This document shows positions 1 through 64,000 of a stretch of DNA of 64,000 nucleotides, one piece after another; the stretch's first letter is position 1; every line of letters begins with the position of its first letter. The stretch comes from an uncultured Candidatus Nitrosopumilus sp. (GTDB taxonomy: Archaea > Thermoproteota > Nitrososphaeria > Nitrososphaerales > Nitrosopumilaceae), in assembly GCA_951812655.1 (NCBI GenBank), contig OX638319.1, positions 1,279,620-1,343,619 on the forward strand. Reading direction: 5' to 3'. The notes below the pieces were generated by a model. It was not told where the DNA came from. It made no database searches and was given only the letters and a program-made list of their open reading frames with translations. The position numbers and the translations under genes were made by a program.

Positions 1-55
1 GAGAAAGAACTGAGAATGCGAAGATTGTGGGAAGGCTGCTTGAGCAGTTGGAAAC

Positions 56-355
56 CTAGTTTCCGCAGCTGCAGTCATCGTCAGACAGAATTCTCAGGTG
101 CGCTGTCTGCTGATATTTGTCTTGAACGTAATTTGCAAGATTGGTTATTCTTATTATTGGTGTTCTGGAAATCCAACTCCCTTCATTTTCAAACCAAAAT
201 TCTATTTCATCCAGGTCATATCTCTCATCGTTTTCAACGAGTTTCCTGAAAATTTTCTTGATTTCTTCCACTTCTAATTCTGAAAGTTTGGTTTTGTCCT
301 CTATCATGGTGGTGATTTCATTTAGCTTGATTATCACGTTGTTTGTTAAGGGCAT
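56..355 (-). CDS. small conserved-type hypothetical protein
   Basis: A 99-residue, soluble, charged protein with no signal peptide or membrane segment. The N-terminal half is predicted helical and rich in Glu and Lys; the tail ends in a CSCGN motif whose two cysteines might bind metal. It is divergent from the gene starting at 435, with about 80 bp between them that must hold both promoters. I do not recognise the family and assign no function. Confidence 0.6.
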   Translation of the reverse strand: MPLTNNVIIKLNEITTMIEDKTKLSELEVEEIKKIFRKLVENDERYDLDEIEFWFENEGSWISRTPIIRITNLANYVQDKYQQTAHLRILSDDDCSCGN

Positions 356-404
356 AATTTTTTTTAAATTTGGATTTCTATAACAATCTTCTGAAGTGAC
401 ATTG

Positions 405-416
405 TTTTTATAATAA
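405..416 (+). promoter_or_regulatory. TATA box of the gene at 435
   Basis: TTTTTATAATAA lies about 25 nt upstream of the ATG at 435. This spacing places transcription start at or next to the start codon, as expected for a leaderless archaeal mRNA. No Shine-Dalgarno sequence is visible. Confidence 0.5.
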
Positions 417-434
417 CTGTACTTTCTGTGAATA

Positions 435-782
435 ATGCAGTATTTTCAGGCGTTAAAGCTAGGTCAAAAGAGAGTTGCATCTGCAAGAGAATACCTCAAT
501 ACCCTTACTGATGGAAAGGCAATGCCCGCACTAGCATTGGTAGAGAACAAGGCCAATGCATGGATTCCTGTAGGTGAGGAGAACCTCTATGCTTTTGTAG
601 ACGAGTCGGCAGGTTTCATCCTTACCGACAAGAGTGGGTACATCCTAGCACTTGTGGACAAGACGGGTTCATCAAAAACAATAGTTCAGGGAGTTACAAA
701 ATCCCAAAAAGAAATTCTTGAAAAGGCATTTGAACGCGACAACCTTCAAAGGTTTGAAGGCAAAGTAATCTTGCCTGTATGA
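435..782 (+). CDS. hypothetical protein, soluble
   Basis: A 115-residue soluble protein with alternating strands and helices and no cysteine clusters, signal peptide or membrane segment. It starts 25 nt after a good TATA box and ends 50 bp before the TIGR00300-type enzyme gene on the same strand, so the two may be co-transcribed. I do not recognise a named domain. Confidence 0.65.
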   Translation: MQYFQALKLGQKRVASAREYLNTLTDGKAMPALALVENKANAWIPVGEENLYAFVDESAGFILTDKSGYILALVDKTGSSKTIVQGVTKSQKEILEKAFERDNLQRFEGKVILPV

Positions 783-831
783 CCTTGAAGAAATCGTAAA
801 GCTTTAGTTAGATTAGTCATATGAAAATAAA

Positions 832-2055
832 ATGAGTGAATTTTCTCAGGATATCGAGGTAAGTGGGCATATTATTGACTCTTCAATCCTTACGAAGATT
901 TTTGACAAGATTATGGACCTTCAGGGAGAATTCCAGGTGGAGGAAATCCGAATCGGAAAAAAGAAAACCGATCAGTCTTTTGCAAGACTGTCTGTTGTTG
1001 GAAAAGACCAAAAGCATTTGGATGACATTTTAAAGACTGTTTATAGACTGGGAGCTGTATCAAAAATCCAGAATGAGATTGTGCTAAAGAAGTCCCCAAA
1101 GGACTTTGTGATGCCTGATAATTTTTACAGCACGACTAATAATCAGACTCACGTGTTCCACAAAGGTTCGTGGATCTTAGTGGAGAACATGATGATGGAT
1201 AAGTGCATAGTGATAAAGGGAAGCAAAGCGTACTGTGTTCCTTTCCGAGAAATAAAAAAAGGCGACCAGATAATCGTCGGAGAAAAGGGAATCAGAATCA
1301 CCCCTCCTGAGCGTCCAAGGGAAGGCATCAACGTTTTTGAATTCATGGGAAGCTCAAGCTCCAGCGAGAGACCAACTCAGCATATAGCAAAGCAGGTGGC
1401 AGATGACATTTACGATACCAAGAAAAACGGAGGAAAGATCGTCATCGTGGGAGGCCCTGCCATAGTGCATACGGGAGCTGATGATGCGGTATCCGAACTC
1501 ATCAGGCTTGGATACATTGGGGGAGTCTTGGCAGGGAACGCGTTGGCAGTACATGACATAGAATATGCCACACTGGGAACGTCTTTGGGGATGAACGTTC
1601 ATGACGCCACACTGGCATTTCACGGACATCGAAACCATATGGATACCATCAATGCCGTATTCAAGGCAGGTTCAATTGCAAACATGGTTAGATCCAAGAA
1701 ATTGACCAAGGGGATAATGTACGAATGCGTGAAAAACAAGGTTCCATTCGTCTTGGCAGGATCAATCAGGGATGACGGACCATTGCCTGACGTAATCACC
1801 GACGTTACTCAGGCACAAAGCAAGTACAAAAAAATTCTAAAGGATGCAGATATGGTCATAATGATCTCGACCATGCTTCACTCTATTGCAACAGGCAACA
1901 TGCTGCCAGCAAAAGTCAAGGTCATCGTAATTGACATTAGCCAACCTACGGTTACAAAACTTATGGATCGTGGAACTTGGCAGGCGATGGGAATAGTATC
2001 TGATGTCGGGGCATTTTTGCCAATGGTGGCAGAGCAGCTGCGAAGCAAAAAGTAG
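832..2055 (+). CDS. TIGR00300-family enzyme (archaeal ornithine cyclodeaminase-like)
   Basis: A 407-residue protein of the family once called LOR/SDH bifunctional conserved domain. A methanogen member is known as an ornithine cyclodeaminase, converting ornithine to proline and ammonia with a bound NAD cofactor. The N-terminal 100 residues form the small regulatory-like domain. The C-terminal part is a Rossmann-like domain, with a glycine-rich stretch IVGGPAIVHTGADD near residues 205-218 and a second nucleotide-site-like stretch GGVLAGNALAVHDIE. Length fits the archaeal family. Family assignment is firm; the exact reaction in this organism is inferred. Confidence 0.8.
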   Translation: MSEFSQDIEVSGHIIDSSILTKIFDKIMDLQGEFQVEEIRIGKKKTDQSFARLSVVGKDQKHLDDILKTVYRLGAVSKIQNEIVLKKSPKDFVMPDNFYSTTNNQTHVFHKGSWILVENMMMDKCIVIKGSKAYCVPFREIKKGDQIIVGEKGIRITPPERPREGINVFEFMGSSSSSERPTQHIAKQVADDIYDTKKNGGKIVIVGGPAIVHTGADDAVSELIRLGYIGGVLAGNALAVHDIEYATLGTSLGMNVHDATLAFHGHRNHMDTINAVFKAGSIANMVRSKKLTKGIMYECVKNKVPFVLAGSIRDDGPLPDVITDVTQAQSKYKKILKDADMVIMISTMLHSIATGNMLPAKVKVIVIDISQPTVTKLMDRGTWQAMGIVSDVGAFLPMVAEQLRSKK

Positions 2056-2204
2056 GTTAGTGTCACGTGTCATTTTTTGAAGAAGATAAAAACTCAAAGA
2101 TGGTTTTCCACAGCTATGCAAAAATGGTTTTTAATAGTTGCGTATGACCCGTCTGAACAAATCATACGTTTCTCTTAAATTAAAAAAATTGTAACGGCAT
2201 ATCG

Positions 2205-3209
2205 TTGAAAAAGAACCTGCCCTGGTTTTATTCTCTTGGACTGTTTTTATTTTTAGGATTTTTTTCCAGTCCTGTATTTGCAGAAGTGGCCAGTATTCAC
2301 ATAGACAAGAATTTATTTTCCAAAGAAGATCAAATCAAGATTTCAGGAACCGTCGAAGAAGATTCGACAGGTTTCGTCACAATAGTGATTCGTGATCAAA
2401 ACGACGAATTTGTACTGCTGACACATTCTAAGATACATCATGACAACACCTTTGAAAAAAAGATCATTGTTGAGAACCAATTTGACGAGAGTGGAAGATA
2501 TTTTGCAAAAGGATTTATTCTGGATATGTCCGAGTCTGAAATCATAAACTTTGACGTATCCTTGGACGGACTTCCAATTGCTGGAACGGGCAAGATTGAT
2601 GCAAATTTGTCTTCAGAGTATGCCGACAACACGGGGATTCCTTTTGATGCTGTGACTGCTACACCATCTGCACTTTCTTTGGAATCTCTAGACGGCGTCG
2701 CAGAGATTAGTCGTCCTTTGTTCATTGATCCTGAAAAGGAGCCTCAACATTACGTTGATAGGTATTATTCTGAACCGTATTACAAGAGCTGGTTTGACAG
2801 GAATTATCCCGGATTGTCCATAGAAGACGCTGTAGGATACGCAGACCCGGATGTTGGCGATGCAAAGCAAACTTTCAAAGAAATCCTTGATGTGGAAATC
2901 ATTCCTGTAGTCCAGGCATCCTCATCAACTGCCTCGATGATTACTTCGGATGCCGCATCGGAGGATTCGGATATCGCGCAAATCACTCTTGCCGTTGTGG
3001 CACTTGGAATACTGTTTGGTGCGGTATACGGAGTTAAGAGACAGGCGGACAGCAACACAAAGCAGATCATGGTCAATAAGAACGTCATAAGACAAAAAAT
3101 TCTCAATCCCCTAAGGGGTTCGAATCCTAAGGAAATGCTTCAGATGAGGATGGTCAAGGGAGAGATTTCAATTGAAGAGTATGATCGACTAAGATCCAAG
3201 CTGGATTGA
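2205..3209 (+). CDS. exported membrane-anchored protein, MG2-like N-terminus and SHOCT-like tail
   Basis: A 334-residue protein starting at TTG. Residues 1-26 are a signal peptide ending PVFA. Residues 30-125 look like the beta-sandwich common in thaumarchaeal surface proteins (a DKNLFSKEDQIKISGTV motif). About residues 255-280 form one membrane segment. The tail, with NPKEMLQMRMVKGEI and EEYDRL, resembles a SHOCT domain (short C-terminal oligomerisation motif) and would face the cytoplasm. It converges with the aminotransferase gene, with 19 bp between the stops. Function unknown. Confidence 0.7.
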   Translation: MKKNLPWFYSLGLFLFLGFFSSPVFAEVASIHIDKNLFSKEDQIKISGTVEEDSTGFVTIVIRDQNDEFVLLTHSKIHHDNTFEKKIIVENQFDESGRYFAKGFILDMSESEIINFDVSLDGLPIAGTGKIDANLSSEYADNTGIPFDAVTATPSALSLESLDGVAEISRPLFIDPEKEPQHYVDRYYSEPYYKSWFDRNYPGLSIEDAVGYADPDVGDAKQTFKEILDVEIIPVVQASSSTASMITSDAASEDSDIAQITLAVVALGILFGAVYGVKRQADSNTKQIMVNKNVIRQKILNPLRGSNPKEMLQMRMVKGEISIEEYDRLRSKLD

Positions 3210-3228
3210 ATTTTTTTTGGACATGTAA

Positions 3229-4578
3229 TTATGCCACTAAATTTTTCTGAACTTGAAACTTTTGCGGAATGTCCTTCTTCAGGTTCTCGAAGAACCTCTC
3301 TATCATTTCCAATCCCGCGACCACCTTAGGTGCATTGTTTTTTACGAACTCGACTTTTTCAGAGCTTGTCTTGGGTCTGCTTTCAAGATAGTTCTGATAG
3401 ACCTTTGCACCGTCATAATCCACATAGGCAATTCTGGCGCTAAAGTCTGTCCTTTCCAAAACGAGGCTGTCTCCGCCGACGATGGCTGTATGATACGGAT
3501 GCTGAATCAGTGATTCTGAAAGTCTTTGTGATGTCATGATGTCCATCTTCTGCAAATCTGTGGCAAACGCGTTAAAGTCTGCCAGCAGGTAAAAAGTGGC
3601 ATTTGGCTTTGTCGCCCTGACTCCCTCTATTGCAGATAACTTGTGATACGTGTACTCTCCCATAACTTGATGTATTCCTCTTGTAACCTCGAAGTATTCG
3701 TCCATTTCGTTGCTGAATTCGAATCCAGCTACTGCGGCATGCTGAATGGGAGTTGAAACTGCCGTGTACTCCGTGGCCAGGATTTTTTTGAATTGCCTCT
3801 TCAAATCTGTTGCATGTTGTGGGAATATCACGTATCCCAACCTGTATCCGCCGGCTGCATGGGACTTGGAAAGCCCGTTTGTGACAAACGTTCCTTCGGG
3901 ATATATCTTTCCCATACTTACAAACTTTGAGAAATCGTATGTTGTCTGAGCGTATATCTCATCTGAAATCACAGTGATGTTTTGCTCTCTGCATACATCT
4001 GCTATCTCCTCAAGCTCCAGCCTGTCATATAGCAGCCCTGTGGGATTGTGAGGGTTGTTAAGGATGAGAATTTTCTGTCGGTCTTGCAGTCTTAATGCAA
4101 GTTTTCTGAGATCATTTGGAGAGAATTTTTTATTTGCACGCGTTGGCAGCATATGATAGTTTTTCTGCAGGAATCTAATCTGCGGCAAGTATCCTAGCCA
4201 TGCGGGAGTAGGCAAAATGACCGTTCCATGAAGTACTTCCAGAAGATTGAAGATAAGCTCCTTGGTCCCAGGACCTACGTAGATTCTTTCTGGAGCGACG
4301 TCCATTCCAAAATAGTGCTTGTTGTACTTTGATATGGCATTTCTAAGCTCCGGGATTCCTGGAACTGCTGCATATGCACCCTTGTTTGCATTGCTTATCA
4401 GGGCATTTTGCACCATCTTTGGAACCGGAAACGGGGACTGGCCAAAAGCAAATCCATAGAACCCAAAGATGCATTCAGGATGCGGACAGTCCGAATGAAA
4501 TTCCTGCAAAAATGTGTTAAGTTTGAGATTTTCTGGCATTTCGATATCTTCCACTTGCTGATCAACTATGAACTTCAT
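3229..4578 (-). CDS. PLP-dependent class I/II aminotransferase
   Basis: A 449-residue fold-type I aminotransferase. NNPHNPTG supplies the Asn that contacts PLP, SDEIY the Asp that pairs with the pyridine nitrogen, and GLSKSHAAGGYRLGY the Schiff-base Lys. It is about 50 residues longer than typical aspartate or aromatic aminotransferases because of an N-terminal extension and a C-terminal helical tail. Substrate cannot be read from sequence; transamination of an amino acid with 2-oxoglutarate is the family reaction. Confidence 0.85.
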   Translation of the reverse strand: MKFIVDQQVEDIEMPENLKLNTFLQEFHSDCPHPECIFGFYGFAFGQSPFPVPKMVQNALISNANKGAYAAVPGIPELRNAISKYNKHYFGMDVAPERIYVGPGTKELIFNLLEVLHGTVILPTPAWLGYLPQIRFLQKNYHMLPTRANKKFSPNDLRKLALRLQDRQKILILNNPHNPTGLLYDRLELEEIADVCREQNITVISDEIYAQTTYDFSKFVSMGKIYPEGTFVTNGLSKSHAAGGYRLGYVIFPQHATDLKRQFKKILATEYTAVSTPIQHAAVAGFEFSNEMDEYFEVTRGIHQVMGEYTYHKLSAIEGVRATKPNATFYLLADFNAFATDLQKMDIMTSQRLSESLIQHPYHTAIVGGDSLVLERTDFSARIAYVDYDGAKVYQNYLESRPKTSSEKVEFVKNNAPKVVAGLEMIERFFENLKKDIPQKFQVQKNLVA

Positions 4579-4898
4579 CGATGTCTATTATTTGGAATGG
4601 CATTATAGATCAAATGTAAAAAAGTAGGCATCAAAGAGCTAATTTTATTTACAAATTATTATTTTTCCACTTATAATTTCACTATTTTTCAGTATATTTG
4701 ATAATTAATTCATATTTTTCATTCATTCGTATGTTCAATTTGTTTTGACATTGTTTTATCAATGACGTCGTTTAACTCATCAAAGAAAAAACAGATGGCC
4801 TTTTCTCAAAAAAATAAGAAAAACCTAACAGGTTAAGAAAGAGGGATAAACGAAATCAGAATCCGCAGATTTTTAACCGGAAAAAAATCAAATTTTCC
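4579..4898. other. AT-rich intergenic region
   Basis: A stretch of 320 bp between divergent genes. It is strongly AT-rich and no reading frame in it resembles a protein. The motif TTTTTAAC at 4870-4877 lies about 25 nt before the ATG at 4899 and is a likely TATA box for a leaderless transcript. The left part should hold the aminotransferase promoter. Confidence 0.5.
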
Positions 4899-5126
4899 AT
4901 GGACGAATATGTCAATGACATAAAGGATGCAGTGGAAGTTTATTTGAAAACTGGGCAGTACATAGTAGAGGAATCATCCAAGTTCAAAGACAAGATAAAT
5001 CCCGAAAACGGATTGGAATCATCAGACATTGAAGCCATGCTGAAACAAATCGATGCGTGGTCTGGTTCGTTTGGGGTAATATCTGATAGAATGAATCAAG
5101 TTTTGAGTTCAAGGAAAAAATCCTGA
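4899..5126 (+). CDS. small acidic helical hypothetical protein
   Basis: A 75-residue, wholly helical, charged protein without cysteines or membrane segments. The start is the ATG about 25 nt downstream of a TATA-like TTTTTAAC. It is monocistronic as far as can be seen. Family not recognised. Confidence 0.6.
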   Translation: MDEYVNDIKDAVEVYLKTGQYIVEESSKFKDKINPENGLESSDIEAMLKQIDAWSGSFGVISDRMNQVLSSRKKS

Positions 5127-5202
5127 ACCAAAAATAAATTTTGCGTGTCTGGAACTATACATTGTTGACGATGCAGCAGTCATGTTTTTGAAAACATCAA
5201 AA

Positions 5203-5718
5203 CTATGAAGAGAGATTGTTTCGCTTTATGATCTGAAAAAACTTTTCCTGCACATCTTTGTCTGCCCTTAGCAATGGGCTGGTGGTATTGTCCTTTGTAC
5301 CATGTACGTAGTCAAGATGAAACCAGTCATTGTCGAGAATCATCTCAATCTCGTCATCAAATATTTCCAAGTTGGGAGGAATCCACTTATACGCAAGTGT
5401 GATTGCTGCAATGCTCGAATTCGATGAAAGCAGTGTTATGTCTTCGGTCTTTTTTGTCGTTCGCAAGTTGTGATACTCTCCGTGCTCAAACATTACGATG
5501 TTGTTTTCCTGAATGGTTTTCCACGTGCCGTTGTTCCATACGTCCAGCTGTCCAGCAATAACATGTATCGCTTCGATGATGATGGAATGTTTGTGTGTAT
5601 GCTGTGTTTCGTTTACTGGCATGTATGCTATGACCGACCTCATGGTATCAAGGTCAAAGGATTCTCTTACTTCATCTGTTTTCTTGTTGATCCCTATTTT
5701 CTGATACTCGTCTCGCAT
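5203..5718 (-). CDS. cupin-fold protein
   Basis: A 171-residue cytosolic protein with one cupin barrel at about residues 30-105. HTHKHS and a later GEYHN are the candidate metal-ligand motifs (two His plus a later His). The C-terminal 65 residues are a lineage-specific extension. I choose the ATG at 5718; a GTG 30 bp upstream is possible but lies inside a 17-bp repeat. Small cupins of this type may bind a metal and a small ligand, but no reaction can be assigned. Confidence 0.65.
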   Translation of the reverse strand: MRDEYQKIGINKKTDEVRESFDLDTMRSVIAYMPVNETQHTHKHSIIIEAIHVIAGQLDVWNNGTWKTIQENNIVMFEHGEYHNLRTTKKTEDITLLSSNSSIAAITLAYKWIPPNLEIFDDEIEMILDNDWFHLDYVHGTKDNTTSPLLRADKDVQEKFFQIIKRNNLSS

Positions 5719-5737
5719 TATTCTGGTCTGTTTTTCT

Positions 5738-5754
5738 ATGATTCGCACAACTCA
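5738..5754. repeat. 17-bp direct repeat, copy 1
   Basis: ATGATTCGCACAACTCA occurs here and again at 5968-5984. The first copy lies just upstream of the cupin start codon, the second over the stop codon of the acetyl-CoA synthetase gene. It may mark a local duplication. Confidence 0.5.
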
Positions 5755-5967
5755 GTCCAAACCTGCCTCCTTAAAACTCCTGGATGAGGATAATGCTTTC
5801 TCCAGTATTGGATTAATTGAAAAGACATGTGAAAAGATCTAACAGGGGGCAATTTTTCAGGAATTCGTGCCTGATTTTTACAATCATTTGCTCAACATTT
5901 GTATGAAATGATTCTGCTGAATTCGTTCACCTCAAAATATCGAGACTTTGCATTAATGAGAAATTTC

Positions 5968-5984
5968 ATGATTCGCACAACTCA
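5968..5984. repeat. 17-bp direct repeat, copy 2
   Basis: Second exact copy of ATGATTCGCACAACTCA, 230 bp from the first and overlapping the stop codon of the acetyl-CoA synthetase gene. Confidence 0.5.
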
Positions 5985-7907
5985 ATCAAGTCTGGAAATC
6001 TCATCAAGAACTTGCGGATTCTCCAATGACGAGAGATCTCCCAGATCCCTTCCTAGAATCTTCGATTTTAACAGCCTGCGCATTATTTTTCCCGTTCTTG
6101 TTTTGGGCAGGTCGGAGAGCTGAAAAACAAATTTTGGTTTTGCCACCTTTCCAATTTTTTCTGAAATGTATGCAGTTATCTCAGACTCTGGGATTTTTTC
6201 TGACTTGTCATAAGCTACGATAAATACCGCAATTGCCTCCCCTGTTATCTCATCTGGTATTGCAACTGATGCTGCATCGGAAATCTTCTTGTTGGATATC
6301 ACGGTGTGTTCTATTTCTGCAGTGCTCATCCTGTGTCCAGATACGTTGATCACGTCATCTGTACGTCCCCGCATATACCATAGACCGTCGTGGTCCACAT
6401 GCACATAGTCCCCGTGAAACCAAATGTTGTCAAATCTTGACCAGTATGTGTCGATGTACCTCTTGTTGTCGTTGAGCATTCCCCTGGTCATTGCAGGCCA
6501 AGGTGATCTAATAACGAGATAACCGTTTTCCCCCCTTACTGGATTCTGATCATCGTCTACCACGTCCAGGTTCATTCCAGGAACCGGAATGCCTACAGTT
6601 GATGGCCTTATACGCATCCCCGGAAACACCGACAGCATAGCGCCACCAATTTCCGTGCCGCCAGACAGATTCATGATGGGTATCTTTTTGCCACCTACCT
6701 TTTCGAACAGCCACCACCATGAATCCTCATCAAGAGGTTCACCCGTTGTGGGTATGTTTTTTATTTTATCCAGTGCAAAATTCTTCAGTGGCTCCACGCC
6801 GTTTTTCTTAAACAGTCTTACTGCGGTGGGCGAGATTCCAAATATTGTAGCCTGGTAGTCTTCCAGCATTTTCCAGATACGATCAGATGTTGGAAAATCT
6901 AATGCGCCGTCATAGATTACAGCTGATGCACCCATAAGGAGCAGACCATATACGTTCCACACCAGTCCCGTAATCCATCCTATGTCTGCGGGCCAAAACA
7001 GTGTGTCATCACATGTAATGTCTACCAGATACGATGCCTGATGCCCTGCAAACACTGAAAACCCTCCATGTACATGTACGACACCCTTTGGCTTTCCAGT
7101 AGTTCCAGAAGTATACAGGATGAACAACGGATCCTCAGAATCCATTGTCTCTGTAACACACTTGTCGCTTTGTGAACTTGTCAGGGAATTATAAAATACA
7201 ATTTTTTCAGAATCAGAATATTTGTCAACTCCCTTGTACGGGACAACTATCGTCTTTTCAACTGCGGTATCTTTGACTGCGGTTTCGGCAGCCTTCTTTT
7301 GGGATACTTGCTTTCCTTTTCTGTGAAACCCGTCTGAGATTATCAATATCTTGGCACCACAATCTTTCAATCTTACGTGCAGGGATTCTGAACTGTATCC
7401 AGAAAAAATTACTGTCTGAACTGCACCGATTCGGGATGCTGCAAGAATTGCAACTATTGCCTCCTCTATCATGGGAATGTAGATTGCAACTACGTCTCCT
7501 TTTTTTACGCCCAATGACTTCAAACCGTTAGCAAGTCTTGCAACCTTGGAATCTAGCTCGAAATACGTGAGAGATTTCTTGTGTCCGTCCTCGGATACAA
7601 AGTGATACGCAACTTTTTGCGGTGTCGTCTTAACGAATTTTCCCACCGTGGATTTGTAGATGTTTGTTTTGCCATCCCCAAACCACTGAGACCATTCAAT
7701 TCCTCTTGAGGTATCAAGTATCTTCGAGTACCGTTTGTCCCACACAATTCCGATGTCATCATCTACTGATTTCCAAAACCATTCGAGATCCTGCTTTGCC
7801 TTTTGTGACAGATCATCAAGCGAATCTATGCCGTGTGATTTCATGAATCTGTAAACGTTTGATTCTCGAACCTGCTTATCAGAAGGAACAAATTCAAAAC
7901 CAGACAT
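5982..7907 (-). CDS. acsA: acetyl-CoA synthetase, AMP-forming
   Basis: A 641-residue acyl-adenylate-forming enzyme making acetyl-CoA from acetate, ATP and CoA. The short N-terminal ACAS_N region is followed by the adenylation core with the P-loop-like LYTSGTTGKPKGV, then RGRTDDVINVSGHRMSTAE at the hinge and the PKTRTGKIMRR box with the catalytic Lys near the C-terminus. I start at the ATG at 7907, which begins SGFEFVPSD. The longer frame to 7985 would run into the preceding gene. Related ligases act on propionate or 3-hydroxypropionate, which in these archaea belongs to carbon fixation, so substrate is not certain. Confidence 0.88.
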   Translation of the reverse strand: MSGFEFVPSDKQVRESNVYRFMKSHGIDSLDDLSQKAKQDLEWFWKSVDDDIGIVWDKRYSKILDTSRGIEWSQWFGDGKTNIYKSTVGKFVKTTPQKVAYHFVSEDGHKKSLTYFELDSKVARLANGLKSLGVKKGDVVAIYIPMIEEAIVAILAASRIGAVQTVIFSGYSSESLHVRLKDCGAKILIISDGFHRKGKQVSQKKAAETAVKDTAVEKTIVVPYKGVDKYSDSEKIVFYNSLTSSQSDKCVTETMDSEDPLFILYTSGTTGKPKGVVHVHGGFSVFAGHQASYLVDITCDDTLFWPADIGWITGLVWNVYGLLLMGASAVIYDGALDFPTSDRIWKMLEDYQATIFGISPTAVRLFKKNGVEPLKNFALDKIKNIPTTGEPLDEDSWWWLFEKVGGKKIPIMNLSGGTEIGGAMLSVFPGMRIRPSTVGIPVPGMNLDVVDDDQNPVRGENGYLVIRSPWPAMTRGMLNDNKRYIDTYWSRFDNIWFHGDYVHVDHDGLWYMRGRTDDVINVSGHRMSTAEIEHTVISNKKISDAASVAIPDEITGEAIAVFIVAYDKSEKIPESEITAYISEKIGKVAKPKFVFQLSDLPKTRTGKIMRRLLKSKILGRDLGDLSSLENPQVLDEISRLD

Positions 7908-7951
7908 TGCCAGATGTTTTAGATTCGAAGAGTGTAAAAAGATTTTTTGAT

Positions 7952-8215
7952 TTATGAAATGTCTATTCCGAGGCGTCGTGCACATGCTATAGCTGTCTTT
8001 CCCGCATCTTCGTCGATCCCTGCATTTAGCAACTTTTCAGTCCATCCGGTGTTGGTACCCCTTGTATTCTCGTGATAGTATTCCCTCAAGATTGTCCCCA
8101 CCTGATCATCCAGTCTTCTTCGAGTCGGCTCGTTCATTCCTGCCTGAAGGATTGTTGCATCGGATGTGGCAAGAATTTTTATGAATTCAATGTCCTCGAG
8201 AGAAAGTCCCTTCAT
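7952..8215 (-). CDS. small hypothetical protein of the gat operon
   Basis: An 87-residue helical protein. Its ATG overlaps the gatB stop by 4 bp, so it is translationally coupled as the last gene of gatC-gatA-gatB-orf. It is basic and Arg-rich in the middle, without cysteines or membrane segments. Context suggests a link to translation, but I do not recognise the family. Confidence 0.65.
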   Translation of the reverse strand: MKGLSLEDIEFIKILATSDATILQAGMNEPTRRRLDDQVGTILREYYHENTRGTNTGWTEKLLNAGIDEDAGKTAIACARRLGIDIS

Positions 8216-9621
8216 GAAATCCCCGTCTGCTTTTTCAACAGGTCCAGAGTCAGCGCAGGATCCGCCTTTCCCTTTGTCTTCTGCATCACCTTTCCCACCA
8301 GGAAGTTAATTGTCTGCGGATTGGATTTTGCCTGCTCCACTGCCTGTGATTCCTCAGAGATCACTTGTTTGACAATCTCCAGCAGCTCAGATTCGTCTGA
8401 GACGTTTCCAAGTTCAAGCTCCGTAATCACCGATGACAGGTTCTTTCCCGTTTTCAGTATCTCATGCAATGCGTTCTTTGAGGAATTCCTTGACACCTTT
8501 CCTGTCTGAATCGCATCTGCCAGTTCCCTTAGGTGCGTTGATGTGATCTTGGAGGACTCTCGTTTTTCCCGCGTGTCCATAAGTCCCATTAGTTCTGTGG
8601 TGATGATGTTTGCAACCTCCTTAGCGTTTGAATCAGTATGGGCTTTCTCAAAAAGATCAGAGTAGAACTTGTCTGATGACAACACGTCAGCTACCTGTAT
8701 TGGAATGCCATACTTTGAGACGTACCTTTCTTTCTTTGAGCTTATGCTTTCGGGCATCTCTGACCGCAGGTTCTCATGAGTTTGTGCATCAATGCTGACC
8801 CAGGGGATGTCTCCTTCAAGGAAATATCTGTAATCGAGATCCTCTTCCTTTGAACGCGATGAAACAGTAATCTTTCTCTGATCATCCCAGTGACGGGTCT
8901 CTTGAACTATCTCGATGTCCCTTGAATGCAAGCTTTCCTGTCGTGTAATCTCAAAATGTGCTGCCTTTTCCAAGTCATGAAAAGAGCCGATGTTTTTTAT
9001 CTCCACCTTCTTTCCGCCTTGAATTGACACGTTGGCATCGGCCCTCATGGCACCTTCAAGACTGGGGTCAGCGACGCCGAGGTTGGACAAGATGTCTGAC
9101 AGTATGTTCAGAAAGTCCCTTACCTCCTTGGGGGTCTCAAAGTCGGGCTCGGTGACGATTTCCACCAGAGGGGTGCCTGCACGGTTATAGTCCACAAGCG
9201 TAATCTGGTTCTTCGACGAGCTTCCCTCGTAGATCAACCTGCCCGGATCCTCTTCTAGCTGAATTCTAGTGATCCTTATTTTCTTGTCCCCCACCATTAT
9301 CGAGCCGGCTCCTCCGACGCTTGTATCCCCGTAGATGTTTAGCTGGGTAATCTGAAAGTTTTTCGGAGAATCCGGATAGAAGTAATTTTTCCTAAAGAAC
9401 GCAATTTTTTCTGGAGTACTGCAGTTCAGGGCCATGGCGATGGTCATTGCCTTTTTCACGGCTTCCTGATTAAGCCTTGGAAGACTGCCCGGCAATCCCA
9501 TGCATACGGGACATATGTTTTGGTTTATTTCAAACTCCCTATAGTTTGCCTTACACGAGCAAAACAACTTACTGTTAAGATTCGTTAACTGACAGTGAAT
9601 TTCCAGTCCGATCATAGTCAT
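8212..9621 (-). CDS. gatB: Asp/Glu-tRNA(Asn/Gln) amidotransferase subunit B
   Basis: A 469-residue GatB. It opens with GLEIHCQL and carries the zinc-site cysteines in LFCSC and ICPVCMGLPG, followed by the kinase and amidotransferase cradle region and a C-terminal YqeY-like helical tail (about residues 330-469). With GatA and GatC it converts misacylated Glu-tRNA(Gln) or Asp-tRNA(Asn) to the amide form; GatB activates the acyl group with ATP. The gene overlaps gatA by 4 bp upstream and the 87-residue gene by 4 bp downstream. Confidence 0.95.
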   Translation of the reverse strand: MTMIGLEIHCQLTNLNSKLFCSCKANYREFEINQNICPVCMGLPGSLPRLNQEAVKKAMTIAMALNCSTPEKIAFFRKNYFYPDSPKNFQITQLNIYGDTSVGGAGSIMVGDKKIRITRIQLEEDPGRLIYEGSSSKNQITLVDYNRAGTPLVEIVTEPDFETPKEVRDFLNILSDILSNLGVADPSLEGAMRADANVSIQGGKKVEIKNIGSFHDLEKAAHFEITRQESLHSRDIEIVQETRHWDDQRKITVSSRSKEEDLDYRYFLEGDIPWVSIDAQTHENLRSEMPESISSKKERYVSKYGIPIQVADVLSSDKFYSDLFEKAHTDSNAKEVANIITTELMGLMDTREKRESSKITSTHLRELADAIQTGKVSRNSSKNALHEILKTGKNLSSVITELELGNVSDESELLEIVKQVISEESQAVEQAKSNPQTINFLVGKVMQKTKGKADPALTLDLLKKQTGIS

Positions 9622-11063
9622 ATCGGAACCTCCGGCAGATTTACGGTCTGCTCCAACGCATACGCTGCCTGCAGCAGCATCTTGTCATGATTGGAATCTG
9701 CAATCAGCTGCATTCCGATTGGCAGTCCGTTTGATATAGCAAACGGAACTGACACCGCAGGCCTACCAGTAAGGTTTGCAGTTACGGTATTGAGGTCCAC
9801 CTGAAACAGTGCTATGGGATCGTCAATCTTCTCCCCCTTCTTGAACGGAAGTACGGGAACCGTAGGGGCTACGAGAAGATCAAACCTTTCGAATACCTCG
9901 CCAACCTCCCTTGTCAGCTTGCTTTTGACCTTCAACGCCTTTAGGAAATACTTTCCGGCCTGACCCGCAGACGGAACAAATCCTCCGATGATCATTCTCC
10001 GAGTCACTTCAGGACCAAATCTTCTTCTGGCCTTGGCAATGTACGAGTTAAACTCGTATCCCTCTACTGGAAACTCGTATCCGTATCTGAGATTGTCATA
10101 TCTTGCAAGATTGCTTCCGGCCTCTGTGGCAGTGATGGTGTAATAGGCTGCAACCGAATACTTTACCATGTCCAGAGAAACCTCCTCGCATGTTGCACCC
10201 AGTCCTTCAAGCTTAGAAACAGCATCGTTTGTGGCAGCCAATACTTCGGGAGCTGTCCCTTCTCCGACCATCTCCTTGATTATGCCTATTTTCTTGCCCT
10301 CGATGCCATATTCTATTCCAGAAAGGAAGTCCTGCTCGTTGCCATCAATCGTGGTATTGTCATTTGTATCTAGTCCAGAAATAATGTTCAGCATGAATGC
10401 GGAATCCTTCACGGTTCGGGTAAGTGGGCCGATCTGCTCTATGCTGTTTGCATATGAAATCAGTCCGAACCTGCTGATAAGACCGTATGTCGGCTTGTAT
10501 CCGACAACTGAACAAAAGCTTGCGGGATTTCTTACCGAACCTCCAGTATCAGAACCCAGTGATGCGACGCATTCAAAAGCGCTTACGGATGCCGCACTTC
10601 CTCCGGATGAACCTCCCGGCACGTAATCAGTGTTCCATGGATTGCCGCTTGCGCCGTATGCGCTAAACTCAGTTGTAAGTCCCATCGCAAACTCATCAAG
10701 GTTTGCTTTTCCTACGAACACGGCGTCTTGCTGCTTTAGCTTTTGTATAACCGTCGCATCGTACGGGGCTACAAAGTTCTCCAGCATCTTTGATGCGCAA
10801 GTGGTCTTGCCATCCTTGATGCAGATGTTGTCCTTGATAGATATCGGCATTCCATAGCACGCTCCGACCTTTTCCCCAGATCTCACTTTTTTGTCAATCA
10901 TCCTGGCTTGATCAAGTACGTTTTCACTTACTGAAAGAAACGCATGTATCTTTTCATCTACTTTGCTGATTCGTTCTATCGTCTTTGACACGTAATCCTC
11001 AACTGAAATGTTCCCGCTTTGCACCTCTTGAACGTATTCAAGTGCTGAAATCTTCAAATTCAT
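9618..11063 (-). CDS. gatA: Asp/Glu-tRNA(Asn/Gln) amidotransferase subunit A
   Basis: A 481-residue amidase-signature protein that hydrolyses glutamine to supply ammonia to GatB. The Ser/cis-Ser/Lys triad is visible as the Lys in ISIKDN, the cis-Ser in PGGSSGGSAA and the nucleophile Ser in GSDTGGSVRNPAS. Full length. Coupled by 4-bp overlaps to gatC upstream and gatB downstream. Confidence 0.95.
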   Translation of the reverse strand: MNLKISALEYVQEVQSGNISVEDYVSKTIERISKVDEKIHAFLSVSENVLDQARMIDKKVRSGEKVGACYGMPISIKDNICIKDGKTTCASKMLENFVAPYDATVIQKLKQQDAVFVGKANLDEFAMGLTTEFSAYGASGNPWNTDYVPGGSSGGSAASVSAFECVASLGSDTGGSVRNPASFCSVVGYKPTYGLISRFGLISYANSIEQIGPLTRTVKDSAFMLNIISGLDTNDNTTIDGNEQDFLSGIEYGIEGKKIGIIKEMVGEGTAPEVLAATNDAVSKLEGLGATCEEVSLDMVKYSVAAYYTITATEAGSNLARYDNLRYGYEFPVEGYEFNSYIAKARRRFGPEVTRRMIIGGFVPSAGQAGKYFLKALKVKSKLTREVGEVFERFDLLVAPTVPVLPFKKGEKIDDPIALFQVDLNTVTANLTGRPAVSVPFAISNGLPIGMQLIADSNHDKMLLQAAYALEQTVNLPEVPI

Positions 11064-11329
11064 GATGACATCTTAGGGGCCCTGACGTAGGTTCCCTTGT
11101 AGTGATTCAGCTTTTCGATTAGTTTACCGTCAAACGGAACATGCTCGTCGTTTCTAAGATTGGAAATTGGAATCTCCTGCATGGATATTTCCTCAGATTC
11201 AACTCCCGCAGAATCCAGCACGTCAAAGAATTCGATCATCGACTGCACCTTGTCAACGTATTCCCTGTGATCGTCCACGTCTATTCTCATGAGCTTGGAG
11301 ACACGCTCTATCTCCTCTGCAGCCACCAT
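11060..11329 (-). CDS. gatC: Asp/Glu-tRNA(Asn/Gln) amidotransferase subunit C
   Basis: An 89-residue GatC that wraps around GatA and GatB to hold the complex. It has the expected N-terminal helix (EEIERVSKLMRI), the middle EFFDVLD helix and a C-terminal extended tail. It is the first gene of the operon; its promoter should lie in 11330-11430. Confidence 0.85.
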   Translation of the reverse strand: MVAAEEIERVSKLMRIDVDDHREYVDKVQSMIEFFDVLDSAGVESEEISMQEIPISNLRNDEHVPFDGKLIEKLNHYKGTYVRAPKMSS

Positions 11330-11764
11330 TATTGCGCAACTCCTTTGCAGTTAGCTCGTGCCTGAAAATGAATGAAATCCGATTGTTTTACTGTCATGAT
11401 GGAGAAAACTAGATTTCTTTGATATAATGCTAATGATTTTGTAAGAAAAGTCCAAGGAACATAATCAATGATCATTAAAAACAGAAATCTCTGTTTCAGA
11501 ACCACATTTAACAACTTTCATTCAGTATTTTCAACATCCAAATTTTTCAAATTTAGGTTGACCATAGTCAAGAAATTAACGACTGCCAAAATGTGTACAA
11601 AAACTATTCGTAAAACAAAAAAAGTATTACAAAAATAATTATGTGTTTTTTAAAATCTCAGAAATTTCAATTTCAATTTAGTTGGCACAATAGTGTCTTC
11701 AACATCTAATTGATACAAATTATTTATCTAGCGATATTCAGATGAAGATTGATTTTAAAATAAA
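11330..11764. other. AT-rich intergenic region
   Basis: A stretch of 435 bp between gatC and the broken flippase-like gene. It becomes extremely AT-rich after 11500. I find no convincing gene, tRNA or long inverted repeat. It should hold the gatCAB promoter on its left side and marks the change from core genes to a decayed accessory zone. Confidence 0.4.
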
Positions 11765-12650
11765 ATGAAGATATTAGATTTGGTCAAAAAGAAATTTTTG
11801 TGGATCCTTCTGGGGACTGCGTTATTCTATGTTCTATTAATCGCAGTTTCAGACATAGGTAAGATATCTGAGTCTTTTCTACAAATTAGAGCAGAGTTCA
11901 TTTTTTTGATATTTGGGCTCGGATTCCTAGCTCATGTGATCAAAAGCTTTCGCCAGAAGGACATGCTTGGAATACTAGTAGAAAAGATCACGCCAACCCA
12001 AAACATGATCACATACATGTTGGGTCTTTCACTAGTAGCCACACCTGGAAGCATGGGGACTCATCAAGAGCGTTTATTTGAAAAAAATATTCGACATACC
12101 AACTGAAAAATCAATTGCTGTGATTTTTCTTGAAAAATATCATGATTTACTTGCAGGAACAACCATAATTCTAGTCACCCTGTCAATTCATTTTGGTTGG
12201 ATGTCTCTATCATTAGTTGTCATTTCGTCAGTTCTGCTTGGAACGATATACCTACTAATAAAAAGTCAGAGAATTTTCATGTCAGCATACTCCAGGCTCT
12301 TAAAAATTAACTTGATGTCAAAAAATCTTCCAGAGATGGGAACTAGCGAATCCATTTCCATTTTGACAAAACCCCGAAACATGGCAAGTGGGTGGACATT
12401 CAGTATTTTGGGTTGGAGCGTGGATTCTTTGGCAGTTTACATGGTTTTTCTGGCACTAAACATTGATCTGGGATACCTTTTGACGTCTCAGATTTACCTT
12501 ATATCGCTAGGTTATGGAATACTGTCTTTTTTGCCAGGCGGAATAGGGGTTAGCGAAGGTGTTGCAGACGCAATACTTTACGCAGTAGACTCTGCTCCAC
12601 ATGTCAATGTCAATGAGGTTCTGATGAGGCCCACCACACAAGAACATTGA
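11765..12650 (+). pseudogene. flippase-like (UPF0104 / LPG synthase TM family) membrane protein, frameshifted
   Basis: Two overlapping frames together give a polytopic membrane protein. The first (11765 on) reaches the family motif TPGSMG near residue 98. Its continuation, LIKSVYLKKIFD, lies in the +1 frame from 12060. A one-base gain or two-base loss near 12059 would explain the break. The second frame runs through several membrane helices to the family-typical FLPGGIGVSEG but then stops at 12650 without the last helices. Frame break and short C-terminus both point to a dead gene. Intact relatives are thought to act on lipids or lipid-linked sugars. Confidence 0.75.
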
Positions 12651-13032
12651 ATTGCCAGTATCTCCATTCTAACTTAGATATGTGGTTGGGAGGTAGACTG
12701 CTAATTGATTTAAAGAAATTTTCCAAAATCATGAGTGACATTTCTAGAGATATTCAAAACAAAACTCGAAAATTGAATGTATGATTTACTAGAATAAAAA
12801 TACCGAAAAATGCAACGCTGGTGAAGAAAAAGGCCTCATTACAGGCTGTGTTATTTTTGATAATGATTCCAAAGAAATTCTTTGTCAATGGAATTTTCTA
12901 AAATAGATACAAAACAACTAATCCCTCCCAAGTATCCTACTTAGAATCTCAGAAAGCGTTTGATCATGTGCGTAGTGGAAAAAATGCAATGAATATAATA
13001 ATCACTAAATATGATTACTATAAGATCAAATT
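12651..13032. other. intergenic region without a clear gene
   Basis: About 380 bp following the broken membrane protein gene. A frame of about 34 codons starting with MWLGGRLLID near 12680 is the only protein-like stretch and is too short and isolated to call. Most likely decayed coding DNA. Confidence 0.3.
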
Positions 13033-13145
13033 ATGCAAATGCAAAAGTGTTCAGAATGTGATTGTGATATGGAATTGATGACGATGGAAAAATTCTTTTC
13101 TGTCTTACAAAAGAAAATCAGTTCATAGACTACATCGAAGAATAA
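13033..13145 (+). pseudogene. small zinc-ribbon protein, frameshifted
   Basis: The ATG at 13033 begins MQMQKCSECDCDME, a Cys-rich zinc-binding start. The frame then stops at once, but the sequence continues in another frame from 13077 as DDDGKILFCLTKENQF and ends at TAA 13143-13145. One missing base near 13075 restores a protein of about 37 residues with four cysteines. I take it as a recently broken gene. Confidence 0.5.
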
Positions 13146-13223
13146 AATAATCCATTCATATATTACAAATGAAAAAATGGCATGGTGTAGTTCATTTTAT
13201 GGCATGCCTAATACGATAAAAAT

Positions 13224-14618
13224 TTAAAAAACTCCTCCTGGCAGGTATTTGGGAACATCAAACACAAAGCCTACTTTTCTTTGCGCATCAGCAACCGAAG
13301 GCACTACAACATCAATATGCGGAATCACATGATCTGGAGGGCCGCAATACCCCGACAGTGTCAGCTCCTGCCACAACGCGTCATCGCATTGCAGTCCGTC
13401 AAATTCCTTGTCTTCCACTTTGAATGTCATCTTATTTTGGATGCTGTCTATTTCTCTAAGGTACAGCAATGACAGATTGGCACCATTGTTATTCTCCGTA
13501 CAGTCACTCACAATCGATTGGTACTCATCTGGAAACATCTTATGATGCGCTGTGTTTGTAGGGTAGTATACTGTGGCATCTATGCCACTTTCATCCAGTA
13601 TTGACACCTGCTTGAGATATATTCCAACATCTTGTTGATTGTTATCTAGAATCAACAATGTTTCTTTGTGGTATAACCAACCACGTTGTTCTAGTTTTTC
13701 TTTTGTCTCAGGTTTTACACATGCAGGAGTGTTATCATATTTTTGAACCAAAACCAAATCACCATTGCACCTGATTGATTTGGGTGCAACGCCATGGTCT
13801 GCCTGATCCAGCGGTGCAAGATATTTTTTGTCCATATATCCTTCAACGATTCCGTAGTACTGTGCAGGAGAAGGGTCTGGAATTATGACAGAGCCTGCAA
13901 TCCTTATTATGGGAAATCCCTCTGAAAACTCCACTGTCACAAGATTTCCAGTTTCAGTTGGAGTGATTTCGTAACGTGTCTCTTCTCTATCCAACATTAC
14001 AAAAAAATACCCGGTTGGGACACAGTCAGAACTTGGAAGTGAATACGCCATCTCTATTGGAATGTCTATCTCAAGTGAGCCATTACCTTCAGCATCAATC
14101 AGTATTGTGACAGCATTACCTGTCTTGCAGACACCGTATGACTTGCCATTAGACATTGAGACATCCAGATAAACGAAGGTACAGTCATCAGGATAAAAGT
14201 CCTCAATATCCAAATCGTCTGATTTTATCAGATTCACTATCTCAGTAAAGTTGGCAACGGAATTTCTTACGGTGACATCAATTATTCCATCGTCATACGA
14301 ATAGTGACAGCTTGCAGGTATGTAACATCCGTTTGTATCTGTACGGAATAGTAATTCCAGTTTTTCTTTTATGTTCTCATTTTGTGCTTGAAGAACAAGT
14401 TGATTTTTCAGGGATCCTGATTCGTCTGCTGGCATGGCTCGTGTAACGTTAGGATGCTTTTAGGTGAATGCCCGTACTGCAAAATCTTTTTCAAAAATAT
14501 CATCAAGTGAGATGGATTCATCACCAAAAGTACAACTGGTTGGATTTTCTGCAAAGGATGCAGCAGGAACTGCAATCAGGATTGCAAACAAAACTAAGAT
14601 CAAAAATAAATTTTTCAT
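13224..14618 (-). pseudogene. exported multidomain protein with an in-frame stop
   Basis: From the ATG at 14618 the frame gives a signal peptide (MKNLFLILVLFAILIAV, cleavage near SFA) and 52 residues. It meets TAA at 14460-14462, then continues open in the same frame for another 411 codons. The downstream part has the beta-sandwich module ending IRIAGSVIIPDP, the CNGDLVL..DNTPACVKPET..LEQRGW module, and a C-terminus, AQRKVGFVFDVPKYLPGG, that looks like the first strand of a DUF4367-type domain and then ends. Without readthrough the main part has no signal peptide. It lies 23 bp downstream of the serpin gene, probably in one transcript. Confidence 0.7.
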
Positions 14619-14641
14619 TCTACCACATTTTTACACATCAA

Positions 14642-15889
14642 TTATTTTGTAGGATCCATTACCCTTCCAAGGAATAGGATTTCTCCTGTCTCTTTTTCCT
14701 GTATGATAAACATGAATGGATGATCAGCTATAAACTCAGATACTGGTTCTGGAGGACCGCTTGTTGCTCGTGCAACTAGTGCGGTGATTGCAGCAGCTTC
14801 CGTTCCCTCCTCATTTACGTTGACAAACGCCTTGTGTTTTGCCTGCTCAAGGTATATCTGCTCATCAGTTATTCTCTGAAAGTCTGCATTGTCTGGATCA
14901 AATGCGTCATGTAATCCAAGATTCTGTAATGGCTCTATCAAATCATATTCTGTCTCAAACTCAAACTTTGGAATCTGTACTGTAAGTGGCTGCCTTGTCA
15001 TGCTATTTTTTATGGAATCAAGCTTTTCCATATTCATGGATTGCTCAAGTAATTCAAGACCATCCCTGTCTTTTGGAAGCAGTACAATCATGGATATGTC
15101 TCCTCCAAGATAGTTTAGCTCCAGTGCCTCAAGATTGCCAGTTTTTGCATAGTTGTACATTGCAGCATTTTCCTTCATCATCCTAACTGTTACTGAATTT
15201 CCATTGTCTGACCAAAACAGCTTGTCACTTGTGTTTCTTGGGTTAAACTCTAATCCCCACTTTCCCTTGAAATATACCGCATTTGTGATTACCATGCGTG
15301 TCAACTCATCAGTGGAGCCTGGTGCAAGTATGTCCTGTACCTTGCCGTTTGTTTTTTCTACAACCCAATTGTTTATCCTGTCAATTCCGTCATCAGTTAC
15401 AAAGTTCACATCCTCAACGGTACTGGAATAGTGCTTCTGTGCCGTATCAAGATAATCTTGTTTTATCTCATATCCGTCCTTGACCCATAACGCGTTTGCA
15501 ACCTGCAGGTTGTACCAGTCATCCTTGTGGTTGAGTCTTTCAAGAGTATTGGAAATTGATCCCTTGCGTTCTTGCTTATCTGGAATGAATCCAAACGTTT
15601 TCTGCATTTCAGATGCGGTGTTACCTGCAGCTCCTTCATACGCCATGGAAAATGCGGTGGAGACGCTAAATGGTGAGAAAAACAAGTTTGAGTGTTTGTC
15701 TTTCTCTGCAATTTCTGAATAAAACGCAAAGACAAAATCCCTGTCTCCAGTTGATTCAACTTTTGAAGGGTTATCTTTTGTAAGAATTTCTGATGGTACA
15801 TCAGAAAACAGATACTGCCCACCAAACACAGCAGAAACTGCAACAATTCCTAAAACGGATAATGTGATAACTTTCCTTTTAGCATCCAA
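14642..15889 (-). CDS. exported serpin (serine protease inhibitor)
   Basis: A 415-residue serpin with an N-terminal signal peptide or anchor (residues 1-28). Serpins trap serine or cysteine proteases by inserting a cleaved loop into their beta-sheet. The shutter region NLFFSPFSVSTAFSMAYEG, the breach TNAVYFKGKW, the hinge EEGTEAAAITA (P15-P7 region) and the closing DHPFMFIIQEKETGEILFLGR are all present. By alignment to alpha-1-antitrypsin the scissile bond would be Thr-Ser in VARATSGPP, with Arg at P3. The all-small-residue hinge predicts a functional inhibitor. Closely similar to the serpin part of the gene at 35727. Confidence 0.92.
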   Translation of the reverse strand: MDAKRKVITLSVLGIVAVSAVFGGQYLFSDVPSEILTKDNPSKVESTGDRDFVFAFYSEIAEKDKHSNLFFSPFSVSTAFSMAYEGAAGNTASEMQKTFGFIPDKQERKGSISNTLERLNHKDDWYNLQVANALWVKDGYEIKQDYLDTAQKHYSSTVEDVNFVTDDGIDRINNWVVEKTNGKVQDILAPGSTDELTRMVITNAVYFKGKWGLEFNPRNTSDKLFWSDNGNSVTVRMMKENAAMYNYAKTGNLEALELNYLGGDISMIVLLPKDRDGLELLEQSMNMEKLDSIKNSMTRQPLTVQIPKFEFETEYDLIEPLQNLGLHDAFDPDNADFQRITDEQIYLEQAKHKAFVNVNEEGTEAAAITALVARATSGPPEPVSEFIADHPFMFIIQEKETGEILFLGRVMDPTK

Positions 15890-15944
15890 TATTTCTCGTT
15901 GATTTTGTCATGGTCATAAGTAATTCTATTGATTTGAATTCTTT

Positions 15945-16181
15945 TCATAGTTTTTTGGCTGATTTTAGATATCTTTTCGGTATCATTTCGATAACTATCA
16001 TTATCAATTCGGAAAAATTTGTTCGTAGGTTGTTTTGCCTAGAAGTACCGCGTCTATGGAATCCATGAATTTTTTTCATTCCAAAATCTTCACCGTCAGT
16101 TGGTAGCCAATCTATGCTTCTGTCTTCTCTTGCTATGTATCCGTCAAGACTGCATGCGATGTTGAGAATAATTTGTCTCAT
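15945..16181 (-). pseudogene. RibD C-terminal/dihydrofolate-reductase-like fragment
   Basis: The first 40 codons (IILNIACSLDGYIAREDRSIDWL) match the start of the RibD_C/DHFR-like family of NADPH-dependent reductases. After FGMKK the frame is wrong; the family sequence continues in another frame as FMDSIDAVLLGKTTYEQIF and stops. The remaining two thirds of the usual 175-180 residues are missing. A frameshifted and truncated remnant. Confidence 0.75.
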
Positions 16182-16316
16182 TCATGGTTATTATTTTTCA
16201 ATAGTTTATCTTTCTTCATCATCTTCCTCTTTTTCATTCCAGAATTCTTCTGTGGATTACAAAGTGATTTAAACAGAAATGGAATCACAGGACAAATTCA
16301 ATTCAAAATTTAATAG

Positions 16317-16745
16317 TTGAACAAGGTTAGAAATAACGTGACAATTCTGAGCTCAAGAGAAATTCCTGCGGGCATACAGGGACTAACAGTACTGCTTATC
16401 AGCATTGGAGGATCTTACCTTTCAATTTTCATTAGCTATATCGCCGCTGCCTTGGGAGAGAACGCAGAAGGGTATGGGGTGACCCCATCCAATCTGGCAA
16501 ACTATTTGACCATGGACATAATTGGCTATTTGACACCTGCAGTATTGGCACTGTCTGCATCATATGCATTGTTTTCTCAGAAAAAACTTGCCAGAACACT
16601 GGTAATTTTGTATGGCTGCTCGTCTTTGATTGCTTTTCAAAGCATTGCCTCTGGACATCCGTTTTTCCTCTTCGGAGTAATTGGGGCACTTGTTTTGTAC
16701 TACATGTGGAAGCCACATGTAAAAGCATACTTTCAATTTTTGTAA
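16317..16745 (+). CDS. four-helix integral membrane protein
   Basis: A 142-residue protein with four predicted membrane helices at about residues 20-45, 60-85, 90-112 and 115-133, starting at TTG. No conserved charged or Cys motif stands out inside the membrane. Unknown family; it stands alone between a pseudogene and a small membrane protein gene. Confidence 0.55.
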   Translation: MNKVRNNVTILSSREIPAGIQGLTVLLISIGGSYLSIFISYIAAALGENAEGYGVTPSNLANYLTMDIIGYLTPAVLALSASYALFSQKKLARTLVILYGCSSLIAFQSIASGHPFFLFGVIGALVLYYMWKPHVKAYFQFL

Positions 16746-16795
16746 TGATGAGTAAAGAAGTATTTCTTGATCAGATTAAGAGATATCATCATTAC
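16742..16795 (+). terminator. inverted repeat at the stop codon of the preceding gene
   Basis: GTAATGATGA at 16742-16751, containing the stop codon, pairs perfectly with TCATCATTAC at 16786-16795. Inside, AAGAA and TTCTT can also pair. A stem-loop here would form in the 3' end of the transcript, so termination or mRNA-end protection is likely. Confidence 0.35.
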
Positions 16796-16883
16796 TTGAT
16801 GTGTTCACAATCCATCCATCATATTGCACAAAAGTAATTATAAAAATAGATTAGAAAAATATTGAAAAAAAGGAATCGCTTTC

Positions 16884-17108
16884 CTATTTTCTCAATTCCA
16901 GTGCCAACTTTGCAGCTATTGCCCATGACAGTGCGGTCATTCCGATTGTGAATATTCCGCTTGTAAGGATTTGTGGAACTTGTTCCAAGGCCACAGATCC
17001 TGAACTGTACATTGCAGCTATTACCGGTAAGGCTACCAGTCCGACTACTCCGAGTTTTCTTTTGGTCTGCTCGGAGGAGACGTTTTCTTGTATGTTGTAT
17101 GTACTCAT
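16884..17108 (-). CDS. small two-helix membrane protein
   Basis: A 74-residue protein starting at the ATG at 17108 (STYNIQENVSSEQ), with two hydrophobic segments at about residues 20-37 and 45-68 and a basic C-terminus. An in-frame ATG lies nine bases further upstream. No domain recognised. Confidence 0.55.
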   Translation of the reverse strand: MSTYNIQENVSSEQTKRKLGVVGLVALPVIAAMYSSGSVALEQVPQILTSGIFTIGMTALSWAIAAKLALELRK

Positions 17109-17250
17109 TGTAATCAAATAGTGTAATGGCTTGGTAGTACTTAGATGGGGCCTAACTATTTTGGATTGTTTTGTTCAGTTGTTGATGCGGGTTACCCATA
17201 GAACGGTTCAGTTTCTGAACTGCCGTGCCTGATTTTACGATGAAATGAAC

Positions 17251-17673
17251 TCACATTGCATGAAAATCAATGTTTTTTCCAGATTTCACTTGAGGGCGTA
17301 TTGACCAGCGGCTTGAAATCTTTATTATAATTGAAAACATACCATAGCAAAACGCCCCGGATAATATGCCAAAAACTATGCCGGCCATAGGCCCCATCCA
17401 TCCTGAAAAAAAAGAAATTCCAACATAGCAAGATAATGCACCGGCAAGTAAATTATCAGACGTAATCACTTTTACGTTCTCTTTGTTTGCCACGCTTGCC
17501 CATGACAACAGTAACCACGTAACTGTGCTTGCAACCACTGCAATCAAAGTGACAGTAGCACTGGACATGGCTATTCCATCAATGACAAAATCTGAGGTGG
17601 TATTCTTATAAAACCACCAGACGGTTGTAACCGTGGCAATAACGGTGAAAATAAGAATTTTTTTCCATGTCAT
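17251..17673 (-). CDS. membrane protein with four hydrophobic segments
   Basis: A 140-residue protein starting at the ATG at 17673 (TWKKILIFTV). Hydrophobic segments are at about residues 4-20, 33-57, 78-95 and 97-117; the tail is basic. The frame is open for 21 codons upstream, but those give no better N-terminus. A 97-bp palindromic element lies about 90 bp upstream. Family not recognised. Confidence 0.55.
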   Translation of the reverse strand: MTWKKILIFTVIATVTTVWWFYKNTTSDFVIDGIAMSSATVTLIAVVASTVTWLLLSWASVANKENVKVITSDNLLAGALSCYVGISFFSGWMGPMAGIVFGILSGAFCYGMFSIIIKISSRWSIRPQVKSGKNIDFHAM

Positions 17674-17761
17674 GATTTGCTTTGTGAAAAAAGAGTGAAA
17701 ATATAAAATTACTAAAATATTTCTTATTTTTCTCATTTTGAAAACTACTTCATATTGAAAA

Positions 17762-17858
17762 TTTCCACGTGGGCGTGTTTCTTAATCCTCTAACTATGTC
17801 CCCTAGCATGTTGTGCTGGGGATATAGTTATGGGTATTGTTTTAACACCCACGTTGAA
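17762..17858. repeat. 97-bp nested inverted-repeat element, copy 1
   Basis: The ends TTTCCACGTGGG (17762-17773) and CCCACGTTGAA (17848-17858) are inverted repeats. A second inverted pair, TAACTATGTCCCC and GGGGATATAGTTA, is centred on the same axis near 17810 around a 14-nt loop. It lies just downstream of the gene ending at 17876 and upstream of the gene starting at 17673. Its core matches that of copy 2 (about 26923-27020); its ends and length match copy 3 (39302-39398). It could be a structured RNA, a terminator-like signal or a miniature mobile element. Confidence 0.75.
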
Positions 17859-17875
17859 TAAAGATTAGTAAAAAA

Positions 17876-18988
17876 CTAGTTTTCATATACAGACCAAGAG
17901 GGTTCATTGTCTCGATTTTTTAAAATCTCACTTTCACACTGGACCATGTCATCAGGATTAATGCGGGGATCTAACACATCGCCATCCAAGGGACTCATGT
18001 AGGGCATATCTTTATCAAAGATGTCGGAATGTTTTTTCAGGAATTTCACCATGTCACTTGTACAGACATCAGGCATATCCCACCCTAAGAATGCAGGATG
18101 TCGGTTTCCAGGACCGGCCCATGTTTTGTCAAACTCAAAAGAAGTTCTTTTTTCAAAAATAAAATCCACACATTCGTTAAACTTCTCCACAGATACACCG
18201 TCAGACAATCCTATCTCTTCCATGAAATATTTGCCGTCAAATTCTTTATCAAGTAGATTTGAATATATCGAAAGATGACTCAGTATTTGCTGGTCACATC
18301 CAAGACCATACAATTCATCCGAGTCATACCATTCACTGAAATAAACGTCTCTAATATGCCTTGTAGAGTCATCATCATCCATCACAATAATAAATCCACG
18401 TATTCCTTCGTTTCCTTTGTATTCATAGATTCCAATTTCTTCAAATGTTACAGTATCATATCCATCTGGAGAAATGACGGTAGTGCTCCATGCATTATCA
18501 GGATCAACGGAGTTTATCGACACTGGAACATCATCATAGTTAGACCAAGTAACTTGACTGTCAGGACCTGTCGTAACAAAGTCCGGATCAACGTATTGTG
18601 TAGATTCTGCATCTGGGAAAATTGATATGTGAATTCTAGGGTAAAACGTTCCGCTAGTTTTTTTGGATTCAACAACAGGTTCAAAAACTAGCTTGATTCC
18701 GTTGCTTTGACAAGTTGAATCTTCCAGAACAGGTCCAGGCTCACATGTTAATTTGTTTGAATCAAATGTTTCCTGAGTAAGCAAACAATGGTCAGCATTC
18801 CATGAGCCCCCCATTTCTTCACATTTTTTCTGTTTGTCAAGATCGCTCATTACAAACGATCTAAGTTCACGCCACTCTTCCATTGCTTTTTCATTTTCAA
18901 TGTTTTTTGCCATGTTTGCAAAATAAAGTCCTGCAAAAATTCCCACAATTATCAACATGGTGACTATTACCAAAATCCTATTCTTCAT
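17876..18988 (-). CDS. exported protein with cupredoxin-like domain and two Cys-bounded modules
   Basis: A 370-residue protein starting at the ATG at 18988, 11 bp inside the preceding gene. Residues 1-20 are a signal peptide or anchor. About residues 110-200 resemble a cupredoxin barrel (QVTWSNYDDVPVSINS through GIYEYKGNEGIRGF), but the copper His, Cys, His and Met positions are not kept. The C-terminal part has two copies of the lineage module C-x-hHS-x-L/I-x-D-x(n)-C-x(4)-EKR: GCDQQILSHLSIYSNLLD to ECVDFIFEKR, and VCTSDMVKFLKKHSDIFD to CESEILKNR. Last gene of the minus-strand operon that begins near 21954. Confidence 0.7.
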   Translation of the reverse strand: MKNRILVIVTMLIIVGIFAGLYFANMAKNIENEKAMEEWRELRSFVMSDLDKQKKCEEMGGSWNADHCLLTQETFDSNKLTCEPGPVLEDSTCQSNGIKLVFEPVVESKKTSGTFYPRIHISIFPDAESTQYVDPDFVTTGPDSQVTWSNYDDVPVSINSVDPDNAWSTTVISPDGYDTVTFEEIGIYEYKGNEGIRGFIIVMDDDDSTRHIRDVYFSEWYDSDELYGLGCDQQILSHLSIYSNLLDKEFDGKYFMEEIGLSDGVSVEKFNECVDFIFEKRTSFEFDKTWAGPGNRHPAFLGWDMPDVCTSDMVKFLKKHSDIFDKDMPYMSPLDGDVLDPRINPDDMVQCESEILKNRDNEPSWSVYEN

Positions 18989-19835
18989 TTTCCCACCATT
19001 TTGCATCCTCAGGAATTGCACACAACAAAGGCAGTTCGCCGTCTAGGCCATAGTCCTTGACATGGCCATTGACAATTGCGCCGCTGAAAAAGTCATTTCT
19101 GTTGTCACCTGGCCTTTCGCCGCAGTATCCTATGGCGTCAGGATCAGTAAAGTCCAGATTCAACTTCCCAATCTTGAACTTTGGCTCGACGTTTTTCATC
19201 CCTGCATTGTTTTGGATGTATTTCAACAGTATTGTAGCATACATTTCTTCCTCTTCAGGAGTAAAATAAGACAGCTCATCAAGCGTTAGATGGGTCAGCT
19301 CCGTCTGTGCATTGCAAAAGCAGGATGCTGTGTTTACTTTGCAAGGATGTGGATTTTCTGAGTGTATCGTCATCTTTTTGGGCTCTGAGAGGGAGTCTAT
19401 TTCAAACCACCTGGTTTGCAAATCAGTATCAATCACTGCACCGCATCCGGGATCTCCTGTAAATGCAGGACCGCCAGTCACAACTAGAGTATTCGGGTCG
19501 TAATTGATCTGGTTTTGAGTGAGCAGTCTGCCAACATCATCCATGCCCGTGGATTTTGATGAAAGTAGCCTGTCTGTTGCTTTGTCTGTTTTTCTTTTCT
19601 CAAGAATGTGATTCACACATTCCTGTATGCTTGATTCACTTACTCCGAAAGGAAGACTAATCCACTCCATCGAAAATGTTCCATCAAAATTCTCATCAAA
19701 CAGATTGGAATGTTTTTGAAGGTGGTTTGTAACTGGTTTGTTGCAAACGGTTCCGTATTCCATCCATGTGACAGAAGCACCTGCAGAAGATGCAACAATT
19801 GCAATTGCGATAATTACCAAAAGGCTAGTCTTCAT
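18978..19835 (-). CDS. exported Cys-rich protein with one HS module
   Basis: A 285-residue protein with a clear signal peptide (residues 1-20, SSAGA). Immediately after it lies the Cys-bounded module VCNKPVTNHLQKHSNLFD to ECVNHILEKR (residues 31-82). The rest has paired cysteines (GDPGCG, HPCKVNTASCFC, YCGERPGD) and no membrane segment, so it is probably soluble outside the membrane or disulfide-linked. It overlaps the zinc-ribbon gene at 19832 by 4 bp and the next gene by 11 bp. Function unknown. Confidence 0.7.
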   Translation of the reverse strand: MKTSLLVIIAIAIVASSAGASVTWMEYGTVCNKPVTNHLQKHSNLFDENFDGTFSMEWISLPFGVSESSIQECVNHILEKRKTDKATDRLLSSKSTGMDDVGRLLTQNQINYDPNTLVVTGGPAFTGDPGCGAVIDTDLQTRWFEIDSLSEPKKMTIHSENPHPCKVNTASCFCNAQTELTHLTLDELSYFTPEEEEMYATILLKYIQNNAGMKNVEPKFKIGKLNLDFTDPDAIGYCGERPGDNRNDFFSGAIVNGHVKDYGLDGELPLLCAIPEDAKWWENEE

Positions 19836-20086
19836 TTTGCAAATTCCTCATATTCAATTTTCTCCCCGCAGTACGGGCAGTAACTCATTGGAAAAAATGC
19901 CATGTTTCCATCCGTGCTAATGTCCTTAAAGTGAAATTTTGCCCACTTTACGTTCCACAGATGGAAATGCTTGTCATGCTCTTTTAGCTGCCTGCAGCAC
20001 CACCATGTTCTATGGGTCTCAACCCTAAACTCTGTGAACTTTTCACATGTAGGCGCATCAAAATGCCGGGTATAGAAAACTTTCAA
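19832..20086 (-). CDS. small cytosolic zinc-ribbon protein
   Basis: An 84-residue protein starting at TTG. Metal-site candidates are WWCCRQ (29-34) and SYCPYCGEKI near the C-terminus. Several His and Trp residues lie between them. No signal peptide, unlike its neighbours. Its stop overlaps the next start (ATGA). A zinc ribbon inside an exported-protein operon suggests a regulatory or folding role, but that is inference. Confidence 0.6.
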   Translation of the reverse strand: MKVFYTRHFDAPTCEKFTEFRVETHRTWWCCRQLKEHDKHFHLWNVKWAKFHFKDISTDGNMAFFPMSYCPYCGEKIEYEEFAK

Positions 20087-20158
20087 TCGTTCAGGATGGA
20101 GTCAGGAGATTCATAAGTACTTCGAACCCTTTGTTTCTGAGAGATAACATTACTCAAG

Positions 20159-20394
20159 TTATGCAAGTCTGTTTTTAACCCACTTACATGAATTCTCATC
20201 AATAGTAAGAGTACCATTATCATAGGTGTACAACATCAAACGACCATTTCGCTCAAAACTCATGGCACAATTGTACAAAATTATTCCCAAATGATCTGGC
20301 AGTCTGTGTAGAAATGCAGGGATGATGATAGTATGATCATAATTGAAATCATCACAATTGAGGCAATTAACACGAGTTGGTTCCTAGCCTTCAT
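20159..20394 (-). pseudogene. small exported protein, frameshifted
   Basis: From the ATG at 20394, 11 bp inside the preceding gene as is usual in this operon, the frame gives a signal peptide and HFYTDC and then stops. In the shifted frame the sequence continues as DHLGIILYNCAMSFERNGR and ends with ENSCKWVKNRLA at TAA 20159. Joined, these make an exported protein of about 77 residues with three cysteines. A one-base shift near 20300 explains the break. It could be a recent mutation or a sequencing error. Confidence 0.55.
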
Positions 20395-20722
20395 TTTTTC
20401 TTTTCTCCGTAATGTCGTCCATGCACTTTTCCACATCCTCTATCGTCAAATCATCTGGCACTCCCAGAAAATTTGTCATGTATTGACCATTCCATGGCTC
20501 ATCAAGAATGGTAGATGTTTTGCTTATGAAGACCAATTCGTTGTAATCGCAGTTGTCTGAAAGCCAAGGCCGTAGATCATCATGATTCGCAGTGATCTCT
20601 ACAGACATGGGTTCGACAAACAATGTGGAGTTTAGCACCAATCCCAAAAGAATTCCAGCTAAAACAACGTTGACGATTAAAGAAATTTTGAGTTTTCTCT
20701 CCATGACTGCTGATTTTCCCAT
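20384..20722 (-). CDS. small exported/anchored protein with one HS-type module
   Basis: A 112-residue protein; a second ATG at 20704 is also possible. One N-terminal hydrophobic anchor (about residues 12-32) is followed by NCDYNELVFISKTSTILD and, after a short strand region, KCMDDITEKRKNEG. The two cysteines and the EKR end match the module in the genes at 17876, 18978 and 20859. Almost the whole exported part is this single module, which makes it the minimal form of the family. Confidence 0.65.
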   Translation of the reverse strand: MGKSAVMERKLKISLIVNVVLAGILLGLVLNSTLFVEPMSVEITANHDDLRPWLSDNCDYNELVFISKTSTILDEPWNGQYMTNFLGVPDDLTIEDVEKCMDDITEKRKNEG

Positions 20723-20807
20723 TTCTTACAGTCATAAAGCGTTCTAATGATTGATGAGTCTGTGAAACCGATCTTATTTTATTAAAAATGACGACATCAG
20801 ACTGATG

Positions 20808-20832
20808 ATTCAACTCCTTTTTGGAGTTGAAT
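20808..20832 (-). terminator. 10-bp stem hairpin
   Basis: ATTCAACTCC at 20808-20817 and GGAGTTGAAT at 20823-20832 form a perfect inverted repeat with a five-base loop. It lies 26 bp after the stop codon of the gene at 20859 and about 85 bp upstream of the next start. A partial terminator or processing site inside the operon is likely; an operator is possible. Confidence 0.4.
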
Positions 20833-20858
20833 GTTTGAATTGGTTTTGCAAATCCCGC

Positions 20859-21347
20859 TCAGGGAACCATGTTGGATCTTTCTTTTGTAAACGATGTTGC
20901 AAGAACACATCTTTCAAAATTCTCTGGATTCGTTCCAAAAGGTAACTCCACATATTCAATTACAAATTCTTCATCAGGTGATGCTATGTTGGAATGGGTC
21001 AGCAGGATCATCTTCATCGGATCAGTGCAAACATCGGCAAAGGGCAGGTGCTTTACCTCTCCGTCATAATCGATTGCATAGCCTTCTATCTCTTCAAGTT
21101 GATCAGGGTAATACTCTCTGTCCTGCAGAAATCCAAACAGTTCCATCATCCTAACTGACGTGTTATCACAAAATGATCTTTTACCCTCAGAGCTGCAGTG
21201 CCAGACATGACCCTCATCGATCCTGAGATATTCCCCATAATGATACAAATTCATAAAAGAATTTGCTGTAAAAAATGCCATAATTGCGATTGCGATAACG
21301 ATGATTATTGAAGATCTAGATCTCACCTTGTTCCACATCTCCTGCAC
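20859..21347 (-). CDS. exported protein with one HS module
   Basis: A 162-residue protein with an N-terminal anchor (residues 12-30), a Cys-containing middle (WHCSSEGKRSFCDN) and a C-terminal module, VCTDPMKMILLTHSNIAS to RCVLATSFTKERSN, matching the family of this operon. The start lies 25 bp inside the small zinc-ribbon gene ending at 21323, so translation is coupled. A perfect hairpin follows its stop codon. Confidence 0.65.
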   Translation of the reverse strand: MQEMWNKVRSRSSIIIVIAIAIMAFFTANSFMNLYHYGEYLRIDEGHVWHCSSEGKRSFCDNTSVRMMELFGFLQDREYYPDQLEEIEGYAIDYDGEVKHLPFADVCTDPMKMILLTHSNIASPDEEFVIEYVELPFGTNPENFERCVLATSFTKERSNMVP

Positions 21348-21445
21348 TTGTAATGTCCAATATCCGAAGTATATTCTCCGGGTGCCTCTATTCTTTCCTC
21401 TGAGACGAACTCAAATTTTTCAGAGCCGCAGACTTTGCATTTCAT
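21323..21445 (-). CDS. 40-residue zinc-ribbon protein
   Basis: A short gene read directly from the sequence: ATG at 21443-21445, TGA at 21323-21325, 40 codons. The product begins MKCKVCGSEKFEF and ends HYKCRRCGTR, so two CxxC pairs could form one zinc ribbon. Its ATG overlaps the stop of the gene at 21442 by 4 bp, and its 3' end overlaps the next gene. It is the second zinc ribbon in this exported-protein operon. Confidence 0.7.
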   Translation of the reverse strand: MKCKVCGSEKFEFVSEERIEAPGEYTSDIGHYKCRRCGTR

Positions 21446-21954
21446 TTTTTTTCCTCAGATGGTGACATGCAAACACGGTTTTCCAAATAACTCAAAACAT
21501 CCTCTTGTGCCACCTCATGGTGCAGTTTATCTCCAATCCAGCAACAGAATTTCATATGAGTGGGAACATAACGGTCGTCAAAATACAGGTTCATTCTTAC
21601 CTGAAAATCATTGCCGTTTTCTGTAAAATACGATATGTGATCGTCTCGTACAGACACGTTAGCGTCATCATATTTCATATAAAATGCAACTACTTCTGGC
21701 TTGTCTTTGTAGCGCTCAATTGATTCCGATCTGTGGGCCTGTTTTTTGGCATGGTCTTCCCGTGCATTAGACCAATCTGGAAGATGCCCGTTTAGAAACA
21801 GATCCCAGCAATGATCAAAACCCGAGCGAGGCGTCTTCATCCACATGGGAGGATGCATGCAATCATACATCTGATCAAAAAGATATGCGGAAACGCCTGA
21901 AATGATTATTCCAATCACAATCATAATTATTATTAAAAACCTATTTTTCATCAT
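21442..21954 (-). CDS. exported protein, first gene of minus-strand operon
   Basis: A 170-residue protein starting at the tandem ATG at 21954, with a signal peptide or anchor through about residue 25 (ISGVSAYLF). The mature part has cysteines at MYDCMH, FDHCWD, KFCCW and NRVCMS and is His- and Asp-rich. It leads the operon that runs to 17876. The 190 bp before it is a divergent promoter region shared with the gene at 22148. Family not recognised. Confidence 0.6.
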   Translation of the reverse strand: MMKNRFLIIIMIVIGIIISGVSAYLFDQMYDCMHPPMWMKTPRSGFDHCWDLFLNGHLPDWSNAREDHAKKQAHRSESIERYKDKPEVVAFYMKYDDANVSVRDDHISYFTENGNDFQVRMNLYFDDRYVPTHMKFCCWIGDKLHHEVAQEDVLSYLENRVCMSPSEEKK

Positions 21955-22147
21955 TTTATTTCCCACTTACAAGAATTGCTATCAATGTAATGAGTATCAT
22001 TTTTGTCTCAAAACACCCCTGTAAAACTTCTAAACCCGTCAACCTACCTGTGCCAGGAGTCAGTCCTCTTTCCCTTTGTCACCTTGTACCTGTGGCATAT
22101 TCCGTTGCAAGTCATTTCTCTCAGTGGACGATATATTGGAATTATTT

Positions 22148-25100
22148 ATGAACGTCTCATTGCCCTGTTGTGGTATTGTGAGATATTTTGCATTATTGCT
22201 TATTTTGATTGGATTTACAGTAACTGCTTTTGCCGATGATACTCAAGATAATCCAGAGTCCACATCTGAACTTGACTGCAACTATCCAATCTGTCTACTA
22301 GAAGATAAGAACTACAAAAAATCAGTCCAAGGATCTGACTTTGTAATCAAGGTACAGGTAGAGCCTGAAACGAAATTCACTGCAAGAGTGTTTGATACCA
22401 AGTATGAACTGGCATTCATCGAATCTATCTTTGCAGACAAGGATGGAATCGCAAGGATCGTGTATCCTATTCCGAATGATGCAAAAAACGGAAACTATGA
22501 GGTCACGTACACAAGCTATACCAGCAAAGGTGCCATACATTCTGGCTTATTGCTGCAACTAGATGACGGGTCTGCATTACACGACGAGACTCGATTTAAA
22601 ATACATGCACACATGTATCGTCATGACAATGATCATCTCAAGCCAATTGTGATTAATGAGCCTATTCACATGGGAATTTCTACAAACTACAAGTTTGGAA
22701 ATGATACAAACATCCCTTTTGAATTTACAATCTTTGATCCTAACGGCAAGATCATTGACAAGGGTACAATTGTAAACAAGAAAGAGAGAATGGTTCGACA
22801 TACGTTTGTAACTGAGATTGACGGCATGCACACAGTGACGGTAAAGTCAGACATCAAAGGATTCGAGGAACATTCTGAAAAGTTTGGAGTGTTGAAAAGT
22901 GAATACATCATACATGAAAACAACAGAGATTACCAGGTGCTTGTAAGATCTACAGATGAATCAACTGTTGCGATAAACAACATGTATTTTGACAAGGATG
23001 AAAAACAGATAATATTTGAGCTGGAACCCACATGGTATTTCAGGGACATGCTGATAGTTGAGCTTCCTTACGGACTCCTGGATGGACCTTATGACATCAT
23101 TGTTGATGGGCAACTACAGCACATAATTCCCAATGGCGGATATCCTGGAGGAGTTCATCAAAGAGGGGATTTCACATCTTTGTCAGTACCATTGGAGTAT
23201 AACTCCACCAAGGTGCAAATTGTGGGCACCACCGTGTTTCCTGAAGTATCACAGGAGTTGACCGTAAATTTAAAAATTCTCGAATATGAGGCAGGAGAAA
23301 CGCTGACAATACACGGAACGTCTCTTCCAGAAGAAGAACTTCATGTCAAGATGTACACATCAGATGGAATACCTGCATTCTCGGATAGATTCACATCCGG
23401 ACTGTATGGCACCTTTGAGTACAATGTCATGACATGGCCAAAGCACTCTGCTGACTTTCCAGAGGGAAAGTACACCGTAGAGATATCAAATCCAGAAGGC
23501 AGAGAGAGACTAAAAACTATCGAGGTAAAATTTCAAAACAAGTCGGATTTATTTTCAAGGTTTCAGCATATTCCAATCAAGGATCAGATGAATTATTTTG
23601 AGATCCAACCAACAAAGATATCGTGCAAGGATGGCACGGTTTTGGTCATCAAGGACAAAGAAAATTCCCCTGCATGTGTGTTTTCTGCAACTGCTGAGAA
23701 ACTGTCTCAGAGGGGAGGATGGACAGTGGTGGAACACAAAATTGAAGTGAACTGGCTTGACTCATACTATGCATCTACAGATACAGGCATTGTGCGAATT
23801 ATGGATTCTCACATGAACATTAGTGTGGAAGATACGGATTATTTTGATATCTATGTCTGGTCTGACTCCGATCCTGAAGGGATAGAGATCAAGGTTACTG
23901 AGACCGGCAAAGACACAGATACGTTTGAGGGAACCGTATTATTTTCCAATTCTGGCAAGTCTTCTGAGGGGGCACTTTATGCTTCAACAGGTGATTCAGT
24001 CAAGGCATTTCACAAGGATGTCTTAGATTTGATGTTGCTGACAAATATTACTAAATCCGACATGATAAAACAATCCTCTTCATATGTAATAATCCCAAAA
24101 GGTGCAGCGATTGAAGGAAATGAGCATTTGATTCCAAAAGTAATCACAGTTGTATTGGGAGTAAACAACACGATAACATGGATTAATCGTGATGACACAG
24201 GTCATGGAATTGCAAGTGATGATGCATCTTGGGGCAGTCCTGGCATACTCAAACCAGGAGAATCATTTTCAGTAACATTCGACAGTACGGGAGATTATGA
24301 TTATCACGGTCAACCCGGTCCCTGGATTACAGGTAAAGTAATTGTACTTAACGCAGATTCGTTTTCTGTAATAAATCGTCAGGGCACATTCTACAAAGAC
24401 AGTAAAGATTCAGAAAAATTTGAAGAGTATAGGATACTAATGCAAGAAAAACAAAAAGATGTTGCATCACACGTTCTTGACATCCCCATTTCAAATGCCT
24501 ATGTTGTAGAAGGTTGGAACTTTCCATTCAGAGATGTTTCTGAAATAACACAAATGGTAGGTACAGACCCTGTTGCAATATGCAACATTCCAGAAAAGAT
24601 TCCCACACACCTGCAAAAGATTCATGAATCCGACATGTTTCAGATGTTTGCAGAAAAATATTCCCAGCATCAGTTGACAGTAGACATTTCAGATGAAAGG
24701 TACAGTGGCGGATTGGTTCACTATGATCTTATCGCAACATCTGACGATGGACTATTTACTGCAAGAACCTATTTTCATCTGGATTCATGCACTGATAATA
24801 TGAAATGGCCATACTTTCTACTTTGCAAAGACGTCAGAAATGAGGAGCACGTCTCCACGAGAATAAAGTCAGAGATAATCTCCAGTATTGAGAATGATGA
24901 ATTTTGCAATATAGATTTTGAGCCCTGGCATCAAGATCTTCGCAATTATCAGGCCATGATTTCAAAGGAAATAGACACGCTCACTCAGGGAGGTGTCCCG
25001 ACTGATTCTCAAGGCAATGCATCTTACAGGTACTTTTTGGATGTTCAAAGATTGGGACTGCTAAACGACATTATACGCTACTATGAGTCAGAAAATTCTG

Positions 25101-25195
25101 ACCAGGAAAAAATGCGAGAGAATGTTGCAGAATACAACAAGAAGTTTGGAAACCTCCCTGACGAACTATTGGATATTATTGAGCAAAGAAAATGA
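22148..25195 (+). CDS. large exported multidomain protein with cupredoxin-like domain
   Basis: A 1015-residue protein. I start at the ATG at 22148, which gives a signal peptide ending TVTAFA; longer frames hide it. In order: MG2/Ig-like sandwiches (about residues 40-250), the sandwich module with ELPYGLLDGPYDIIVDG and VQIVGTTVFPE (about 290-375), another sandwich (about 380-465), the C-x-DGTVLVIK..SPACVFSAT..LSQRGGW module (about 490-535), a cupredoxin-like barrel (about 650-740), and an alpha-helical C-terminus. In the barrel only the first copper ligand (His686) is kept; the Cys, second His and Met positions are Gly, Gly and Ile. No transmembrane tail. Coupled by ATGA to the next gene. Confidence 0.75.
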   Translation: MNVSLPCCGIVRYFALLLILIGFTVTAFADDTQDNPESTSELDCNYPICLLEDKNYKKSVQGSDFVIKVQVEPETKFTARVFDTKYELAFIESIFADKDGIARIVYPIPNDAKNGNYEVTYTSYTSKGAIHSGLLLQLDDGSALHDETRFKIHAHMYRHDNDHLKPIVINEPIHMGISTNYKFGNDTNIPFEFTIFDPNGKIIDKGTIVNKKERMVRHTFVTEIDGMHTVTVKSDIKGFEEHSEKFGVLKSEYIIHENNRDYQVLVRSTDESTVAINNMYFDKDEKQIIFELEPTWYFRDMLIVELPYGLLDGPYDIIVDGQLQHIIPNGGYPGGVHQRGDFTSLSVPLEYNSTKVQIVGTTVFPEVSQELTVNLKILEYEAGETLTIHGTSLPEEELHVKMYTSDGIPAFSDRFTSGLYGTFEYNVMTWPKHSADFPEGKYTVEISNPEGRERLKTIEVKFQNKSDLFSRFQHIPIKDQMNYFEIQPTKISCKDGTVLVIKDKENSPACVFSATAEKLSQRGGWTVVEHKIEVNWLDSYYASTDTGIVRIMDSHMNISVEDTDYFDIYVWSDSDPEGIEIKVTETGKDTDTFEGTVLFSNSGKSSEGALYASTGDSVKAFHKDVLDLMLLTNITKSDMIKQSSSYVIIPKGAAIEGNEHLIPKVITVVLGVNNTITWINRDDTGHGIASDDASWGSPGILKPGESFSVTFDSTGDYDYHGQPGPWITGKVIVLNADSFSVINRQGTFYKDSKDSEKFEEYRILMQEKQKDVASHVLDIPISNAYVVEGWNFPFRDVSEITQMVGTDPVAICNIPEKIPTHLQKIHESDMFQMFAEKYSQHQLTVDISDERYSGGLVHYDLIATSDDGLFTARTYFHLDSCTDNMKWPYFLLCKDVRNEEHVSTRIKSEIISSIENDEFCNIDFEPWHQDLRNYQAMISKEIDTLTQGGVPTDSQGNASYRYFLDVQRLGLLNDIIRYYESENSDQEKMRENVAEYNKKFGNLPDELLDIIEQRK

Positions 25196-25518
25196 AAGCT
25201 GACTCTCGGATAATAATTTCAATTGACAAGCAGTTTTACAACGATGATGATGAGATTCGTATTCATGTGTGGTTTAATCATTCGTTTTACTCGCCTGCCA
25301 CTCTGACTGTTGTGAGTCCTACCGGAAGAAAGATAGATTTTTCTGGATTAAAGACAGATGCTCAAACCACTGAGACGTTTGCGTTTACATGTGGAGGTCC
25401 ATTTATGTTTGAAAACAGGCACCATGCAATCAGAGTGGAGTGTGAGGATGCGGTCTCCGAGGCAATGTTTGAATATTACAATTCAAAAAACAGATTTAGA
25501 CCAAGATTTGGAAAATGA
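25192..25518 (+). CDS. small MG2-like beta-sandwich protein without signal peptide
   Basis: A 108-residue protein whose ATG overlaps the previous stop by 4 bp. It reads as one beta-sandwich of the type seen in thaumarchaeal surface proteins (IISIDKQFYNDDDEIRIHVWF, then LTVVSPTGRKIDF), with two cysteines and a basic tail. No signal peptide is visible, so it may stay inside the cell or be a detached domain of the upstream protein. Confidence 0.6.
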   Translation: MKADSRIIISIDKQFYNDDDEIRIHVWFNHSFYSPATLTVVSPTGRKIDFSGLKTDAQTTETFAFTCGGPFMFENRHHAIRVECEDAVSEAMFEYYNSKNRFRPRFGK

Positions 25519-25604
25519 AAACTATATTCAAAGTATCTGTCTAACTCATAGTAATTGTTTTAGACTTTCTAAATTTAATACCCTCATCTAGGAGATTTAA
25601 ATTT

Positions 25605-26378
25605 ATGATGCAAAATTCTGATCCTTCTTTTGCTAAAAGGTATCATCCATTAATCTTGATAGCAATAGGCAGTTTTTTTCTGCTATTTCCATTTGAAGAG
25701 ATTGGTGGCGAATACGCATTTTATGCTGCTGGAATCATGGGATTTGCCACTTTAATCATAGGTGTTGTCATTTATTATCAGAAAAGAACTACCTATTCTC
25801 CTAGTCTGCGAAAGAAGATGAAGATTTTAGGAATATTGTTCCTTGTAAGCGTGGCTGCAATTCCTCTGGTAGGAGTCGGAATGGGCATAGCAGTTGGGTT
25901 GGGACAGATCTTTTATGATCCTAGCCGTCTGGATTATACTGAAGATATTGATTCTGAACTTTTAGAGACTCGGATCACAGATTGGGTAAATGCCAATCGT
26001 GCCAAAAGTGATGTGGGGGGTCTAAATCTTGATGATACTTTGAATGGTCTTGCAAAGTTACGCAGTACTGATATGACAAGTGTCTCCCTCGAACAGGCAG
26101 AGATTATTTCTGATTTGGATGTAAATCTAATTGCAAAAGACAACAACCTAGAATGCATTATTGATAATGACGTTATGGAAATACAGGAATATGTCCTTTT
26201 TATTCCTCATTCCAAGTTTGTAACCATAGAAAGTATGGTTAATTTTGTCATGGAATTTTTAATTGAACATGAACCGGAAACCGAAACCGAGATACTTTTT
26301 AATTCTGATTTTACATTAACAGGAATTCATGTTTCAATCAATGAAGATTATTTGACGGTAGTACAAAATTTCTGTTAG
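25605..26378 (+). CDS. membrane protein with a CAP/SCP-like domain
   Basis: A 257-residue protein with three hydrophobic helices (about residues 16-33, 40-57 and 70-98) and an exported domain. ITDWVNANRAKSDVGGLNLDDTLNGLAKLRSTDM resembles the opening of CAP domains, and the end, HVSINEDYLTVVQNFC, matches their last strand. The His usually present in HS-x-DM is replaced here by Arg, and the usual GEN stretch is absent. Bacterial and archaeal CAP proteins are often called allergen V5 or SCP; the role is unknown. Confidence 0.6.
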   Translation: MMQNSDPSFAKRYHPLILIAIGSFFLLFPFEEIGGEYAFYAAGIMGFATLIIGVVIYYQKRTTYSPSLRKKMKILGILFLVSVAAIPLVGVGMGIAVGLGQIFYDPSRLDYTEDIDSELLETRITDWVNANRAKSDVGGLNLDDTLNGLAKLRSTDMTSVSLEQAEIISDLDVNLIAKDNNLECIIDNDVMEIQEYVLFIPHSKFVTIESMVNFVMEFLIEHEPETETEILFNSDFTLTGIHVSINEDYLTVVQNFC

Positions 26379-26381
26379 ATC

Positions 26382-26801
26382 ATGAAAACCAGATACATAG
26401 CAATTATTATTGGCGTCTCAATTCCAGCAATACTTTTTGGTCTGTTTGCACTTGTAATCGCAATTAATGTAAGCAACATGCTTGAAAACTCTGAAAGATG
26501 GATGGTTAAACTAGAGCCTCATCTTGATTTGTCTGATGACCAACTAGAATCGCAATTAAGAAATGAGCCTCTCAAAAGACTTACGCTTTATCGAGTAGAA
26601 ACTCTTGAAAACTATTATGAATCACTTGAACCTAATTGGATACGGCAAGCCAAGGAGACATTTGGTACAGAAAACAGGTTTGTAGTGTATGTGGATGAAC
26701 GTCATGAATATTCTAAACAGCAAATACGAGAAATTTTTACAAATATTGATGGAATCAAAGAATCTAGATATCTACATGATTGGTTATTGAACAGAGATTA
26801 A
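26382..26801 (+). CDS. small membrane-anchored protein
   Basis: A 139-residue protein three bases after the CAP-like gene, so co-transcribed. Residues 5-29 are an N-terminal anchor. The remainder is helical and charged, with a strand-rich end (NRFVVYVDERHEYSKQQIREIF). No cysteines or catalytic motif. Function unknown; perhaps a partner of the CAP-like protein. Confidence 0.6.
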   Translation: MKTRYIAIIIGVSIPAILFGLFALVIAINVSNMLENSERWMVKLEPHLDLSDDQLESQLRNEPLKRLTLYRVETLENYYESLEPNWIRQAKETFGTENRFVVYVDERHEYSKQQIREIFTNIDGIKESRYLHDWLLNRD

Positions 26802-26922
26802 TGCAAAACCGTAATCGTACCTAAATGCGTCCATGTTGAGCCCTCAAAATAGCATCTCAATCCCTGTGAGCCAATTCTGGGTAAACGGTATTTGGCGTGC
26901 AAATCAACAGAAATTTGAACCA

Positions 26923-27020
26923 ATTCATGAATAGTGCAAAATCTCAGCGCCTAACCATATCCCCAGCACAACATGATAGGGGACATATTTTAGGAGTGCT
27001 TTATCGTACCCGCGTGGAAA
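26923..27020. repeat. about 97-bp inverted-repeat element, copy 2
   Basis: The core CCATATCCCCAGCACAACAT and the following TAGGGGACATA nearly match the reverse complement of copy 1 at 17762-17858. The right end, CCCGCGTGGAAA (27009-27020), matches the element end with one change. Measured from the centre near 26971, the right arm has the same length as in copy 1; the left end is degraded. It lies downstream of one gene and upstream of another on the same strand, the same polarity relative to transcription as copy 1. Confidence 0.65.
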
Positions 27021-27076
27021 CTAGATTTAGAAAAAATAGTAGAAATGATAATTAATTCTGAAAAAAGATCAGATAC

Positions 27077-27460
27077 ATGCCTGCAAAAGGAAAAGTTAGC
27101 GTTGGTTGGCAGATAGTTTTTGCAATAATGTCTCCTGTCAATTTGTGGGCGTTTTACAGAATCAAGAAACTCAGATCGTATGCATTGTATGTAATAGTTC
27201 CATCAGCAGTCATCAGTTCCATTGTTATTGCAGGAGTGTTTTATGAAATGGCCAATCCTGAAAGAGGTTTTGATGATGATGGAAACAGGTACCCTGAACC
27301 AACACTTCCCCCACACATGACTCCGATAGAACCACAAGTTGGAAAATTCAACACCGGAACATACATGATTCTCAACATTGCTGCATCAGTTGGCCTGACG
27401 ATACTTTCAGCCTATCTGGCGATAAAATGGTCAAGGCAATGGAATGAACAGTTCAACTAA
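27077..27460 (+). CDS. small two-helix membrane protein
   Basis: A 127-residue protein with hydrophobic helices at about residues 10-27, 32-54 and 94-115. A Pro-rich loop (PEPTLPPHMTPIEP) lies between the last two. The start is the first ATG after the palindromic element. Family not recognised. Confidence 0.55.
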   Translation: MPAKGKVSVGWQIVFAIMSPVNLWAFYRIKKLRSYALYVIVPSAVISSIVIAGVFYEMANPERGFDDDGNRYPEPTLPPHMTPIEPQVGKFNTGTYMILNIAASVGLTILSAYLAIKWSRQWNEQFN

Positions 27461-27507
27461 AAGTAAACGGTAGTATGATTTATCTACGATCAAAGAAGAT
27501 TTACGAT

Positions 27508-27825
27508 ATGAAACTCCTTGTCACCATCAATCCCACCGTAAAGAGAGGCAACCAGATGCTCAAAGATCTCAAGGCAATTAAGGAACTTGAAAAGTATTAC
27601 AAAGAGCTCAACGGAGAGGCAGCATACTTTTACGAGTTTGAGGGTCGCAAGACGTTTGAATTTGTAATAGATGTGCCAAAACCAGAGAAACTAAGTGAGA
27701 TTGCAGACCCGATGTTCAAGAAGTTTGAGGCCAGGATACTGTTTCAGCCCGTAGTGACTTTTGACGAACTAAAGAAAGCAGCTATAAAGAAAGGTAAGAA
27801 GAGACCTGCATACCATCCCAAATAG
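27508..27825 (+). CDS. small alpha/beta protein, ferredoxin-like fold likely
   Basis: A 105-residue soluble protein starting at the ATG at 27508 (KLLVTINPTVKRG). The strand-helix-strand pattern with RKTFEFVIDVPKPEKLSEIADP and ARILFQPVVTFDEL suggests a dimeric alpha/beta barrel. The tail is Lys-rich. It converges with the minus-strand gene ending at 27840. Function unknown. Confidence 0.6.
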   Translation: MKLLVTINPTVKRGNQMLKDLKAIKELEKYYKELNGEAAYFYEFEGRKTFEFVIDVPKPEKLSEIADPMFKKFEARILFQPVVTFDELKKAAIKKGKKRPAYHPK

Positions 27826-27839
27826 AATGCCCATCATTT

Positions 27840-28196
27840 CTAATTAGAATTGCTTTCAATGTTTTTTGTGATTGTCTTGGCTAGTTCTTTGCTTTCTTCT
27901 GACTCGATTATTATCTTGGAGTAAAAGTCAGACTTTAGCACCAAAATTAGATAGTCATGCTTTCTTTTCTTGACATACCAGAATTGCTTTTGAGTTCCTG
28001 CAATGTACGTTCCAATCTCCAATACTTTTGGTAGATTTGTTCCGACAACTTTGAATCCTGACAAGTTGTGAGAGGGTTCTGAAAATGCTGAAACGATGTT
28101 GCTGTATGGGATGTAAAAGGATCCTTTTGCAGCACCAATTTTTTCCAAGATGTTGAGATTGATTCTCAAGTGATCATCGTAAAGAAGTATCTTCAT
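27840..28196 (-). CDS. PH-like domain protein, last gene of the 28-38 kb operon
   Basis: A 118-residue cytosolic protein. I start at the ATG at 28196 (KILLYDDHLRINLN), which lies 23 bp inside the preceding gene. Strands followed by a C-terminal helix (SEESKELAKTITKNIE) fit a bacterial-type PH domain. No signal peptide, so it is the only clearly intracellular product of this operon. Role unknown; membrane or protein binding is typical of the fold. Confidence 0.55.
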   Translation of the reverse strand: MKILLYDDHLRINLNILEKIGAAKGSFYIPYSNIVSAFSEPSHNLSGFKVVGTNLPKVLEIGTYIAGTQKQFWYVKKRKHDYLILVLKSDFYSKIIIESEESKELAKTITKNIESNSN

Positions 28197-28875
28197 TTTC
28201 TTCTCCAAAGTTAATTCCCAACCTGAGATCAACTGGAAGTGAGTGTTGTATCAGTTCAGGCATGTTGCATGGAAGCAACTCATCAGGCAAATCCACATGA
28301 GTCCCCCAAAACTCAAAATATCTCTTCTCTTCTATGTTGATTAAATCACGGTATTCCACAGCATGTGCCATCTTCGAATCGCCTCCAAAACAGTGAGAAA
28401 CAAAGGTATCGCCTGGATACAACGTGCTTGAATATTGAAAATAATTTTCAGCATCTTCTGTCAGATGATGTTCAAATTCCACCATGATCTCTTTTGATTC
28501 CTCATCGAGTAGAATCACGTTGGAAATATCAAACAGTCTGTTCCTTTCCACCATTTCGTGATTTTCTGGAATGTATGCAAATTCCCCATATGTTGGAGGA
28601 AACACGGTTCTGACTTGAATGTCCTCATCAGGATAAAAGATGTCCCGAGGTGGCCTGCAGATATACTGCTCAGAATCAAGTGGAACACACACATATCCGC
28701 GCTTGCTTTCCTGGTTTTCCTTGCAGATTATATCACACCCATCTTCAAATTCTTGCTGTTTCATTTTTTGCAAGTAACTCCAATGTGGGATTTCGTCTGA
28801 TTCTGCCAGGATCAATGCTGTGACAACCGCAACCAATATGCCCATACAGATAATTATTGCATGCTCCAGTTTCAC
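28174..28875 (-). CDS. exported Cys-containing protein
   Basis: A 233-residue protein. I choose the GTG at 28875: a GGAGG lies eight bases upstream, and the protein then begins with an anchor or signal peptide (KLEHAIIICMGILVAVVTAL). The ATG at 28977 would add a hydrophilic leader and overlap the previous gene by 32 bp. Cysteines pair as CDIICKEN, YVCVP, YICRP, SHCFGG and PCNMP. Eighth gene of the nine-gene operon. No family recognised. Confidence 0.6.
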   Translation of the reverse strand: MKLEHAIIICMGILVAVVTALILAESDEIPHWSYLQKMKQQEFEDGCDIICKENQESKRGYVCVPLDSEQYICRPPRDIFYPDEDIQVRTVFPPTYGEFAYIPENHEMVERNRLFDISNVILLDEESKEIMVEFEHHLTEDAENYFQYSSTLYPGDTFVSHCFGGDSKMAHAVEYRDLINIEEKRYFEFWGTHVDLPDELLPCNMPELIQHSLPVDLRLGINFGEENEDTSLR

Positions 28876-28945
28876 ATTCGTATCCTCCAAACAATAGACC
28901 CGTTGGATATTGCTGCAACTTTTCTTCCAGTTTTCATCTTCTATT

Positions 28946-30028
28946 TCACCGTGTGGAAACCAAGAACATGTCATCATGATTGTACTCTGAGAAATATTGT
29001 GAAACGATGAATGTTTTTAGTAACTCCAGATCTGATCCTGTAATGGCATATGTGAATCCGTCTAGAATGAATTCGACATCATAGTCGCGAAATTTCTCAG
29101 GCTGTTTGCTGTTTTTATCCATCGCACTGCCTCCAATTCTAATCACAGTATCACCGATCTGCCAAAATTCCGAATTTGATTCTGCCAGATTCGAAAAAGA
29201 CCTTTGGTCTTGTGCAGATGTGTTTCTTATCTGAAAGGAGACATCATGATAGTATGAGGAGCCAAAATCAGAATACCTTGCATGGACTTGATTTTGATGA
29301 GAGCTGATTTCTGCCAAGGCAAGTCCTGCAAAATCTACAGGAATCTCCGAATGGTCGGGATTTGTTTTCTCATACGAGTCAACTAGGATTTGGGAGCCGT
29401 GACGAATCTCTTGCATTGACATGGTGCGTCCGACTCCAATGACGCCATTTTCCTGCATGGTCCAGACAGGAGGTTCCACATACAGAGAACCGTCATCGTC
29501 AATTGACAGATCAAGGTATGGCAGACCCAGAGGAGAATCAGTCATCACAGGATACGGATACATGTTTGCACCATCGATCGGTCGATACATAGAGCCCCAG
29601 CAAGGATCCTCCATTCTTTTCCGTCCTTCATCAGGCCAGTATTTCACCTGACAGTGAACGCCCACGGACAATGAACTGTATGCCCTAAATGCCGAGACAT
29701 CGTCTTCATTACCTCCCAATTCTTCGGATAGGCGAATCAGGATGAATTTCTGAAAGACGTCTCGGTTTGTCGTATCCTCTGGATTTGGATAGTAGAAGAA
29801 TTCCATCGTGTTTGGTTTCATTGATGTTACTTTGGAAAAATCAAAATCGGATTCAGTGATGTCAGTTTCATCAATTTCGGTTTCAAAAGTTTCAATCATG
29901 CACGTGTCGCCATTTCGAACTCCGCCATTTTCTGCACAAAGTCTATCCATGTTCATTGAATCAACTGCAAAAAATACGAGAACGGACGCAACAGCAATTG
30001 CAGAAATTGTCAAGAACCTAGTCTTCAT
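28946..30028 (-). CDS. exported Rieske-fold protein lacking the iron-sulfur ligands
   Basis: A 360-residue protein starting at the ATG at 30028, 4 bp inside the previous gene. An N-terminal signal or anchor (1-24) is followed by a Cys pair (CAENGGVRNGDTC) and a domain at about residues 75-190 that follows the Rieske pattern: AFRAYSSLSVGVHCQVKYW, DPCWGSMYRPIDG, then YLDLSIDDDGSLYV. In Rieske proteins box 1 is CTHLGC and box 2 CPCHGS. Here the four ligand positions are Ser121, Gly123, Asp141 and Trp144, while the two disulfide cysteines are kept as Cys126 and Cys143. The fold is probably conserved without a cluster. The remaining 170 residues are unrecognised. Confidence 0.65.
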   Translation of the reverse strand: MKTRFLTISAIAVASVLVFFAVDSMNMDRLCAENGGVRNGDTCMIETFETEIDETDITESDFDFSKVTSMKPNTMEFFYYPNPEDTTNRDVFQKFILIRLSEELGGNEDDVSAFRAYSSLSVGVHCQVKYWPDEGRKRMEDPCWGSMYRPIDGANMYPYPVMTDSPLGLPYLDLSIDDDGSLYVEPPVWTMQENGVIGVGRTMSMQEIRHGSQILVDSYEKTNPDHSEIPVDFAGLALAEISSHQNQVHARYSDFGSSYYHDVSFQIRNTSAQDQRSFSNLAESNSEFWQIGDTVIRIGGSAMDKNSKQPEKFRDYDVEFILDGFTYAITGSDLELLKTFIVSQYFSEYNHDDMFLVSTR

Positions 30029-30690
30029 TTTCCAAAAATCCACGAAACCAAACTATCCAAGTAAACAAATATTCCAAAGAATGGTGCATCATCACCTGCT
30101 GTATTCATTTGTTCTACTTTTACCACTTGACATACACCTTCAACATACCCAGTACCGGGACCACAAAGTGATGTATCATGGTCGTTTTCAGGCACAATTT
30201 TTTTCCAACTGCAACTATGTATGTCATATATCAGACCAGTGTAATCTGGAAGAGAATCATACTTGCATTCAGATGGAATACGATGAGATGCGGCAGGATC
30301 AATCAAGTAATCATACGAAGACTTGGCTTCATTAAAAATATGAACATAGAATACAATCTTGTCTCCAATTTTGTACAGATTGGGAGTGTAAGACATCCCG
30401 TGAGGTTTTTCAAGATATTCTCCGTGCGCAGAAATGATGTCATGCTCAAAGGAATTTTTGATAAAATCATGAACTTTGATTGAATAGACTACCTTACCGG
30501 GTGTCTCCCTGTAACTGTTTTCGTCCTGAGTCTGGACAGATTCAGACAGTACTTCTACAGATAAAACTTCCCCGTAGAAAATAAAATCGGCTCGCTCATA
30601 TGATCTCTCACGATCTAATTCGGGTACAGCAGAGACAGTCCCAAAAAACCCTAAAACAAAAACAAGTGTTATCAAAAGCCTAGTCTTCAT
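30025..30690 (-). CDS. exported NTR/TIMP-like protein
   Basis: A 221-residue protein with a signal peptide (1-21, TVSA). The RADFIFYGEVLSVEV start, a strand with VVYSIKVHDFIKN, and KIGDKIVFYVHIF fit the NTR (netrin/TIMP-like OB) fold. A CGPGTGYVEGVC motif follows near residue 175, and the C-terminus (FFGIFVYLDSLVSWIFG) may be a short anchor. Overlaps both neighbours by ATGA. Three neighbours in the operon share the same domain. Activity unknown. Confidence 0.65.
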   Translation of the reverse strand: MKTRLLITLVFVLGFFGTVSAVPELDRERSYERADFIFYGEVLSVEVLSESVQTQDENSYRETPGKVVYSIKVHDFIKNSFEHDIISAHGEYLEKPHGMSYTPNLYKIGDKIVFYVHIFNEAKSSYDYLIDPAASHRIPSECKYDSLPDYTGLIYDIHSCSWKKIVPENDHDTSLCGPGTGYVEGVCQVVKVEQMNTAGDDAPFFGIFVYLDSLVSWIFGK

Positions 30691-31340
30691 TTTCTTTTTC
30701 TCTGTCTTCTACAATAAACGAAAGTAATTCCACACCCAAGACCAATCACCATTAAAACAAAACCTACGGCGTAAGGAATGTAAAATTCAAACAGCTCCCC
30801 CTCTGTAATGTCTTGTGAGCCATCTACCATTATTGTCTGGCCAGGACCAATGTACCTAAAAGACGAGATGTCCGCATTGGGATCCGTGTGAACATGATAG
30901 ATTCCTGCCTTTAGCGGGATCATCTCTATTGAATATGAGAACGTCTTGTCTCCTTCCAACACGTATGCGTCTGGTTCTGGCGTGATATCCATGTACCAGT
31001 GATTCTGACTGAGAGGTATGAGAATCGGCTTTGTGCACATCTCCTGGACCACACATGAAAAATTGGATTTTAAAAGACTGACAAACCATGAATCGATACT
31101 TGCATAATCGAACCTGATGTCCATTTTTCCCTGGATGTCTCGTTCTACCAGAGATGAAAGGGTGCCGTTTACGAAGAAAGACTCACCTACCGATACCGTC
31201 GTTTTTGAAATGCTCTCGTTCTCAATTCTGTAGTATGCCGTGTCAAACCTAGCTCCGAGCCCATGCCCATACGCCTGAAGTTCCGCATACGTTGCAAAGA
31301 CTAGAAAAAATACAATAATTGTCGAAAGCCTGGCCTTCAT
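30687..31340 (-). CDS. AmoB-like exported protein (stand-alone paralog of ammonia monooxygenase subunit B)
   Basis: A 217-residue protein with a signal peptide, one cupredoxin-like domain and one C-terminal membrane helix (about 186-207), the same plan as archaeal AmoB. The segment GLGARFDTAYYRIENESIS, the GTLSSLVERDIQG stretch and KAGIYHVHTDPN..IGPGQTIMVDG align with archaeal AmoB. The copper-site histidines are retained: His26, which becomes N-terminal if the signal is cut after AYG, and His149 and His151 in YHVH. About 25 extra residues with two cysteines (NFSCVVQEMC) sit before the HVH region. No amoA or amoC is nearby. Overlaps both neighbours by ATGA. Homology is read by eye; function is inferred only as copper binding. 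Confidence 0.75.
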   Translation of the reverse strand: MKARLSTIIVFFLVFATYAELQAYGHGLGARFDTAYYRIENESISKTTVSVGESFFVNGTLSSLVERDIQGKMDIRFDYASIDSWFVSLLKSNFSCVVQEMCTKPILIPLSQNHWYMDITPEPDAYVLEGDKTFSYSIEMIPLKAGIYHVHTDPNADISSFRYIGPGQTIMVDGSQDITEGELFEFYIPYAVGFVLMVIGLGCGITFVYCRRQRKRK

Positions 31341-32521
31341 TTTCTATCCTCAACAGTAATCTGACCGGTCACCCAAGGTTTAATGGAATAATCAAAGGTT
31401 CCAGTTTCATTCATCATCATATTGTAATTGTCATTTGGAAGTAGAGAGAGTATTGTTAAACTCAGTTTATCAATTATGATGCTGTGGGCAACATCGTCTT
31501 CATTTTTAATTACAATTGTTTCACCCAATCTCATCACAATTGGGGGTAGTTGTTGTGGGCTATTGGCCAGACTGCTGTTTTTTGGAATCATCAGCCTTTC
31601 ATATTGGTTCAAATCTTCGTAAAGATCAGTGGCACCAAATAGTTTTATAGTTTCAATATAATCATCATGTTCTACGGCAAGGTAATTCCCTTTGATTGTT
31701 GTTCTATTGTCGTCAACTTCCTCTCCATTGACATAAACCATCCAGATGGTATCGATGAAATGGGTCGGGATGTAGATTTCTACAGCGTTAGTTTGTGTAT
31801 CCAGTACAAAATATTTTACTGTGTTATCATCATCGTTGAAAAGTGATCTGAGGTTATAGTTCCGCTCTTTTTCTGCAACTAATTCATATTCATAATACAT
31901 TGCTCCAATGCCTGGTTTTTCGGTACTTGATTCCCATCGAATCACAAAATCACCGTTATTCTTGACGTGAAAATGAGGAGGATCTCCGTTATCATATGGA
32001 CTAAACTTCCAATCAGGCTCAAAAATTCCAACAGGTTCAGAAAAAGTTCCTATTTTTTTATCAGTATTTACAAGACGGATGTTTCTTTCTTCCATCCAGG
32101 CAATGTAGATTTGATCATTATGATGTGCAATTTGTGGATGAGCGCCAGGCCAGAGAATTTCTCTCTCTAGTGTTACGCCTTTGTCTTTGCTGGTTGCAAA
32201 TACCATGGTATGAGAATTCTGATAGTTTTGATGCCAAACCATGTATGGCTGCCCATCGAAAACCATCATGGAGCCTCCTGTAGATTCCTCATTGTCTATA
32301 GCGACATCGATTGGTTCTGAGAATGTATGGCCTTGACCATAATCATGGCTATAAGAAAATAACGGAGAGTTTTTCATGCGGTTGTTTTCTATTTTCAGAT
32401 TTTCAATCCAGAATTTGTAAACATATTTTTCATCTTCGTCAAATAAATCAAAAGAAGTTACCAGTAATACTGCACCCAGTATTACAAAAAACAATGGAAC
32501 GACTAGGTAAGATCTATTCAT
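31337..32521 (-). CDS. exported protein with propeller-like, sandwich and cupredoxin-like parts
   Basis: A 394-residue protein starting at the ATG at 32521. An N-terminal anchor (1-22) is followed by repeats resembling sialidase Asp-boxes (MVWHQNYQNSHTMVFATSKD, YIAWMEERNIRLVNTDK), suggesting a small or partial beta-propeller. Next comes the sandwich module (VEIYIPTHFIDTIWMVYVNG) and a C-terminal cupredoxin-like barrel with one His kept (DDVAHSI) but a shortened ligand loop (FDYSIKPWVTGQI) lacking Cys, His and Met. Probably structural or binding rather than electron transfer. Overlaps both neighbours by ATGA. Confidence 0.65.
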   Translation of the reverse strand: MNRSYLVVPLFFVILGAVLLVTSFDLFDEDEKYVYKFWIENLKIENNRMKNSPLFSYSHDYGQGHTFSEPIDVAIDNEESTGGSMMVFDGQPYMVWHQNYQNSHTMVFATSKDKGVTLEREILWPGAHPQIAHHNDQIYIAWMEERNIRLVNTDKKIGTFSEPVGIFEPDWKFSPYDNGDPPHFHVKNNGDFVIRWESSTEKPGIGAMYYEYELVAEKERNYNLRSLFNDDDNTVKYFVLDTQTNAVEIYIPTHFIDTIWMVYVNGEEVDDNRTTIKGNYLAVEHDDYIETIKLFGATDLYEDLNQYERLMIPKNSSLANSPQQLPPIVMRLGETIVIKNEDDVAHSIIIDKLSLTILSLLPNDNYNMMMNETGTFDYSIKPWVTGQITVEDRK

Positions 32522-33567
32522 TTTCTTTTTCTCCAAATCGCAAAAACAGATCCTCCGACCACACCTCCAACAATTACAACAGTAAACAAAATTAACACGT
32601 AGATGAATTCATAATCGTAATCACGACTGGGGTTCACATTTAGACGATTTAATTTGTCATACGCATCATCCCACTTCACACCAGTAGTATCACCATCATT
32701 TTCTGAATTCACTACGCAAATGCCGTCTTGCAATGTTGTACCCGGTCCACATTTCTCAGGGACTGGTCTGTCTGGTTCGGGTTCAGGGGTAGGTCCATCA
32801 TGAGTCCATCTCGCCGGTGCTTCTTCATACAATAGAACAAATGACACGTCATCCATCAGTTCTTGAACTTTGTTTCCAATAGTCAAATCAGGGGTCCATA
32901 AAACGAGGATGTCTCTTTCATAGTCTATTGCAATTGATGCAATCGGTAATTCAGTATGATCTAATCCGTGACTAAACAATCCATCCATTAAATCATCTAG
33001 TTCTCCATCAGTCATCTTCGGGGAATCCGCAGGCAATACGATAGAACCGCGAGATACTGCATCTCTGTAAGATTTTCTCTCGTCTGCATCCTGGTATTGT
33101 TGTAAAAGAATATCTTCTTTCTCTGAATAATAATTACCATCCTCAGGCCCTGGCTCCCACACATAACCAGCAGGAGGGGCAATCAGTTTAGTAGTACATT
33201 GATTGGTCTTTCCATTTTCAACATACACCTTGTAGGTTTTTCCAATTTTATAATCTACGTTAACTGACGAACTCATCACTGTGTCATTTTCAAGGAATTC
33301 CAATTCGGAATTTTCTAAAACATGTTTCGGGACATTGGCTTCACCTTTGATCACGTTATGGATAAGGAAAGTAACCTTTTGGGGCCTGTCATAATTATCC
33401 ATACGGGTTACAGTTCCCGTAAATACCAATTCAGATTCCGACAATACGACATCCCAGATAATTTCACTTTCTGCCATACAAAGTGCAAAAGCCTGATCAA
33501 TCCAGACTAAAGGAAATGCGAATATTGCAAAAGCAATCCCAATGATTGCCAAAAACCTACTCTTCAT
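32518..33567 (-). CDS. exported NTR-like protein with C-terminal membrane anchor
   Basis: A 349-residue protein starting at the ATG at 33567. Signal peptide to about residue 29, then an NTR/TIMP-like domain starting at the mature Cys (LCMAESEIIWDVVLSESELVFTG) and including YKIGKTYKVYVENG. A CGPGTTLQDGIC motif follows near residue 272, and a C-terminal helix with a basic end (IYVLILFTVVIVGGVV..WRKRK) anchors it, so the protein faces outward. The middle contains a helical LDDLMDGLFSHGLDHTELP stretch. Overlaps the upstream gene by 11 bp and the downstream gene by 4 bp. Confidence 0.65.
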   Translation of the reverse strand: MKSRFLAIIGIAFAIFAFPLVWIDQAFALCMAESEIIWDVVLSESELVFTGTVTRMDNYDRPQKVTFLIHNVIKGEANVPKHVLENSELEFLENDTVMSSSVNVDYKIGKTYKVYVENGKTNQCTTKLIAPPAGYVWEPGPEDGNYYSEKEDILLQQYQDADERKSYRDAVSRGSIVLPADSPKMTDGELDDLMDGLFSHGLDHTELPIASIAIDYERDILVLWTPDLTIGNKVQELMDDVSFVLLYEEAPARWTHDGPTPEPEPDRPVPEKCGPGTTLQDGICVVNSENDGDTTGVKWDDAYDKLNRLNVNPSRDYDYEFIYVLILFTVVIVGGVVGGSVFAIWRKRK

Positions 33568-35716
33568 TTTCAATCATACCTGAACATTTAGCTAATCTGT
33601 TTTCTGTCATTTTTTTATGGTCTTCATACCAGTATTCTTGGCCATTATGATACCTCTCATACAGTTCTTCACATGATGAATTTGCTGCAAAGGATTCTTC
33701 AATATTGCTGCAATAAAGAACCTTGTCTCTTGCAATTTTTCGGTTATCATCGCTAAGGTATTGCTCTTCCGTATTCCTTTGGATGATCTCATCACAAGAC
33801 ATCTGTTTCAAGCTTTCCATCTCATTGGAAATTTCTTTGTCTCTTGGCTGGATCATAAGAGGCAAGACATCTTCTTGCTTGTCAATACACTCATGCATCC
33901 TTGTGTTCCATGCATCTGCTGTCTCTTTGTCAGGAAATTCCTGGAAAATGTGCTCAAGTTCACTACAATCCATTTCTAGAAATTCATTGGCAGAGGGAAT
34001 GTGTGCGGGTTCTGAAGGAGAAGTCATTGTAGATTCCGATTCCAGACATGCAAAATTCTGCAAGATGGTTGGATGAAAAACATCTCCATTTGAAACTTGG
34101 ATTCGGTAATATCCGGGTTTGTCACAGACAAACACTTCAAAATCACCACCCGCAGGATACGACTCTTCGGTCATAGAATATAGGTTAAAGGTGCCATGTG
34201 TTTCATCAGATTCATGACACATTGTTTCCGAACTGTTTTCAAACACTGGCCGATCATGGCTGTCAATTATTCCTAGTTTGAGGTCCCAGCAACCCGAATA
34301 GTTTCCCCACTCTAGCAAATCAAACTGGACCTTGTCTCCCACATCGTAGTGATTTTGGTGTGAAGTGATTGCATATTCCAGATATTCTTCTCCCGGATGG
34401 TATTGCTGTGAATATTCCCATACTGCTGCCCTTTTTTCATCAAGGGTCTCAACAGGAGTGCTGTTGAAACTGAATGTCCCTTCTAACATCATAGACATTA
34501 CGTTTCTTCCCGTCCAGTCTAATTCCATGACTGGATCAGGGCCGGCAGGCAGCATCAATCGAAGTTTTGCCCAACCTCGTTTGACGAGTTCCGACTCAGT
34601 GTCTGGATAGACGCATGCAGGATTGTAGTGAGTATTCCAAACAGGGTGTTTGTCCTTGTCACAAATGACATGTCCCAGTTTGATTCCCATTTTCATTTGT
34701 TTAATCGGTGAGGGAATAACGTTTGAAACAGATTCTTCATCTGTAGCATGAACAGCCTCCCATTGACCAGAAGGCATTGCGGTGTTTTCTGTTTCTTCAA
34801 CGCAAATTCCATCTTCCAGTACTGTCCCATGCCCGCAGATTTCTTCTAAGGATACGTCTTGTTCAGGTTCTGGAATTAATGATTCATCTTCAAAAATATG
34901 TTTGTCAGGATCAACATCATAGTAATCAGGAACGCAAAGGTCAATGTAGGCCGCAGGATTTATTGGCATGCTAATTGGCGGTTTTTCATTAGGCAGTACG
35001 GGGCGGATTTCAATCAGGTCACGCGCGTCACAGTTTCCAAAAGTCTTTGCAGACGCAATGGTTGCAGTGTACAAATTCTGACTCTCCAGTTTTTTGAGGT
35101 AAAACAATCCATTTTCAAACAAGTCAAATTCCAAGTCATCAGGGTTTTCAATTGCTGTAACCATGTCGGATCTTTTCTCTCCCTTGAAGTACTGGTTTAC
35201 CTTAATGTGGTATAGTGGGGCATGATCTCCCTCTACTGTCATTGCAAGATCAGTCTCAATTAGTGTGCCATCCAAAATTACATCATGGTAATTCCACAGT
35301 AACAACGGAGCATCAGGGGAACTGTCTTTAACTGCATTCCAAGATATTTCAAAACCTAATGCCTCATCAAAATTCATTCCATAGATGTTTGGAACATCGC
35401 CTTGCAGAAAATAGTACTGGTGTACGTTTTTGTGTGCACCGCTGTTGTCTTGCTCAAACCAGTCTCTTAAGGCATTGTTCTTTATCGCAGTTTCTAGTTG
35501 CTGTTTTTTTGATTCCATCCATGTTGAACCCTTATGATCATAATACGGCACCCAGTCTAGTTTTTCTTGTTCTAGTCCGGGATGGCAGCCCCTACAGCCA
35601 TAACATGGAGCATCAGACCAGTCTTGATTTTCCATGCATAGTGCATCAGCGTGTTGCGTATAGCCAAGCAATGAAATTGCAATTGTTGCAAATATTATCA
35701 AAAGTTTAGTTTTCAT
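33557..35716 (-). CDS. large exported Cys-rich modular protein
   Basis: A 719-residue protein with a signal peptide ending HADA. It begins with a dense Cys cluster (APCYGCRGCHPG), then an NTR-like domain (about residues 130-260), CGHGTVLEDGIC (about 294), the module GHVICDKDK..YNPACVYPDT..LVKRGW (about 345-385), a beta-sandwich (about 440-575), and three C-terminal helical repeats, each bounded by cysteines: DCSELEHIF to HEC, SCDEIIQRN to YCS, SCEELYERY to KCS. No membrane segment at the end. Ten bases separate it from the serpin fusion gene upstream. Function unknown. Confidence 0.65.
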   Translation of the reverse strand: MKTKLLIIFATIAISLLGYTQHADALCMENQDWSDAPCYGCRGCHPGLEQEKLDWVPYYDHKGSTWMESKKQQLETAIKNNALRDWFEQDNSGAHKNVHQYYFLQGDVPNIYGMNFDEALGFEISWNAVKDSSPDAPLLLWNYHDVILDGTLIETDLAMTVEGDHAPLYHIKVNQYFKGEKRSDMVTAIENPDDLEFDLFENGLFYLKKLESQNLYTATIASAKTFGNCDARDLIEIRPVLPNEKPPISMPINPAAYIDLCVPDYYDVDPDKHIFEDESLIPEPEQDVSLEEICGHGTVLEDGICVEETENTAMPSGQWEAVHATDEESVSNVIPSPIKQMKMGIKLGHVICDKDKHPVWNTHYNPACVYPDTESELVKRGWAKLRLMLPAGPDPVMELDWTGRNVMSMMLEGTFSFNSTPVETLDEKRAAVWEYSQQYHPGEEYLEYAITSHQNHYDVGDKVQFDLLEWGNYSGCWDLKLGIIDSHDRPVFENSSETMCHESDETHGTFNLYSMTEESYPAGGDFEVFVCDKPGYYRIQVSNGDVFHPTILQNFACLESESTMTSPSEPAHIPSANEFLEMDCSELEHIFQEFPDKETADAWNTRMHECIDKQEDVLPLMIQPRDKEISNEMESLKQMSCDEIIQRNTEEQYLSDDNRKIARDKVLYCSNIEESFAANSSCEELYERYHNGQEYWYEDHKKMTENRLAKCSGMIENEE

Positions 35717-35726
35717 TTTTAATTTC

Positions 35727-37895
35727 CTATTTTGTCGGATCCATTACCCTTCCAATAAACAGGATCTCACCAGTGTCTTTTTCCTGTATTACAAACATGA
35801 AGGGATGATCTGCGACAAATTCTTCCACAGGTTCAGGAGGCCCGCTTGTGAATCGTCCAACCAATGCGGTGATTGCAGCAGCTTCCGTTCCCTCCTCATT
35901 TACGTTGACAAACGCCTTGTGAACTGCCTTGTCAAGATAAATCTGCGCATCTGTTATTCCATGAAAATCAGCATTGCTTTTGTCAAAGGCATCACGTATG
36001 TCCAAGTCTTTCAGTGTGTCTATCAGATTATATTTTGTCTCAAAATCAAACTTGGGTATCTGTACTGTAAGAGGTTCTTGCGTCATACTGTTTTTTACGG
36101 AATCAAACATCTTGCGGTTTACTGACTGTTCAAGGGACTGCAACCCGTCTTTCTCTTTTGGAAGCAAGATAATCATGGAAACATCTCCCCCCAGGTAGTT
36201 TAGCTCCAGTGCTTGAATGGAATCAGTTTCTGCATAGTTGTACATGGCAGCAGGCTCTCTCATCATGGGAACCGTGACGGTATTGTTCTTGTCAGTCCAG
36301 AATTGTCGCTCACTAGTGTTGTTTGGATTGAACTCCATTCCCCATTTTCCCTTAAAGTAGACAGCATTTGTGATTACCATTGCAGTTAGTTCGTCAGTAG
36401 ATTCTGGATCAAGTATGTCCTGAATCTTGTCGTTTGTTTTTTCTTTGACCCAGTCATTTATCCTGTTTACTCCATCATTTGTGACGAAATTCACATTGTC
36501 TACGGTACTGGAATAATACATTTTTGCAGTATCTGTGTAATCTTGTTTTAGTTGGTATCCTTCTTTTACCCACAATGCGTTTGCTATTTGCAGTTTATAC
36601 CAGTCATCTTCGTGATTAAACCTTGAAAGAGTGTCTGAAACCTCTTGATGGCGTTTGGAGTCATTTTCCTCAAAACCAAACACTTGCTGAATTTGGGATG
36701 CCGTTTCTCCTTTTGCTCCCTCATAAGCAATTGAGAAGGCAGTCGAGATGCTAATAGGTGAGAAAAACACGTTATAGCTCCCATCCTGTTTTGCAACTTG
36801 AGAGTAAAATGTAAAAACAAAATCATCAAGGTCACCGGGGTAATCGGCGAACCCTGACTCATCAATACCTTGAGACGGTTCAGATTCTAATACATTCAGT
36901 TTCTTTGTGATCTTCTGATTCTCAAGTGAAATGCTTATTGTGTATGTGCCAGGATCCATCATTATCTTTTCAGGATGCCCATCCATCGTGTATTGAGATC
37001 TATGACCAGAGCCTGCAGACGGAACCCATCCCGCATTGTCATGGAAATGGGGCTCTCCACTCCAGACGATGTTTTTTTCTTCATCAGAAATTGTGATAAC
37101 GGGTATGTTGTTGTTTTCTACAAAATCAGTCACCTCGATTATAAAATCAAGAGGTGTTGAATCGTCAACCTGCTTTGGCATGTCGAGCAATATTGTTGGA
37201 AGTGCAGATCTGAATTGAAGATATCTTTGATTATCCACGTGCATCCATCCCATATCCATCAAAGGAGAAACACTGGATTTTTTCACACACGCGACTGAAC
37301 CGTTTCCCCTAAACATCAATTGGTTATCATTTCTACAGTTTACATCACCAGGAGTGATTCCCGATTCAAGTTGTTTTAACGGAGGCAATGAATCCCTCAC
37401 CATCCCTGCAGGAGTCAGAAATCCATTACATGTCTGATACGGATTAAAGAATAGTGCAGGTCCACCTCTTGCATGATCCTCACCTGGCAATGTGGATAGT
37501 CCAATCATGTCTCTGGGCATACATTGTTCTGTTGCTTTTCGTGAATGCTCTAAAATGATATGCTTATCATTTACTTGTTTGAGATAAAAAAGAACCCTGT
37601 CACCTTGCTCAAAGAACTTTGGATAAAACCACTGTTCATTGTCTCTATTTGGGCCATAAACTGTAATCATCTGCTGAGGTTTTTGATTTTTGAAAATCTG
37701 CTCTACTTGGATATCATGTCGAACTAGATTTTCTGAATCAATATTTGTTGTCGAAACTACAGTTCCGTCAAGAATAATATCTGCACCATCCCAAAATTCC
37801 ATCGGATGGCCCATGATAAGCCCATACGAATCAACTGTGGTTGTTACAAAAACAGAGAATCCGATTAAGAGGAAGAAAATCACAAGATGCTTCAT
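35727..37895 (-). CDS. NTR-like domain fused to a serpin, first gene of the exported-protein operon
   Basis: A 722-residue exported protein. Signal peptide 1-23, NTR-like domain about 25-135 (FWDGADIILDGTVVS, EQGDRVLFYLKQV), a DVNCRND..GSVACVKK..LMDMGW module (about 184-225), a sandwich-type linker, then a complete serpin domain from about residue 353. The hinge is EEGTEAAAITALVGRFTSGPP; by alignment the P1-P1' bond is Thr-Ser with Phe at P2 and Arg at P3. The serpin half is very like the 415-residue serpin at 14642, but the fused N-terminal half is absent there. It heads a nine-gene operon. Confidence 0.85.
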   Translation of the reverse strand: MKHLVIFFLLIGFSVFVTTTVDSYGLIMGHPMEFWDGADIILDGTVVSTTNIDSENLVRHDIQVEQIFKNQKPQQMITVYGPNRDNEQWFYPKFFEQGDRVLFYLKQVNDKHIILEHSRKATEQCMPRDMIGLSTLPGEDHARGGPALFFNPYQTCNGFLTPAGMVRDSLPPLKQLESGITPGDVNCRNDNQLMFRGNGSVACVKKSSVSPLMDMGWMHVDNQRYLQFRSALPTILLDMPKQVDDSTPLDFIIEVTDFVENNNIPVITISDEEKNIVWSGEPHFHDNAGWVPSAGSGHRSQYTMDGHPEKIMMDPGTYTISISLENQKITKKLNVLESEPSQGIDESGFADYPGDLDDFVFTFYSQVAKQDGSYNVFFSPISISTAFSIAYEGAKGETASQIQQVFGFEENDSKRHQEVSDTLSRFNHEDDWYKLQIANALWVKEGYQLKQDYTDTAKMYYSSTVDNVNFVTNDGVNRINDWVKEKTNDKIQDILDPESTDELTAMVITNAVYFKGKWGMEFNPNNTSERQFWTDKNNTVTVPMMREPAAMYNYAETDSIQALELNYLGGDVSMIILLPKEKDGLQSLEQSVNRKMFDSVKNSMTQEPLTVQIPKFDFETKYNLIDTLKDLDIRDAFDKSNADFHGITDAQIYLDKAVHKAFVNVNEEGTEAAAITALVGRFTSGPPEPVEEFVADHPFMFVIQEKDTGEILFIGRVMDPTK

Positions 37896-38298
37896 AGATG
37901 ACTAGACGAACCATAGGAAGTTCATAAGGACTTCTAATCTTTTGCTCTTGATATTCATAACACACACGTGTTCGGAATCTGAATCAATTATCCCGTTCAG
38001 GCAATCTTTTGATAGTTTCGACAAAATTCCCGAATTGGTACTGAATAGACAAGCATTATAGAATTGGCTTTCGGAAAGTTTCAGAATATTTTACCGAAAT
38101 GATAAAAATATCAAAAAAGCAGTTGTTTTCAACTGTTTTTCCAATATCAAAGATGAAAAAATAAAGTTCAAGGCAATACAAACAGATGATCTGGCTCTGT
38201 TTGTTACTAATGAGAATTCAAATTATTTTGAAGGTGTGAGGCATAGTGAAAATAAGAACAAAAAAGAGTAATTTTAGATAAAAACAATAATTAAATTT
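37896..38298. other. intergenic region upstream of the exported-protein operon
   Basis: A 403-bp stretch. The left part should carry the operon promoter for the gene starting at 37895. A stop-to-stop plus-strand frame at about 38058-38273 reads protein-like (KKAVVFNCFSNIKDEKIKF) but has no acceptable start codon, so it may be a gene remnant. No repeat or RNA gene is seen. Confidence 0.35.
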
Positions 38299-38850
38299 CT
38301 ATTCTAATTCGAACACTGTCTGAAGGTGCTTGACATACCGGTCCCTATCCTCATCATAGTTTGCTTTTCTGTCAATGTTGTGGCATGAAAAATGTGGCAT
38401 TTCGCTCATGCCACAATAAGCCTGACTCTTGCGCATCGGTAGTAGTACCATATCCCTATCAGCTCCGTCAAAGAAGTCGCTACCAAAGGTATTCTCGGCT
38501 ATCCCCCATGTAGTAGACAGCATTACCTGCTTGCCTTTCATCAGTCCTCCGGAACCGTAAGGACCATCATTGAACTCGTAAAAGGAACCAAATGCATAGA
38601 CGTCATCAATGTATTTTTTCAGGATTGGAGGCATCATGAACCAGTAAATTGGATATTGGTATATGATATAATCTGTCTTTTTCCATTTGGCAATCTCACC
38701 ATCTATGGTGTAGCCATCTTTGACGACAGTGGTGATTATGTTGAATTTTTTGCCTAGTTTTTCTTGCGCAGTTTCAAACAAACCTCTGTTGAATTCTCCT
38801 TTTGCATACTCTCCTGTCTGTGCGCCTAAAATAATCAAAATTGTTTTCAT
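38299..38850 (-). CDS. mdaB: NAD(P)H-dependent quinone oxidoreductase, MdaB-like
   Basis: A 183-residue flavodoxin-fold protein. It matches MdaB across its length, with KKYIDDVY, YGSGGLMKGKQVMLS and LPMRKSQAYCGMSEMPHF in the expected order. The family reduces quinones by two electrons using a bound flavin and protects against oxidative stress. Cytosolic, complete, monocistronic as far as seen. Confidence 0.82.
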   Translation of the reverse strand: MKTILIILGAQTGEYAKGEFNRGLFETAQEKLGKKFNIITTVVKDGYTIDGEIAKWKKTDYIIYQYPIYWFMMPPILKKYIDDVYAFGSFYEFNDGPYGSGGLMKGKQVMLSTTWGIAENTFGSDFFDGADRDMVLLPMRKSQAYCGMSEMPHFSCHNIDRKANYDEDRDRYVKHLQTVFELE

Positions 38851-38944
38851 ATCAGTTCACTGATGCAATGTAATTAAAACTGGTAGTTGTTTCTAAGATC
38901 TTCTCATTCGAGATGAACGCTATTCAAGTGGTAATTCATACGTG

Positions 38945-39268
38945 TTAATTTTTGTTAAACGTATAAGCTACATCATAGTCGTGAATCTGAATTTTTGCAT
39001 GTTTGATTGGATTGTTGGGGTGATCTAGCACTTTCTTGTCATGAATGGCATCTTTCCAATCTTTTTTGTTTTCCCATTGAGTGTAGTTGAGAATTCTCGT
39101 GCCGTCAAGACTCTTGTGAAAATTCGTAGAAACGAGTCCAGGTTGTTTAGAAACTACACTTTCAAAAAACTCTATGAGATCATCTAGTTGCTTTTGCTGA
39201 GATTCAGGCTTTGTGTCAAAATGAAGAATTATTGTGTACAAATTATTATTTTTTTCAATTATGGCCAT
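38945..39268 (-). CDS. antibiotic biosynthesis monooxygenase (ABM) domain protein
   Basis: A 107-residue protein with the ferredoxin-like ABM fold: a first strand (LYTIILHFDTKPESQ), the helix DDLIEFFESVV, then PGLVSTNFHKSLDG and ILNYTQWENKKDW, the standard signature. Members are small oxygenases, haem-degrading enzymes or of unknown role. A 97-bp palindromic element lies just upstream of the start. Confidence 0.75.
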   Translation of the reverse strand: MAIIEKNNNLYTIILHFDTKPESQQKQLDDLIEFFESVVSKQPGLVSTNFHKSLDGTRILNYTQWENKKDWKDAIHDKKVLDHPNNPIKHAKIQIHDYDVAYTFNKN

Positions 39269-39301
39269 GATGAGTACTCATAGATTTTCATTAATAATTT
39301 G

Positions 39302-39398
39302 TTTCCACGTGGGAACGAAATAACACTGCATATCATATTCATCAGAATGAGGTGTTTGTGAATATGGTTTAGGTGCGTAGAAACTTGTCCACGTGAAA
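39302..39398. repeat. 97-bp nested inverted-repeat element, copy 3
   Basis: It begins TTTCCACGTGGG (39302-39313), the same 12 bases that begin copy 1, and ends TCCACGTGAAA (39388-39398) in inverted orientation. An inner pair, CATATTCA and TGAATATG, is centred at 39350, the exact centre of the element. Length equals that of copy 1 although the inner sequence differs. It lies between the ABM gene and the permease gene, both on the minus strand. Confidence 0.6.
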
Positions 39399-39410
39399 TT
39401 CAAAAATAAG

Positions 39411-40508
39411 TCAACCAGATGTGTAATGTTCTGCTTTTTTTCGTCCACTCTCGGTAAGAAGCAATCTTCCAGACTCATCCTTTTTTACCAGTTTTTCATC
39501 TAGTGAAAACTCACAGACTTTTCTTGAGTATTCAATCGTCCATCCCAAAGCATCAGATATGCTTGAAGAAGTCAGTTGATGATGCGGTTCAATCTTGTTG
39601 TTTAGGTGTGTTAACATAATTCCCACATCTACTTCGAATCGTTGTTTTGAATTGCGTCTCCATCTGCTTACCAAGCCTCTGTGCGGTGCAAACACCCAGA
39701 TCAAACCAAATACAATGCCTGCCATTGTTGCCATTGAGCCGGCTATGGAGACATCAGCTGAAAGTGCAAACAAATATCCTGCAACGGCGCTGACAATCCC
39801 CAGAGTAACTGACAGTGGAATCATACGGGACAGCCTGTCTGTAAGCAGATAAGATCCCGCTGCCGGAACTATGAAAAACGCTATTACCATTATGGCACCA
39901 ACTGATTCAAACGCAACTACAGCTGTTGTAGCCACCATGATCATGAGCAGATAATGAATCAGTACTGGCATCAGTCCAACGCTTACCGCAAACGATGCGT
40001 CAAAAGTGCTGATCTTCAGTTCCTTGTATAAAATTGAAATAAAGGAAATGTTTGCTACTGCCAATATTCCAAGAACCCAGAGGGATTTGGAACCAATGTT
40101 AATTTCATCCACATACAGGGTATCAAAGGGTGCAAACTCAATTGAACCATACAGAACGTGTTGTGCATCTACGTGAACATTGCCTGCCTGCGTGACGAGT
40201 ATTACGCCGATTGCAAAAAGAAACGGGAAGACTATTCCAATTGAGCTGTCCTTCTTCAGCCTACCCGTACGGTATAGCAATTCTACTAATGAAACCGTAA
40301 GGATTCCCGACAACACTCCTCCTACAATCACCGGAACAGTCTCTCGTCCTCCAACCACGAACACGGCAATAACTATGCCCAGCAAAACAGCATGGCTTAT
40401 CGCATCAGACATCATTGCCATCTGCCTTAACACCAAAAACGCACCTATCGAAGCGCAATTTGCCGCAACCAGAACAGCAGTGCCGATTATTATCAGATCA
40501 CTGGACAT
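39411..40508 (-). CDS. metal ABC transporter permease with C-terminal winged helix (TroD-like)
   Basis: A 365-residue ABC-3 family permease with about eight membrane helices in residues 1-275, then a cytosolic tail of about 85 residues (VDVGIMLTHLNNKI..LTSSSISDALGWTIEYSRKVCEF..LVKKDESGRLLLTESGRKK) that looks like a winged-helix DNA- or protein-binding domain. Last gene of the troABCD-type set, six bases after the preceding permease gene. Confidence 0.85.
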   Translation of the reverse strand: MSSDLIIIGTAVLVAANCASIGAFLVLRQMAMMSDAISHAVLLGIVIAVFVVGGRETVPVIVGGVLSGILTVSLVELLYRTGRLKKDSSIGIVFPFLFAIGVILVTQAGNVHVDAQHVLYGSIEFAPFDTLYVDEINIGSKSLWVLGILAVANISFISILYKELKISTFDASFAVSVGLMPVLIHYLLMIMVATTAVVAFESVGAIMVIAFFIVPAAGSYLLTDRLSRMIPLSVTLGIVSAVAGYLFALSADVSIAGSMATMAGIVFGLIWVFAPHRGLVSRWRRNSKQRFEVDVGIMLTHLNNKIEPHHQLTSSSISDALGWTIEYSRKVCEFSLDEKLVKKDESGRLLLTESGRKKAEHYTSG

Positions 40509-40514
40509 AATTTA

Positions 40515-41465
40515 TCAGCCCCTTGATCTCCCATTCTCTGAAATGTTGCCGATTTTGGATGAGTTGCCTTGATAATTTCTTTTCTTACGAAGGTACTTGA
40601 ACAGATACCCCTGTTTAGGGGAAAACACCAATGAAATTCCCAATATGGCAGTAATGGTGATCACAATAACAGGTCCCGTAGACATTCCCTCAGTCATGCT
40701 GCTTATCATAGAACCTACAATTCCGCTTATGCCTCCAAATATCGCAGAAAGGATCAGCATGCTCTTCAGACCCGATATCCATTGTCGTGCTGCAGCCGCA
40801 GGAGCTATGAGCATTGCGACCATCAGTACGACGCCAACCGTATGCAGACCAATCACGACTGCCACGACTATCACCGAGGTCAGCAAGGCTCCAAGGTACT
40901 TTGTGGGATAGCCCAAGCTCTGGGCAAATGCGCCATCAAATGTCGCGATTTTGAATTCTTTGAAAAACACTATCAGCACTACAAAACATCCAGCGGCCAG
41001 GATTCCGAGGTTTATCACATCCGATTCTATCAAGGCAGCTGCTTGTCCGAAAAGAAATCGGTCTAGTCCTCCCTGACTGGCCCCCCCGATGCTCTGTAAG
41101 TATGTGAGAATGACAATGCCCATACCGAAGAAAACAGAAAGTGTGATTCCAAGTGCCGCGTCTTGCTTTATTCTAGTCGTGCTTGTGATTCCCAACGTCA
41201 CAATTCCGCCAAACCATGCAAACACCGCAGCACCCAACATCAGTAACATAGAGTCTTTTGTTCCTGCAAAGAGATACGCAATCCCAATTCCCGGCAAAGC
41301 TGCATGAGACAAAGCGTCTCCAAACAGACTCTGTTTTCTCAGAAGAGTAAAACATCCCAATGCTCCGCTAGTTATTCCCAAAATGGCCGAACCTAGAGCT
41401 ACATATCTTAGAGTGTAATCAGTAAAAATCCCAACGAGTACAGACAGTATTTCTTCAAGAACCAT
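40515..41465 (-). CDS. metal ABC transporter permease (TroC-like)
   Basis: A 316-residue ABC-3 family permease. It has the FTLLRKQSLFGDALSHAALPGIG coupling region and a second conserved stretch, FDGAFAQSLGYPTKYLG, followed by membrane helices to about residue 275. It should pair with the second permease to carry Mn or a similar ion. Twenty bases separate it from the ATPase gene upstream. Confidence 0.88.
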   Translation of the reverse strand: MVLEEILSVLVGIFTDYTLRYVALGSAILGITSGALGCFTLLRKQSLFGDALSHAALPGIGIAYLFAGTKDSMLLMLGAAVFAWFGGIVTLGITSTTRIKQDAALGITLSVFFGMGIVILTYLQSIGGASQGGLDRFLFGQAAALIESDVINLGILAAGCFVVLIVFFKEFKIATFDGAFAQSLGYPTKYLGALLTSVIVVAVVIGLHTVGVVLMVAMLIAPAAAARQWISGLKSMLILSAIFGGISGIVGSMISSMTEGMSTGPVIVITITAILGISLVFSPKQGYLFKYLRKKRNYQGNSSKIGNISENGRSRG

Positions 41466-41485
41466 TTTGACATCTGAAGTTCATT

Positions 41486-42256
41486 TTAGCGAATGGACAA
41501 ACGCTGTTTTTCCTGGTAAGCCCTGTCCAAATTTTTCCGGGTAAACACTTCCTTTATCGGTCCTCCGGCTACCAGATTCCTATTTAGCATTACAACCCAG
41601 TCAAAATACTTGTCCACGGTCTGAAGGTCATGATGGACCATCACAATTGTTTTTCCTTCTTTTCTGAGGTTCTCAAGTATTGAGAGGATTGTCTCCTCCG
41701 TAATCGCATCGACTCCGTTTAACGGTTCATCCATAAGGTAAATTTGAGGATCTTGTGCCAAGGCTCTTGCTACAAACACTCTTTGCTGTTGACCTCCAGA
41801 CAGTTGTCCAATTTGCCGGTCTGCATAGTCTGCCAATCCCACCTTCTCTAGGCATTTTCTTGCCTTCTCTCTCGTTTGAGAGTTTGGACGACGCAGCCAT
41901 CCTAGTTTCCCATACAGGCCCATTTCCACGACGTCTAATGCGTCAGTTGGAAAATCCCAATCGACAGAACCTCTCTGCGGAACATAAGCCACTTTGCTTC
42001 TCTGTTTAGAATATGATTTGTCATACACACTAATTTTTCCTGCTGTAATCGGAACCAATCCCATTACGGCTTTAATCAGAGTAGATTTGCCTGCTCCGTT
42101 TGGACCAACAATTGCAATCATCTTCCCTTCTGGAAAATCAAGATCTATGTTCCACAAGGCAGGTTCTGTACGATATGTTACAGACAGGTTTCTTACCTTA
42201 ATTGGTAATATTTCATCCTCAGGCGGTTTTTTTTGACCCGATTTCTGTTCCATCAT
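41486..42256 (-). CDS. metal ABC transporter ATP-binding protein (TroB/MntB-like)
   Basis: A 256-residue ABC ATPase. Walker A GPNGAGKST (about residues 52-60), signature LSGGQQQR, Walker B IYLMDEP and the switch His in MVHHDL are all present. It drives the two permeases at 40515 and 39411. Its start overlaps the stop of the binding-protein gene by 4 bp. Confidence 0.93.
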   Translation of the reverse strand: MMEQKSGQKKPPEDEILPIKVRNLSVTYRTEPALWNIDLDFPEGKMIAIVGPNGAGKSTLIKAVMGLVPITAGKISVYDKSYSKQRSKVAYVPQRGSVDWDFPTDALDVVEMGLYGKLGWLRRPNSQTREKARKCLEKVGLADYADRQIGQLSGGQQQRVFVARALAQDPQIYLMDEPLNGVDAITEETILSILENLRKEGKTIVMVHHDLQTVDKYFDWVVMLNRNLVAGGPIKEVFTRKNLDRAYQEKQRLSIR

Positions 42257-43230
42257 TTTAATGCTCTCGCAATCGTATCGACATTATGTGTGAATGCTCC
42301 GATGTATGTTCCCTCACTTGTTCCTTTTTCTCCTATTGCATCTGAAAACAATTCTCCCCCAATTACGACATCATGTCCTTTGTCTTGAACCGCTGCTTTT
42401 AGAGCATCTATTGTTGCAGGAGAAATGGAAGTTTCAACAAACACTGCCTTAATCTTTCTCTCAGCTATTTCGTCGGATAAATTCTGAATTTCTCTTATTC
42501 CTGCTTCACTGTCGGTACTCCAACCCTGTATTGCCATTTCTTCCAAACCATAAGCGTTGCCGAAATACTGAAATGCATCATGGGCAGTCACAAGAACTCT
42601 CTGTTCGTCTGGAATCGATTTCATTTTCTCTAAACTGTACGTATTGAGATCTGCTAAACGAGTCATATACTCTTCAAGGTTTGCCTCGTATGTTTTGGAA
42701 TTTTTGGGATCGTATTCACTTAATCCCATTTCTACAACCTTGGCTGCTTCCATCCACAATTCAGCATCCCACCATATGTGAGGATCAAAATTAGCCGAAG
42801 TTTCCAGGTTGAGCAGGGATTCGTGCGGAATATTCTCAGAGACTGCCCACACCGCAGTTCCTTCTCGCCCTATTTTGACAAAGACATCCCCCATCTTGCC
42901 TTCCAAATCTAGGCCATTGTAAAATACAATGTCGGCGTTCTGAAGTTTCTTTACATCACTTGCGCTCGGGCGATACAAGTGAGGGTCAACTCCAGGTCCC
43001 ATCAGTCCAGTTACAGACACGTGATCGCCTCCGATTTTTTCCACAAGAACTGTTATTACATTAGTCGTGGTCGTAATCATAATTTTCTCAGAATCGGTTA
43101 CAGAATTTCCCACATCACTTATGCTCATTTCGTCAGTATTGCTACTGTTACTTTGAACCAAAACAGTTGAAGAGATTCCTGCTATAATTGCCACAATTGC
43201 AATGGAGGATATCAGCAATGACTTTTTCAC
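42253..43230 (-). CDS. troA: metal-binding solute-binding protein (TroA-like, Mn/Zn)
   Basis: A 325-residue exported binding protein starting at GTG, with a signal peptide (1-25). The four metal ligands of TroA are readable: His84 (DPHLYRP), His151 (DPHIWWD), His217 (TAHDAF) and Asp297 (GGELFSDAIG). The C-terminal third, with GTSEGTYIGAFTHNVDTI, is close to Treponema TroA. The His-His-His-Asp set occurs in Mn- and Zn-binding members; the adjacent MntR-type regulator favours Mn. First gene of the transporter set, directly behind a palindromic operator. Confidence 0.9.
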   Translation of the reverse strand: MKKSLLISSIAIVAIIAGISSTVLVQSNSSNTDEMSISDVGNSVTDSEKIMITTTTNVITVLVEKIGGDHVSVTGLMGPGVDPHLYRPSASDVKKLQNADIVFYNGLDLEGKMGDVFVKIGREGTAVWAVSENIPHESLLNLETSANFDPHIWWDAELWMEAAKVVEMGLSEYDPKNSKTYEANLEEYMTRLADLNTYSLEKMKSIPDEQRVLVTAHDAFQYFGNAYGLEEMAIQGWSTDSEAGIREIQNLSDEIAERKIKAVFVETSISPATIDALKAAVQDKGHDVVIGGELFSDAIGEKGTSEGTYIGAFTHNVDTIARALK

Positions 43231-43264
43231 GATTGAGTTAACTCCGGGTCAGGTTTATTTAAAT

Positions 43265-43278
43265 TTAGCCTAGGCTAA
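43265..43278 (-). promoter_or_regulatory. MntR/DtxR-type operator of troA
   Basis: TTAGCCTAGGCTAA is a perfect 14-bp palindrome 34 bp before the troA start, and a further half-site TTAGCC follows at 43284-43289. It resembles DtxR/IdeR-type boxes. Reading toward troA, the next bases are ATTTAAATAAA, a TATA box, so bound repressor would cover the BRE/TATA region. The adjacent gene codes for an MntR homolog, its likely binder. Confidence 0.75.
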
Positions 43279-43337
43279 CTTTCTTAGCCTTACGCAAATT
43301 TGTAAAAAGACAAGAACGGAAGAAATTGTGTAAAAAT

Positions 43338-43829
43338 TCAAAAACTAGATTTTTGAAATAGAGACAACACCTCAGGTTTTGATTTCAAGAACAGTAAGAA
43401 TTTTCTGAGCTGCTTTGTTGTTTTGGGATTGAGATGGTGCTCCATCCCTTCCACATCCTGATTTGCTGTATGACCGTCAATCCCCAACATCTCAAAGAAC
43501 TCCAATAGATCGCTGTGCTTTTGTCGTATCTCGTTGGCGATATTTTTTCCAAGTCGGGTTAGCTTTAACCCCTGATACTTTGTGTACTCAATATACTTGT
43601 CCTCATCGAGTCTACGCAACATCTTGGTAACGCTTGGTGGACTCACATTCATGTAATTTGAAATATCCAACGGCGTAGCATATCCTTTGAGCTCTATCAG
43701 TTCAGAAATTACCTCCAGGTAGTCCTCCATTCGAGTCGTGAATTTTGAGCTTTTTTGTCCATGAACTCTTTTAATTGATTCTAGACGCTCGCCTTTCTTA
43801 TTACGGGATTTTTCAGTAGAACGGTTCAT
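43338..43829 (-). CDS. mntR: manganese-responsive regulator MntR (DtxR family)
   Basis: A 163-residue protein starting at the ATG at 43829. N-terminal winged helix (VSPPSVTKMLRRLDEDKYIEY) and a dimerisation domain. All six metal ligands of Bacillus MntR are kept with a constant offset of 28: Asp36, Glu39, His105, Glu127, Glu130 and His131. Metal-loaded protein should repress the troA promoter. The same frame is open upstream into a decayed cupin gene, which I treat as accidental because the stretch between is AT-rich and not domain-like. Confidence 0.88.
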   Translation of the reverse strand: MNRSTEKSRNKKGERLESIKRVHGQKSSKFTTRMEDYLEVISELIELKGYATPLDISNYMNVSPPSVTKMLRRLDEDKYIEYTKYQGLKLTRLGKNIANEIRQKHSDLLEFFEMLGIDGHTANQDVEGMEHHLNPKTTKQLRKFLLFLKSKPEVLSLFQKSSF

Positions 43830-43925
43830 TATGATTACTTGATTTGCTGAGATTTTTAATTTATCTATATTATCACTAAATTTTATTCTGTAAATTGTAT
43901 AGGAAAACAGATTCAGGCAATCCTG

Positions 43926-44390
43926 ACGTTTGATTTCTACACCGTAATCAGACACTACGTCAACAAATTTTTTCATCTGACTATCTGACATTGGAGTCGG
44001 TTGAATTGTAGGATCTGAGATTTCTTCACCTGCCTCAACAAACAGATTCTCTAAACCACCAGGAGCCAAAATAATTAGCATTTTTGCCAAGCTGTCCGTC
44101 TTGTTCTTAAAGTTATGAGAGACATTTGGAGGAACATTGACAAAGGTTCCTGATTTTGCAACAATTACTTTTACACTAACAGAAAATGTGATTTCTCCTT
44201 CTAAAACATAGAATCCTTCATGCTCATGAGTTTGAATGTGGGGGAGAGGGCCTCCATTGGGAAACACTTTGGCCTCCACAATACTGTAAGTTCCGTCAGT
44301 ATCCTCTTTTTATGCAAGTATGCTGTTGATGTCCCCTGCAATAGAAATATGCTTTCCACCATTTGGTTCGGTAATTTTTATGCTAGACAA
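43926..44390 (-). pseudogene. cupin-domain protein with in-frame stop
   Basis: A TTG at 44390 starts a cupin (GGKHISIAGDINSILA), which meets TAA at 44310-44312 and continues in the same frame as KEDTDGTYSIVEAKVFPNGG. The barrel follows with HIQTHEHEGFYVLEGE and NVPPNVSHNF, and the frame is lost as a recognisable protein after GVEIKR near 43926. No stop codon follows until mntR ends, so the gene has lost its own stop as well. A GTG at 44279 could restart translation but would lack the first strands. Confidence 0.6.
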
Positions 44391-44593
44391 TAGATATGTT
44401 CACTGTTTTTTAATTTTGTTAAGATATTAGAGGTTCGGTCGTAGGTTTACTTTGGCAATAAAAATGGTTTTCATTATTCTCCAAATCTTTTCTAATAATT
44501 CCAGCATTACTATGATTTATCATTAGTTACATAAGTTACCACTAGTGCAGAAAAAGATTGCACGTTAAATACCATAATTGAAAATTTTCACTA

Positions 44594-44755
44594 ATGTCAC
44601 AACTAAAATGCTCAGATTATGGCTTTGAATGTGATTTTGTTACATCTGCTGAATCAGATAATGTAGCTGTTCAGTTTAGTGAGCATTCAGAGCACACCCA
44701 TGGGATTGAATATCCGATTGAAGTCATAGAACAAATAATTTTCAGAAAATCCTGA
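44594..44755 (+). CDS. DUF1059-type small protein
   Basis: A 53-residue protein read directly from the sequence. LKCSDYGFECDFV and FSEHSEHTHGIEYP match the small DUF1059 family, with Cys6, Cys13, His34 and His36 as a possible metal site. AT-rich sequence with a plausible promoter lies upstream; 44391-44593 and 44756-45053 otherwise show nothing clear. Function unknown. Confidence 0.7.
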   Translation: MSQLKCSDYGFECDFVTSAESDNVAVQFSEHSEHTHGIEYPIEVIEQIIFRKS

Positions 44756-45059
44756 ACTGTGAAAAATTCAGTTCAGTTTTCTTTTTTCACGTATTTCCAA
44801 TATTCAAAAAATGACTACAGTATTGGAACTATTTTTTTTCTTAGTGCAGTAATAATCCAAGACAGATCTCAAGGTAATGCAAACTATCAATAAAGATCTA
44901 ATTATCAGTATAGATATGTCAAAAACAGAACAGGTTTCAAAATTCAGATTTTTGAAAAATAATTTTTATCTCTTTTTTTGAATTTATTTGCGATTAGTAA
45001 AATTACCACTAGAATGCTTTTTTGTCATTTATTAAATAACATTTCAAATTACATTGCTT

Positions 45060-45239
45060 ATGAACCAAATGTATTCAGACAAAGAAGTCCTGGTGGCAAA
45101 TTGTCCCTACTGCAGAAAACCATCCCTGATACTCTTAAAATCTGCATCAGGAAGAAAAAGAGAAGACATGTTGGCATGCAAAAGTTGCAAACTTGCCATA
45201 TCTACTGAAGAACTAAAGAAAAAGCTGTTCAGTGTTTGA
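45060..45239 (+). CDS. small zinc-ribbon protein
   Basis: A 59-residue protein from the ATG at 45060. NCPYCRKPS and ACKSCKLA give two CxxC pairs separated by a basic stretch, a typical one-finger zinc ribbon. The tail is helical (STEELKKKL). Likely nucleic-acid or protein binding; no named family recognised. Confidence 0.65.
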   Translation: MNQMYSDKEVLVANCPYCRKPSLILLKSASGRKREDMLACKSCKLAISTEELKKKLFSV

Positions 45240-45273
45240 AAATGGAAAGGGATTACACATCAAGTGAGAGACA

Positions 45274-45626
45274 ATGCCCCACGTAGTCATTGACAAACGA
45301 ATTGATCTTGAGTCTTTCTCTAAGAATTTCGAAGAGACAGTGATAAAGAAATCTTGCTTGATAAAATTACTGGATGTATTCCTGGACAGTGAAAAAAAAC
45401 AGCCCTAGTTTCTACAGTCGTGATTGACAAATTACACCAACAATTTTTCATTGAAATATCTACAAGAAAAAATAAGACCACAATCAGACTATTTCCAGGA
45501 ACAGATCCAGATAAGACTGATGGAGTAAAGATGGCACTAGGTTTGACTGTAAAAATAATTCAAGAAATATACAGTGATTTCAAAATTACGAGGACCGACA
45601 TTGGAAAATTTTTACTTTCAGAATAG
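45274..45626 (+). CDS. small alpha/beta protein encoded across an A8 run (frameshift)
   Basis: From the ATG at 45274 the frame runs 44 codons (MPHVVIDKRIDLESF to DSEKKQP) to TAG at 45406. The -1 frame, entered at eight A residues at 45392-45399, continues TALVSTVVIDKLHQQFF for another 75 codons to 45626 and joins smoothly into one protein of about 117 residues. The site reads GAA AAA AAA C in the zero frame, which allows -1 slippage by ribosome or polymerase. A one-base homopolymer deletion or a sequencing error would look the same. Family not named; the second half resembles a tautomerase-like or regulatory alpha/beta fold. Confidence 0.6.
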
Positions 45627-45649
45627 GAAGATGGGAATTATTATCAGCA

Positions 45650-45907
45650 TCACGTAAAGGATTCTTTTTGATGCACGTGCCATTTACGTTTCCATGCAAT
45701 GAAAACAATAACGGGTATCGCTGCAATCAATATTAGCATAGGAGGTGTATTGGCAGGGTTTTCCCAAAACGCGTCAGAGATTTTTTGCTTTGTCACCTCA
45801 GGATTTTCATTTATGTCAAAATATACCATCTCTTCTTCTGCATATGTCTGGGATAATCCGCTACTAAAAATTGATAGTAAAAAAATCATAGCAAAGGGTA
45901 ATTTCAT
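45650..45907 (-). CDS. small exported protein with C-terminal membrane helix
   Basis: An 85-residue protein: signal peptide to about residue 23 (QTYAEE), a short acidic region, then a membrane helix (TPPMLILIAAIPVIVFIAW) and a basic, His-containing tail. The topology is a type I membrane microprotein. No domain recognised. Confidence 0.55.
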   Translation of the reverse strand: MKLPFAMIFLLSIFSSGLSQTYAEEEMVYFDINENPEVTKQKISDAFWENPANTPPMLILIAAIPVIVFIAWKRKWHVHQKESFT

Positions 45908-45941
45908 AAACTAAATGAGATATAATCATTGATAAGTAACA

Positions 45942-46166
45942 CTACTTGATGAAAGTATTATTTTCGTTTTGCAAGTGATTTCTTCTTTTTCTCTTGGATG
46001 CCTTCTCTAGATCATCAAAAGTTTCTCTACTCGATATGCAGAATAGGATTTTCAGGGTAAATGATGTGAACAAACATGTTTCAAAAACGTACAAAAAATA
46101 AAACTTGTTGGTAGTAATCAAAACGAGCATACCGCAGAATATCTGTATGTGAAGATGAATTTGCAC
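45942..46166 (-). CDS. doubtful small protein
   Basis: A 74-residue frame. The half ending SSRETFDDLEKASKRKRRN looks like a real protein, but the first half is not convincing. In the next frame the end reads EKKKKSLAKRK, a tail common in small thaumarchaeal proteins, so this could be another frameshifted remnant. Confidence 0.25.
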   Translation of the reverse strand: MQIHLHIQIFCGMLVLITTNKFYFLYVFETCLFTSFTLKILFCISSRETFDDLEKASKRKRRNHLQNENNTFIK

Positions 46167-46210
46167 ATGTTAAGGAAAACTAAAAAACGCCATAATGTAC
46201 TGCTGTTTGA

Positions 46211-47422
46211 ATGTCTGAAGAAGAATCTGATAATCACGTCACGTTCAGAACATATCCACTAGAGAATGATGATCACTGCAAAACACTGATCAAAATCGAA
46301 CCTGAGCATATGGAAAACATGAGGATTACAGACGGGGACATCGTTCGGGTCACAGGGAAGGATAGTACGATTGCGTTTTGCTTTTCGTTAAACCAAGAGG
46401 AATTGGAGAGAACCAGATTACACGATGTCCGCGTAGAGTATCTCAACCAGTCACACAGAGAAACAGATTATCCAAAAATGATTTTGAGCAGTCTTGTTTC
46501 CAGAAACGCCTGCCCTTCGAGAAGGATGAGGCTTGTCAAGATTGAGAGGATGCCTGACAAAAACTACAAAGAAAGCATCCCGGAGGCAACAACGATTACC
46601 CTTGGTACGATGGAGTTTGCAGAAAAAACAATGCCCAACTACAAAGACAACATTGACTTTTCACTTCTGTTTGGAAGATTGGTAAAAGAAAAAGAAAGGA
46701 TAAGCGTTCCATTTTTGCCCGACTACGCTAGAAGGATTGAAAGAAAGACGTCAAATGAAAGACAGCCACATCCTGTAAACTTCACGTCTCTGATAATCAG
46801 CGCAGAACCAAAGAATACCGAGTTCTGGCTAGTGACAAAGAACACCAAATTTGAATTCCAAAACGTATCCCTGGACGAGTTCAGAGGAAAAGCGCCAAAA
46901 CCAGATGCGTTATCACTTCTCAAGGTCATACCATTAGTGAAAAAACTGCACTTGCATGATACGAACATCGTGTTTTCTTCAGTGGAAGTCTTTGAAAATA
47001 CCATGAAGGTGAGTTGGTACACTCAACAGAGAATAAGACTTCCTGACAACGTTCTTTCGGAACCTTCTAAGTTTAACAGCATCAACATACGTCCGGACAG
47101 TCCCGAATTGACAATCGAGATCAAAGATGACTTGGGTAACACGCATTTAGACGGCCATTCTGGAGGGGGCGGAGGAGGAAGCTTTCCGGATCCAACAACA
47201 AATGAGATAGTGTCAGATTATTCTGGCGAGTACAGATTTTCTTCCACACTTGCAGCTGACGCAAGAGAAATCACCATCATTGTCAAGGAAATTACGTGGG
47301 TAAAAAGAGAAATTATACGGACCAGAACACAGATGGCGAGGTCAGACAAGATTAGCATGCGCACATCCGAGCCCAGTCTCAAAGTTTTGAAAGGCCCATG
47401 GGAATTCAAGATAAACGTTTGA
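46211..47422 (+). CDS. stand-alone Cdc48-N-like protein with large C-terminal extension
   Basis: A 403-residue soluble protein. Residues 10-115 follow the double-psi barrel plus beta-clam pattern of Cdc48/VAT N domains (CKTLIKIEPEHMENMRITDG, DIVRVTG, CPSRRMRLVKIE). The rest is strand-rich with a Gly-rich loop (SGGGGGGSFPDP, about residue 318) and no AAA+ ATPase motif. It may feed substrates to, or compete with, the Cdc48 ATPase. A second N-like protein lies at 53354. Confidence 0.65.
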   Translation: MSEEESDNHVTFRTYPLENDDHCKTLIKIEPEHMENMRITDGDIVRVTGKDSTIAFCFSLNQEELERTRLHDVRVEYLNQSHRETDYPKMILSSLVSRNACPSRRMRLVKIERMPDKNYKESIPEATTITLGTMEFAEKTMPNYKDNIDFSLLFGRLVKEKERISVPFLPDYARRIERKTSNERQPHPVNFTSLIISAEPKNTEFWLVTKNTKFEFQNVSLDEFRGKAPKPDALSLLKVIPLVKKLHLHDTNIVFSSVEVFENTMKVSWYTQQRIRLPDNVLSEPSKFNSINIRPDSPELTIEIKDDLGNTHLDGHSGGGGGGSFPDPTTNEIVSDYSGEYRFSSTLAADAREITIIVKEITWVKREIIRTRTQMARSDKISMRTSEPSLKVLKGPWEFKINV

Positions 47423-47555
47423 TCATATCAACCAATAGAATCACTGATTCGGCCATTCAGTGAAGAAAATAAAAAGACAGCATGTAGCGCAACAATTTGA
47501 TTCTGATGAAGGGTTGAACTTCAAAACATGTTGTTAATCTGCTGCAAGCAGAACC

Positions 47556-48098
47556 CTATTTGGCCCTCAAAACAAGGTAAATAGAGTCATCGTCTTCTAT
47601 TTCATCATATGTTTCAATGGCCAACACATCAAAATCACATTCAGTTATTTTCCTTAGTTCGTCCACCTCATAATACGTAAAAAGCAAGTCTTCCATCTCT
47701 TCGACCTTACTGCCCTTCCATAATGAATGAAAAGCAATTCCGTTGGGATTCAGCGCCTCTTTTTGCATTTGAAATGATTTTACCAGATTTTCCTTGGTGA
47801 GATGATGCAGGACCTTGTTTGAATAAATGCAATCAAACTTCCTATCTGTCTCCATTGTTATCGCGTCTAACAAAAGAAGATCATCGTGGGGGTTTTTCTC
47901 CATGAATCTGTCCAGAAATATTTTGGAACTATCCGAGCCGGTAACAGCATATGATTTTTTCAGGATGGTCATGTCCTTTCCGGGTCCGATTCCAAGCTCC
48001 AGCACGGTTGAATCTGCAGGCAAGTACTTTTGCAGGACCTTGATCAGCACAGTACCGTCATAGCCTTCAGCCATCTTGATGTATTGATCCACCCCCAT
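47556..48098 (-). CDS. SAM-dependent methyltransferase
   Basis: A 180-residue class I methyltransferase. Motif I is VLELGIGPGKDM, the acidic residue after strand 2 is in VTGSDSS, motif II is LLLLDAITM, and IYSNKVLHHL follows. I start at the ATG at 48098 (GVDQYIKMAEGYDG); a TTG at 48146 is possible. Substrate unknown. Confidence 0.75.
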   Translation of the reverse strand: MGVDQYIKMAEGYDGTVLIKVLQKYLPADSTVLELGIGPGKDMTILKKSYAVTGSDSSKIFLDRFMEKNPHDDLLLLDAITMETDRKFDCIYSNKVLHHLTKENLVKSFQMQKEALNPNGIAFHSLWKGSKVEEMEDLLFTYYEVDELRKITECDFDVLAIETYDEIEDDDSIYLVLRAK

Positions 48099-48172
48099 TT
48101 TCGGTATCAAAAAACCCCATGCTCTCAACTGAGTAATGAGTAACAATACTTATGAATATTGCAAAATAGACA

Positions 48173-48853
48173 ATGTTGTTTTACTTGTCTTCGTTCGATA
48201 CAGATGTAATTTTACGAATCATCACTGCACCAAACTCCGCATTTGAACAAATTCGAGATGACGAGACAAGGTATTTTCAACAATCGGTCGTGATTTTTGT
48301 ACTATCTTCCATTCTTAGCGTATTGATTTTGCTTCCCTTTGTCATGATTCCACTAGACGATATGTATTATGAACAGATGGGCAGCACAGATATTCCATCA
48401 GACCAGTTAGATCCCGTTTTGTTTATTGCAATAAGCCTGCTGAGTGTGTTCATATCCACTGCATTGCTATACTATATCGGGAAAAAGCTTGGGGGCAACA
48501 CAAATTGGAAGAAGGTGTTTTCAGTATTCTTTCACGCAAACATTCCCACCATTCCGATGTCGGTGGTTCTCTCAATTCTGATATTTTTGATGTTGGACTC
48601 TATGGCATCGATGGAACCTTCCACACTAATGGAATCGGGCATTAACGAAGAACACGTTCTGACTATGATGATGCCTGTGTTGATATATGCAGGATTATTT
48701 GTAATCGTCGCAGTTGCATTCGTGGTATGGGTTTTTGTCGTGTCAGTCAAAGCTGTAAAGACAGTAAATGGTTTTGGAACTGCAAAGGCGTTTGGTCTAA
48801 TTGTTTTGGTCATGATTATTTCATCTGTTGTAACCAGTCCGTTTGGAATGTAA
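48173..48853 (+). CDS. Yip1-type integral membrane protein
   Basis: A 226-residue protein with five membrane helices. The N-terminal NSAFEQIRDDE motif, loops and helix spacing fit the YIP1/DUF family of small polytopic proteins. Helices lie at about 35-60, 82-102, 112-140, 160-190 and 200-220. Divergent from the methyltransferase gene. Role unknown. Confidence 0.65.
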   Translation: MLFYLSSFDTDVILRIITAPNSAFEQIRDDETRYFQQSVVIFVLSSILSVLILLPFVMIPLDDMYYEQMGSTDIPSDQLDPVLFIAISLLSVFISTALLYYIGKKLGGNTNWKKVFSVFFHANIPTIPMSVVLSILIFLMLDSMASMEPSTLMESGINEEHVLTMMMPVLIYAGLFVIVAVAFVVWVFVVSVKAVKTVNGFGTAKAFGLIVLVMIISSVVTSPFGM

Positions 48854-49023
48854 AATCAGAGATAGTGAAGATCATGCCATATCCACGCATTTGAGGAATT
48901 CAGGAATTTCAAAGTTTATGGGGGGTTGCCACATATTACTTTGATTGGCCCGTCAATATGCACGTAATGAGAAACACATCAGATCTTTAACCAAACTTTG
49001 AAGAAAAATAAAAAAGATCTTTC

Positions 49024-49497
49024 CTACTGCAAATCCTGCTGCTTTGACATGTATTCTTCTGCAGCTCTGTTCATTTCCTCTGGAGACAGGTCCTTCTTGT
49101 GTGTGGATACCATCCATGCATGTCCGAATGGGTCGACCACGCTGCCGCATCTGTCACCCCAAAATGCATCCATCATAGGCATTGCTGGTTTTGCTCCTGC
49201 CTGAACTGCTTGCTCATAGATTCTGTCTGAATTATCCACGTACAGGTGAATTGTGGTCGAGGTTCCTCCTACGGTGGTTGGTGAAATGCAACCCATCTTT
49301 GGAAATTCATCAGACATCATTACAAACGAGTCCCCAATCTGAATCATTGCATGCATCGTCTTGCCGTCAGGTGCTGGCATCCGATAGATCTCCTTTGCAT
49401 CAAATGCTTTTTTGTAAAACTCTATTGCGTCTTTGGAATTGCTTAAAACGATAGAAGGGGTCACAGTATGAAATCCTTCGGGTATTGGATTCGTCAT
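49024..49497 (-). CDS. VOC-fold (glyoxalase/PhnB-like) protein
   Basis: A 157-residue protein from the ATG at 49497 (TNPIPEGFHTVTPSIVLSN). Paired beta-alpha-beta-beta-beta units of the vicinal oxygen chelate fold: AIEFYKKAFDAKEIYRM, AMIQIGDSFVMMSDE, then WGDRCGSVVDPFGHAWMVSTH, as in PhnB-like proteins. Reaction unknown. The 27 codons upstream in frame add no domain. Confidence 0.8.
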   Translation of the reverse strand: MTNPIPEGFHTVTPSIVLSNSKDAIEFYKKAFDAKEIYRMPAPDGKTMHAMIQIGDSFVMMSDEFPKMGCISPTTVGGTSTTIHLYVDNSDRIYEQAVQAGAKPAMPMMDAFWGDRCGSVVDPFGHAWMVSTHKKDLSPEEMNRAAEEYMSKQQDLQ

Positions 49498-49592
49498 GAA
49501 TGAAATTGCATTAAACATGTTAAAAGATTTTTTGCCAAATAACGGTGCTGAGGAGTGCGTTTTTTGGCAGTCAGTCATACTGAATGCGTGGA

Positions 49593-50855
49593 TTATTTGT
49601 TAACGGATACTATGGCAGATTGAAAAACTGCATATGGCTGTGGTCCGCCAATCAATTCCTGTCCATTTGGTCCAACAACAATAAATGACGGGGTGCCCTT
49701 TATCCCGTTTGCAATTCCCATCTCCATGTTTTGCAAAACCACGTCATCATGTCTTCCAGATTCCATGCATTCTGCAAAGATATCTTCTTCCAGATTCAAG
49801 ATTTCCGCATAGTCTCTTAGACTGGAACGGTCTGCCCAACCCCCATCAATCTCCCTCTGATTTGAATAAAGATATGAATGATAATCCCAGTATCTGCCTT
49901 GTTCATCGGCACAATATGTTGCTACAGATGCAGGAAGGGAATCATCTCCCAAAAAGGGCAAATCTACGAAGTAAAGGTTTGCCTTTCCAGTTTCAATATA
50001 ATCTGTTACGATGTCAGGCTTTGTGTTTAGAAACCATTTTTTGCAGTTGGGGCACTGATAGTCTCCAAATTCTATTATTGTGACCTCCGCATCAGATGAG
50101 CCAAATGCTGGAGATGCATGTGAAAGGTCAATTCCTCCAATTTTGAGAATATTAGATTCAGATACGTCAGTAGTGTCCACAGAGATTATTCCGTTTTTGA
50201 CCAGAAACTCAATACCCTTTAGAAAATCATTGTCAGAAATGGCGCCACTTACCCACCATTCCGCGTTGCTCTTAATCCATTCCGGAATCTCATCATTGCC
50301 TGATGTTGCTGATTGTGACGTCACAGAGACTATTTTCTCATCTATGAGAAACTGAATTCCAGAAACAAAAGTTGCATCATCTATAATGTCCTGAACCCAC
50401 CATTCCGCGTTGCTCTTAATCCATTCTGGAATTATTTCGGAGCTGGCTGCAGGTAAGCCCAGTATTACTTCAAATGATGCGGTTTCGGCAGGCATAGGAA
50501 CGAAGAATATCCCCTCAATCTGGATTGCAATTTTGTTTGTTCCGTCATCAAGGGATACAGGAATTGTTACAGAACCAGGACTAGTATGCGTTAATGGAAT
50601 GGGTCCAAATAGAGTATTTTTTCCGTTTGTTATGTTTATCGTATAGTCGACGTGTTCTTGCAACTCATTAGTTTGAGGTTTGAGAAAGTCAATCTTCAAT
50701 CTGTTTTCTGCACCGGAAAGAGGATCATCGATTTGAATTTTGACATCAAGTGAGCCACTGCTTGATGCGTTGGTTTGTGTTTCTGATGACGCAAACGGAA
50801 TGACACCGATAGAAAATGCAAGAATAACCATAGGGAAAAACAAAAGATGCCTCAT
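49593..50855 (-). CDS. exported DsbA-like thiol oxidoreductase with two WIKxNAxWW repeats
   Basis: A 420-residue exported protein. Signal peptide 1-24, a sandwich domain (about 35-135), two copies of the repeat IPEWIKSNAEWW (about 142-178 and 192-228), then a DsbA/thioredoxin-fold domain from about residue 245 with active site CPNC and cis-Pro loop KGTPSF. It probably makes or reshuffles disulfides in exported proteins, of which this window has many that are Cys-rich. The DNA of the two repeats shares an identical stretch of about 32 bp near 50250 and 50396. Confidence 0.8.
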   Translation of the reverse strand: MRHLLFFPMVILAFSIGVIPFASSETQTNASSSGSLDVKIQIDDPLSGAENRLKIDFLKPQTNELQEHVDYTINITNGKNTLFGPIPLTHTSPGSVTIPVSLDDGTNKIAIQIEGIFFVPMPAETASFEVILGLPAASSEIIPEWIKSNAEWWVQDIIDDATFVSGIQFLIDEKIVSVTSQSATSGNDEIPEWIKSNAEWWVSGAISDNDFLKGIEFLVKNGIISVDTTDVSESNILKIGGIDLSHASPAFGSSDAEVTIIEFGDYQCPNCKKWFLNTKPDIVTDYIETGKANLYFVDLPFLGDDSLPASVATYCADEQGRYWDYHSYLYSNQREIDGGWADRSSLRDYAEILNLEEDIFAECMESGRHDDVVLQNMEMGIANGIKGTPSFIVVGPNGQELIGGPQPYAVFQSAIVSVNK

Positions 50856-51041
50856 GGTTTAGAAAATACACTGGTTGCATAAACACTTTTTTCTGAATTC
50901 TGATCAAGAAATAAAGCAAAATGTCGTATACAGACATCCGTCATAACAAGTTTTGATTTTTATCATTTAGTTGAATAAATGTGCAACTTGACGATATTGT
51001 TTTTATCACATCAAATACGAATGATAGATCTCCATGTGCTG

Positions 51042-51887
51042 TCATGGTTTTGATGCGGTAATTGACGCAGATACAACATAGTTTTCACTGGCAAATTTAT
51101 CAGACCAGTTTTTGATGAATTCGCTACTTTCAGATTTTGGGTCTATCTTTACATTCACAAAGCCGGATTTCTTCAGCATTTTTTCAATTTCTGACACGCT
51201 TGACGCTCCACTGATACACGCGCAGTATACTCCAGAGTCTTGCTTCATCTCATCAGTCAATTTCCGTTTGGAGACAACATCAGAGATTGCAATTCTTCCC
51301 CCATTTTTCAGTACCCGAAATGCTTCATCATAAACTTTGGATTTGTCTGGAGAAAGATTGATGACACAGTTTGAGATTATGACATCCACGAAATTGCCTT
51401 CCAAAGGTATGTTCTCAATTTCGCCCAGCTTAAATTCAACATTTGTCAGATTATTTTTTCGGGCGTTCTCATTTGCCTTATCAATCATTTGAGGTGTCAT
51501 GTCAATTCCTATAACCAATCCAGATTTTCCTACTTTACCAGCTGCCAAAAACGCATCAAAACCAGCCCCACTTCCCAAATCCAAGACAGTCTCCCCCATC
51601 AGGATTGATGCGATTGCCTGAGGGTTGCCACAACCCAATCTCAAGTTGGAACCTTCTGGAACCTTGCTAATTTCATCCTGAGAGTATCCCAGCTGCCTGG
51701 AAATTTCACTAGAGTTTCCCGTAGTTCCACAACATGAGTTTTCCGAACCGTCACCTTCGTCACCCGAACAGCAGGAAGAGTTCTGTATCCCGCTATCGAT
51801 AATTGCAAGGTTTGCGCGTTCAGATGATGCTATCTTTCCGTATGTCTGCTTGACGTATCTTTTAATCTTATTTTCTGAATCTCCCAT
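51042..51887 (-). CDS. arsM: arsenite S-adenosylmethionine methyltransferase
   Basis: A 281-residue ArsM. Rossmann motif I is VLDLGSGAGFDAF, and GIDMTPQMIDKA is the SAM ribose loop. The As(III)-binding cysteines are in the expected places: SSCCSGDEG near the N-terminus, ISNCVINLS and VYCACISGA. It methylates arsenite to volatile or less toxic species. No arsR or arsenite pump lies next to it. Confidence 0.9.
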   Translation of the reverse strand: MGDSENKIKRYVKQTYGKIASSERANLAIIDSGIQNSSCCSGDEGDGSENSCCGTTGNSSEISRQLGYSQDEISKVPEGSNLRLGCGNPQAIASILMGETVLDLGSGAGFDAFLAAGKVGKSGLVIGIDMTPQMIDKANENARKNNLTNVEFKLGEIENIPLEGNFVDVIISNCVINLSPDKSKVYDEAFRVLKNGGRIAISDVVSKRKLTDEMKQDSGVYCACISGASSVSEIEKMLKKSGFVNVKIDPKSESSEFIKNWSDKFASENYVVSASITASKP

Positions 51888-51950
51888 GTCATGATTTCAT
51901 ATTCATTGCAATTTAATCCATGATTTGAAGAAGTACTTGTCAGATGTAAG

Positions 51951-53234
51951 TTATGATGATAACTGTTTTCGCGTAATTCTGTCAAACACACAACTGGCAG
52001 TCAGGTCCCCTGTTACATTGACCATAGTACGTGTCATATCCAAAATTCTATCTACAGAAATCAAAAGTATGATGCCTACGGGCGGAATGCCAACGGTTAC
52101 CAGAATCGTTGAAAGTACCACTACCCCAGCTCCAGGAATGGCAGGAGTTCCAATGGATGCCAAAAGTGATGTGATGATTATCACAATGATGGATACGATG
52201 CTCAGCTCTATTGAAAATAACTGTGCCAAAAAGAAGACAGCCATCACCTGATACAATGCTGTGCCATCCATGTTCACCGTCGTTCCAAAGGGAATCACAA
52301 ACTTTGAAACCCTTTTGTCTATTTTGAGATCATCTTCTGCTGTCTTTAGTGTCACGGGCATTGTGGCCATTGAACTGCCCGTAGAAAATGCCAGTGATTG
52401 AGGATTACGCATCTTTGAAAACGTTGCCAATACGGATCTCTTTGCAACAAACTTTAGGATCAACAAATACACCATGAGAATTACTCCCAGACCCAGTACC
52501 ACAGTTCCCATGTATGCCCCCATTCCAATCATGGATCCTATTCCCACCTTGGAGACCATTCCTACAATCAGTCCAAAGACCGCAAATGGGACAATTTTCA
52601 TCGAGAACATCAGTATGTGTATCGTTATCTTTTGTACAGCCTCCAGGATGTCGAGGAGTGGCTTGACGGATTCTCTTGGAAGGACAAGCATGGACATTCC
52701 AATAATCATGGCAAATATCAGAATGCTAAGCATCTGACCTTCTAGGTATGACGATATAGGATTCTTTGGAATGATATTAGCTACGGCGTTTGGAATATCC
52801 TCCAAAGAAAACCCTTCCTTGATTTTTACCTCGTCATCAGAAAGATCATACGATTCCTGAAGAGCTGAAATATCCAAGAGGTTTCCAGGAGCAATTACGG
52901 ATGCCAAAACTACTGCCACTGATATTGCAATCACAGTACTGATTACAAAATAAGTACCCACACCCAAACCCAGAGTCTTCATCTTCTCTGTAGTTCCAAG
53001 CGATGTGATTGCTATGACTATCGAGGAAAATATTAGTGGAACGATGATCATGTGGATGAGACTCAAGAATATGCTTGCAGGAATAGAGAGATACGACGTA
53101 AACAAATTTAGATTGTCATTTTCCATCCCCATTCCAACATCGTCTCCAAATGCCAGTCCCACGAAAAGGCCTATCACCAAGGAGATTACCACCTGAAGCC
53201 ACAGGTTCTTTAGGACATATTTTTTCAGTGTCAT
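51951..53234 (-). CDS. gltP: dicarboxylate/amino acid:cation symporter (DAACS)
   Basis: A 427-residue transporter of the glutamate/aspartate symporter family related to GltPh. Signature elements: SSMATMPVTL (HP1-like Ser-rich), NMDGTALY in TM7, ASIGTPAIPGAG in HP2 and DRILDMTRTMVNVTGD in TM8, with the Arg/Asp pair that sets substrate charge. Eight membrane helices. Likely uptake of aspartate, glutamate or C4-dicarboxylates with Na+ or H+. The specific substrate is inferred. Confidence 0.88.
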   Translation of the reverse strand: MTLKKYVLKNLWLQVVISLVIGLFVGLAFGDDVGMGMENDNLNLFTSYLSIPASIFLSLIHMIIVPLIFSSIVIAITSLGTTEKMKTLGLGVGTYFVISTVIAISVAVVLASVIAPGNLLDISALQESYDLSDDEVKIKEGFSLEDIPNAVANIIPKNPISSYLEGQMLSILIFAMIIGMSMLVLPRESVKPLLDILEAVQKITIHILMFSMKIVPFAVFGLIVGMVSKVGIGSMIGMGAYMGTVVLGLGVILMVYLLILKFVAKRSVLATFSKMRNPQSLAFSTGSSMATMPVTLKTAEDDLKIDKRVSKFVIPFGTTVNMDGTALYQVMAVFFLAQLFSIELSIVSIIVIIITSLLASIGTPAIPGAGVVVLSTILVTVGIPPVGIILLISVDRILDMTRTMVNVTGDLTASCVFDRITRKQLSS

Positions 53235-53353
53235 GTTATTCGTTTTGAGATTAATTTCAGGGTGAAGTGGTTCTCGAAAGTTTGATGTGTCATGCTCAAA
53301 TCACCAATGTCTGCAATAAAAGGAATTTATTTTTTTAAAGATACAACACACGG

Positions 53354-53986
53354 TTAATTTTTTCCATCCATTTTTTCAAAGATCGTCTTAATTCTTAGAA
53401 ATTCTTCTTCGGTGAACTCTTCATCAGTAATTTTGATCTCAAGGCCTTCCTCTTCATCTTTGTCATCATGTTTTTTGTCAGGTTCAAGGAAATAGTAGTC
53501 TTTAACATGTATCTCAGTATCGGATGTAGCGATGAGAGGTCTATTTGGAGGAATTGTTTCAAGAATTCTAAAGAATACGTACTCTCCCAAATTCTCAAAT
53601 GCGACGTTATTTTCCTGTACAATTGGAAATGTTATCAGGGCATCTTTGATTTGAGACTCTTCAACAAATGACGTGATTTCCAGTGGTGCCAAAATAACCT
53701 TTCTTGCTTTTGTAACAGGCACTCTTTTGATGTATATTCTGCCTCCTAATTCAACTCCACAATTACTACGAATCAATACATCTACATCAAGAGCCCCAAG
53801 AACAGGGTTTTTCTTTTTACTTTGAAGGCATTTTGCATACGTCTTTCTTGGACCCTGTATTTCAATGATCCCTCCCGAAGGGATGCCAAGACGCCTCATG
53901 GAATCCACATCCAATCTTGCAATGCCCTTACCCTTGTCAAATTCAGTAGCATCTTGGATCTCAACGCTAATTTCTTTCTGACTCAC
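53354..53986 (-). CDS. stand-alone Cdc48/VAT N-domain-like protein
   Basis: A 210-residue protein. VEIQDATEFDKGKGIARLDVDSMRRLGIPSGGIIEI follows the start of the VAT/Cdc48 N domain, and NCGVELGGRIYIKRV continues it; the second half forms the beta-clam. An acidic C-terminal tail follows (DKKHDDKDEEEG). No ATPase domain. Possibly an adaptor for Cdc48. Similar in plan to the gene at 46211. Confidence 0.75.
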   Translation of the reverse strand: MSQKEISVEIQDATEFDKGKGIARLDVDSMRRLGIPSGGIIEIQGPRKTYAKCLQSKKKNPVLGALDVDVLIRSNCGVELGGRIYIKRVPVTKARKVILAPLEITSFVEESQIKDALITFPIVQENNVAFENLGEYVFFRILETIPPNRPLIATSDTEIHVKDYYFLEPDKKHDDKDEEEGLEIKITDEEFTEEEFLRIKTIFEKMDGKN

Positions 53987-54458
53987 AAATTTTTTGAATT
54001 GAAAATCAACTTAAGCATTTTGCATGGTCTATTTCAAGCAGTAGTTACAAATACAGATGAAAAAGTGACAAATCCTGTTTTGATTCACGACAGACAGTGA
54101 AAAAATAATAGCTGCATCTATGCAAAAGTGATTACAACGAGAGTACAAGGAGAACACTTGACAAGGACGTCAACATAACATGATGTGTTTTCCAGACCAA
54201 ATTCTACTACGCAGAACATTGGCTTCTCGCTAAATACTGTACGTTAAAATGATATTTAAAATTGATCTCGATCTAAATGGCAATGCCAGATTTTTAATTA
54301 ATTGGTTCTCAATTCTAGATACAAGAATTACATGATGAGAGAGATGTAGAAATAGATTTTTTAAAAGATCCGTTGACACGGATTTAATGTAAAATTGTTT
54401 CAATTCCTGATCGTTGAATTCAAAAATATTTTTATGCACAAATACTTTGAGATAATCC
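53987..54458. other. AT-rich intergenic region before parB
   Basis: A 472-bp stretch between divergent genes. I find no gene, RNA or long repeat. The motif AATATTTTTATG at 54425-54436 lies about 25-30 nt before the parB-like start and is a likely TATA box for a leaderless transcript. The rest is low-complexity AT-rich DNA. Confidence 0.4.
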
Positions 54459-55262
54459 ATGAAAGGTTCTTTGGTTTTTCATAAAAACGAGACAGTGCCA
54501 ATATCAAAAGTCTACGTCTGGGACGAGGTGGAAGCAAGAAAGCTAAACTCTGAAGGGATCAAAGAGCTAGCAGACAGCATTAGGCAAGAAGGACTGCAAA
54601 ACCCCCCAGTGGTTCAGAAGACCAAGGATGGAAAATACAAGCTAATTGCTGGACAGAGAAGACTTGAAGCGTTGCGAAGAATCGGAACCAAGAACATTCC
54701 AGTACTGGTCGTAAAGCGTCCATACAATGATGATGATGCCAAAGCGGTGTCAATAGTTGAGAATCTGCACAGAAAACAGATGAATTCAACGGAAATGGCA
54801 GAGGCCTGTGACTTTTTGGTCAAATCCATGAAATCAAGCAAGAAGGCAGCAACTGCTCTGGGCATCAGCCAGCAAACATTGAGGAGCTATTCAGGATTCA
54901 ACAGTGTGCCTGAAAAACTACAGAGATTAGTTCCGGAAAAAATATCCAGAAATGAGGCGTTACGATTGTACAGGATAGTTCCAAAGGTGGACAACGCAGT
55001 GGAGATTGCAAACAAAATAAGCAAGTATTCCACAGTGGCAAAAAAAAGATACTTTGATGCGTTGTCTTTGGATCCTACCGCACCTCATGCCACGATTAGA
55101 AGGATGGCGAATCATTTTAGAGAAAAGCAAAACGTTCGCATAAAGCTCACAAAGCAGCAAGCCAAAGGATTCTCAAAAGCCGCAACGGATAACTCTACAG
55201 AGCCAAACGAACTGGCAACAAAGATTATCTCCGAATGGCTTTCCAAGAAAGGTTACAAGTGA
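54459..55262 (+). CDS. ParB/Spo0J-family protein
   Basis: A 267-residue protein. ParB-N CTP-binding domain at about residues 10-100 with the GQRRLEALR arginine box and IVENLHRKQMNSTEMAEA. Next is a helix-turn-helix (KKAATALGISQQTLRSY), then a C-terminal helical segment (LTKQQAKGFSKAATDNSTEPNELATKIISEW) that resembles a small ribbon-helix-helix or dimerisation element. No parA is adjacent. Likely a DNA-clamping chromosome organisation or segregation factor. Confidence 0.8.
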   Translation: MKGSLVFHKNETVPISKVYVWDEVEARKLNSEGIKELADSIRQEGLQNPPVVQKTKDGKYKLIAGQRRLEALRRIGTKNIPVLVVKRPYNDDDAKAVSIVENLHRKQMNSTEMAEACDFLVKSMKSSKKAATALGISQQTLRSYSGFNSVPEKLQRLVPEKISRNEALRLYRIVPKVDNAVEIANKISKYSTVAKKRYFDALSLDPTAPHATIRRMANHFREKQNVRIKLTKQQAKGFSKAATDNSTEPNELATKIISEWLSKKGYK

Positions 55263-55341
55263 GATTCAAGACAACGTCATCAGAAAACAACCTTCAGGAT
55301 TTTTAAAAGTGTTCAAGTTTGGAATATTAATAAAATGAAAC

Positions 55342-55644
55342 CTATGACTTTGCGATGTCGTAATCCTCTTTTCCATTACCAAACTTCTGCGTGATTATCT
55401 TCACTCTGTATTTCTTACCTTTTTGTATGTCCAGTGCTAGCTGGGTGGGCCTTCCACAATCATAAAATTTTGCAACAATCATCTTTCTTGAAGTATAGAA
55501 GTTTTTTGTTCCGTCAAAATCCTCTTCTGTTTCAATGTTTACTTCTGTGATGATCTCCTTTCCCACTTTTCGTTCTACTTTCTCGACCTTTACAATCGTG
55601 AACAGACCACGGTCATCCAATTTTGAAAGCGAGGATTCAGCCAT
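55342..55644 (-). CDS. small beta-rich hypothetical protein
   Basis: A 100-residue soluble protein with at least five strands (LFTIVKVEKVERKV, IITEVNIETEEDF, KMIVAKFYDCG, YRVKIITQKFG), which fits an OB-like barrel. One Cys, no signal peptide. Family not recognised. Confidence 0.6.
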   Translation of the reverse strand: MAESSLSKLDDRGLFTIVKVEKVERKVGKEIITEVNIETEEDFDGTKNFYTSRKMIVAKFYDCGRPTQLALDIQKGKKYRVKIITQKFGNGKEDYDIAKS

Positions 55645-55853
55645 TTTTACTCGTCATCTTGTCCATTAGTATTGATGTTATCACATTCTGGCATCGACAT
55701 AGATATTTGATCATGCTGCCTAATTAGATAATCCAGCTCGTTCACAATTAATCTGATTTTATCCCATTGATAATTATTTTGCTTGTAACTACTATTCACG
55801 TTTAGAAACAGGTTAAGGAAAACATCAAAAAGAAAAGAAAAGACGGGTCAGCA

Positions 55854-56441
55854 TTGAATGATTCATGTTCTGTTTGCAAAAAGATGTTTGCAAGAATAGA
55901 TCTATGGCCCAATCCAGCAAAGCCTGGAAAGTTCATCTGCAGAAACTGCAATACCGCACGTCGATTAAAAAAACAGAAGACGTATGAGAGTGATCTCAGA
56001 GAATTTCGACACAGACATGACTATGTCCCCGAAGAAGATATTTTTCAGGCAGACTCTTCCCGAGTTTCTGATGATGAGTTTGACGAAATAGTTCGTGAAT
56101 TTGAACAGGCTCATTGGGCAGAAATATCCAAAGCGGAATCACTTACCCATAGGAAATACATCCTGTCACTATTCAAAAGAGAATTCTGGGAAAGGACTCA
56201 TAGCAAGGATAAAGGCAGACATGAAAAAATTAGAAAGCAATTTCATGTCACCGATGTTGCAATATACTACAACCTATTGGGCGTTTCAAACAATTCCACA
56301 GATGCAGAAGTCAAGGAAGCGTACAGACGTTTGATTTTGAAATGGCATCCAGACAAAAATCCTGAACAACCAAAATATGCAGAGAAAATGCTCATTTCCA
56401 TCAAACTCGCATTTGATGAAATCATGAAGAGCAGGGAATGA
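55854..56441 (+). CDS. J-domain protein with N-terminal zinc finger
   Basis: A 195-residue protein starting at TTG. A treble-clef-like zinc finger at the N-terminus (CSVCKKMF and CRNCNTAR), then a charged helical linker, and a C-terminal J domain ([28 protein letters not shown]) with the HPD motif. The J domain would stimulate DnaK ATPase. Its C-terminal position is unlike classical DnaJ, and no G/F or substrate-binding region follows. Confidence 0.75.
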
Positions 56442-56520
56442 TCAAACCTGTGCATTCCCCCGTATTACTAGGAAATTATGGTAGAGACATTCTTAAATTT
56501 GAAATTTTTTCAGTAGAATC

Positions 56521-56718
56521 ATGGATGATTCAGAGACTGCAAAGCGCGACCATCAGAGAAACAAATCAGAGATCGTAAATACGGTAAAAGAAATGTTCAG
56601 GATGGAAAAATGGGGAGATGACGAATACAGAAAAAAGTTGCATGATCTGGTTCTCAAAGACGAAGAATTGGTAAGAGATGTGATAAAGAAGATCAAGGAA
56701 GAGAAAGGAACACGATAA
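56521..56718 (+). CDS. small charged helical protein
   Basis: A 65-residue, highly charged, fully helical protein (NTVKEMFRMEKWGDDEYRKKL). No cysteines or membrane segments. Unknown family. Confidence 0.55.
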   Translation: MDDSETAKRDHQRNKSEIVNTVKEMFRMEKWGDDEYRKKLHDLVLKDEELVRDVIKKIKEEKGTR

Positions 56719-56842
56719 AAGGCAGAAGCACATGCGACGCTTAGAAATTGTTTGGACATTGTGAGGTTTTTTGTATCCAAAGTCATCAGGTCAAGTATTT
56801 CAATTTGGAAAAGTCTTATAGTCAAAACAAGTTAGAAAATGC

Positions 56843-57649
56843 ATGAACATATGTTATCTTTTACCGATTTTTGCACTTCTTTTAATCCCTCTATCATCAG
56901 ATGTACTTGCTGAGAGTAGCTCATATGTTGTTAAAATGCCAACAGGGTCTGCAAGTCCAGACGCCCCATACTATTGGCAAAGTGAGAAAGATGGCTCCAC
57001 AACAGGAATTATAGAGATACTAGTAGGAGATTCTGTCGTGTGGAAAAATGCAGATACTGCAGTCCATACTGTTACATCAGGTACTTCAGATGAAGGACCC
57101 GATGATATTTTTGACAGCAGGATGATGAGTCCTGGAGAAGGATTCCCCCACGAATTTTCTGAACCAGGAAACTATCCGTATTACTGCCTATTGCACCCAT
57201 GGATGATTGGAGAGGTCATTGTGACTGAAGGATACTCTGTAATACCTGGCGTAGGTAAAGACGTTGGTGACGGTTCCATTTTCTTTGATGTAGAATATAG
57301 CTTTAATCGCATTCTTTCTACCGCAACAGTGGATGAGGATGGGAAATCCATCACTCTTGACATAGTTGGCGTAACAAAGTCCGATGATAACAACTTGGAA
57401 ATTGTCTTGCCACCGGCATTGGTGTCAGGACCTTTTGTTGTATTCGTGGATGATGAGATTGTTGAATTCGAGCACACATATGATGGGGACATCAGTATTC
57501 TAATCATACCTTCAGAAGCAAATTCTGAAACCATTACAATTGTTGGAACAACAGTCGTTCCAGAATTTGGTACGGTGGTAATGGCCGTAATGATCATATC
57601 CATATCAATGATCATTATTGCACACAATAGATTCAAGATTCAGATATAA
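56843..57649 (+). CDS. exported plastocyanin-like copper protein with PEFG-type tail
   Basis: A 268-residue protein. Signal peptide 1-23 (DVLA). Cupredoxin domain about 28-130 with a complete type 1 copper site: His75, Cys115, His118 and Met121 (YYCLLHPWM). Next is a sandwich module (LEIVLPPALVSGPFVVFVDD to ITIVGTTVVPE). It ends with PEFG, a hydrophobic helix and a short basic tail, the PEFG-CTERM type sorting signal of thaumarchaea. Likely a membrane-tethered electron carrier of the ammonia-oxidation chain or its surroundings. It is the only cupredoxin in the window with all ligands. Confidence 0.88.
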   Translation: MNICYLLPIFALLLIPLSSDVLAESSSYVVKMPTGSASPDAPYYWQSEKDGSTTGIIEILVGDSVVWKNADTAVHTVTSGTSDEGPDDIFDSRMMSPGEGFPHEFSEPGNYPYYCLLHPWMIGEVIVTEGYSVIPGVGKDVGDGSIFFDVEYSFNRILSTATVDEDGKSITLDIVGVTKSDDNNLEIVLPPALVSGPFVVFVDDEIVEFEHTYDGDISILIIPSEANSETITIVGTTVVPEFGTVVMAVMIISISMIIIAHNRFKIQI

Positions 57650-57810
57650 GATTTCAGTGGGAATTAGTACTTCTGATTCATCGACGTATTCCAATTGTCC
57701 ACATGAAGATCAGATACATCATCTTTCATGTAGATAAACAGATGGGTGGTGAAATGATCATAGTTGAAACTTATCAGATTAGTTAAATTATGAATTAGGA
57801 TTAGAAGGGC

Positions 57811-58419
57811 ATGTCAATCAAGTTAGTTCTATTTGATATTGGCGGGGTATTTTTTACCTGGAAGGACAGGTGGCTTTTCAGTGATGTTGCAAAAAGATTC
57901 AGTTTATCAGAGATGGCTCTGACTGATGAATGCAAGAAGGTTTTTCCGGCCCTACGTCGCGGCAGAATATCCGAGCAAGAAATGTGGCAGAAAGTGGGCA
58001 AAGAGATCAATGTCGATGTTCTGTCAAACGTAAAAGATTCACTGATTCACGATTTCTTCAAGTCAAGAATAGTGGTGGATCATAACGTTCTAGATGTTGC
58101 AGAGCAGTTACAGAAGAACGGAATTCATACCAGAATTCTCTCAAACACAACTGCAGTCATGCATTCTGTAGTGAAAGAATTGGTAGACATGAAACATTTT
58201 GTTCACCAGTTCCTATCCTATGAAATCGGGATGGAAAAACCAGATGAGTGCATTTTCAAATATGTGATGGATAAAATCCCACTCATTAAAGAAGAAGTCA
58301 TGTTTGTAGATGACAGACAGTCAAACATTGATGCGGCAAAGGATTTTGGGATGAACACAATGCATTTTGTTGATTCGTTTAAATTTGTCAAAGATTTGAG
58401 AAATTTGAAAATTTTATGA
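57811..58419 (+). CDS. HAD-superfamily hydrolase, epoxide-hydrolase/dehalogenase-like subgroup
   Basis: A 202-residue HAD protein. Motif I is LFDIGGVFF (the second Asp replaced by Gly, as in this subgroup), motif II SNTTAV, motif III Lys in EKPDECIFK and motif IV VDDRQSNIDAA. Cytosolic. Probably a small phosphatase; substrate unknown. Confidence 0.8.
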   Translation: MSIKLVLFDIGGVFFTWKDRWLFSDVAKRFSLSEMALTDECKKVFPALRRGRISEQEMWQKVGKEINVDVLSNVKDSLIHDFFKSRIVVDHNVLDVAEQLQKNGIHTRILSNTTAVMHSVVKELVDMKHFVHQFLSYEIGMEKPDECIFKYVMDKIPLIKEEVMFVDDRQSNIDAAKDFGMNTMHFVDSFKFVKDLRNLKIL

Positions 58420-58469
58420 CGTTGAATTCTGGATGGCATTTGGATTAGCGAAGGAAGTAGTTTTGAAGT

Positions 58470-59060
58470 CTAATCTTTTTTGCAACCATGCTTAATGGCC
58501 CAATCCCGGTCTCCAAATTCGCTTGAAGAGCAGAATCGGATTTCTAGATGCGCCAAATTAGCGTCAAGCACCTCGGCATTGAGAATCATATCATTACATG
58601 TAACCATTCCCACCATTCTGGCATGATCTTTCAAAACGTGTCCGTCATCTTCGTCTACCAGCACGTCAGAACCTACAGGACAAATTGTTTGAATAAAATT
58701 ATACGCATCCATCCCGCCATAACCCTCCAAATTGGGAGCTGTGATCAATGAAAATCGAACAGATTGATCATCCACATGAATGGTATCACCGTCTTCTATT
58801 TTTGTCACAGTTCCGGTCATGCATTTGGCAGTTCCAGAGCAATTCTGCAACGGGTCATTATGGTTTTCAGATATTTTTGATTCAGTATTTTCAGAATGTT
58901 CTGAGGAAACATCCAAAGTATGAGAGATCCCTGTAGGGACATCCACATTATCAACAACGGGTTCAGATACAGGACTTTGAGTAATTCCAAATACTGCAGC
59001 AATTACGATGACTATTCCGATTCCCACCGCGATACCTTTCTTCATGACAAATTTGCTCAA
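58470..59060 (-). CDS. exported SNase-fold protein with altered active site
   Basis: A 196-residue protein with an N-terminal anchor (8-27), an acidic linker and a staphylococcal-nuclease-like barrel (about 75-190). VTKIEDGDTIHVDDQSVRF matches the family start and keeps the first catalytic Arg. The next motif, usually ID-x-PE, reads ITAPN, so the Asp and Glu are replaced. HARMVG keeps the second Arg. Nuclease activity is doubtful; Cys pairs suggest an extracellular fold. Confidence 0.7.
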   Translation of the reverse strand: MSKFVMKKGIAVGIGIVIVIAAVFGITQSPVSEPVVDNVDVPTGISHTLDVSSEHSENTESKISENHNDPLQNCSGTAKCMTGTVTKIEDGDTIHVDDQSVRFSLITAPNLEGYGGMDAYNFIQTICPVGSDVLVDEDDGHVLKDHARMVGMVTCNDMILNAEVLDANLAHLEIRFCSSSEFGDRDWAIKHGCKKD

Positions 59061-59126
59061 TATTCATCATTAAAAACACTTGTACGAGCAAACTGGAAAC
59101 ACACTATCGCTCAGAGGTGTTTGTGA

Positions 59127-59756
59127 CTACGAAGCGAGGATCTCTCTCAATTCGTCAGGATTTGTTGCCACAAAATTAGGGTTTTCTTTTACTAGTGCAT
59201 CCTTTGTGTTGTAACCCCATGTCACCGCAATTGACTTTATTCCAGATTTTCGGGCAGCCTCAATGTCACGTATCTCATCGCAAACATAGAATACATCATG
59301 CTGTTCAAGGTTTTGTTGCTTGACAATCTTGTTGATCATGTGACTCTTTCCGAAGACGCTTTTTCCAGTTTTAACAAACTCAAAAAAATCCAACTCGTTT
59401 TTCTCAAGGAATTGTTGCACATTTTCTTTTGTGTTTGATGTCAAAATTCCGAGTCGGACATCGTTGTTCTCAAACAATTCAGATAAAAGTGGAGAAATAT
59501 TCACAGTGGGTTTCATGTTGTGAATTTCCTTGTTTATTTCCAAATGGATTTTTTTTACCCATGACGGAAGTTTGAAAATGGAGATTCCCAGATATGACAG
59601 AATTTCCCTGGGTTTTTTTCCTTGAAGGTATGGGATATCATTTTTTGTGACTTTCCGATAGCCAAAGTGTTCAGAATACTCATTTACTATTCTTACCACC
59701 GCGTCCAGTGTATCAGCTAGTGTTCCATCAAAATCAAAAATAATTGCACGAGTCAT
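59127..59756 (-). CDS. HAD-superfamily hydrolase, phosphoglycolate-phosphatase-like
   Basis: A 209-residue HAD protein. Motif I is FDFDGTLADT, motif II LTSNTKEN, the Lys lies in VFGKSHMI, and motif IV CDEIRDIEAARKSG carries Asp and Glu. The cap domain is helical (about residues 15-85). Family reactions include phosphoglycolate and other small phosphates. Confidence 0.82.
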   Translation of the reverse strand: MTRAIIFDFDGTLADTLDAVVRIVNEYSEHFGYRKVTKNDIPYLQGKKPREILSYLGISIFKLPSWVKKIHLEINKEIHNMKPTVNISPLLSELFENNDVRLGILTSNTKENVQQFLEKNELDFFEFVKTGKSVFGKSHMINKIVKQQNLEQHDVFYVCDEIRDIEAARKSGIKSIAVTWGYNTKDALVKENPNFVATNPDELREILAS

Positions 59757-59759
59757 TTT

Positions 59760-60053
59760 CTAACATTGTATGCAATGAGTTACATCAGTATTAATGGATG
59801 AAATATGATTGTAGAAAAGCCTATCGTGTGGATCATATGTAAAAATGATTTCGGGATCAGATGTCTCTTTGGACATAGCAGCAATACTAGGTGCGCGTAA
59901 TTTTGCACCATCTTTGTAATGACACCAAGTTGCCCACATACAGTTGTGTACAACAAAGATCTTCTCTTGTTCCAAGAATACACAAAGGTGGTATGAGTTT
60001 TGCAGGTTTCTTTTGAAACTTTTTTCCAAAGGTCTTGTGGGATTTTTACTCAC
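59760..60053 (-). CDS. doubtful Cys/His-containing protein
   Basis: A 97-residue frame ending three bases before the HAD gene. It has scattered Cys and His (NSYHLCVF, HNCMWATWCHYK, THCIQC) but no clear domain and no strong ribosome site. It may be a real small gene in the HAD transcript or chance coding. Confidence 0.3.
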   Translation of the reverse strand: MSKNPTRPLEKSFKRNLQNSYHLCVFLEQEKIFVVHNCMWATWCHYKDGAKLRAPSIAAMSKETSDPEIIFTYDPHDRLFYNHISSINTDVTHCIQC

Positions 60054-60200
60054 CCAGCATGCAGTCAGACACCATTACTCCAGTGGAGAAGAGAGGATTC
60101 CTTGCCCATAAAACGAATTGAAGGCTGCCACAGCACCTCCCAATACTATGAAGTTCTTCGTACTCTATGAGATATATGACAACATCACACGTCAAAGTCA

Positions 60201-60647
60201 TTGAAAACATTCAGCCATTCTTTTCTGGTGGAATCTCCGATAGACAAGGTATGGAGTTTCTATACTGATCTGCACCATTTGCAAGTGATCACTCCCAAAA
60301 AATTGGATTTGAAGGTAATTGAATCAAGTAGCAGTAAAATCACACTTGGACAAACTGCTTCCTTTTCAAGCAAGATGATGGTCAGAATTACATGGAATAC
60401 AAGAATCACGTTTTGTGAGCCATACCGATACATTGATGAGATGAGCAATGCTCTGTTCAAAAGATGGAAGCACGTCCATGTTTTTTCTAAAGCATTTGAT
60501 GGCCAAACAAGAGTTTCTGACGAGATAGAGTTTGAGTTGCAGTTTGGGTTTTTGGGAAGAATGCTAGAAAGATACGCATTAAACAAACTCAGAAAAATTT
60601 TTGCGCATAGACAGCAAGCCACAATCAGAGCTTTGATTGATTCTTGA
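60201..60647 (+). CDS. SRPBCC (START-like) ligand-binding protein
   Basis: A 148-residue protein starting at TTG. A helix-grip fold: FLVESPIDKVWSFYTDLHHLQVITP, inner strands ITWNTRITFCEPYRYIDEM, HVHVFSKAF, and the long C-terminal helix LGRMLERYALNKLRKIFAHRQ. Members bind hydrophobic ligands or act as cyclases. Likely cytosolic; ligand unknown. Confidence 0.75.
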   Translation: MKTFSHSFLVESPIDKVWSFYTDLHHLQVITPKKLDLKVIESSSSKITLGQTASFSSKMMVRITWNTRITFCEPYRYIDEMSNALFKRWKHVHVFSKAFDGQTRVSDEIEFELQFGFLGRMLERYALNKLRKIFAHRQQATIRALIDS

Positions 60648-60684
60648 AGGTCATGTATAACAAAATTTAGTAGTTAAAGTTATC

Positions 60685-60810
60685 CTAATGGCTTTGGTTT
60701 CTTTCCAGTTCCACTATTTTTGCCTCTAGCTGTTTTACCTTGTTTCTCAGCTCGTTGTTGGCATCCTTCAGAGAATCTAATTCTCTTTGTTGAATCTCAT
60801 TTAGGTCCAT
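60685..60810 (-). CDS. 41-residue coiled-coil protein
   Basis: A short gene read from the sequence: ATG at 60808-60810, TAG at 60685-60687. The product (MDLNEIQQRELDSLKDANN and on) is one continuous heptad-like helix with Leu, Val and Ile at a/d positions, ending NQSH. It lies 20 bp downstream of the stop codon of the gene at 60830, on the same strand. Probably a small oligomerising protein. Confidence 0.6.
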   Translation of the reverse strand: MDLNEIQQRELDSLKDANNELRNKVKQLEAKIVELERNQSH

Positions 60811-60829
60811 ATTTTTTCTACTAAAATTT

Positions 60830-61978
60830 TCAACATAAGTGTGTTAGAACTTTCCTTTTTCTAAATACTATTACGATACCTACAGGAATTCCCACATACA
60901 TCAAGCCATTGACAACAATCAATGAAATTCCATATCCAACTACACCTACATCAGAATCAATGTCGACATGATTCAGAATAGAAAGAGTCGAAATCATCGG
61001 AGTAATTGTCGCCCTAACAATCTCTTTGAAAATAGGATTCTCACGCTCATAGTCTGCAATCATTGGACTAAACAAATAGTAAACGTCGTTAAAGTGTGCC
61101 ATAAACATGGTGCCAGATCCTGTTTGCAGTAATTTGTTGTCTCTGATTTCCCTAAGCTGCTGTACCTGCGGTGCAAGTTCCGAACCAAATGCTGCCGTAG
61201 CTATAAGACAACCTCCTCCCTCTTCACTATTTGAGTCAAATCCCGGAGCGCAACTACCGTTGATTAGAACGTCTCCAAATGGCTCATCTGTTGTGTTTTG
61301 GGCCAGGATTTGCTGATTCTGAATCACAACCAGCGTAAGATTGCCGTCCTGGGTTGCCTTTTCAACCTTTGCACCGAAAACACCCTCACGGCCCAGAGAT
61401 GATGTGCAGTCAAAAATCATGCCAAAATCTCTCTTGTTACTGATTTCTGTAAAGTCAAAACTAGATGACTGCAGAGCTCCGGTCCATCGGGTATCTGAAT
61501 ACACCAAGAGCTTTGCCTGATTCTCTGGCATTTCAGTTGCAAGTTCAGCCTGAATCTTTTTTTCTATCGTATTCAAATTGAGGGACTGGTCATCAGAAGG
61601 ACCCTGGTAATAGATATGCGTTCCCGTGATAACTACCTCAAAATCGGATCTGCTAAAGGGAATTGTTACTGTTCTGTCGGTTGCAGTTGCAGTCTGATCA
61701 TAAAAATTCAGATTCAGTCCGCTGACTAGTATGTCAAAATCAACGTCTTCTGCCCCATTCTTTGCATCGATTATTCCTCTTGGAATGGTTATAGTCAGTT
61801 CGCCCCTTGAACGTGCATCTATTGGAATTATCATGGATGCCGTCTCGGCATCTATTTCAAAACCCAGTATCTCACCACCACGAATATCATAATCAATTCC
61901 TCCAAACTGTGCAAATGCAGGAGATACAAATACACCTAATGCCAAAAATGAAAAAATTGCTTTTACCTTTATGTTCAC
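60830..61978 (-). CDS. exported protein with CFI-box-like C-terminal region
   Basis: A 382-residue protein. Signal peptide 1-23 (PAFA), then two short sandwich modules (GELTITIPRGIID and VEVVITGTH-like strands, about 40-125), a middle domain with cysteines, then GGGCLIATAAFGSELAPQVQQLREIRD (about 255-285), which matches the CFI-box type surface domain. The end has at least one, probably two, hydrophobic helices (DVGVVGYGISLIVVNGLMYVGIPVGIVIVF) and a basic tail. A surface protein of unknown function. Confidence 0.7.
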   Translation of the reverse strand: MNIKVKAIFSFLALGVFVSPAFAQFGGIDYDIRGGEILGFEIDAETASMIIPIDARSRGELTITIPRGIIDAKNGAEDVDFDILVSGLNLNFYDQTATATDRTVTIPFSRSDFEVVITGTHIYYQGPSDDQSLNLNTIEKKIQAELATEMPENQAKLLVYSDTRWTGALQSSSFDFTEISNKRDFGMIFDCTSSLGREGVFGAKVEKATQDGNLTLVVIQNQQILAQNTTDEPFGDVLINGSCAPGFDSNSEEGGGCLIATAAFGSELAPQVQQLREIRDNKLLQTGSGTMFMAHFNDVYYLFSPMIADYERENPIFKEIVRATITPMISTLSILNHVDIDSDVGVVGYGISLIVVNGLMYVGIPVGIVIVFRKRKVLTHLC

Positions 61979-62174
61979 TGCTTATCTTTAACGAATGGTC
62001 AAATAAACCAAGTCTTCTTGATGGAACTATTCAAATGGTTTTTCGAATGCGGTCGTGCAGATACCAACCATATTTGAACTAGTTCTTCATATTCTAGGTT
62101 CACATTCAAGATTTTCACATAACTCATGATTTTGATTACCGTATAGTTATCAAGGGCAGAAAAGAAGGATCAAC

Positions 62175-62507
62175 ATGTCTGCATTGAGACCCCGAAGTAA
62201 TTTGTATTACCTCCTTCCTGCATTTCTTTCCATAATAGGCGGACTGATTGCCATGATAATCTTGAGAAAAGCGGGACGTCATTATGACAAGAAAGGCAGG
62301 AATTGCGTAATTCTCGGAATTATCAGTTCGGGATTTGCGATAGGCATGGACTACGTCAATGACACATTGGATGTTCCAGAAATTCAGGATTACGTAGATC
62401 CTAATGGCATGTTAGACGCTCTTGGATGGTTTGGAGGCACAAGCATCTATGTTTTCCCACCGATTGTAATCACATACTGCATCATCACCAAGATTGTAAA
62501 TCGCTGA
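62175..62507 (+). CDS. small three-helix membrane protein
   Basis: A 110-residue protein with hydrophobic helices at about residues 10-30, 43-60 and 83-106. The basic loop GRHYDKKGRN follows the first helix. No domain recognised. Preceded by an AT-rich promoter region. Confidence 0.6.
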   Translation: MSALRPRSNLYYLLPAFLSIIGGLIAMIILRKAGRHYDKKGRNCVILGIISSGFAIGMDYVNDTLDVPEIQDYVDPNGMLDALGWFGGTSIYVFPPIVITYCIITKIVNR

Positions 62508-62559
62508 AACACTCAGCAGATATTACTCAAAACTTTTCTAGCATGTCTGTAAAATTCAT

Positions 62560-62754
62560 TTGTTGAACTTCAATTGCATATTTCCTAACTGTACGTTCAA
62601 ACAGAACAACATAATGGAAGAAGAATTTCTACAACACTTGAACGATGTTCATTATGACGAAATTCTAGATAGTTCAGAAAAAGAAAACATACCCGTCGAA
62701 GCTGTCAGGATGATGTCAGTATCCAACTCAAAGGTATTCATTAACTCAAAATAG
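62560..62754 (+). CDS. C2H2-type zinc-finger protein
   Basis: A 64-residue protein starting at TTG (a second TTG follows at once). CIFPNC and, after a helix, HLNDVH give a C-x4-C...H-x4-H site. The tail is acidic then neutral. Similar single-finger proteins are common in these archaea; DNA or RNA binding is likely but unproven. Confidence 0.65.
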   Translation: MLNFNCIFPNCTFKQNNIMEEEFLQHLNDVHYDEILDSSEKENIPVEAVRMMSVSNSKVFINSK

Positions 62755-62849
62755 GTTGTACTGTGTTTTTGACTAGTCAAATTTTCAACAAATTGCAAAT
62801 CCAAGGTGATTGTTTATTTTAAATTTATTTTCAAAAAACCCTTGGCTTG

Positions 62850-64000
62850 TCAGGATATCCTCATGAATCCTTCCTTTACAAGAAACTGCATTCCCTCTAT
62901 GAAGGAACCATCGTCAATCTGACCATCTGCCCACCAGCCTGCGTTGCTCTTAACCCATGAAGGAATTTCCATACCAGGCTGTGACGTGGAGGCCTGTTCT
63001 GTTACGTCAATCCTCATGAATCCTTCCTTTACAAGAAACTGCATTCCCTCTATGAAGGAACCATCGTCAATCTGACCATCTGCCCACCAGCCTGCGTTGC
63101 TCTTAACCCATGAAGGAATGGCGACGTCAATCTTCACATCTTTCTCATTCATGGAGGATATTGAAAAAGATGAATCTGAGATCATGAAGGTTTCAAAGTT
63201 TCCAGAGTTCTGGCCGGTAAGAATTAATTTCATGTTAAATTTTCCGTCATCTGAAATCATAATGGATTCCTGTGCAATTCCATGGGCCGCCAAGACTCCA
63301 AGGTACGATTCGTTAGAACCTATGTTTGACCAAATCTCGTTTCCAGACTCATTAGTGATGCTGTAGGCAAATAAAATATCTTTCACAGGACTGTTACTCT
63401 GGTCAAAGAATGAAAACGTAAACGGAATTTCATGTCCTGAAGAAGACTTCGAGTCCCACATTACGGTGGCAGAGTAACCGTTGTCATATGCAAAATCAAG
63501 AATGTTAAATTCAATACGCTCACCAGAAAGCAATTCTATCGTGGAAACATTCTCAGAGTCATTTTGTCCAGATCTTTCTTCAATTAATCTAAATTCATCA
63601 TACGGGACGTTAATTCGGATGATGTATTCACCAGGAATGGATGCGTCGAGATCGTACAAGGTATCTTGAAGTTGAATTCCGTTTACCATTACATCAACAT
63701 CATATCCCTGTTTGAAATTTGAAAATTCTTCCTTTATCGAAATAACTTGCTTTACGTCAGAGTCGTGATGATTATCTGATTTCTCATCAAGAAGTATGTC
63801 GTATGTTATTTTCTTGGACGATTCGTTGAAACTGAAGTTTGAAATATCTCCATTATATGATTTTACAGATATTGGGATCTCTTGAGCGCTGGCATCCTTG
63901 ATTAGAAATATTTCATTTTGAGGAATGTGCAAAAAGGTTTCAAAAAGCAAGTCAGTGGTGGTCATTGTTCGGGGATTGGTAGCTCCTACGATGGAGACTT
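62850..64000 (-). CDS. exported-type protein with two identical WVKSNAGWW repeats (5' end outside window)
   Basis: The frame is open to the last base of the window. An ATG at 63965 would give 371 residues, but no signal peptide follows it, so the true start is probably beyond 64000. The visible part has strand-rich sandwich domains (about 25-270 from that ATG), then two copies of IPSWVKSNAGWWADGQ..FIEGMQFLVKEGFMRI separated by a short linker. The repeat type occurs in many thaumarchaeal surface proteins, including the DsbA-like one at 49593. Confidence 0.65.
   Translation of the reverse strand, partial: VSIVGATNPRTMTTTDLLFETFLHIPQNEIFLIKDASAQEIPISVKSYNGDISNFSFNESSKKITYDILLDEKSDNHHDSDVKQVISIKEEFSNFKQGYDVDVMVNGIQLQDTLYDLDASIPGEYIIRINVPYDEFRLIEERSGQNDSENVSTIELLSGERIEFNILDFAYDNGYSATVMWDSKSSSGHEIPFTFSFFDQSNSPVKDILFAYSITNESGNEIWSNIGSNESYLGVLAAHGIAQESIMISDDGKFNMKLILTGQNSGNFETFMISDSSFSISSMNEKDVKIDVAIPSWVKSNAGWWADGQIDDGSFIEGMQFLVKEGFMRIDVTEQASTSQPGMEIPSWVKSNAGWWADGQIDDGSFIEGMQFLVKEGFMRIS
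62857..62966 (-). repeat. 110-bp perfect direct repeat, unit 1
   Basis: These 110 bases are identical to 63010-63119, at a period of 153 bp (51 codons). They code for the WVKSNAGWW repeat at the C-terminus of the protein. Confidence 0.9.
63010..63119 (-). repeat. 110-bp perfect direct repeat, unit 2
   Basis: Second copy of the 110-bp repeat, with no base change from unit 1, which shows recent duplication or gene conversion within the gene. Confidence 0.9.

Follow-up and report, generated by a model that had tools for sequence, protein, structure and literature searches.

An AmoB paralog with retained copper-site histidines outside the amo cluster of a Nitrosopumilus genome, and its possible role as a mimic docking on AMO

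The key enzyme in archaeal nitrification is AMO, whose assembly, loading and regulation in ammonia-oxidizing archaea are poorly known. A stretch of 64,000 nucleotides from an uncultured Candidatus Nitrosopumilus sp. (GCA_951812655.1, contig OX638319.1, positions 1,279,620 to 1,343,619; hereafter the window) carries a gene whose product resembles the AmoB subunit of this enzyme. What could an AmoB-like protein do outside the amo cluster? A previous sequence-only reading of the window proposed three functions, namely a copper chaperone, an alternative subunit, or a domain re-used for another task. The gene and the elements of its product are the following.

30687-31340, minus strand: AmoB-like gene, 217 residues (open reading frame and homology)
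31266-31340, minus strand: predicted signal peptide, residues 1-25, ending in ELQAYG directly before HG (sequence; Gly or Ala before the His in paralogs)
31263-31265, minus strand: His26, predicted mature N-terminal His, at the place of the first AmoB copper ligand (aligned to His1 of 4O65)
31005-31100, minus strand: insert of about 32 residues compared with canonical AmoB; its Cys96 and Cys102 are conserved among close paralogs
30894-30896, minus strand: His149, first His of H-x-H (alignment to AmoB)
30888-30890, minus strand: His151, second His of H-x-H (alignment to AmoB)
30834-30851, minus strand: IGPGQT motif, residues 164-169 (sequence)
30693-30803, minus strand: C-terminal transmembrane helix, ending in RQRKRK where canonical AmoB ends in TRPWQVI

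The boundaries and length of this open reading frame had been given exactly, the minus strand having been left unstated. The proposed architecture, a signal peptide, one cupredoxin-like domain and one C-terminal helix as in archaeal AmoB, agrees with both the sequence and the fold prediction, and a single helix is predicted at residues 180-216. Signal and transmembrane predictions for this protein and for the other proteins of the islands discussed below were made from hydropathy and sequence. The suggestion that the HG pair becomes N-terminal after a cut behind AYG is also borne out, as ELQAYG-HG ends the hydrophobic segment and the predicted cleavage would turn His26 into residue 1. In the alignment, Gly or Ala precedes the corresponding His in homologs that retain the copper site. 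The YHVH motif occupies residues 148-151.

A phmmer search of the PDB returned archaeal AmoB 4O65 as best match (E=7.5e-6, residues 26-175), with His26 aligned to the mature His1 and H149/H151 to the H-x-H of AmoB, which is the correspondence that had been claimed for His26 and YHVH. A profile built from five close paralogs, with canonical AmoB excluded, matched 4O65 with E=2.8e-6, and the canonical AmoB of the same genome matched the AmoB-like protein at 2e-19 (small database). In the control search, reversed island proteins gave no match from any AMO subunit. The homology is thus significant although Pfam Monooxygenase_B reached only 15.6 bits, under its cut-off of 22.7. This model is weak for archaea: it scored 23.9 for the canonical AmoB of the genome and 26-31 for three other paralogs. 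Neither Copper-bind nor Cupredoxin_1 of Pfam, indicative of type-1 blue copper (plastocyanin) proteins with their Cys-His-Met ligands, matched the AmoB-like protein, and no Pfam or NCBIfam match to the CopC or PCuAC family profiles was found. AlphaFold models reached pLDDT 74 with an alignment of 16 sequences and 84 with one of 28 sequences (83.6, pTM 0.72), the N-terminus of the mature model being of low confidence (residues 3-8 under pLDDT 50). When both models were compared with known structures using Foldseek, 4O65 headed the PDB matches (E 3-4e-8; for the model with pLDDT 83.6, TM 0.60 by target and 0.48 by query), in agreement with the likeness to archaeal AMO proposed before. PmoB/AmoB chains came close behind, and general beta-sandwich domains also scored. 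Judged from sequence, the gene is a real, divergent AmoB paralog, and the homology is firm.

The genome is a single contig of 1.67 Mb with one intact canonical amoA-X-C-B cluster near 258-262 kb. This cluster contains a separate canonical amoB (259942-260508) and the only full amoA, and is the only complete amo cluster found; a second amoC lies away from it, at 1584709. About 1.05 Mb separate the AmoB-like gene from the cluster, a gap that would shrink to about 0.62 Mb on a circular chromosome, consistent with the remote location first reported. Two further AmoB-like genes, at 1503066 (82%) and 1423437 (72%), bring the number in this genome to three. Of the 95 genomes that represent the genus, G068 and G094 have close paralogs; those of G036, G008 and G093 are more divergent. 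Among 400 genomes of the order, 17 passed E 1e-12, a few of these being canonical AmoB, and true paralogs include those of Nitrosarchaeum (G323) and Nitrososphaeraceae. The relatives are patchily spread across ammonia-oxidizing archaea. A weak match (G000:1323737) was rejected as an unrelated cupin/DtxR-like open frame. The viral contigs searched contained no AmoB-like relative, and a virus or mobile carrier of the gene was rejected on this ground. No description of AmoB paralogs was found in the open-access literature searched. The paralogs of Nitrososphaeraceae (G116 and G179; L170:7921-9087 and L171:8040-9122) are proteins of 360-388 residues, comprising an AmoB-like histidine-brace domain and a polytopic membrane domain. 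These fusions recall CopC-CopD fusions.

In a tree of 30 sequences, the close AmoB-like group was placed outside canonical AmoB, while G036b, G036c and G008p were placed inside it (joint clade 100/100; deeper branches weak), indicating that AmoB was duplicated more than once. Pairwise dN/dS among the close copies ranges from 0.14 to 0.25, and the AmoB-like copies are under purifying selection. As a baseline for retention, we used 79 columns invariant in 11 canonical AmoB sequences, of which 18 paralogs keep 39% on average. Far above this average, His26 and His149 are each retained in 15 of the 18 paralogs and His151 in 17. At the TRPWQVI C-terminus, invariant in canonical AmoB, residues T183, P185, V188 and I189 are retained in none of the 18. 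Given these counts, copper binding is probably kept in most paralogs and the AMO-type C-terminus in none. A clade of three members (L043:5042-5653, L009:1435-2046, L167:8758-9348) lacks two of the three His, namely the N-terminal one and the first of H-x-H, with the rest of the domain kept. What emerges firmly is a functional, divergent family of AmoB paralogs, located outside the amo cluster and with its copper-site histidines retained.

The neighbourhood of the gene in the window includes the following features.

27840-37895, minus strand: operon of mostly exported or membrane proteins holding the AmoB-like gene (open reading frame listing, domain searches)
35727-37895, minus strand: exported serpin-domain protein at the operon head (PF00079, 405 bits)
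31337-32536, minus strand: upstream operon gene with a cupredoxin-like domain at its end, type-1 copper ligands apparently absent (sequence)
31337-31340, minus strand: 4-base ATGA overlap with the upstream gene (sequence)
30687-30690, minus strand: 4-base ATGA overlap with the downstream gene (sequence)
30025-30690, minus strand: downstream operon gene, exported, 221 residues, with a 78% identical homolog near the AmoB-like gene of G068
27077-27460, plus strand: 127-residue membrane protein with the AmoA extracytoplasmic loop (Pfam Archaeal_AmoA 32.0 bits, cut-off 25.6)
27290-27349, plus strand: AmoA-type loop YPEPTLPPHMTPIEPQVGKF (comparison with the genome's own amoA)
17251-17736, minus strand: 161-residue membrane protein like Amt2 residues 295-415 (33% identity, E from 1e-6 to 4e-13 according to the filtering)

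The operon of exported proteins that had been described is a minus-strand run from about 37.9 to 27.8 kb. The product of 31337-32536 shares 26% identity with the C-terminal part of the product of 22076-25195; both are exported and have cupredoxin-like domains whose type-1 copper ligands are seemingly lost. Serpins recur in AmoB-like islands, at 35727-37895 and 14642-15889 in the window and at L167:9330-11513, L041:14803-15999 and L040:2479-3726 elsewhere. Across ten AmoB-like loci, no conserved copper-transport neighbours were seen, and a copper-transport neighbourhood was rejected as the setting of these genes. Cassette exchange driven by a fixed motif at DNA junctions was rejected as well: the guessed pattern barely exceeded the reversed control, and the listed gene starts share no upstream motif. 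The earlier statement that neither amoA nor amoC stands beside the AmoB-like gene is right for the adjacent genes, but a search for AmoA copies detected the gene of the AmoA-loop protein (27077-27460) only 3.2 kb away.

In this 127-residue protein, the loop reads YPEPTLPPHMTPIEPQVGKF, against YPRPTLPPYMTPIEPQVGKF in AmoA. Over a stretch of 20 residues, 17 amino acids and 46 of 60 nucleotides are identical to the genome's own amoA, and 9 of the 17 identical residues share their codon with it. The codons have diverged and the amino acids have therefore been maintained; recent copying of AmoA or AmoB pieces was rejected for the same reason. The protein is one of a family common in Nitrosopumilus, in which the other members mostly have different loops at this place. 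HTH_5 regulators of G093 and G267 also carry the AmoA loop, flanked by a hydrophobic segment on either side, and exceed the Pfam AmoA cut-off; a beta-propeller protein of G093 that has the loop stays under it. The loop forms the apparent external segment of the membrane HTH_5 regulators at L179:4687-5307 (G093), L180:4892-5587 (G267) and L237:1408-1839 (G068, partial). Orphan AmoA-loop proteins of other genomes, two of which are membrane HTH_5 regulators, all score above the Pfam AmoA cut-off. Among the 56 better genomes, an AmoA-loop protein is present in 4 of the 5 with an AmoB-like gene versus 7 of 56 overall (hypergeometric p=4.5e-4, relatedness and genome size being ignored). Several genomes carry an AmoA-loop protein and no AmoB-like gene, and G094 shows the reverse.

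Pieces of other components are likewise found in exported and membrane proteins. In G036, G045, G057, G068 and G069, exported proteins contain an AmoB segment (FIRIEDETFNRQSLQTGET..G.L) that directly precedes their terminal transmembrane helix. A segment of AmoZ, a protein assigned here by comparing its position and size with those of Nmar_1507 in PMC10030591, is carried by membrane HTH regulators of 253-281 residues. At least 12 genomes in the genus, this one among them, have the regulator divergently oriented to an AmoZ paralog. In the sampled proteome of this genome, the C-terminal 150 residues of the regulator match only AmoZ and its paralog. The regulator (L181:1996-2823, minus strand), whose AmoZ-like segment is predicted to be extracytoplasmic, and the divergent AmoZ paralog (2843-3157, plus strand) are followed here by the second amoC (4695-5273, plus strand). 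An exported von Willebrand A-domain protein of G036 (L233:3086-4897) has an N-terminal part 88% identical to a 42-residue AmoZ segment; this piece is a more recent copy, with 83% nucleotide identity. Membrane proteins resembling the C-terminal half of Amt2 are often located near AmoB-like genes (17251-17736, minus strand, in the window; L175:5690-6538, L244:2164-3009 and L245:1440-1853), and Amt2-like pieces adjoin AmoB-like genes in G008 and G068.

Amt failed as a negative control for re-use, given the Amt2 pieces in island proteins, and was replaced by a wider control on core proteins, in which about half of the genome was sampled (880 open reading frames). Matches to island proteins were obtained for 83 of the 880. 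Many of these are module-sharing exported proteins, including an S-layer-like protein of 1736 residues, and others are ordinary genes situated within the fetched neighbourhoods. Among 67 core proteins with at least three hydrophobic segments, those with island matches are Amt2, AmoA, one PPIase-like protein and a blue-copper protein, the last by way of its cupredoxin domain. Many of the island loci had been selected via AmoB or AmoA matches, which inflates the figures for AmoA and AmoB and not for Amt2. Reversed-sequence controls of the AMO-piece and core searches gave no matches. Since S-layer-type and other exported proteins share island modules, module re-use in the islands is not exclusive to ammonia proteins.

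In the explanation that we favour, at a little short of an even chance, the protein acts as an AmoB mimic that binds copper and docks on AMO or on its partners, and not as an alternative catalytic subunit. The membrane-anchored paralog would face the pseudo-periplasm and, after signal cleavage, would most likely bind one copper through its N-terminal His and His-x-His (a histidine brace), as a protein distinct from the AmoB of the working enzyme. It would be part of a set of variable-island proteins re-using exposed parts of the ammonia machinery, namely the whole AmoB domain, the AmoA loop, AmoB and AmoZ segments and Amt2 pieces. A copied contact surface could bind AMO subunits or a matching mimic, candidate docking segments being the RIEDETF strand of AmoB and the PTLPPYMTPIEPQVGKF loop. 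Island proteins might thereby become attached to AMO, or might influence or monitor how it is assembled and what copper state it is in; from these patterns we infer the copper binding, the docking and any regulatory role. In PMC10030591 the soluble domain of AmoZ is modelled against AmoB, in keeping with a reading of the AmoB and AmoZ segments as interface pieces. As one paralog clade has lost its ligands, copper appears not to be essential to the whole AmoB-like family, and this counts against such a mimic. Also on the opposing side are the incomplete co-occurrence of AmoB-like and AmoA-loop genes, the selection of most island loci through AmoB or AmoA matches, and the sharing of island modules by S-layer-type and other exported proteins. 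Among the three functions proposed before, the best fit is a domain re-used for another task, given that other island proteins likewise re-use AmoA, AmoB, AmoZ and Amt2 pieces; a copper chaperone is possible and an alternative subunit is disfavoured.

A stand-alone Cu(II) carrier or buffer, that is, a membrane-tethered histidine-brace protein storing copper or passing it to AMO and blue copper proteins like CopC, PCuAC and PmoD, is unlikely but deserves consideration. The selective retention of the ligand His and of the small residue preceding the N-terminal His speaks for a carrier, and the extra polytopic membrane domain fused in Nitrososphaeraceae (G116, G179) is reminiscent of CopC-CopD fusions. 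Histidine-brace proteins are, moreover, often copper carriers (PMC10952591). However, no locus has a conserved copper-transport neighbour, the ligand-less clade persists, and the AmoA, AmoZ and Amt2 pieces would be left unexplained. The fast variation of the islands, their multiple domain copies in mosaic combinations, the serpins found in them and the origin of the pieces from exposed proteins could also point to decoys, island proteins that present copies of abundant and conserved surface proteins and thereby divert AMO- or Amt-targeting viruses, toxins or predators to the wrong protein. We consider this quite improbable: decoys would need no retention of copper ligands, the HTH regulators with AMO segments suggest sensing instead, the viral contigs hold no relative, and we know of no attacker using AMO as receptor. 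It is harder still to believe in an evolutionary by-product, in which fragments were recycled into new exported proteins with no role tied to AMO or copper. The islands do shuffle modules, with other exported proteins among the sources, but dN/dS values of 0.14-0.25, amino acids kept while codons diverged, retention specific to the ligands and the AmoZ regulator-paralog pair kept in at least 12 genomes all argue against it. Least credible is an alternative AmoB subunit replacing canonical AmoB in AMO under some condition, which would suit the archaeal AmoB architecture, the ligands and 4O65 as top fold match, but is disfavoured because TRPWQVI is lost in all paralogs, an insert of about 30 residues is present, some paralogs lack the His and the only complete cluster is the canonical one (full amoA there alone, second amoC elsewhere), and because the close group branches apart from canonical AmoB and the distribution is patchy.

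A copper-binding mimic docking on AMO could be one element of an AMO-mimic system in some ammonia-oxidizing archaea, a broader proposal that we offer as a possibility well short of an even chance. Copper-binding AmoB copies of the islands and membrane proteins with AmoA, AmoB, AmoZ or Amt2 segments would dock on the machinery of ammonia oxidation, and one-component membrane regulators would sense via their AMO segment, so that the cell could read or tune AMO assembly. Should the copied surfaces prove to be docking sites, these would mark partner-binding parts of AMO and provide testable reagents for an enzyme whose purification is difficult. Gene counts can also be misled by fragments of AmoA and AmoB outside AMO, because the 127-residue protein passes the Pfam AmoA threshold though it is no AmoA.

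Compared with known systems, the protein shares with archaeal AmoB (4O65 of Nitrosocaldus yellowstonii and the AmoB of the same genome) the signal peptide, the N-terminal His, the cupredoxin domain, H-x-H, GPGQT and one C-terminal helix. It differs in its identity of only about 30%, its two-Cys insert and the lack of the TRPWQVI terminus, and its gene lies outside the amo cluster, in several copies per genome and outside the canonical clade. The duplicated AmoB of G036, G008 and G068 are also located in exported-protein islands, with ligands kept and TRPWQVI lost, but are about 51-62% identical to canonical AmoB and end in WRKRK or similar; those of G036 and G008, which were tested, branch within the canonical clade and thus represent a separate, younger duplication. 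Bacterial PmoB and AmoB share the N-terminal cupredoxin domain with the copper B site, whereas the AmoB-like protein has neither the second cupredoxin domain nor the second helix, and the match is weaker. CopC, PCuAC and PmoD, small exported copper proteins of which the first two have a histidine-brace-like site, may work alike, but the AmoB-like protein has no Pfam match to any of them, and its sequence and predicted fold point to AmoB.
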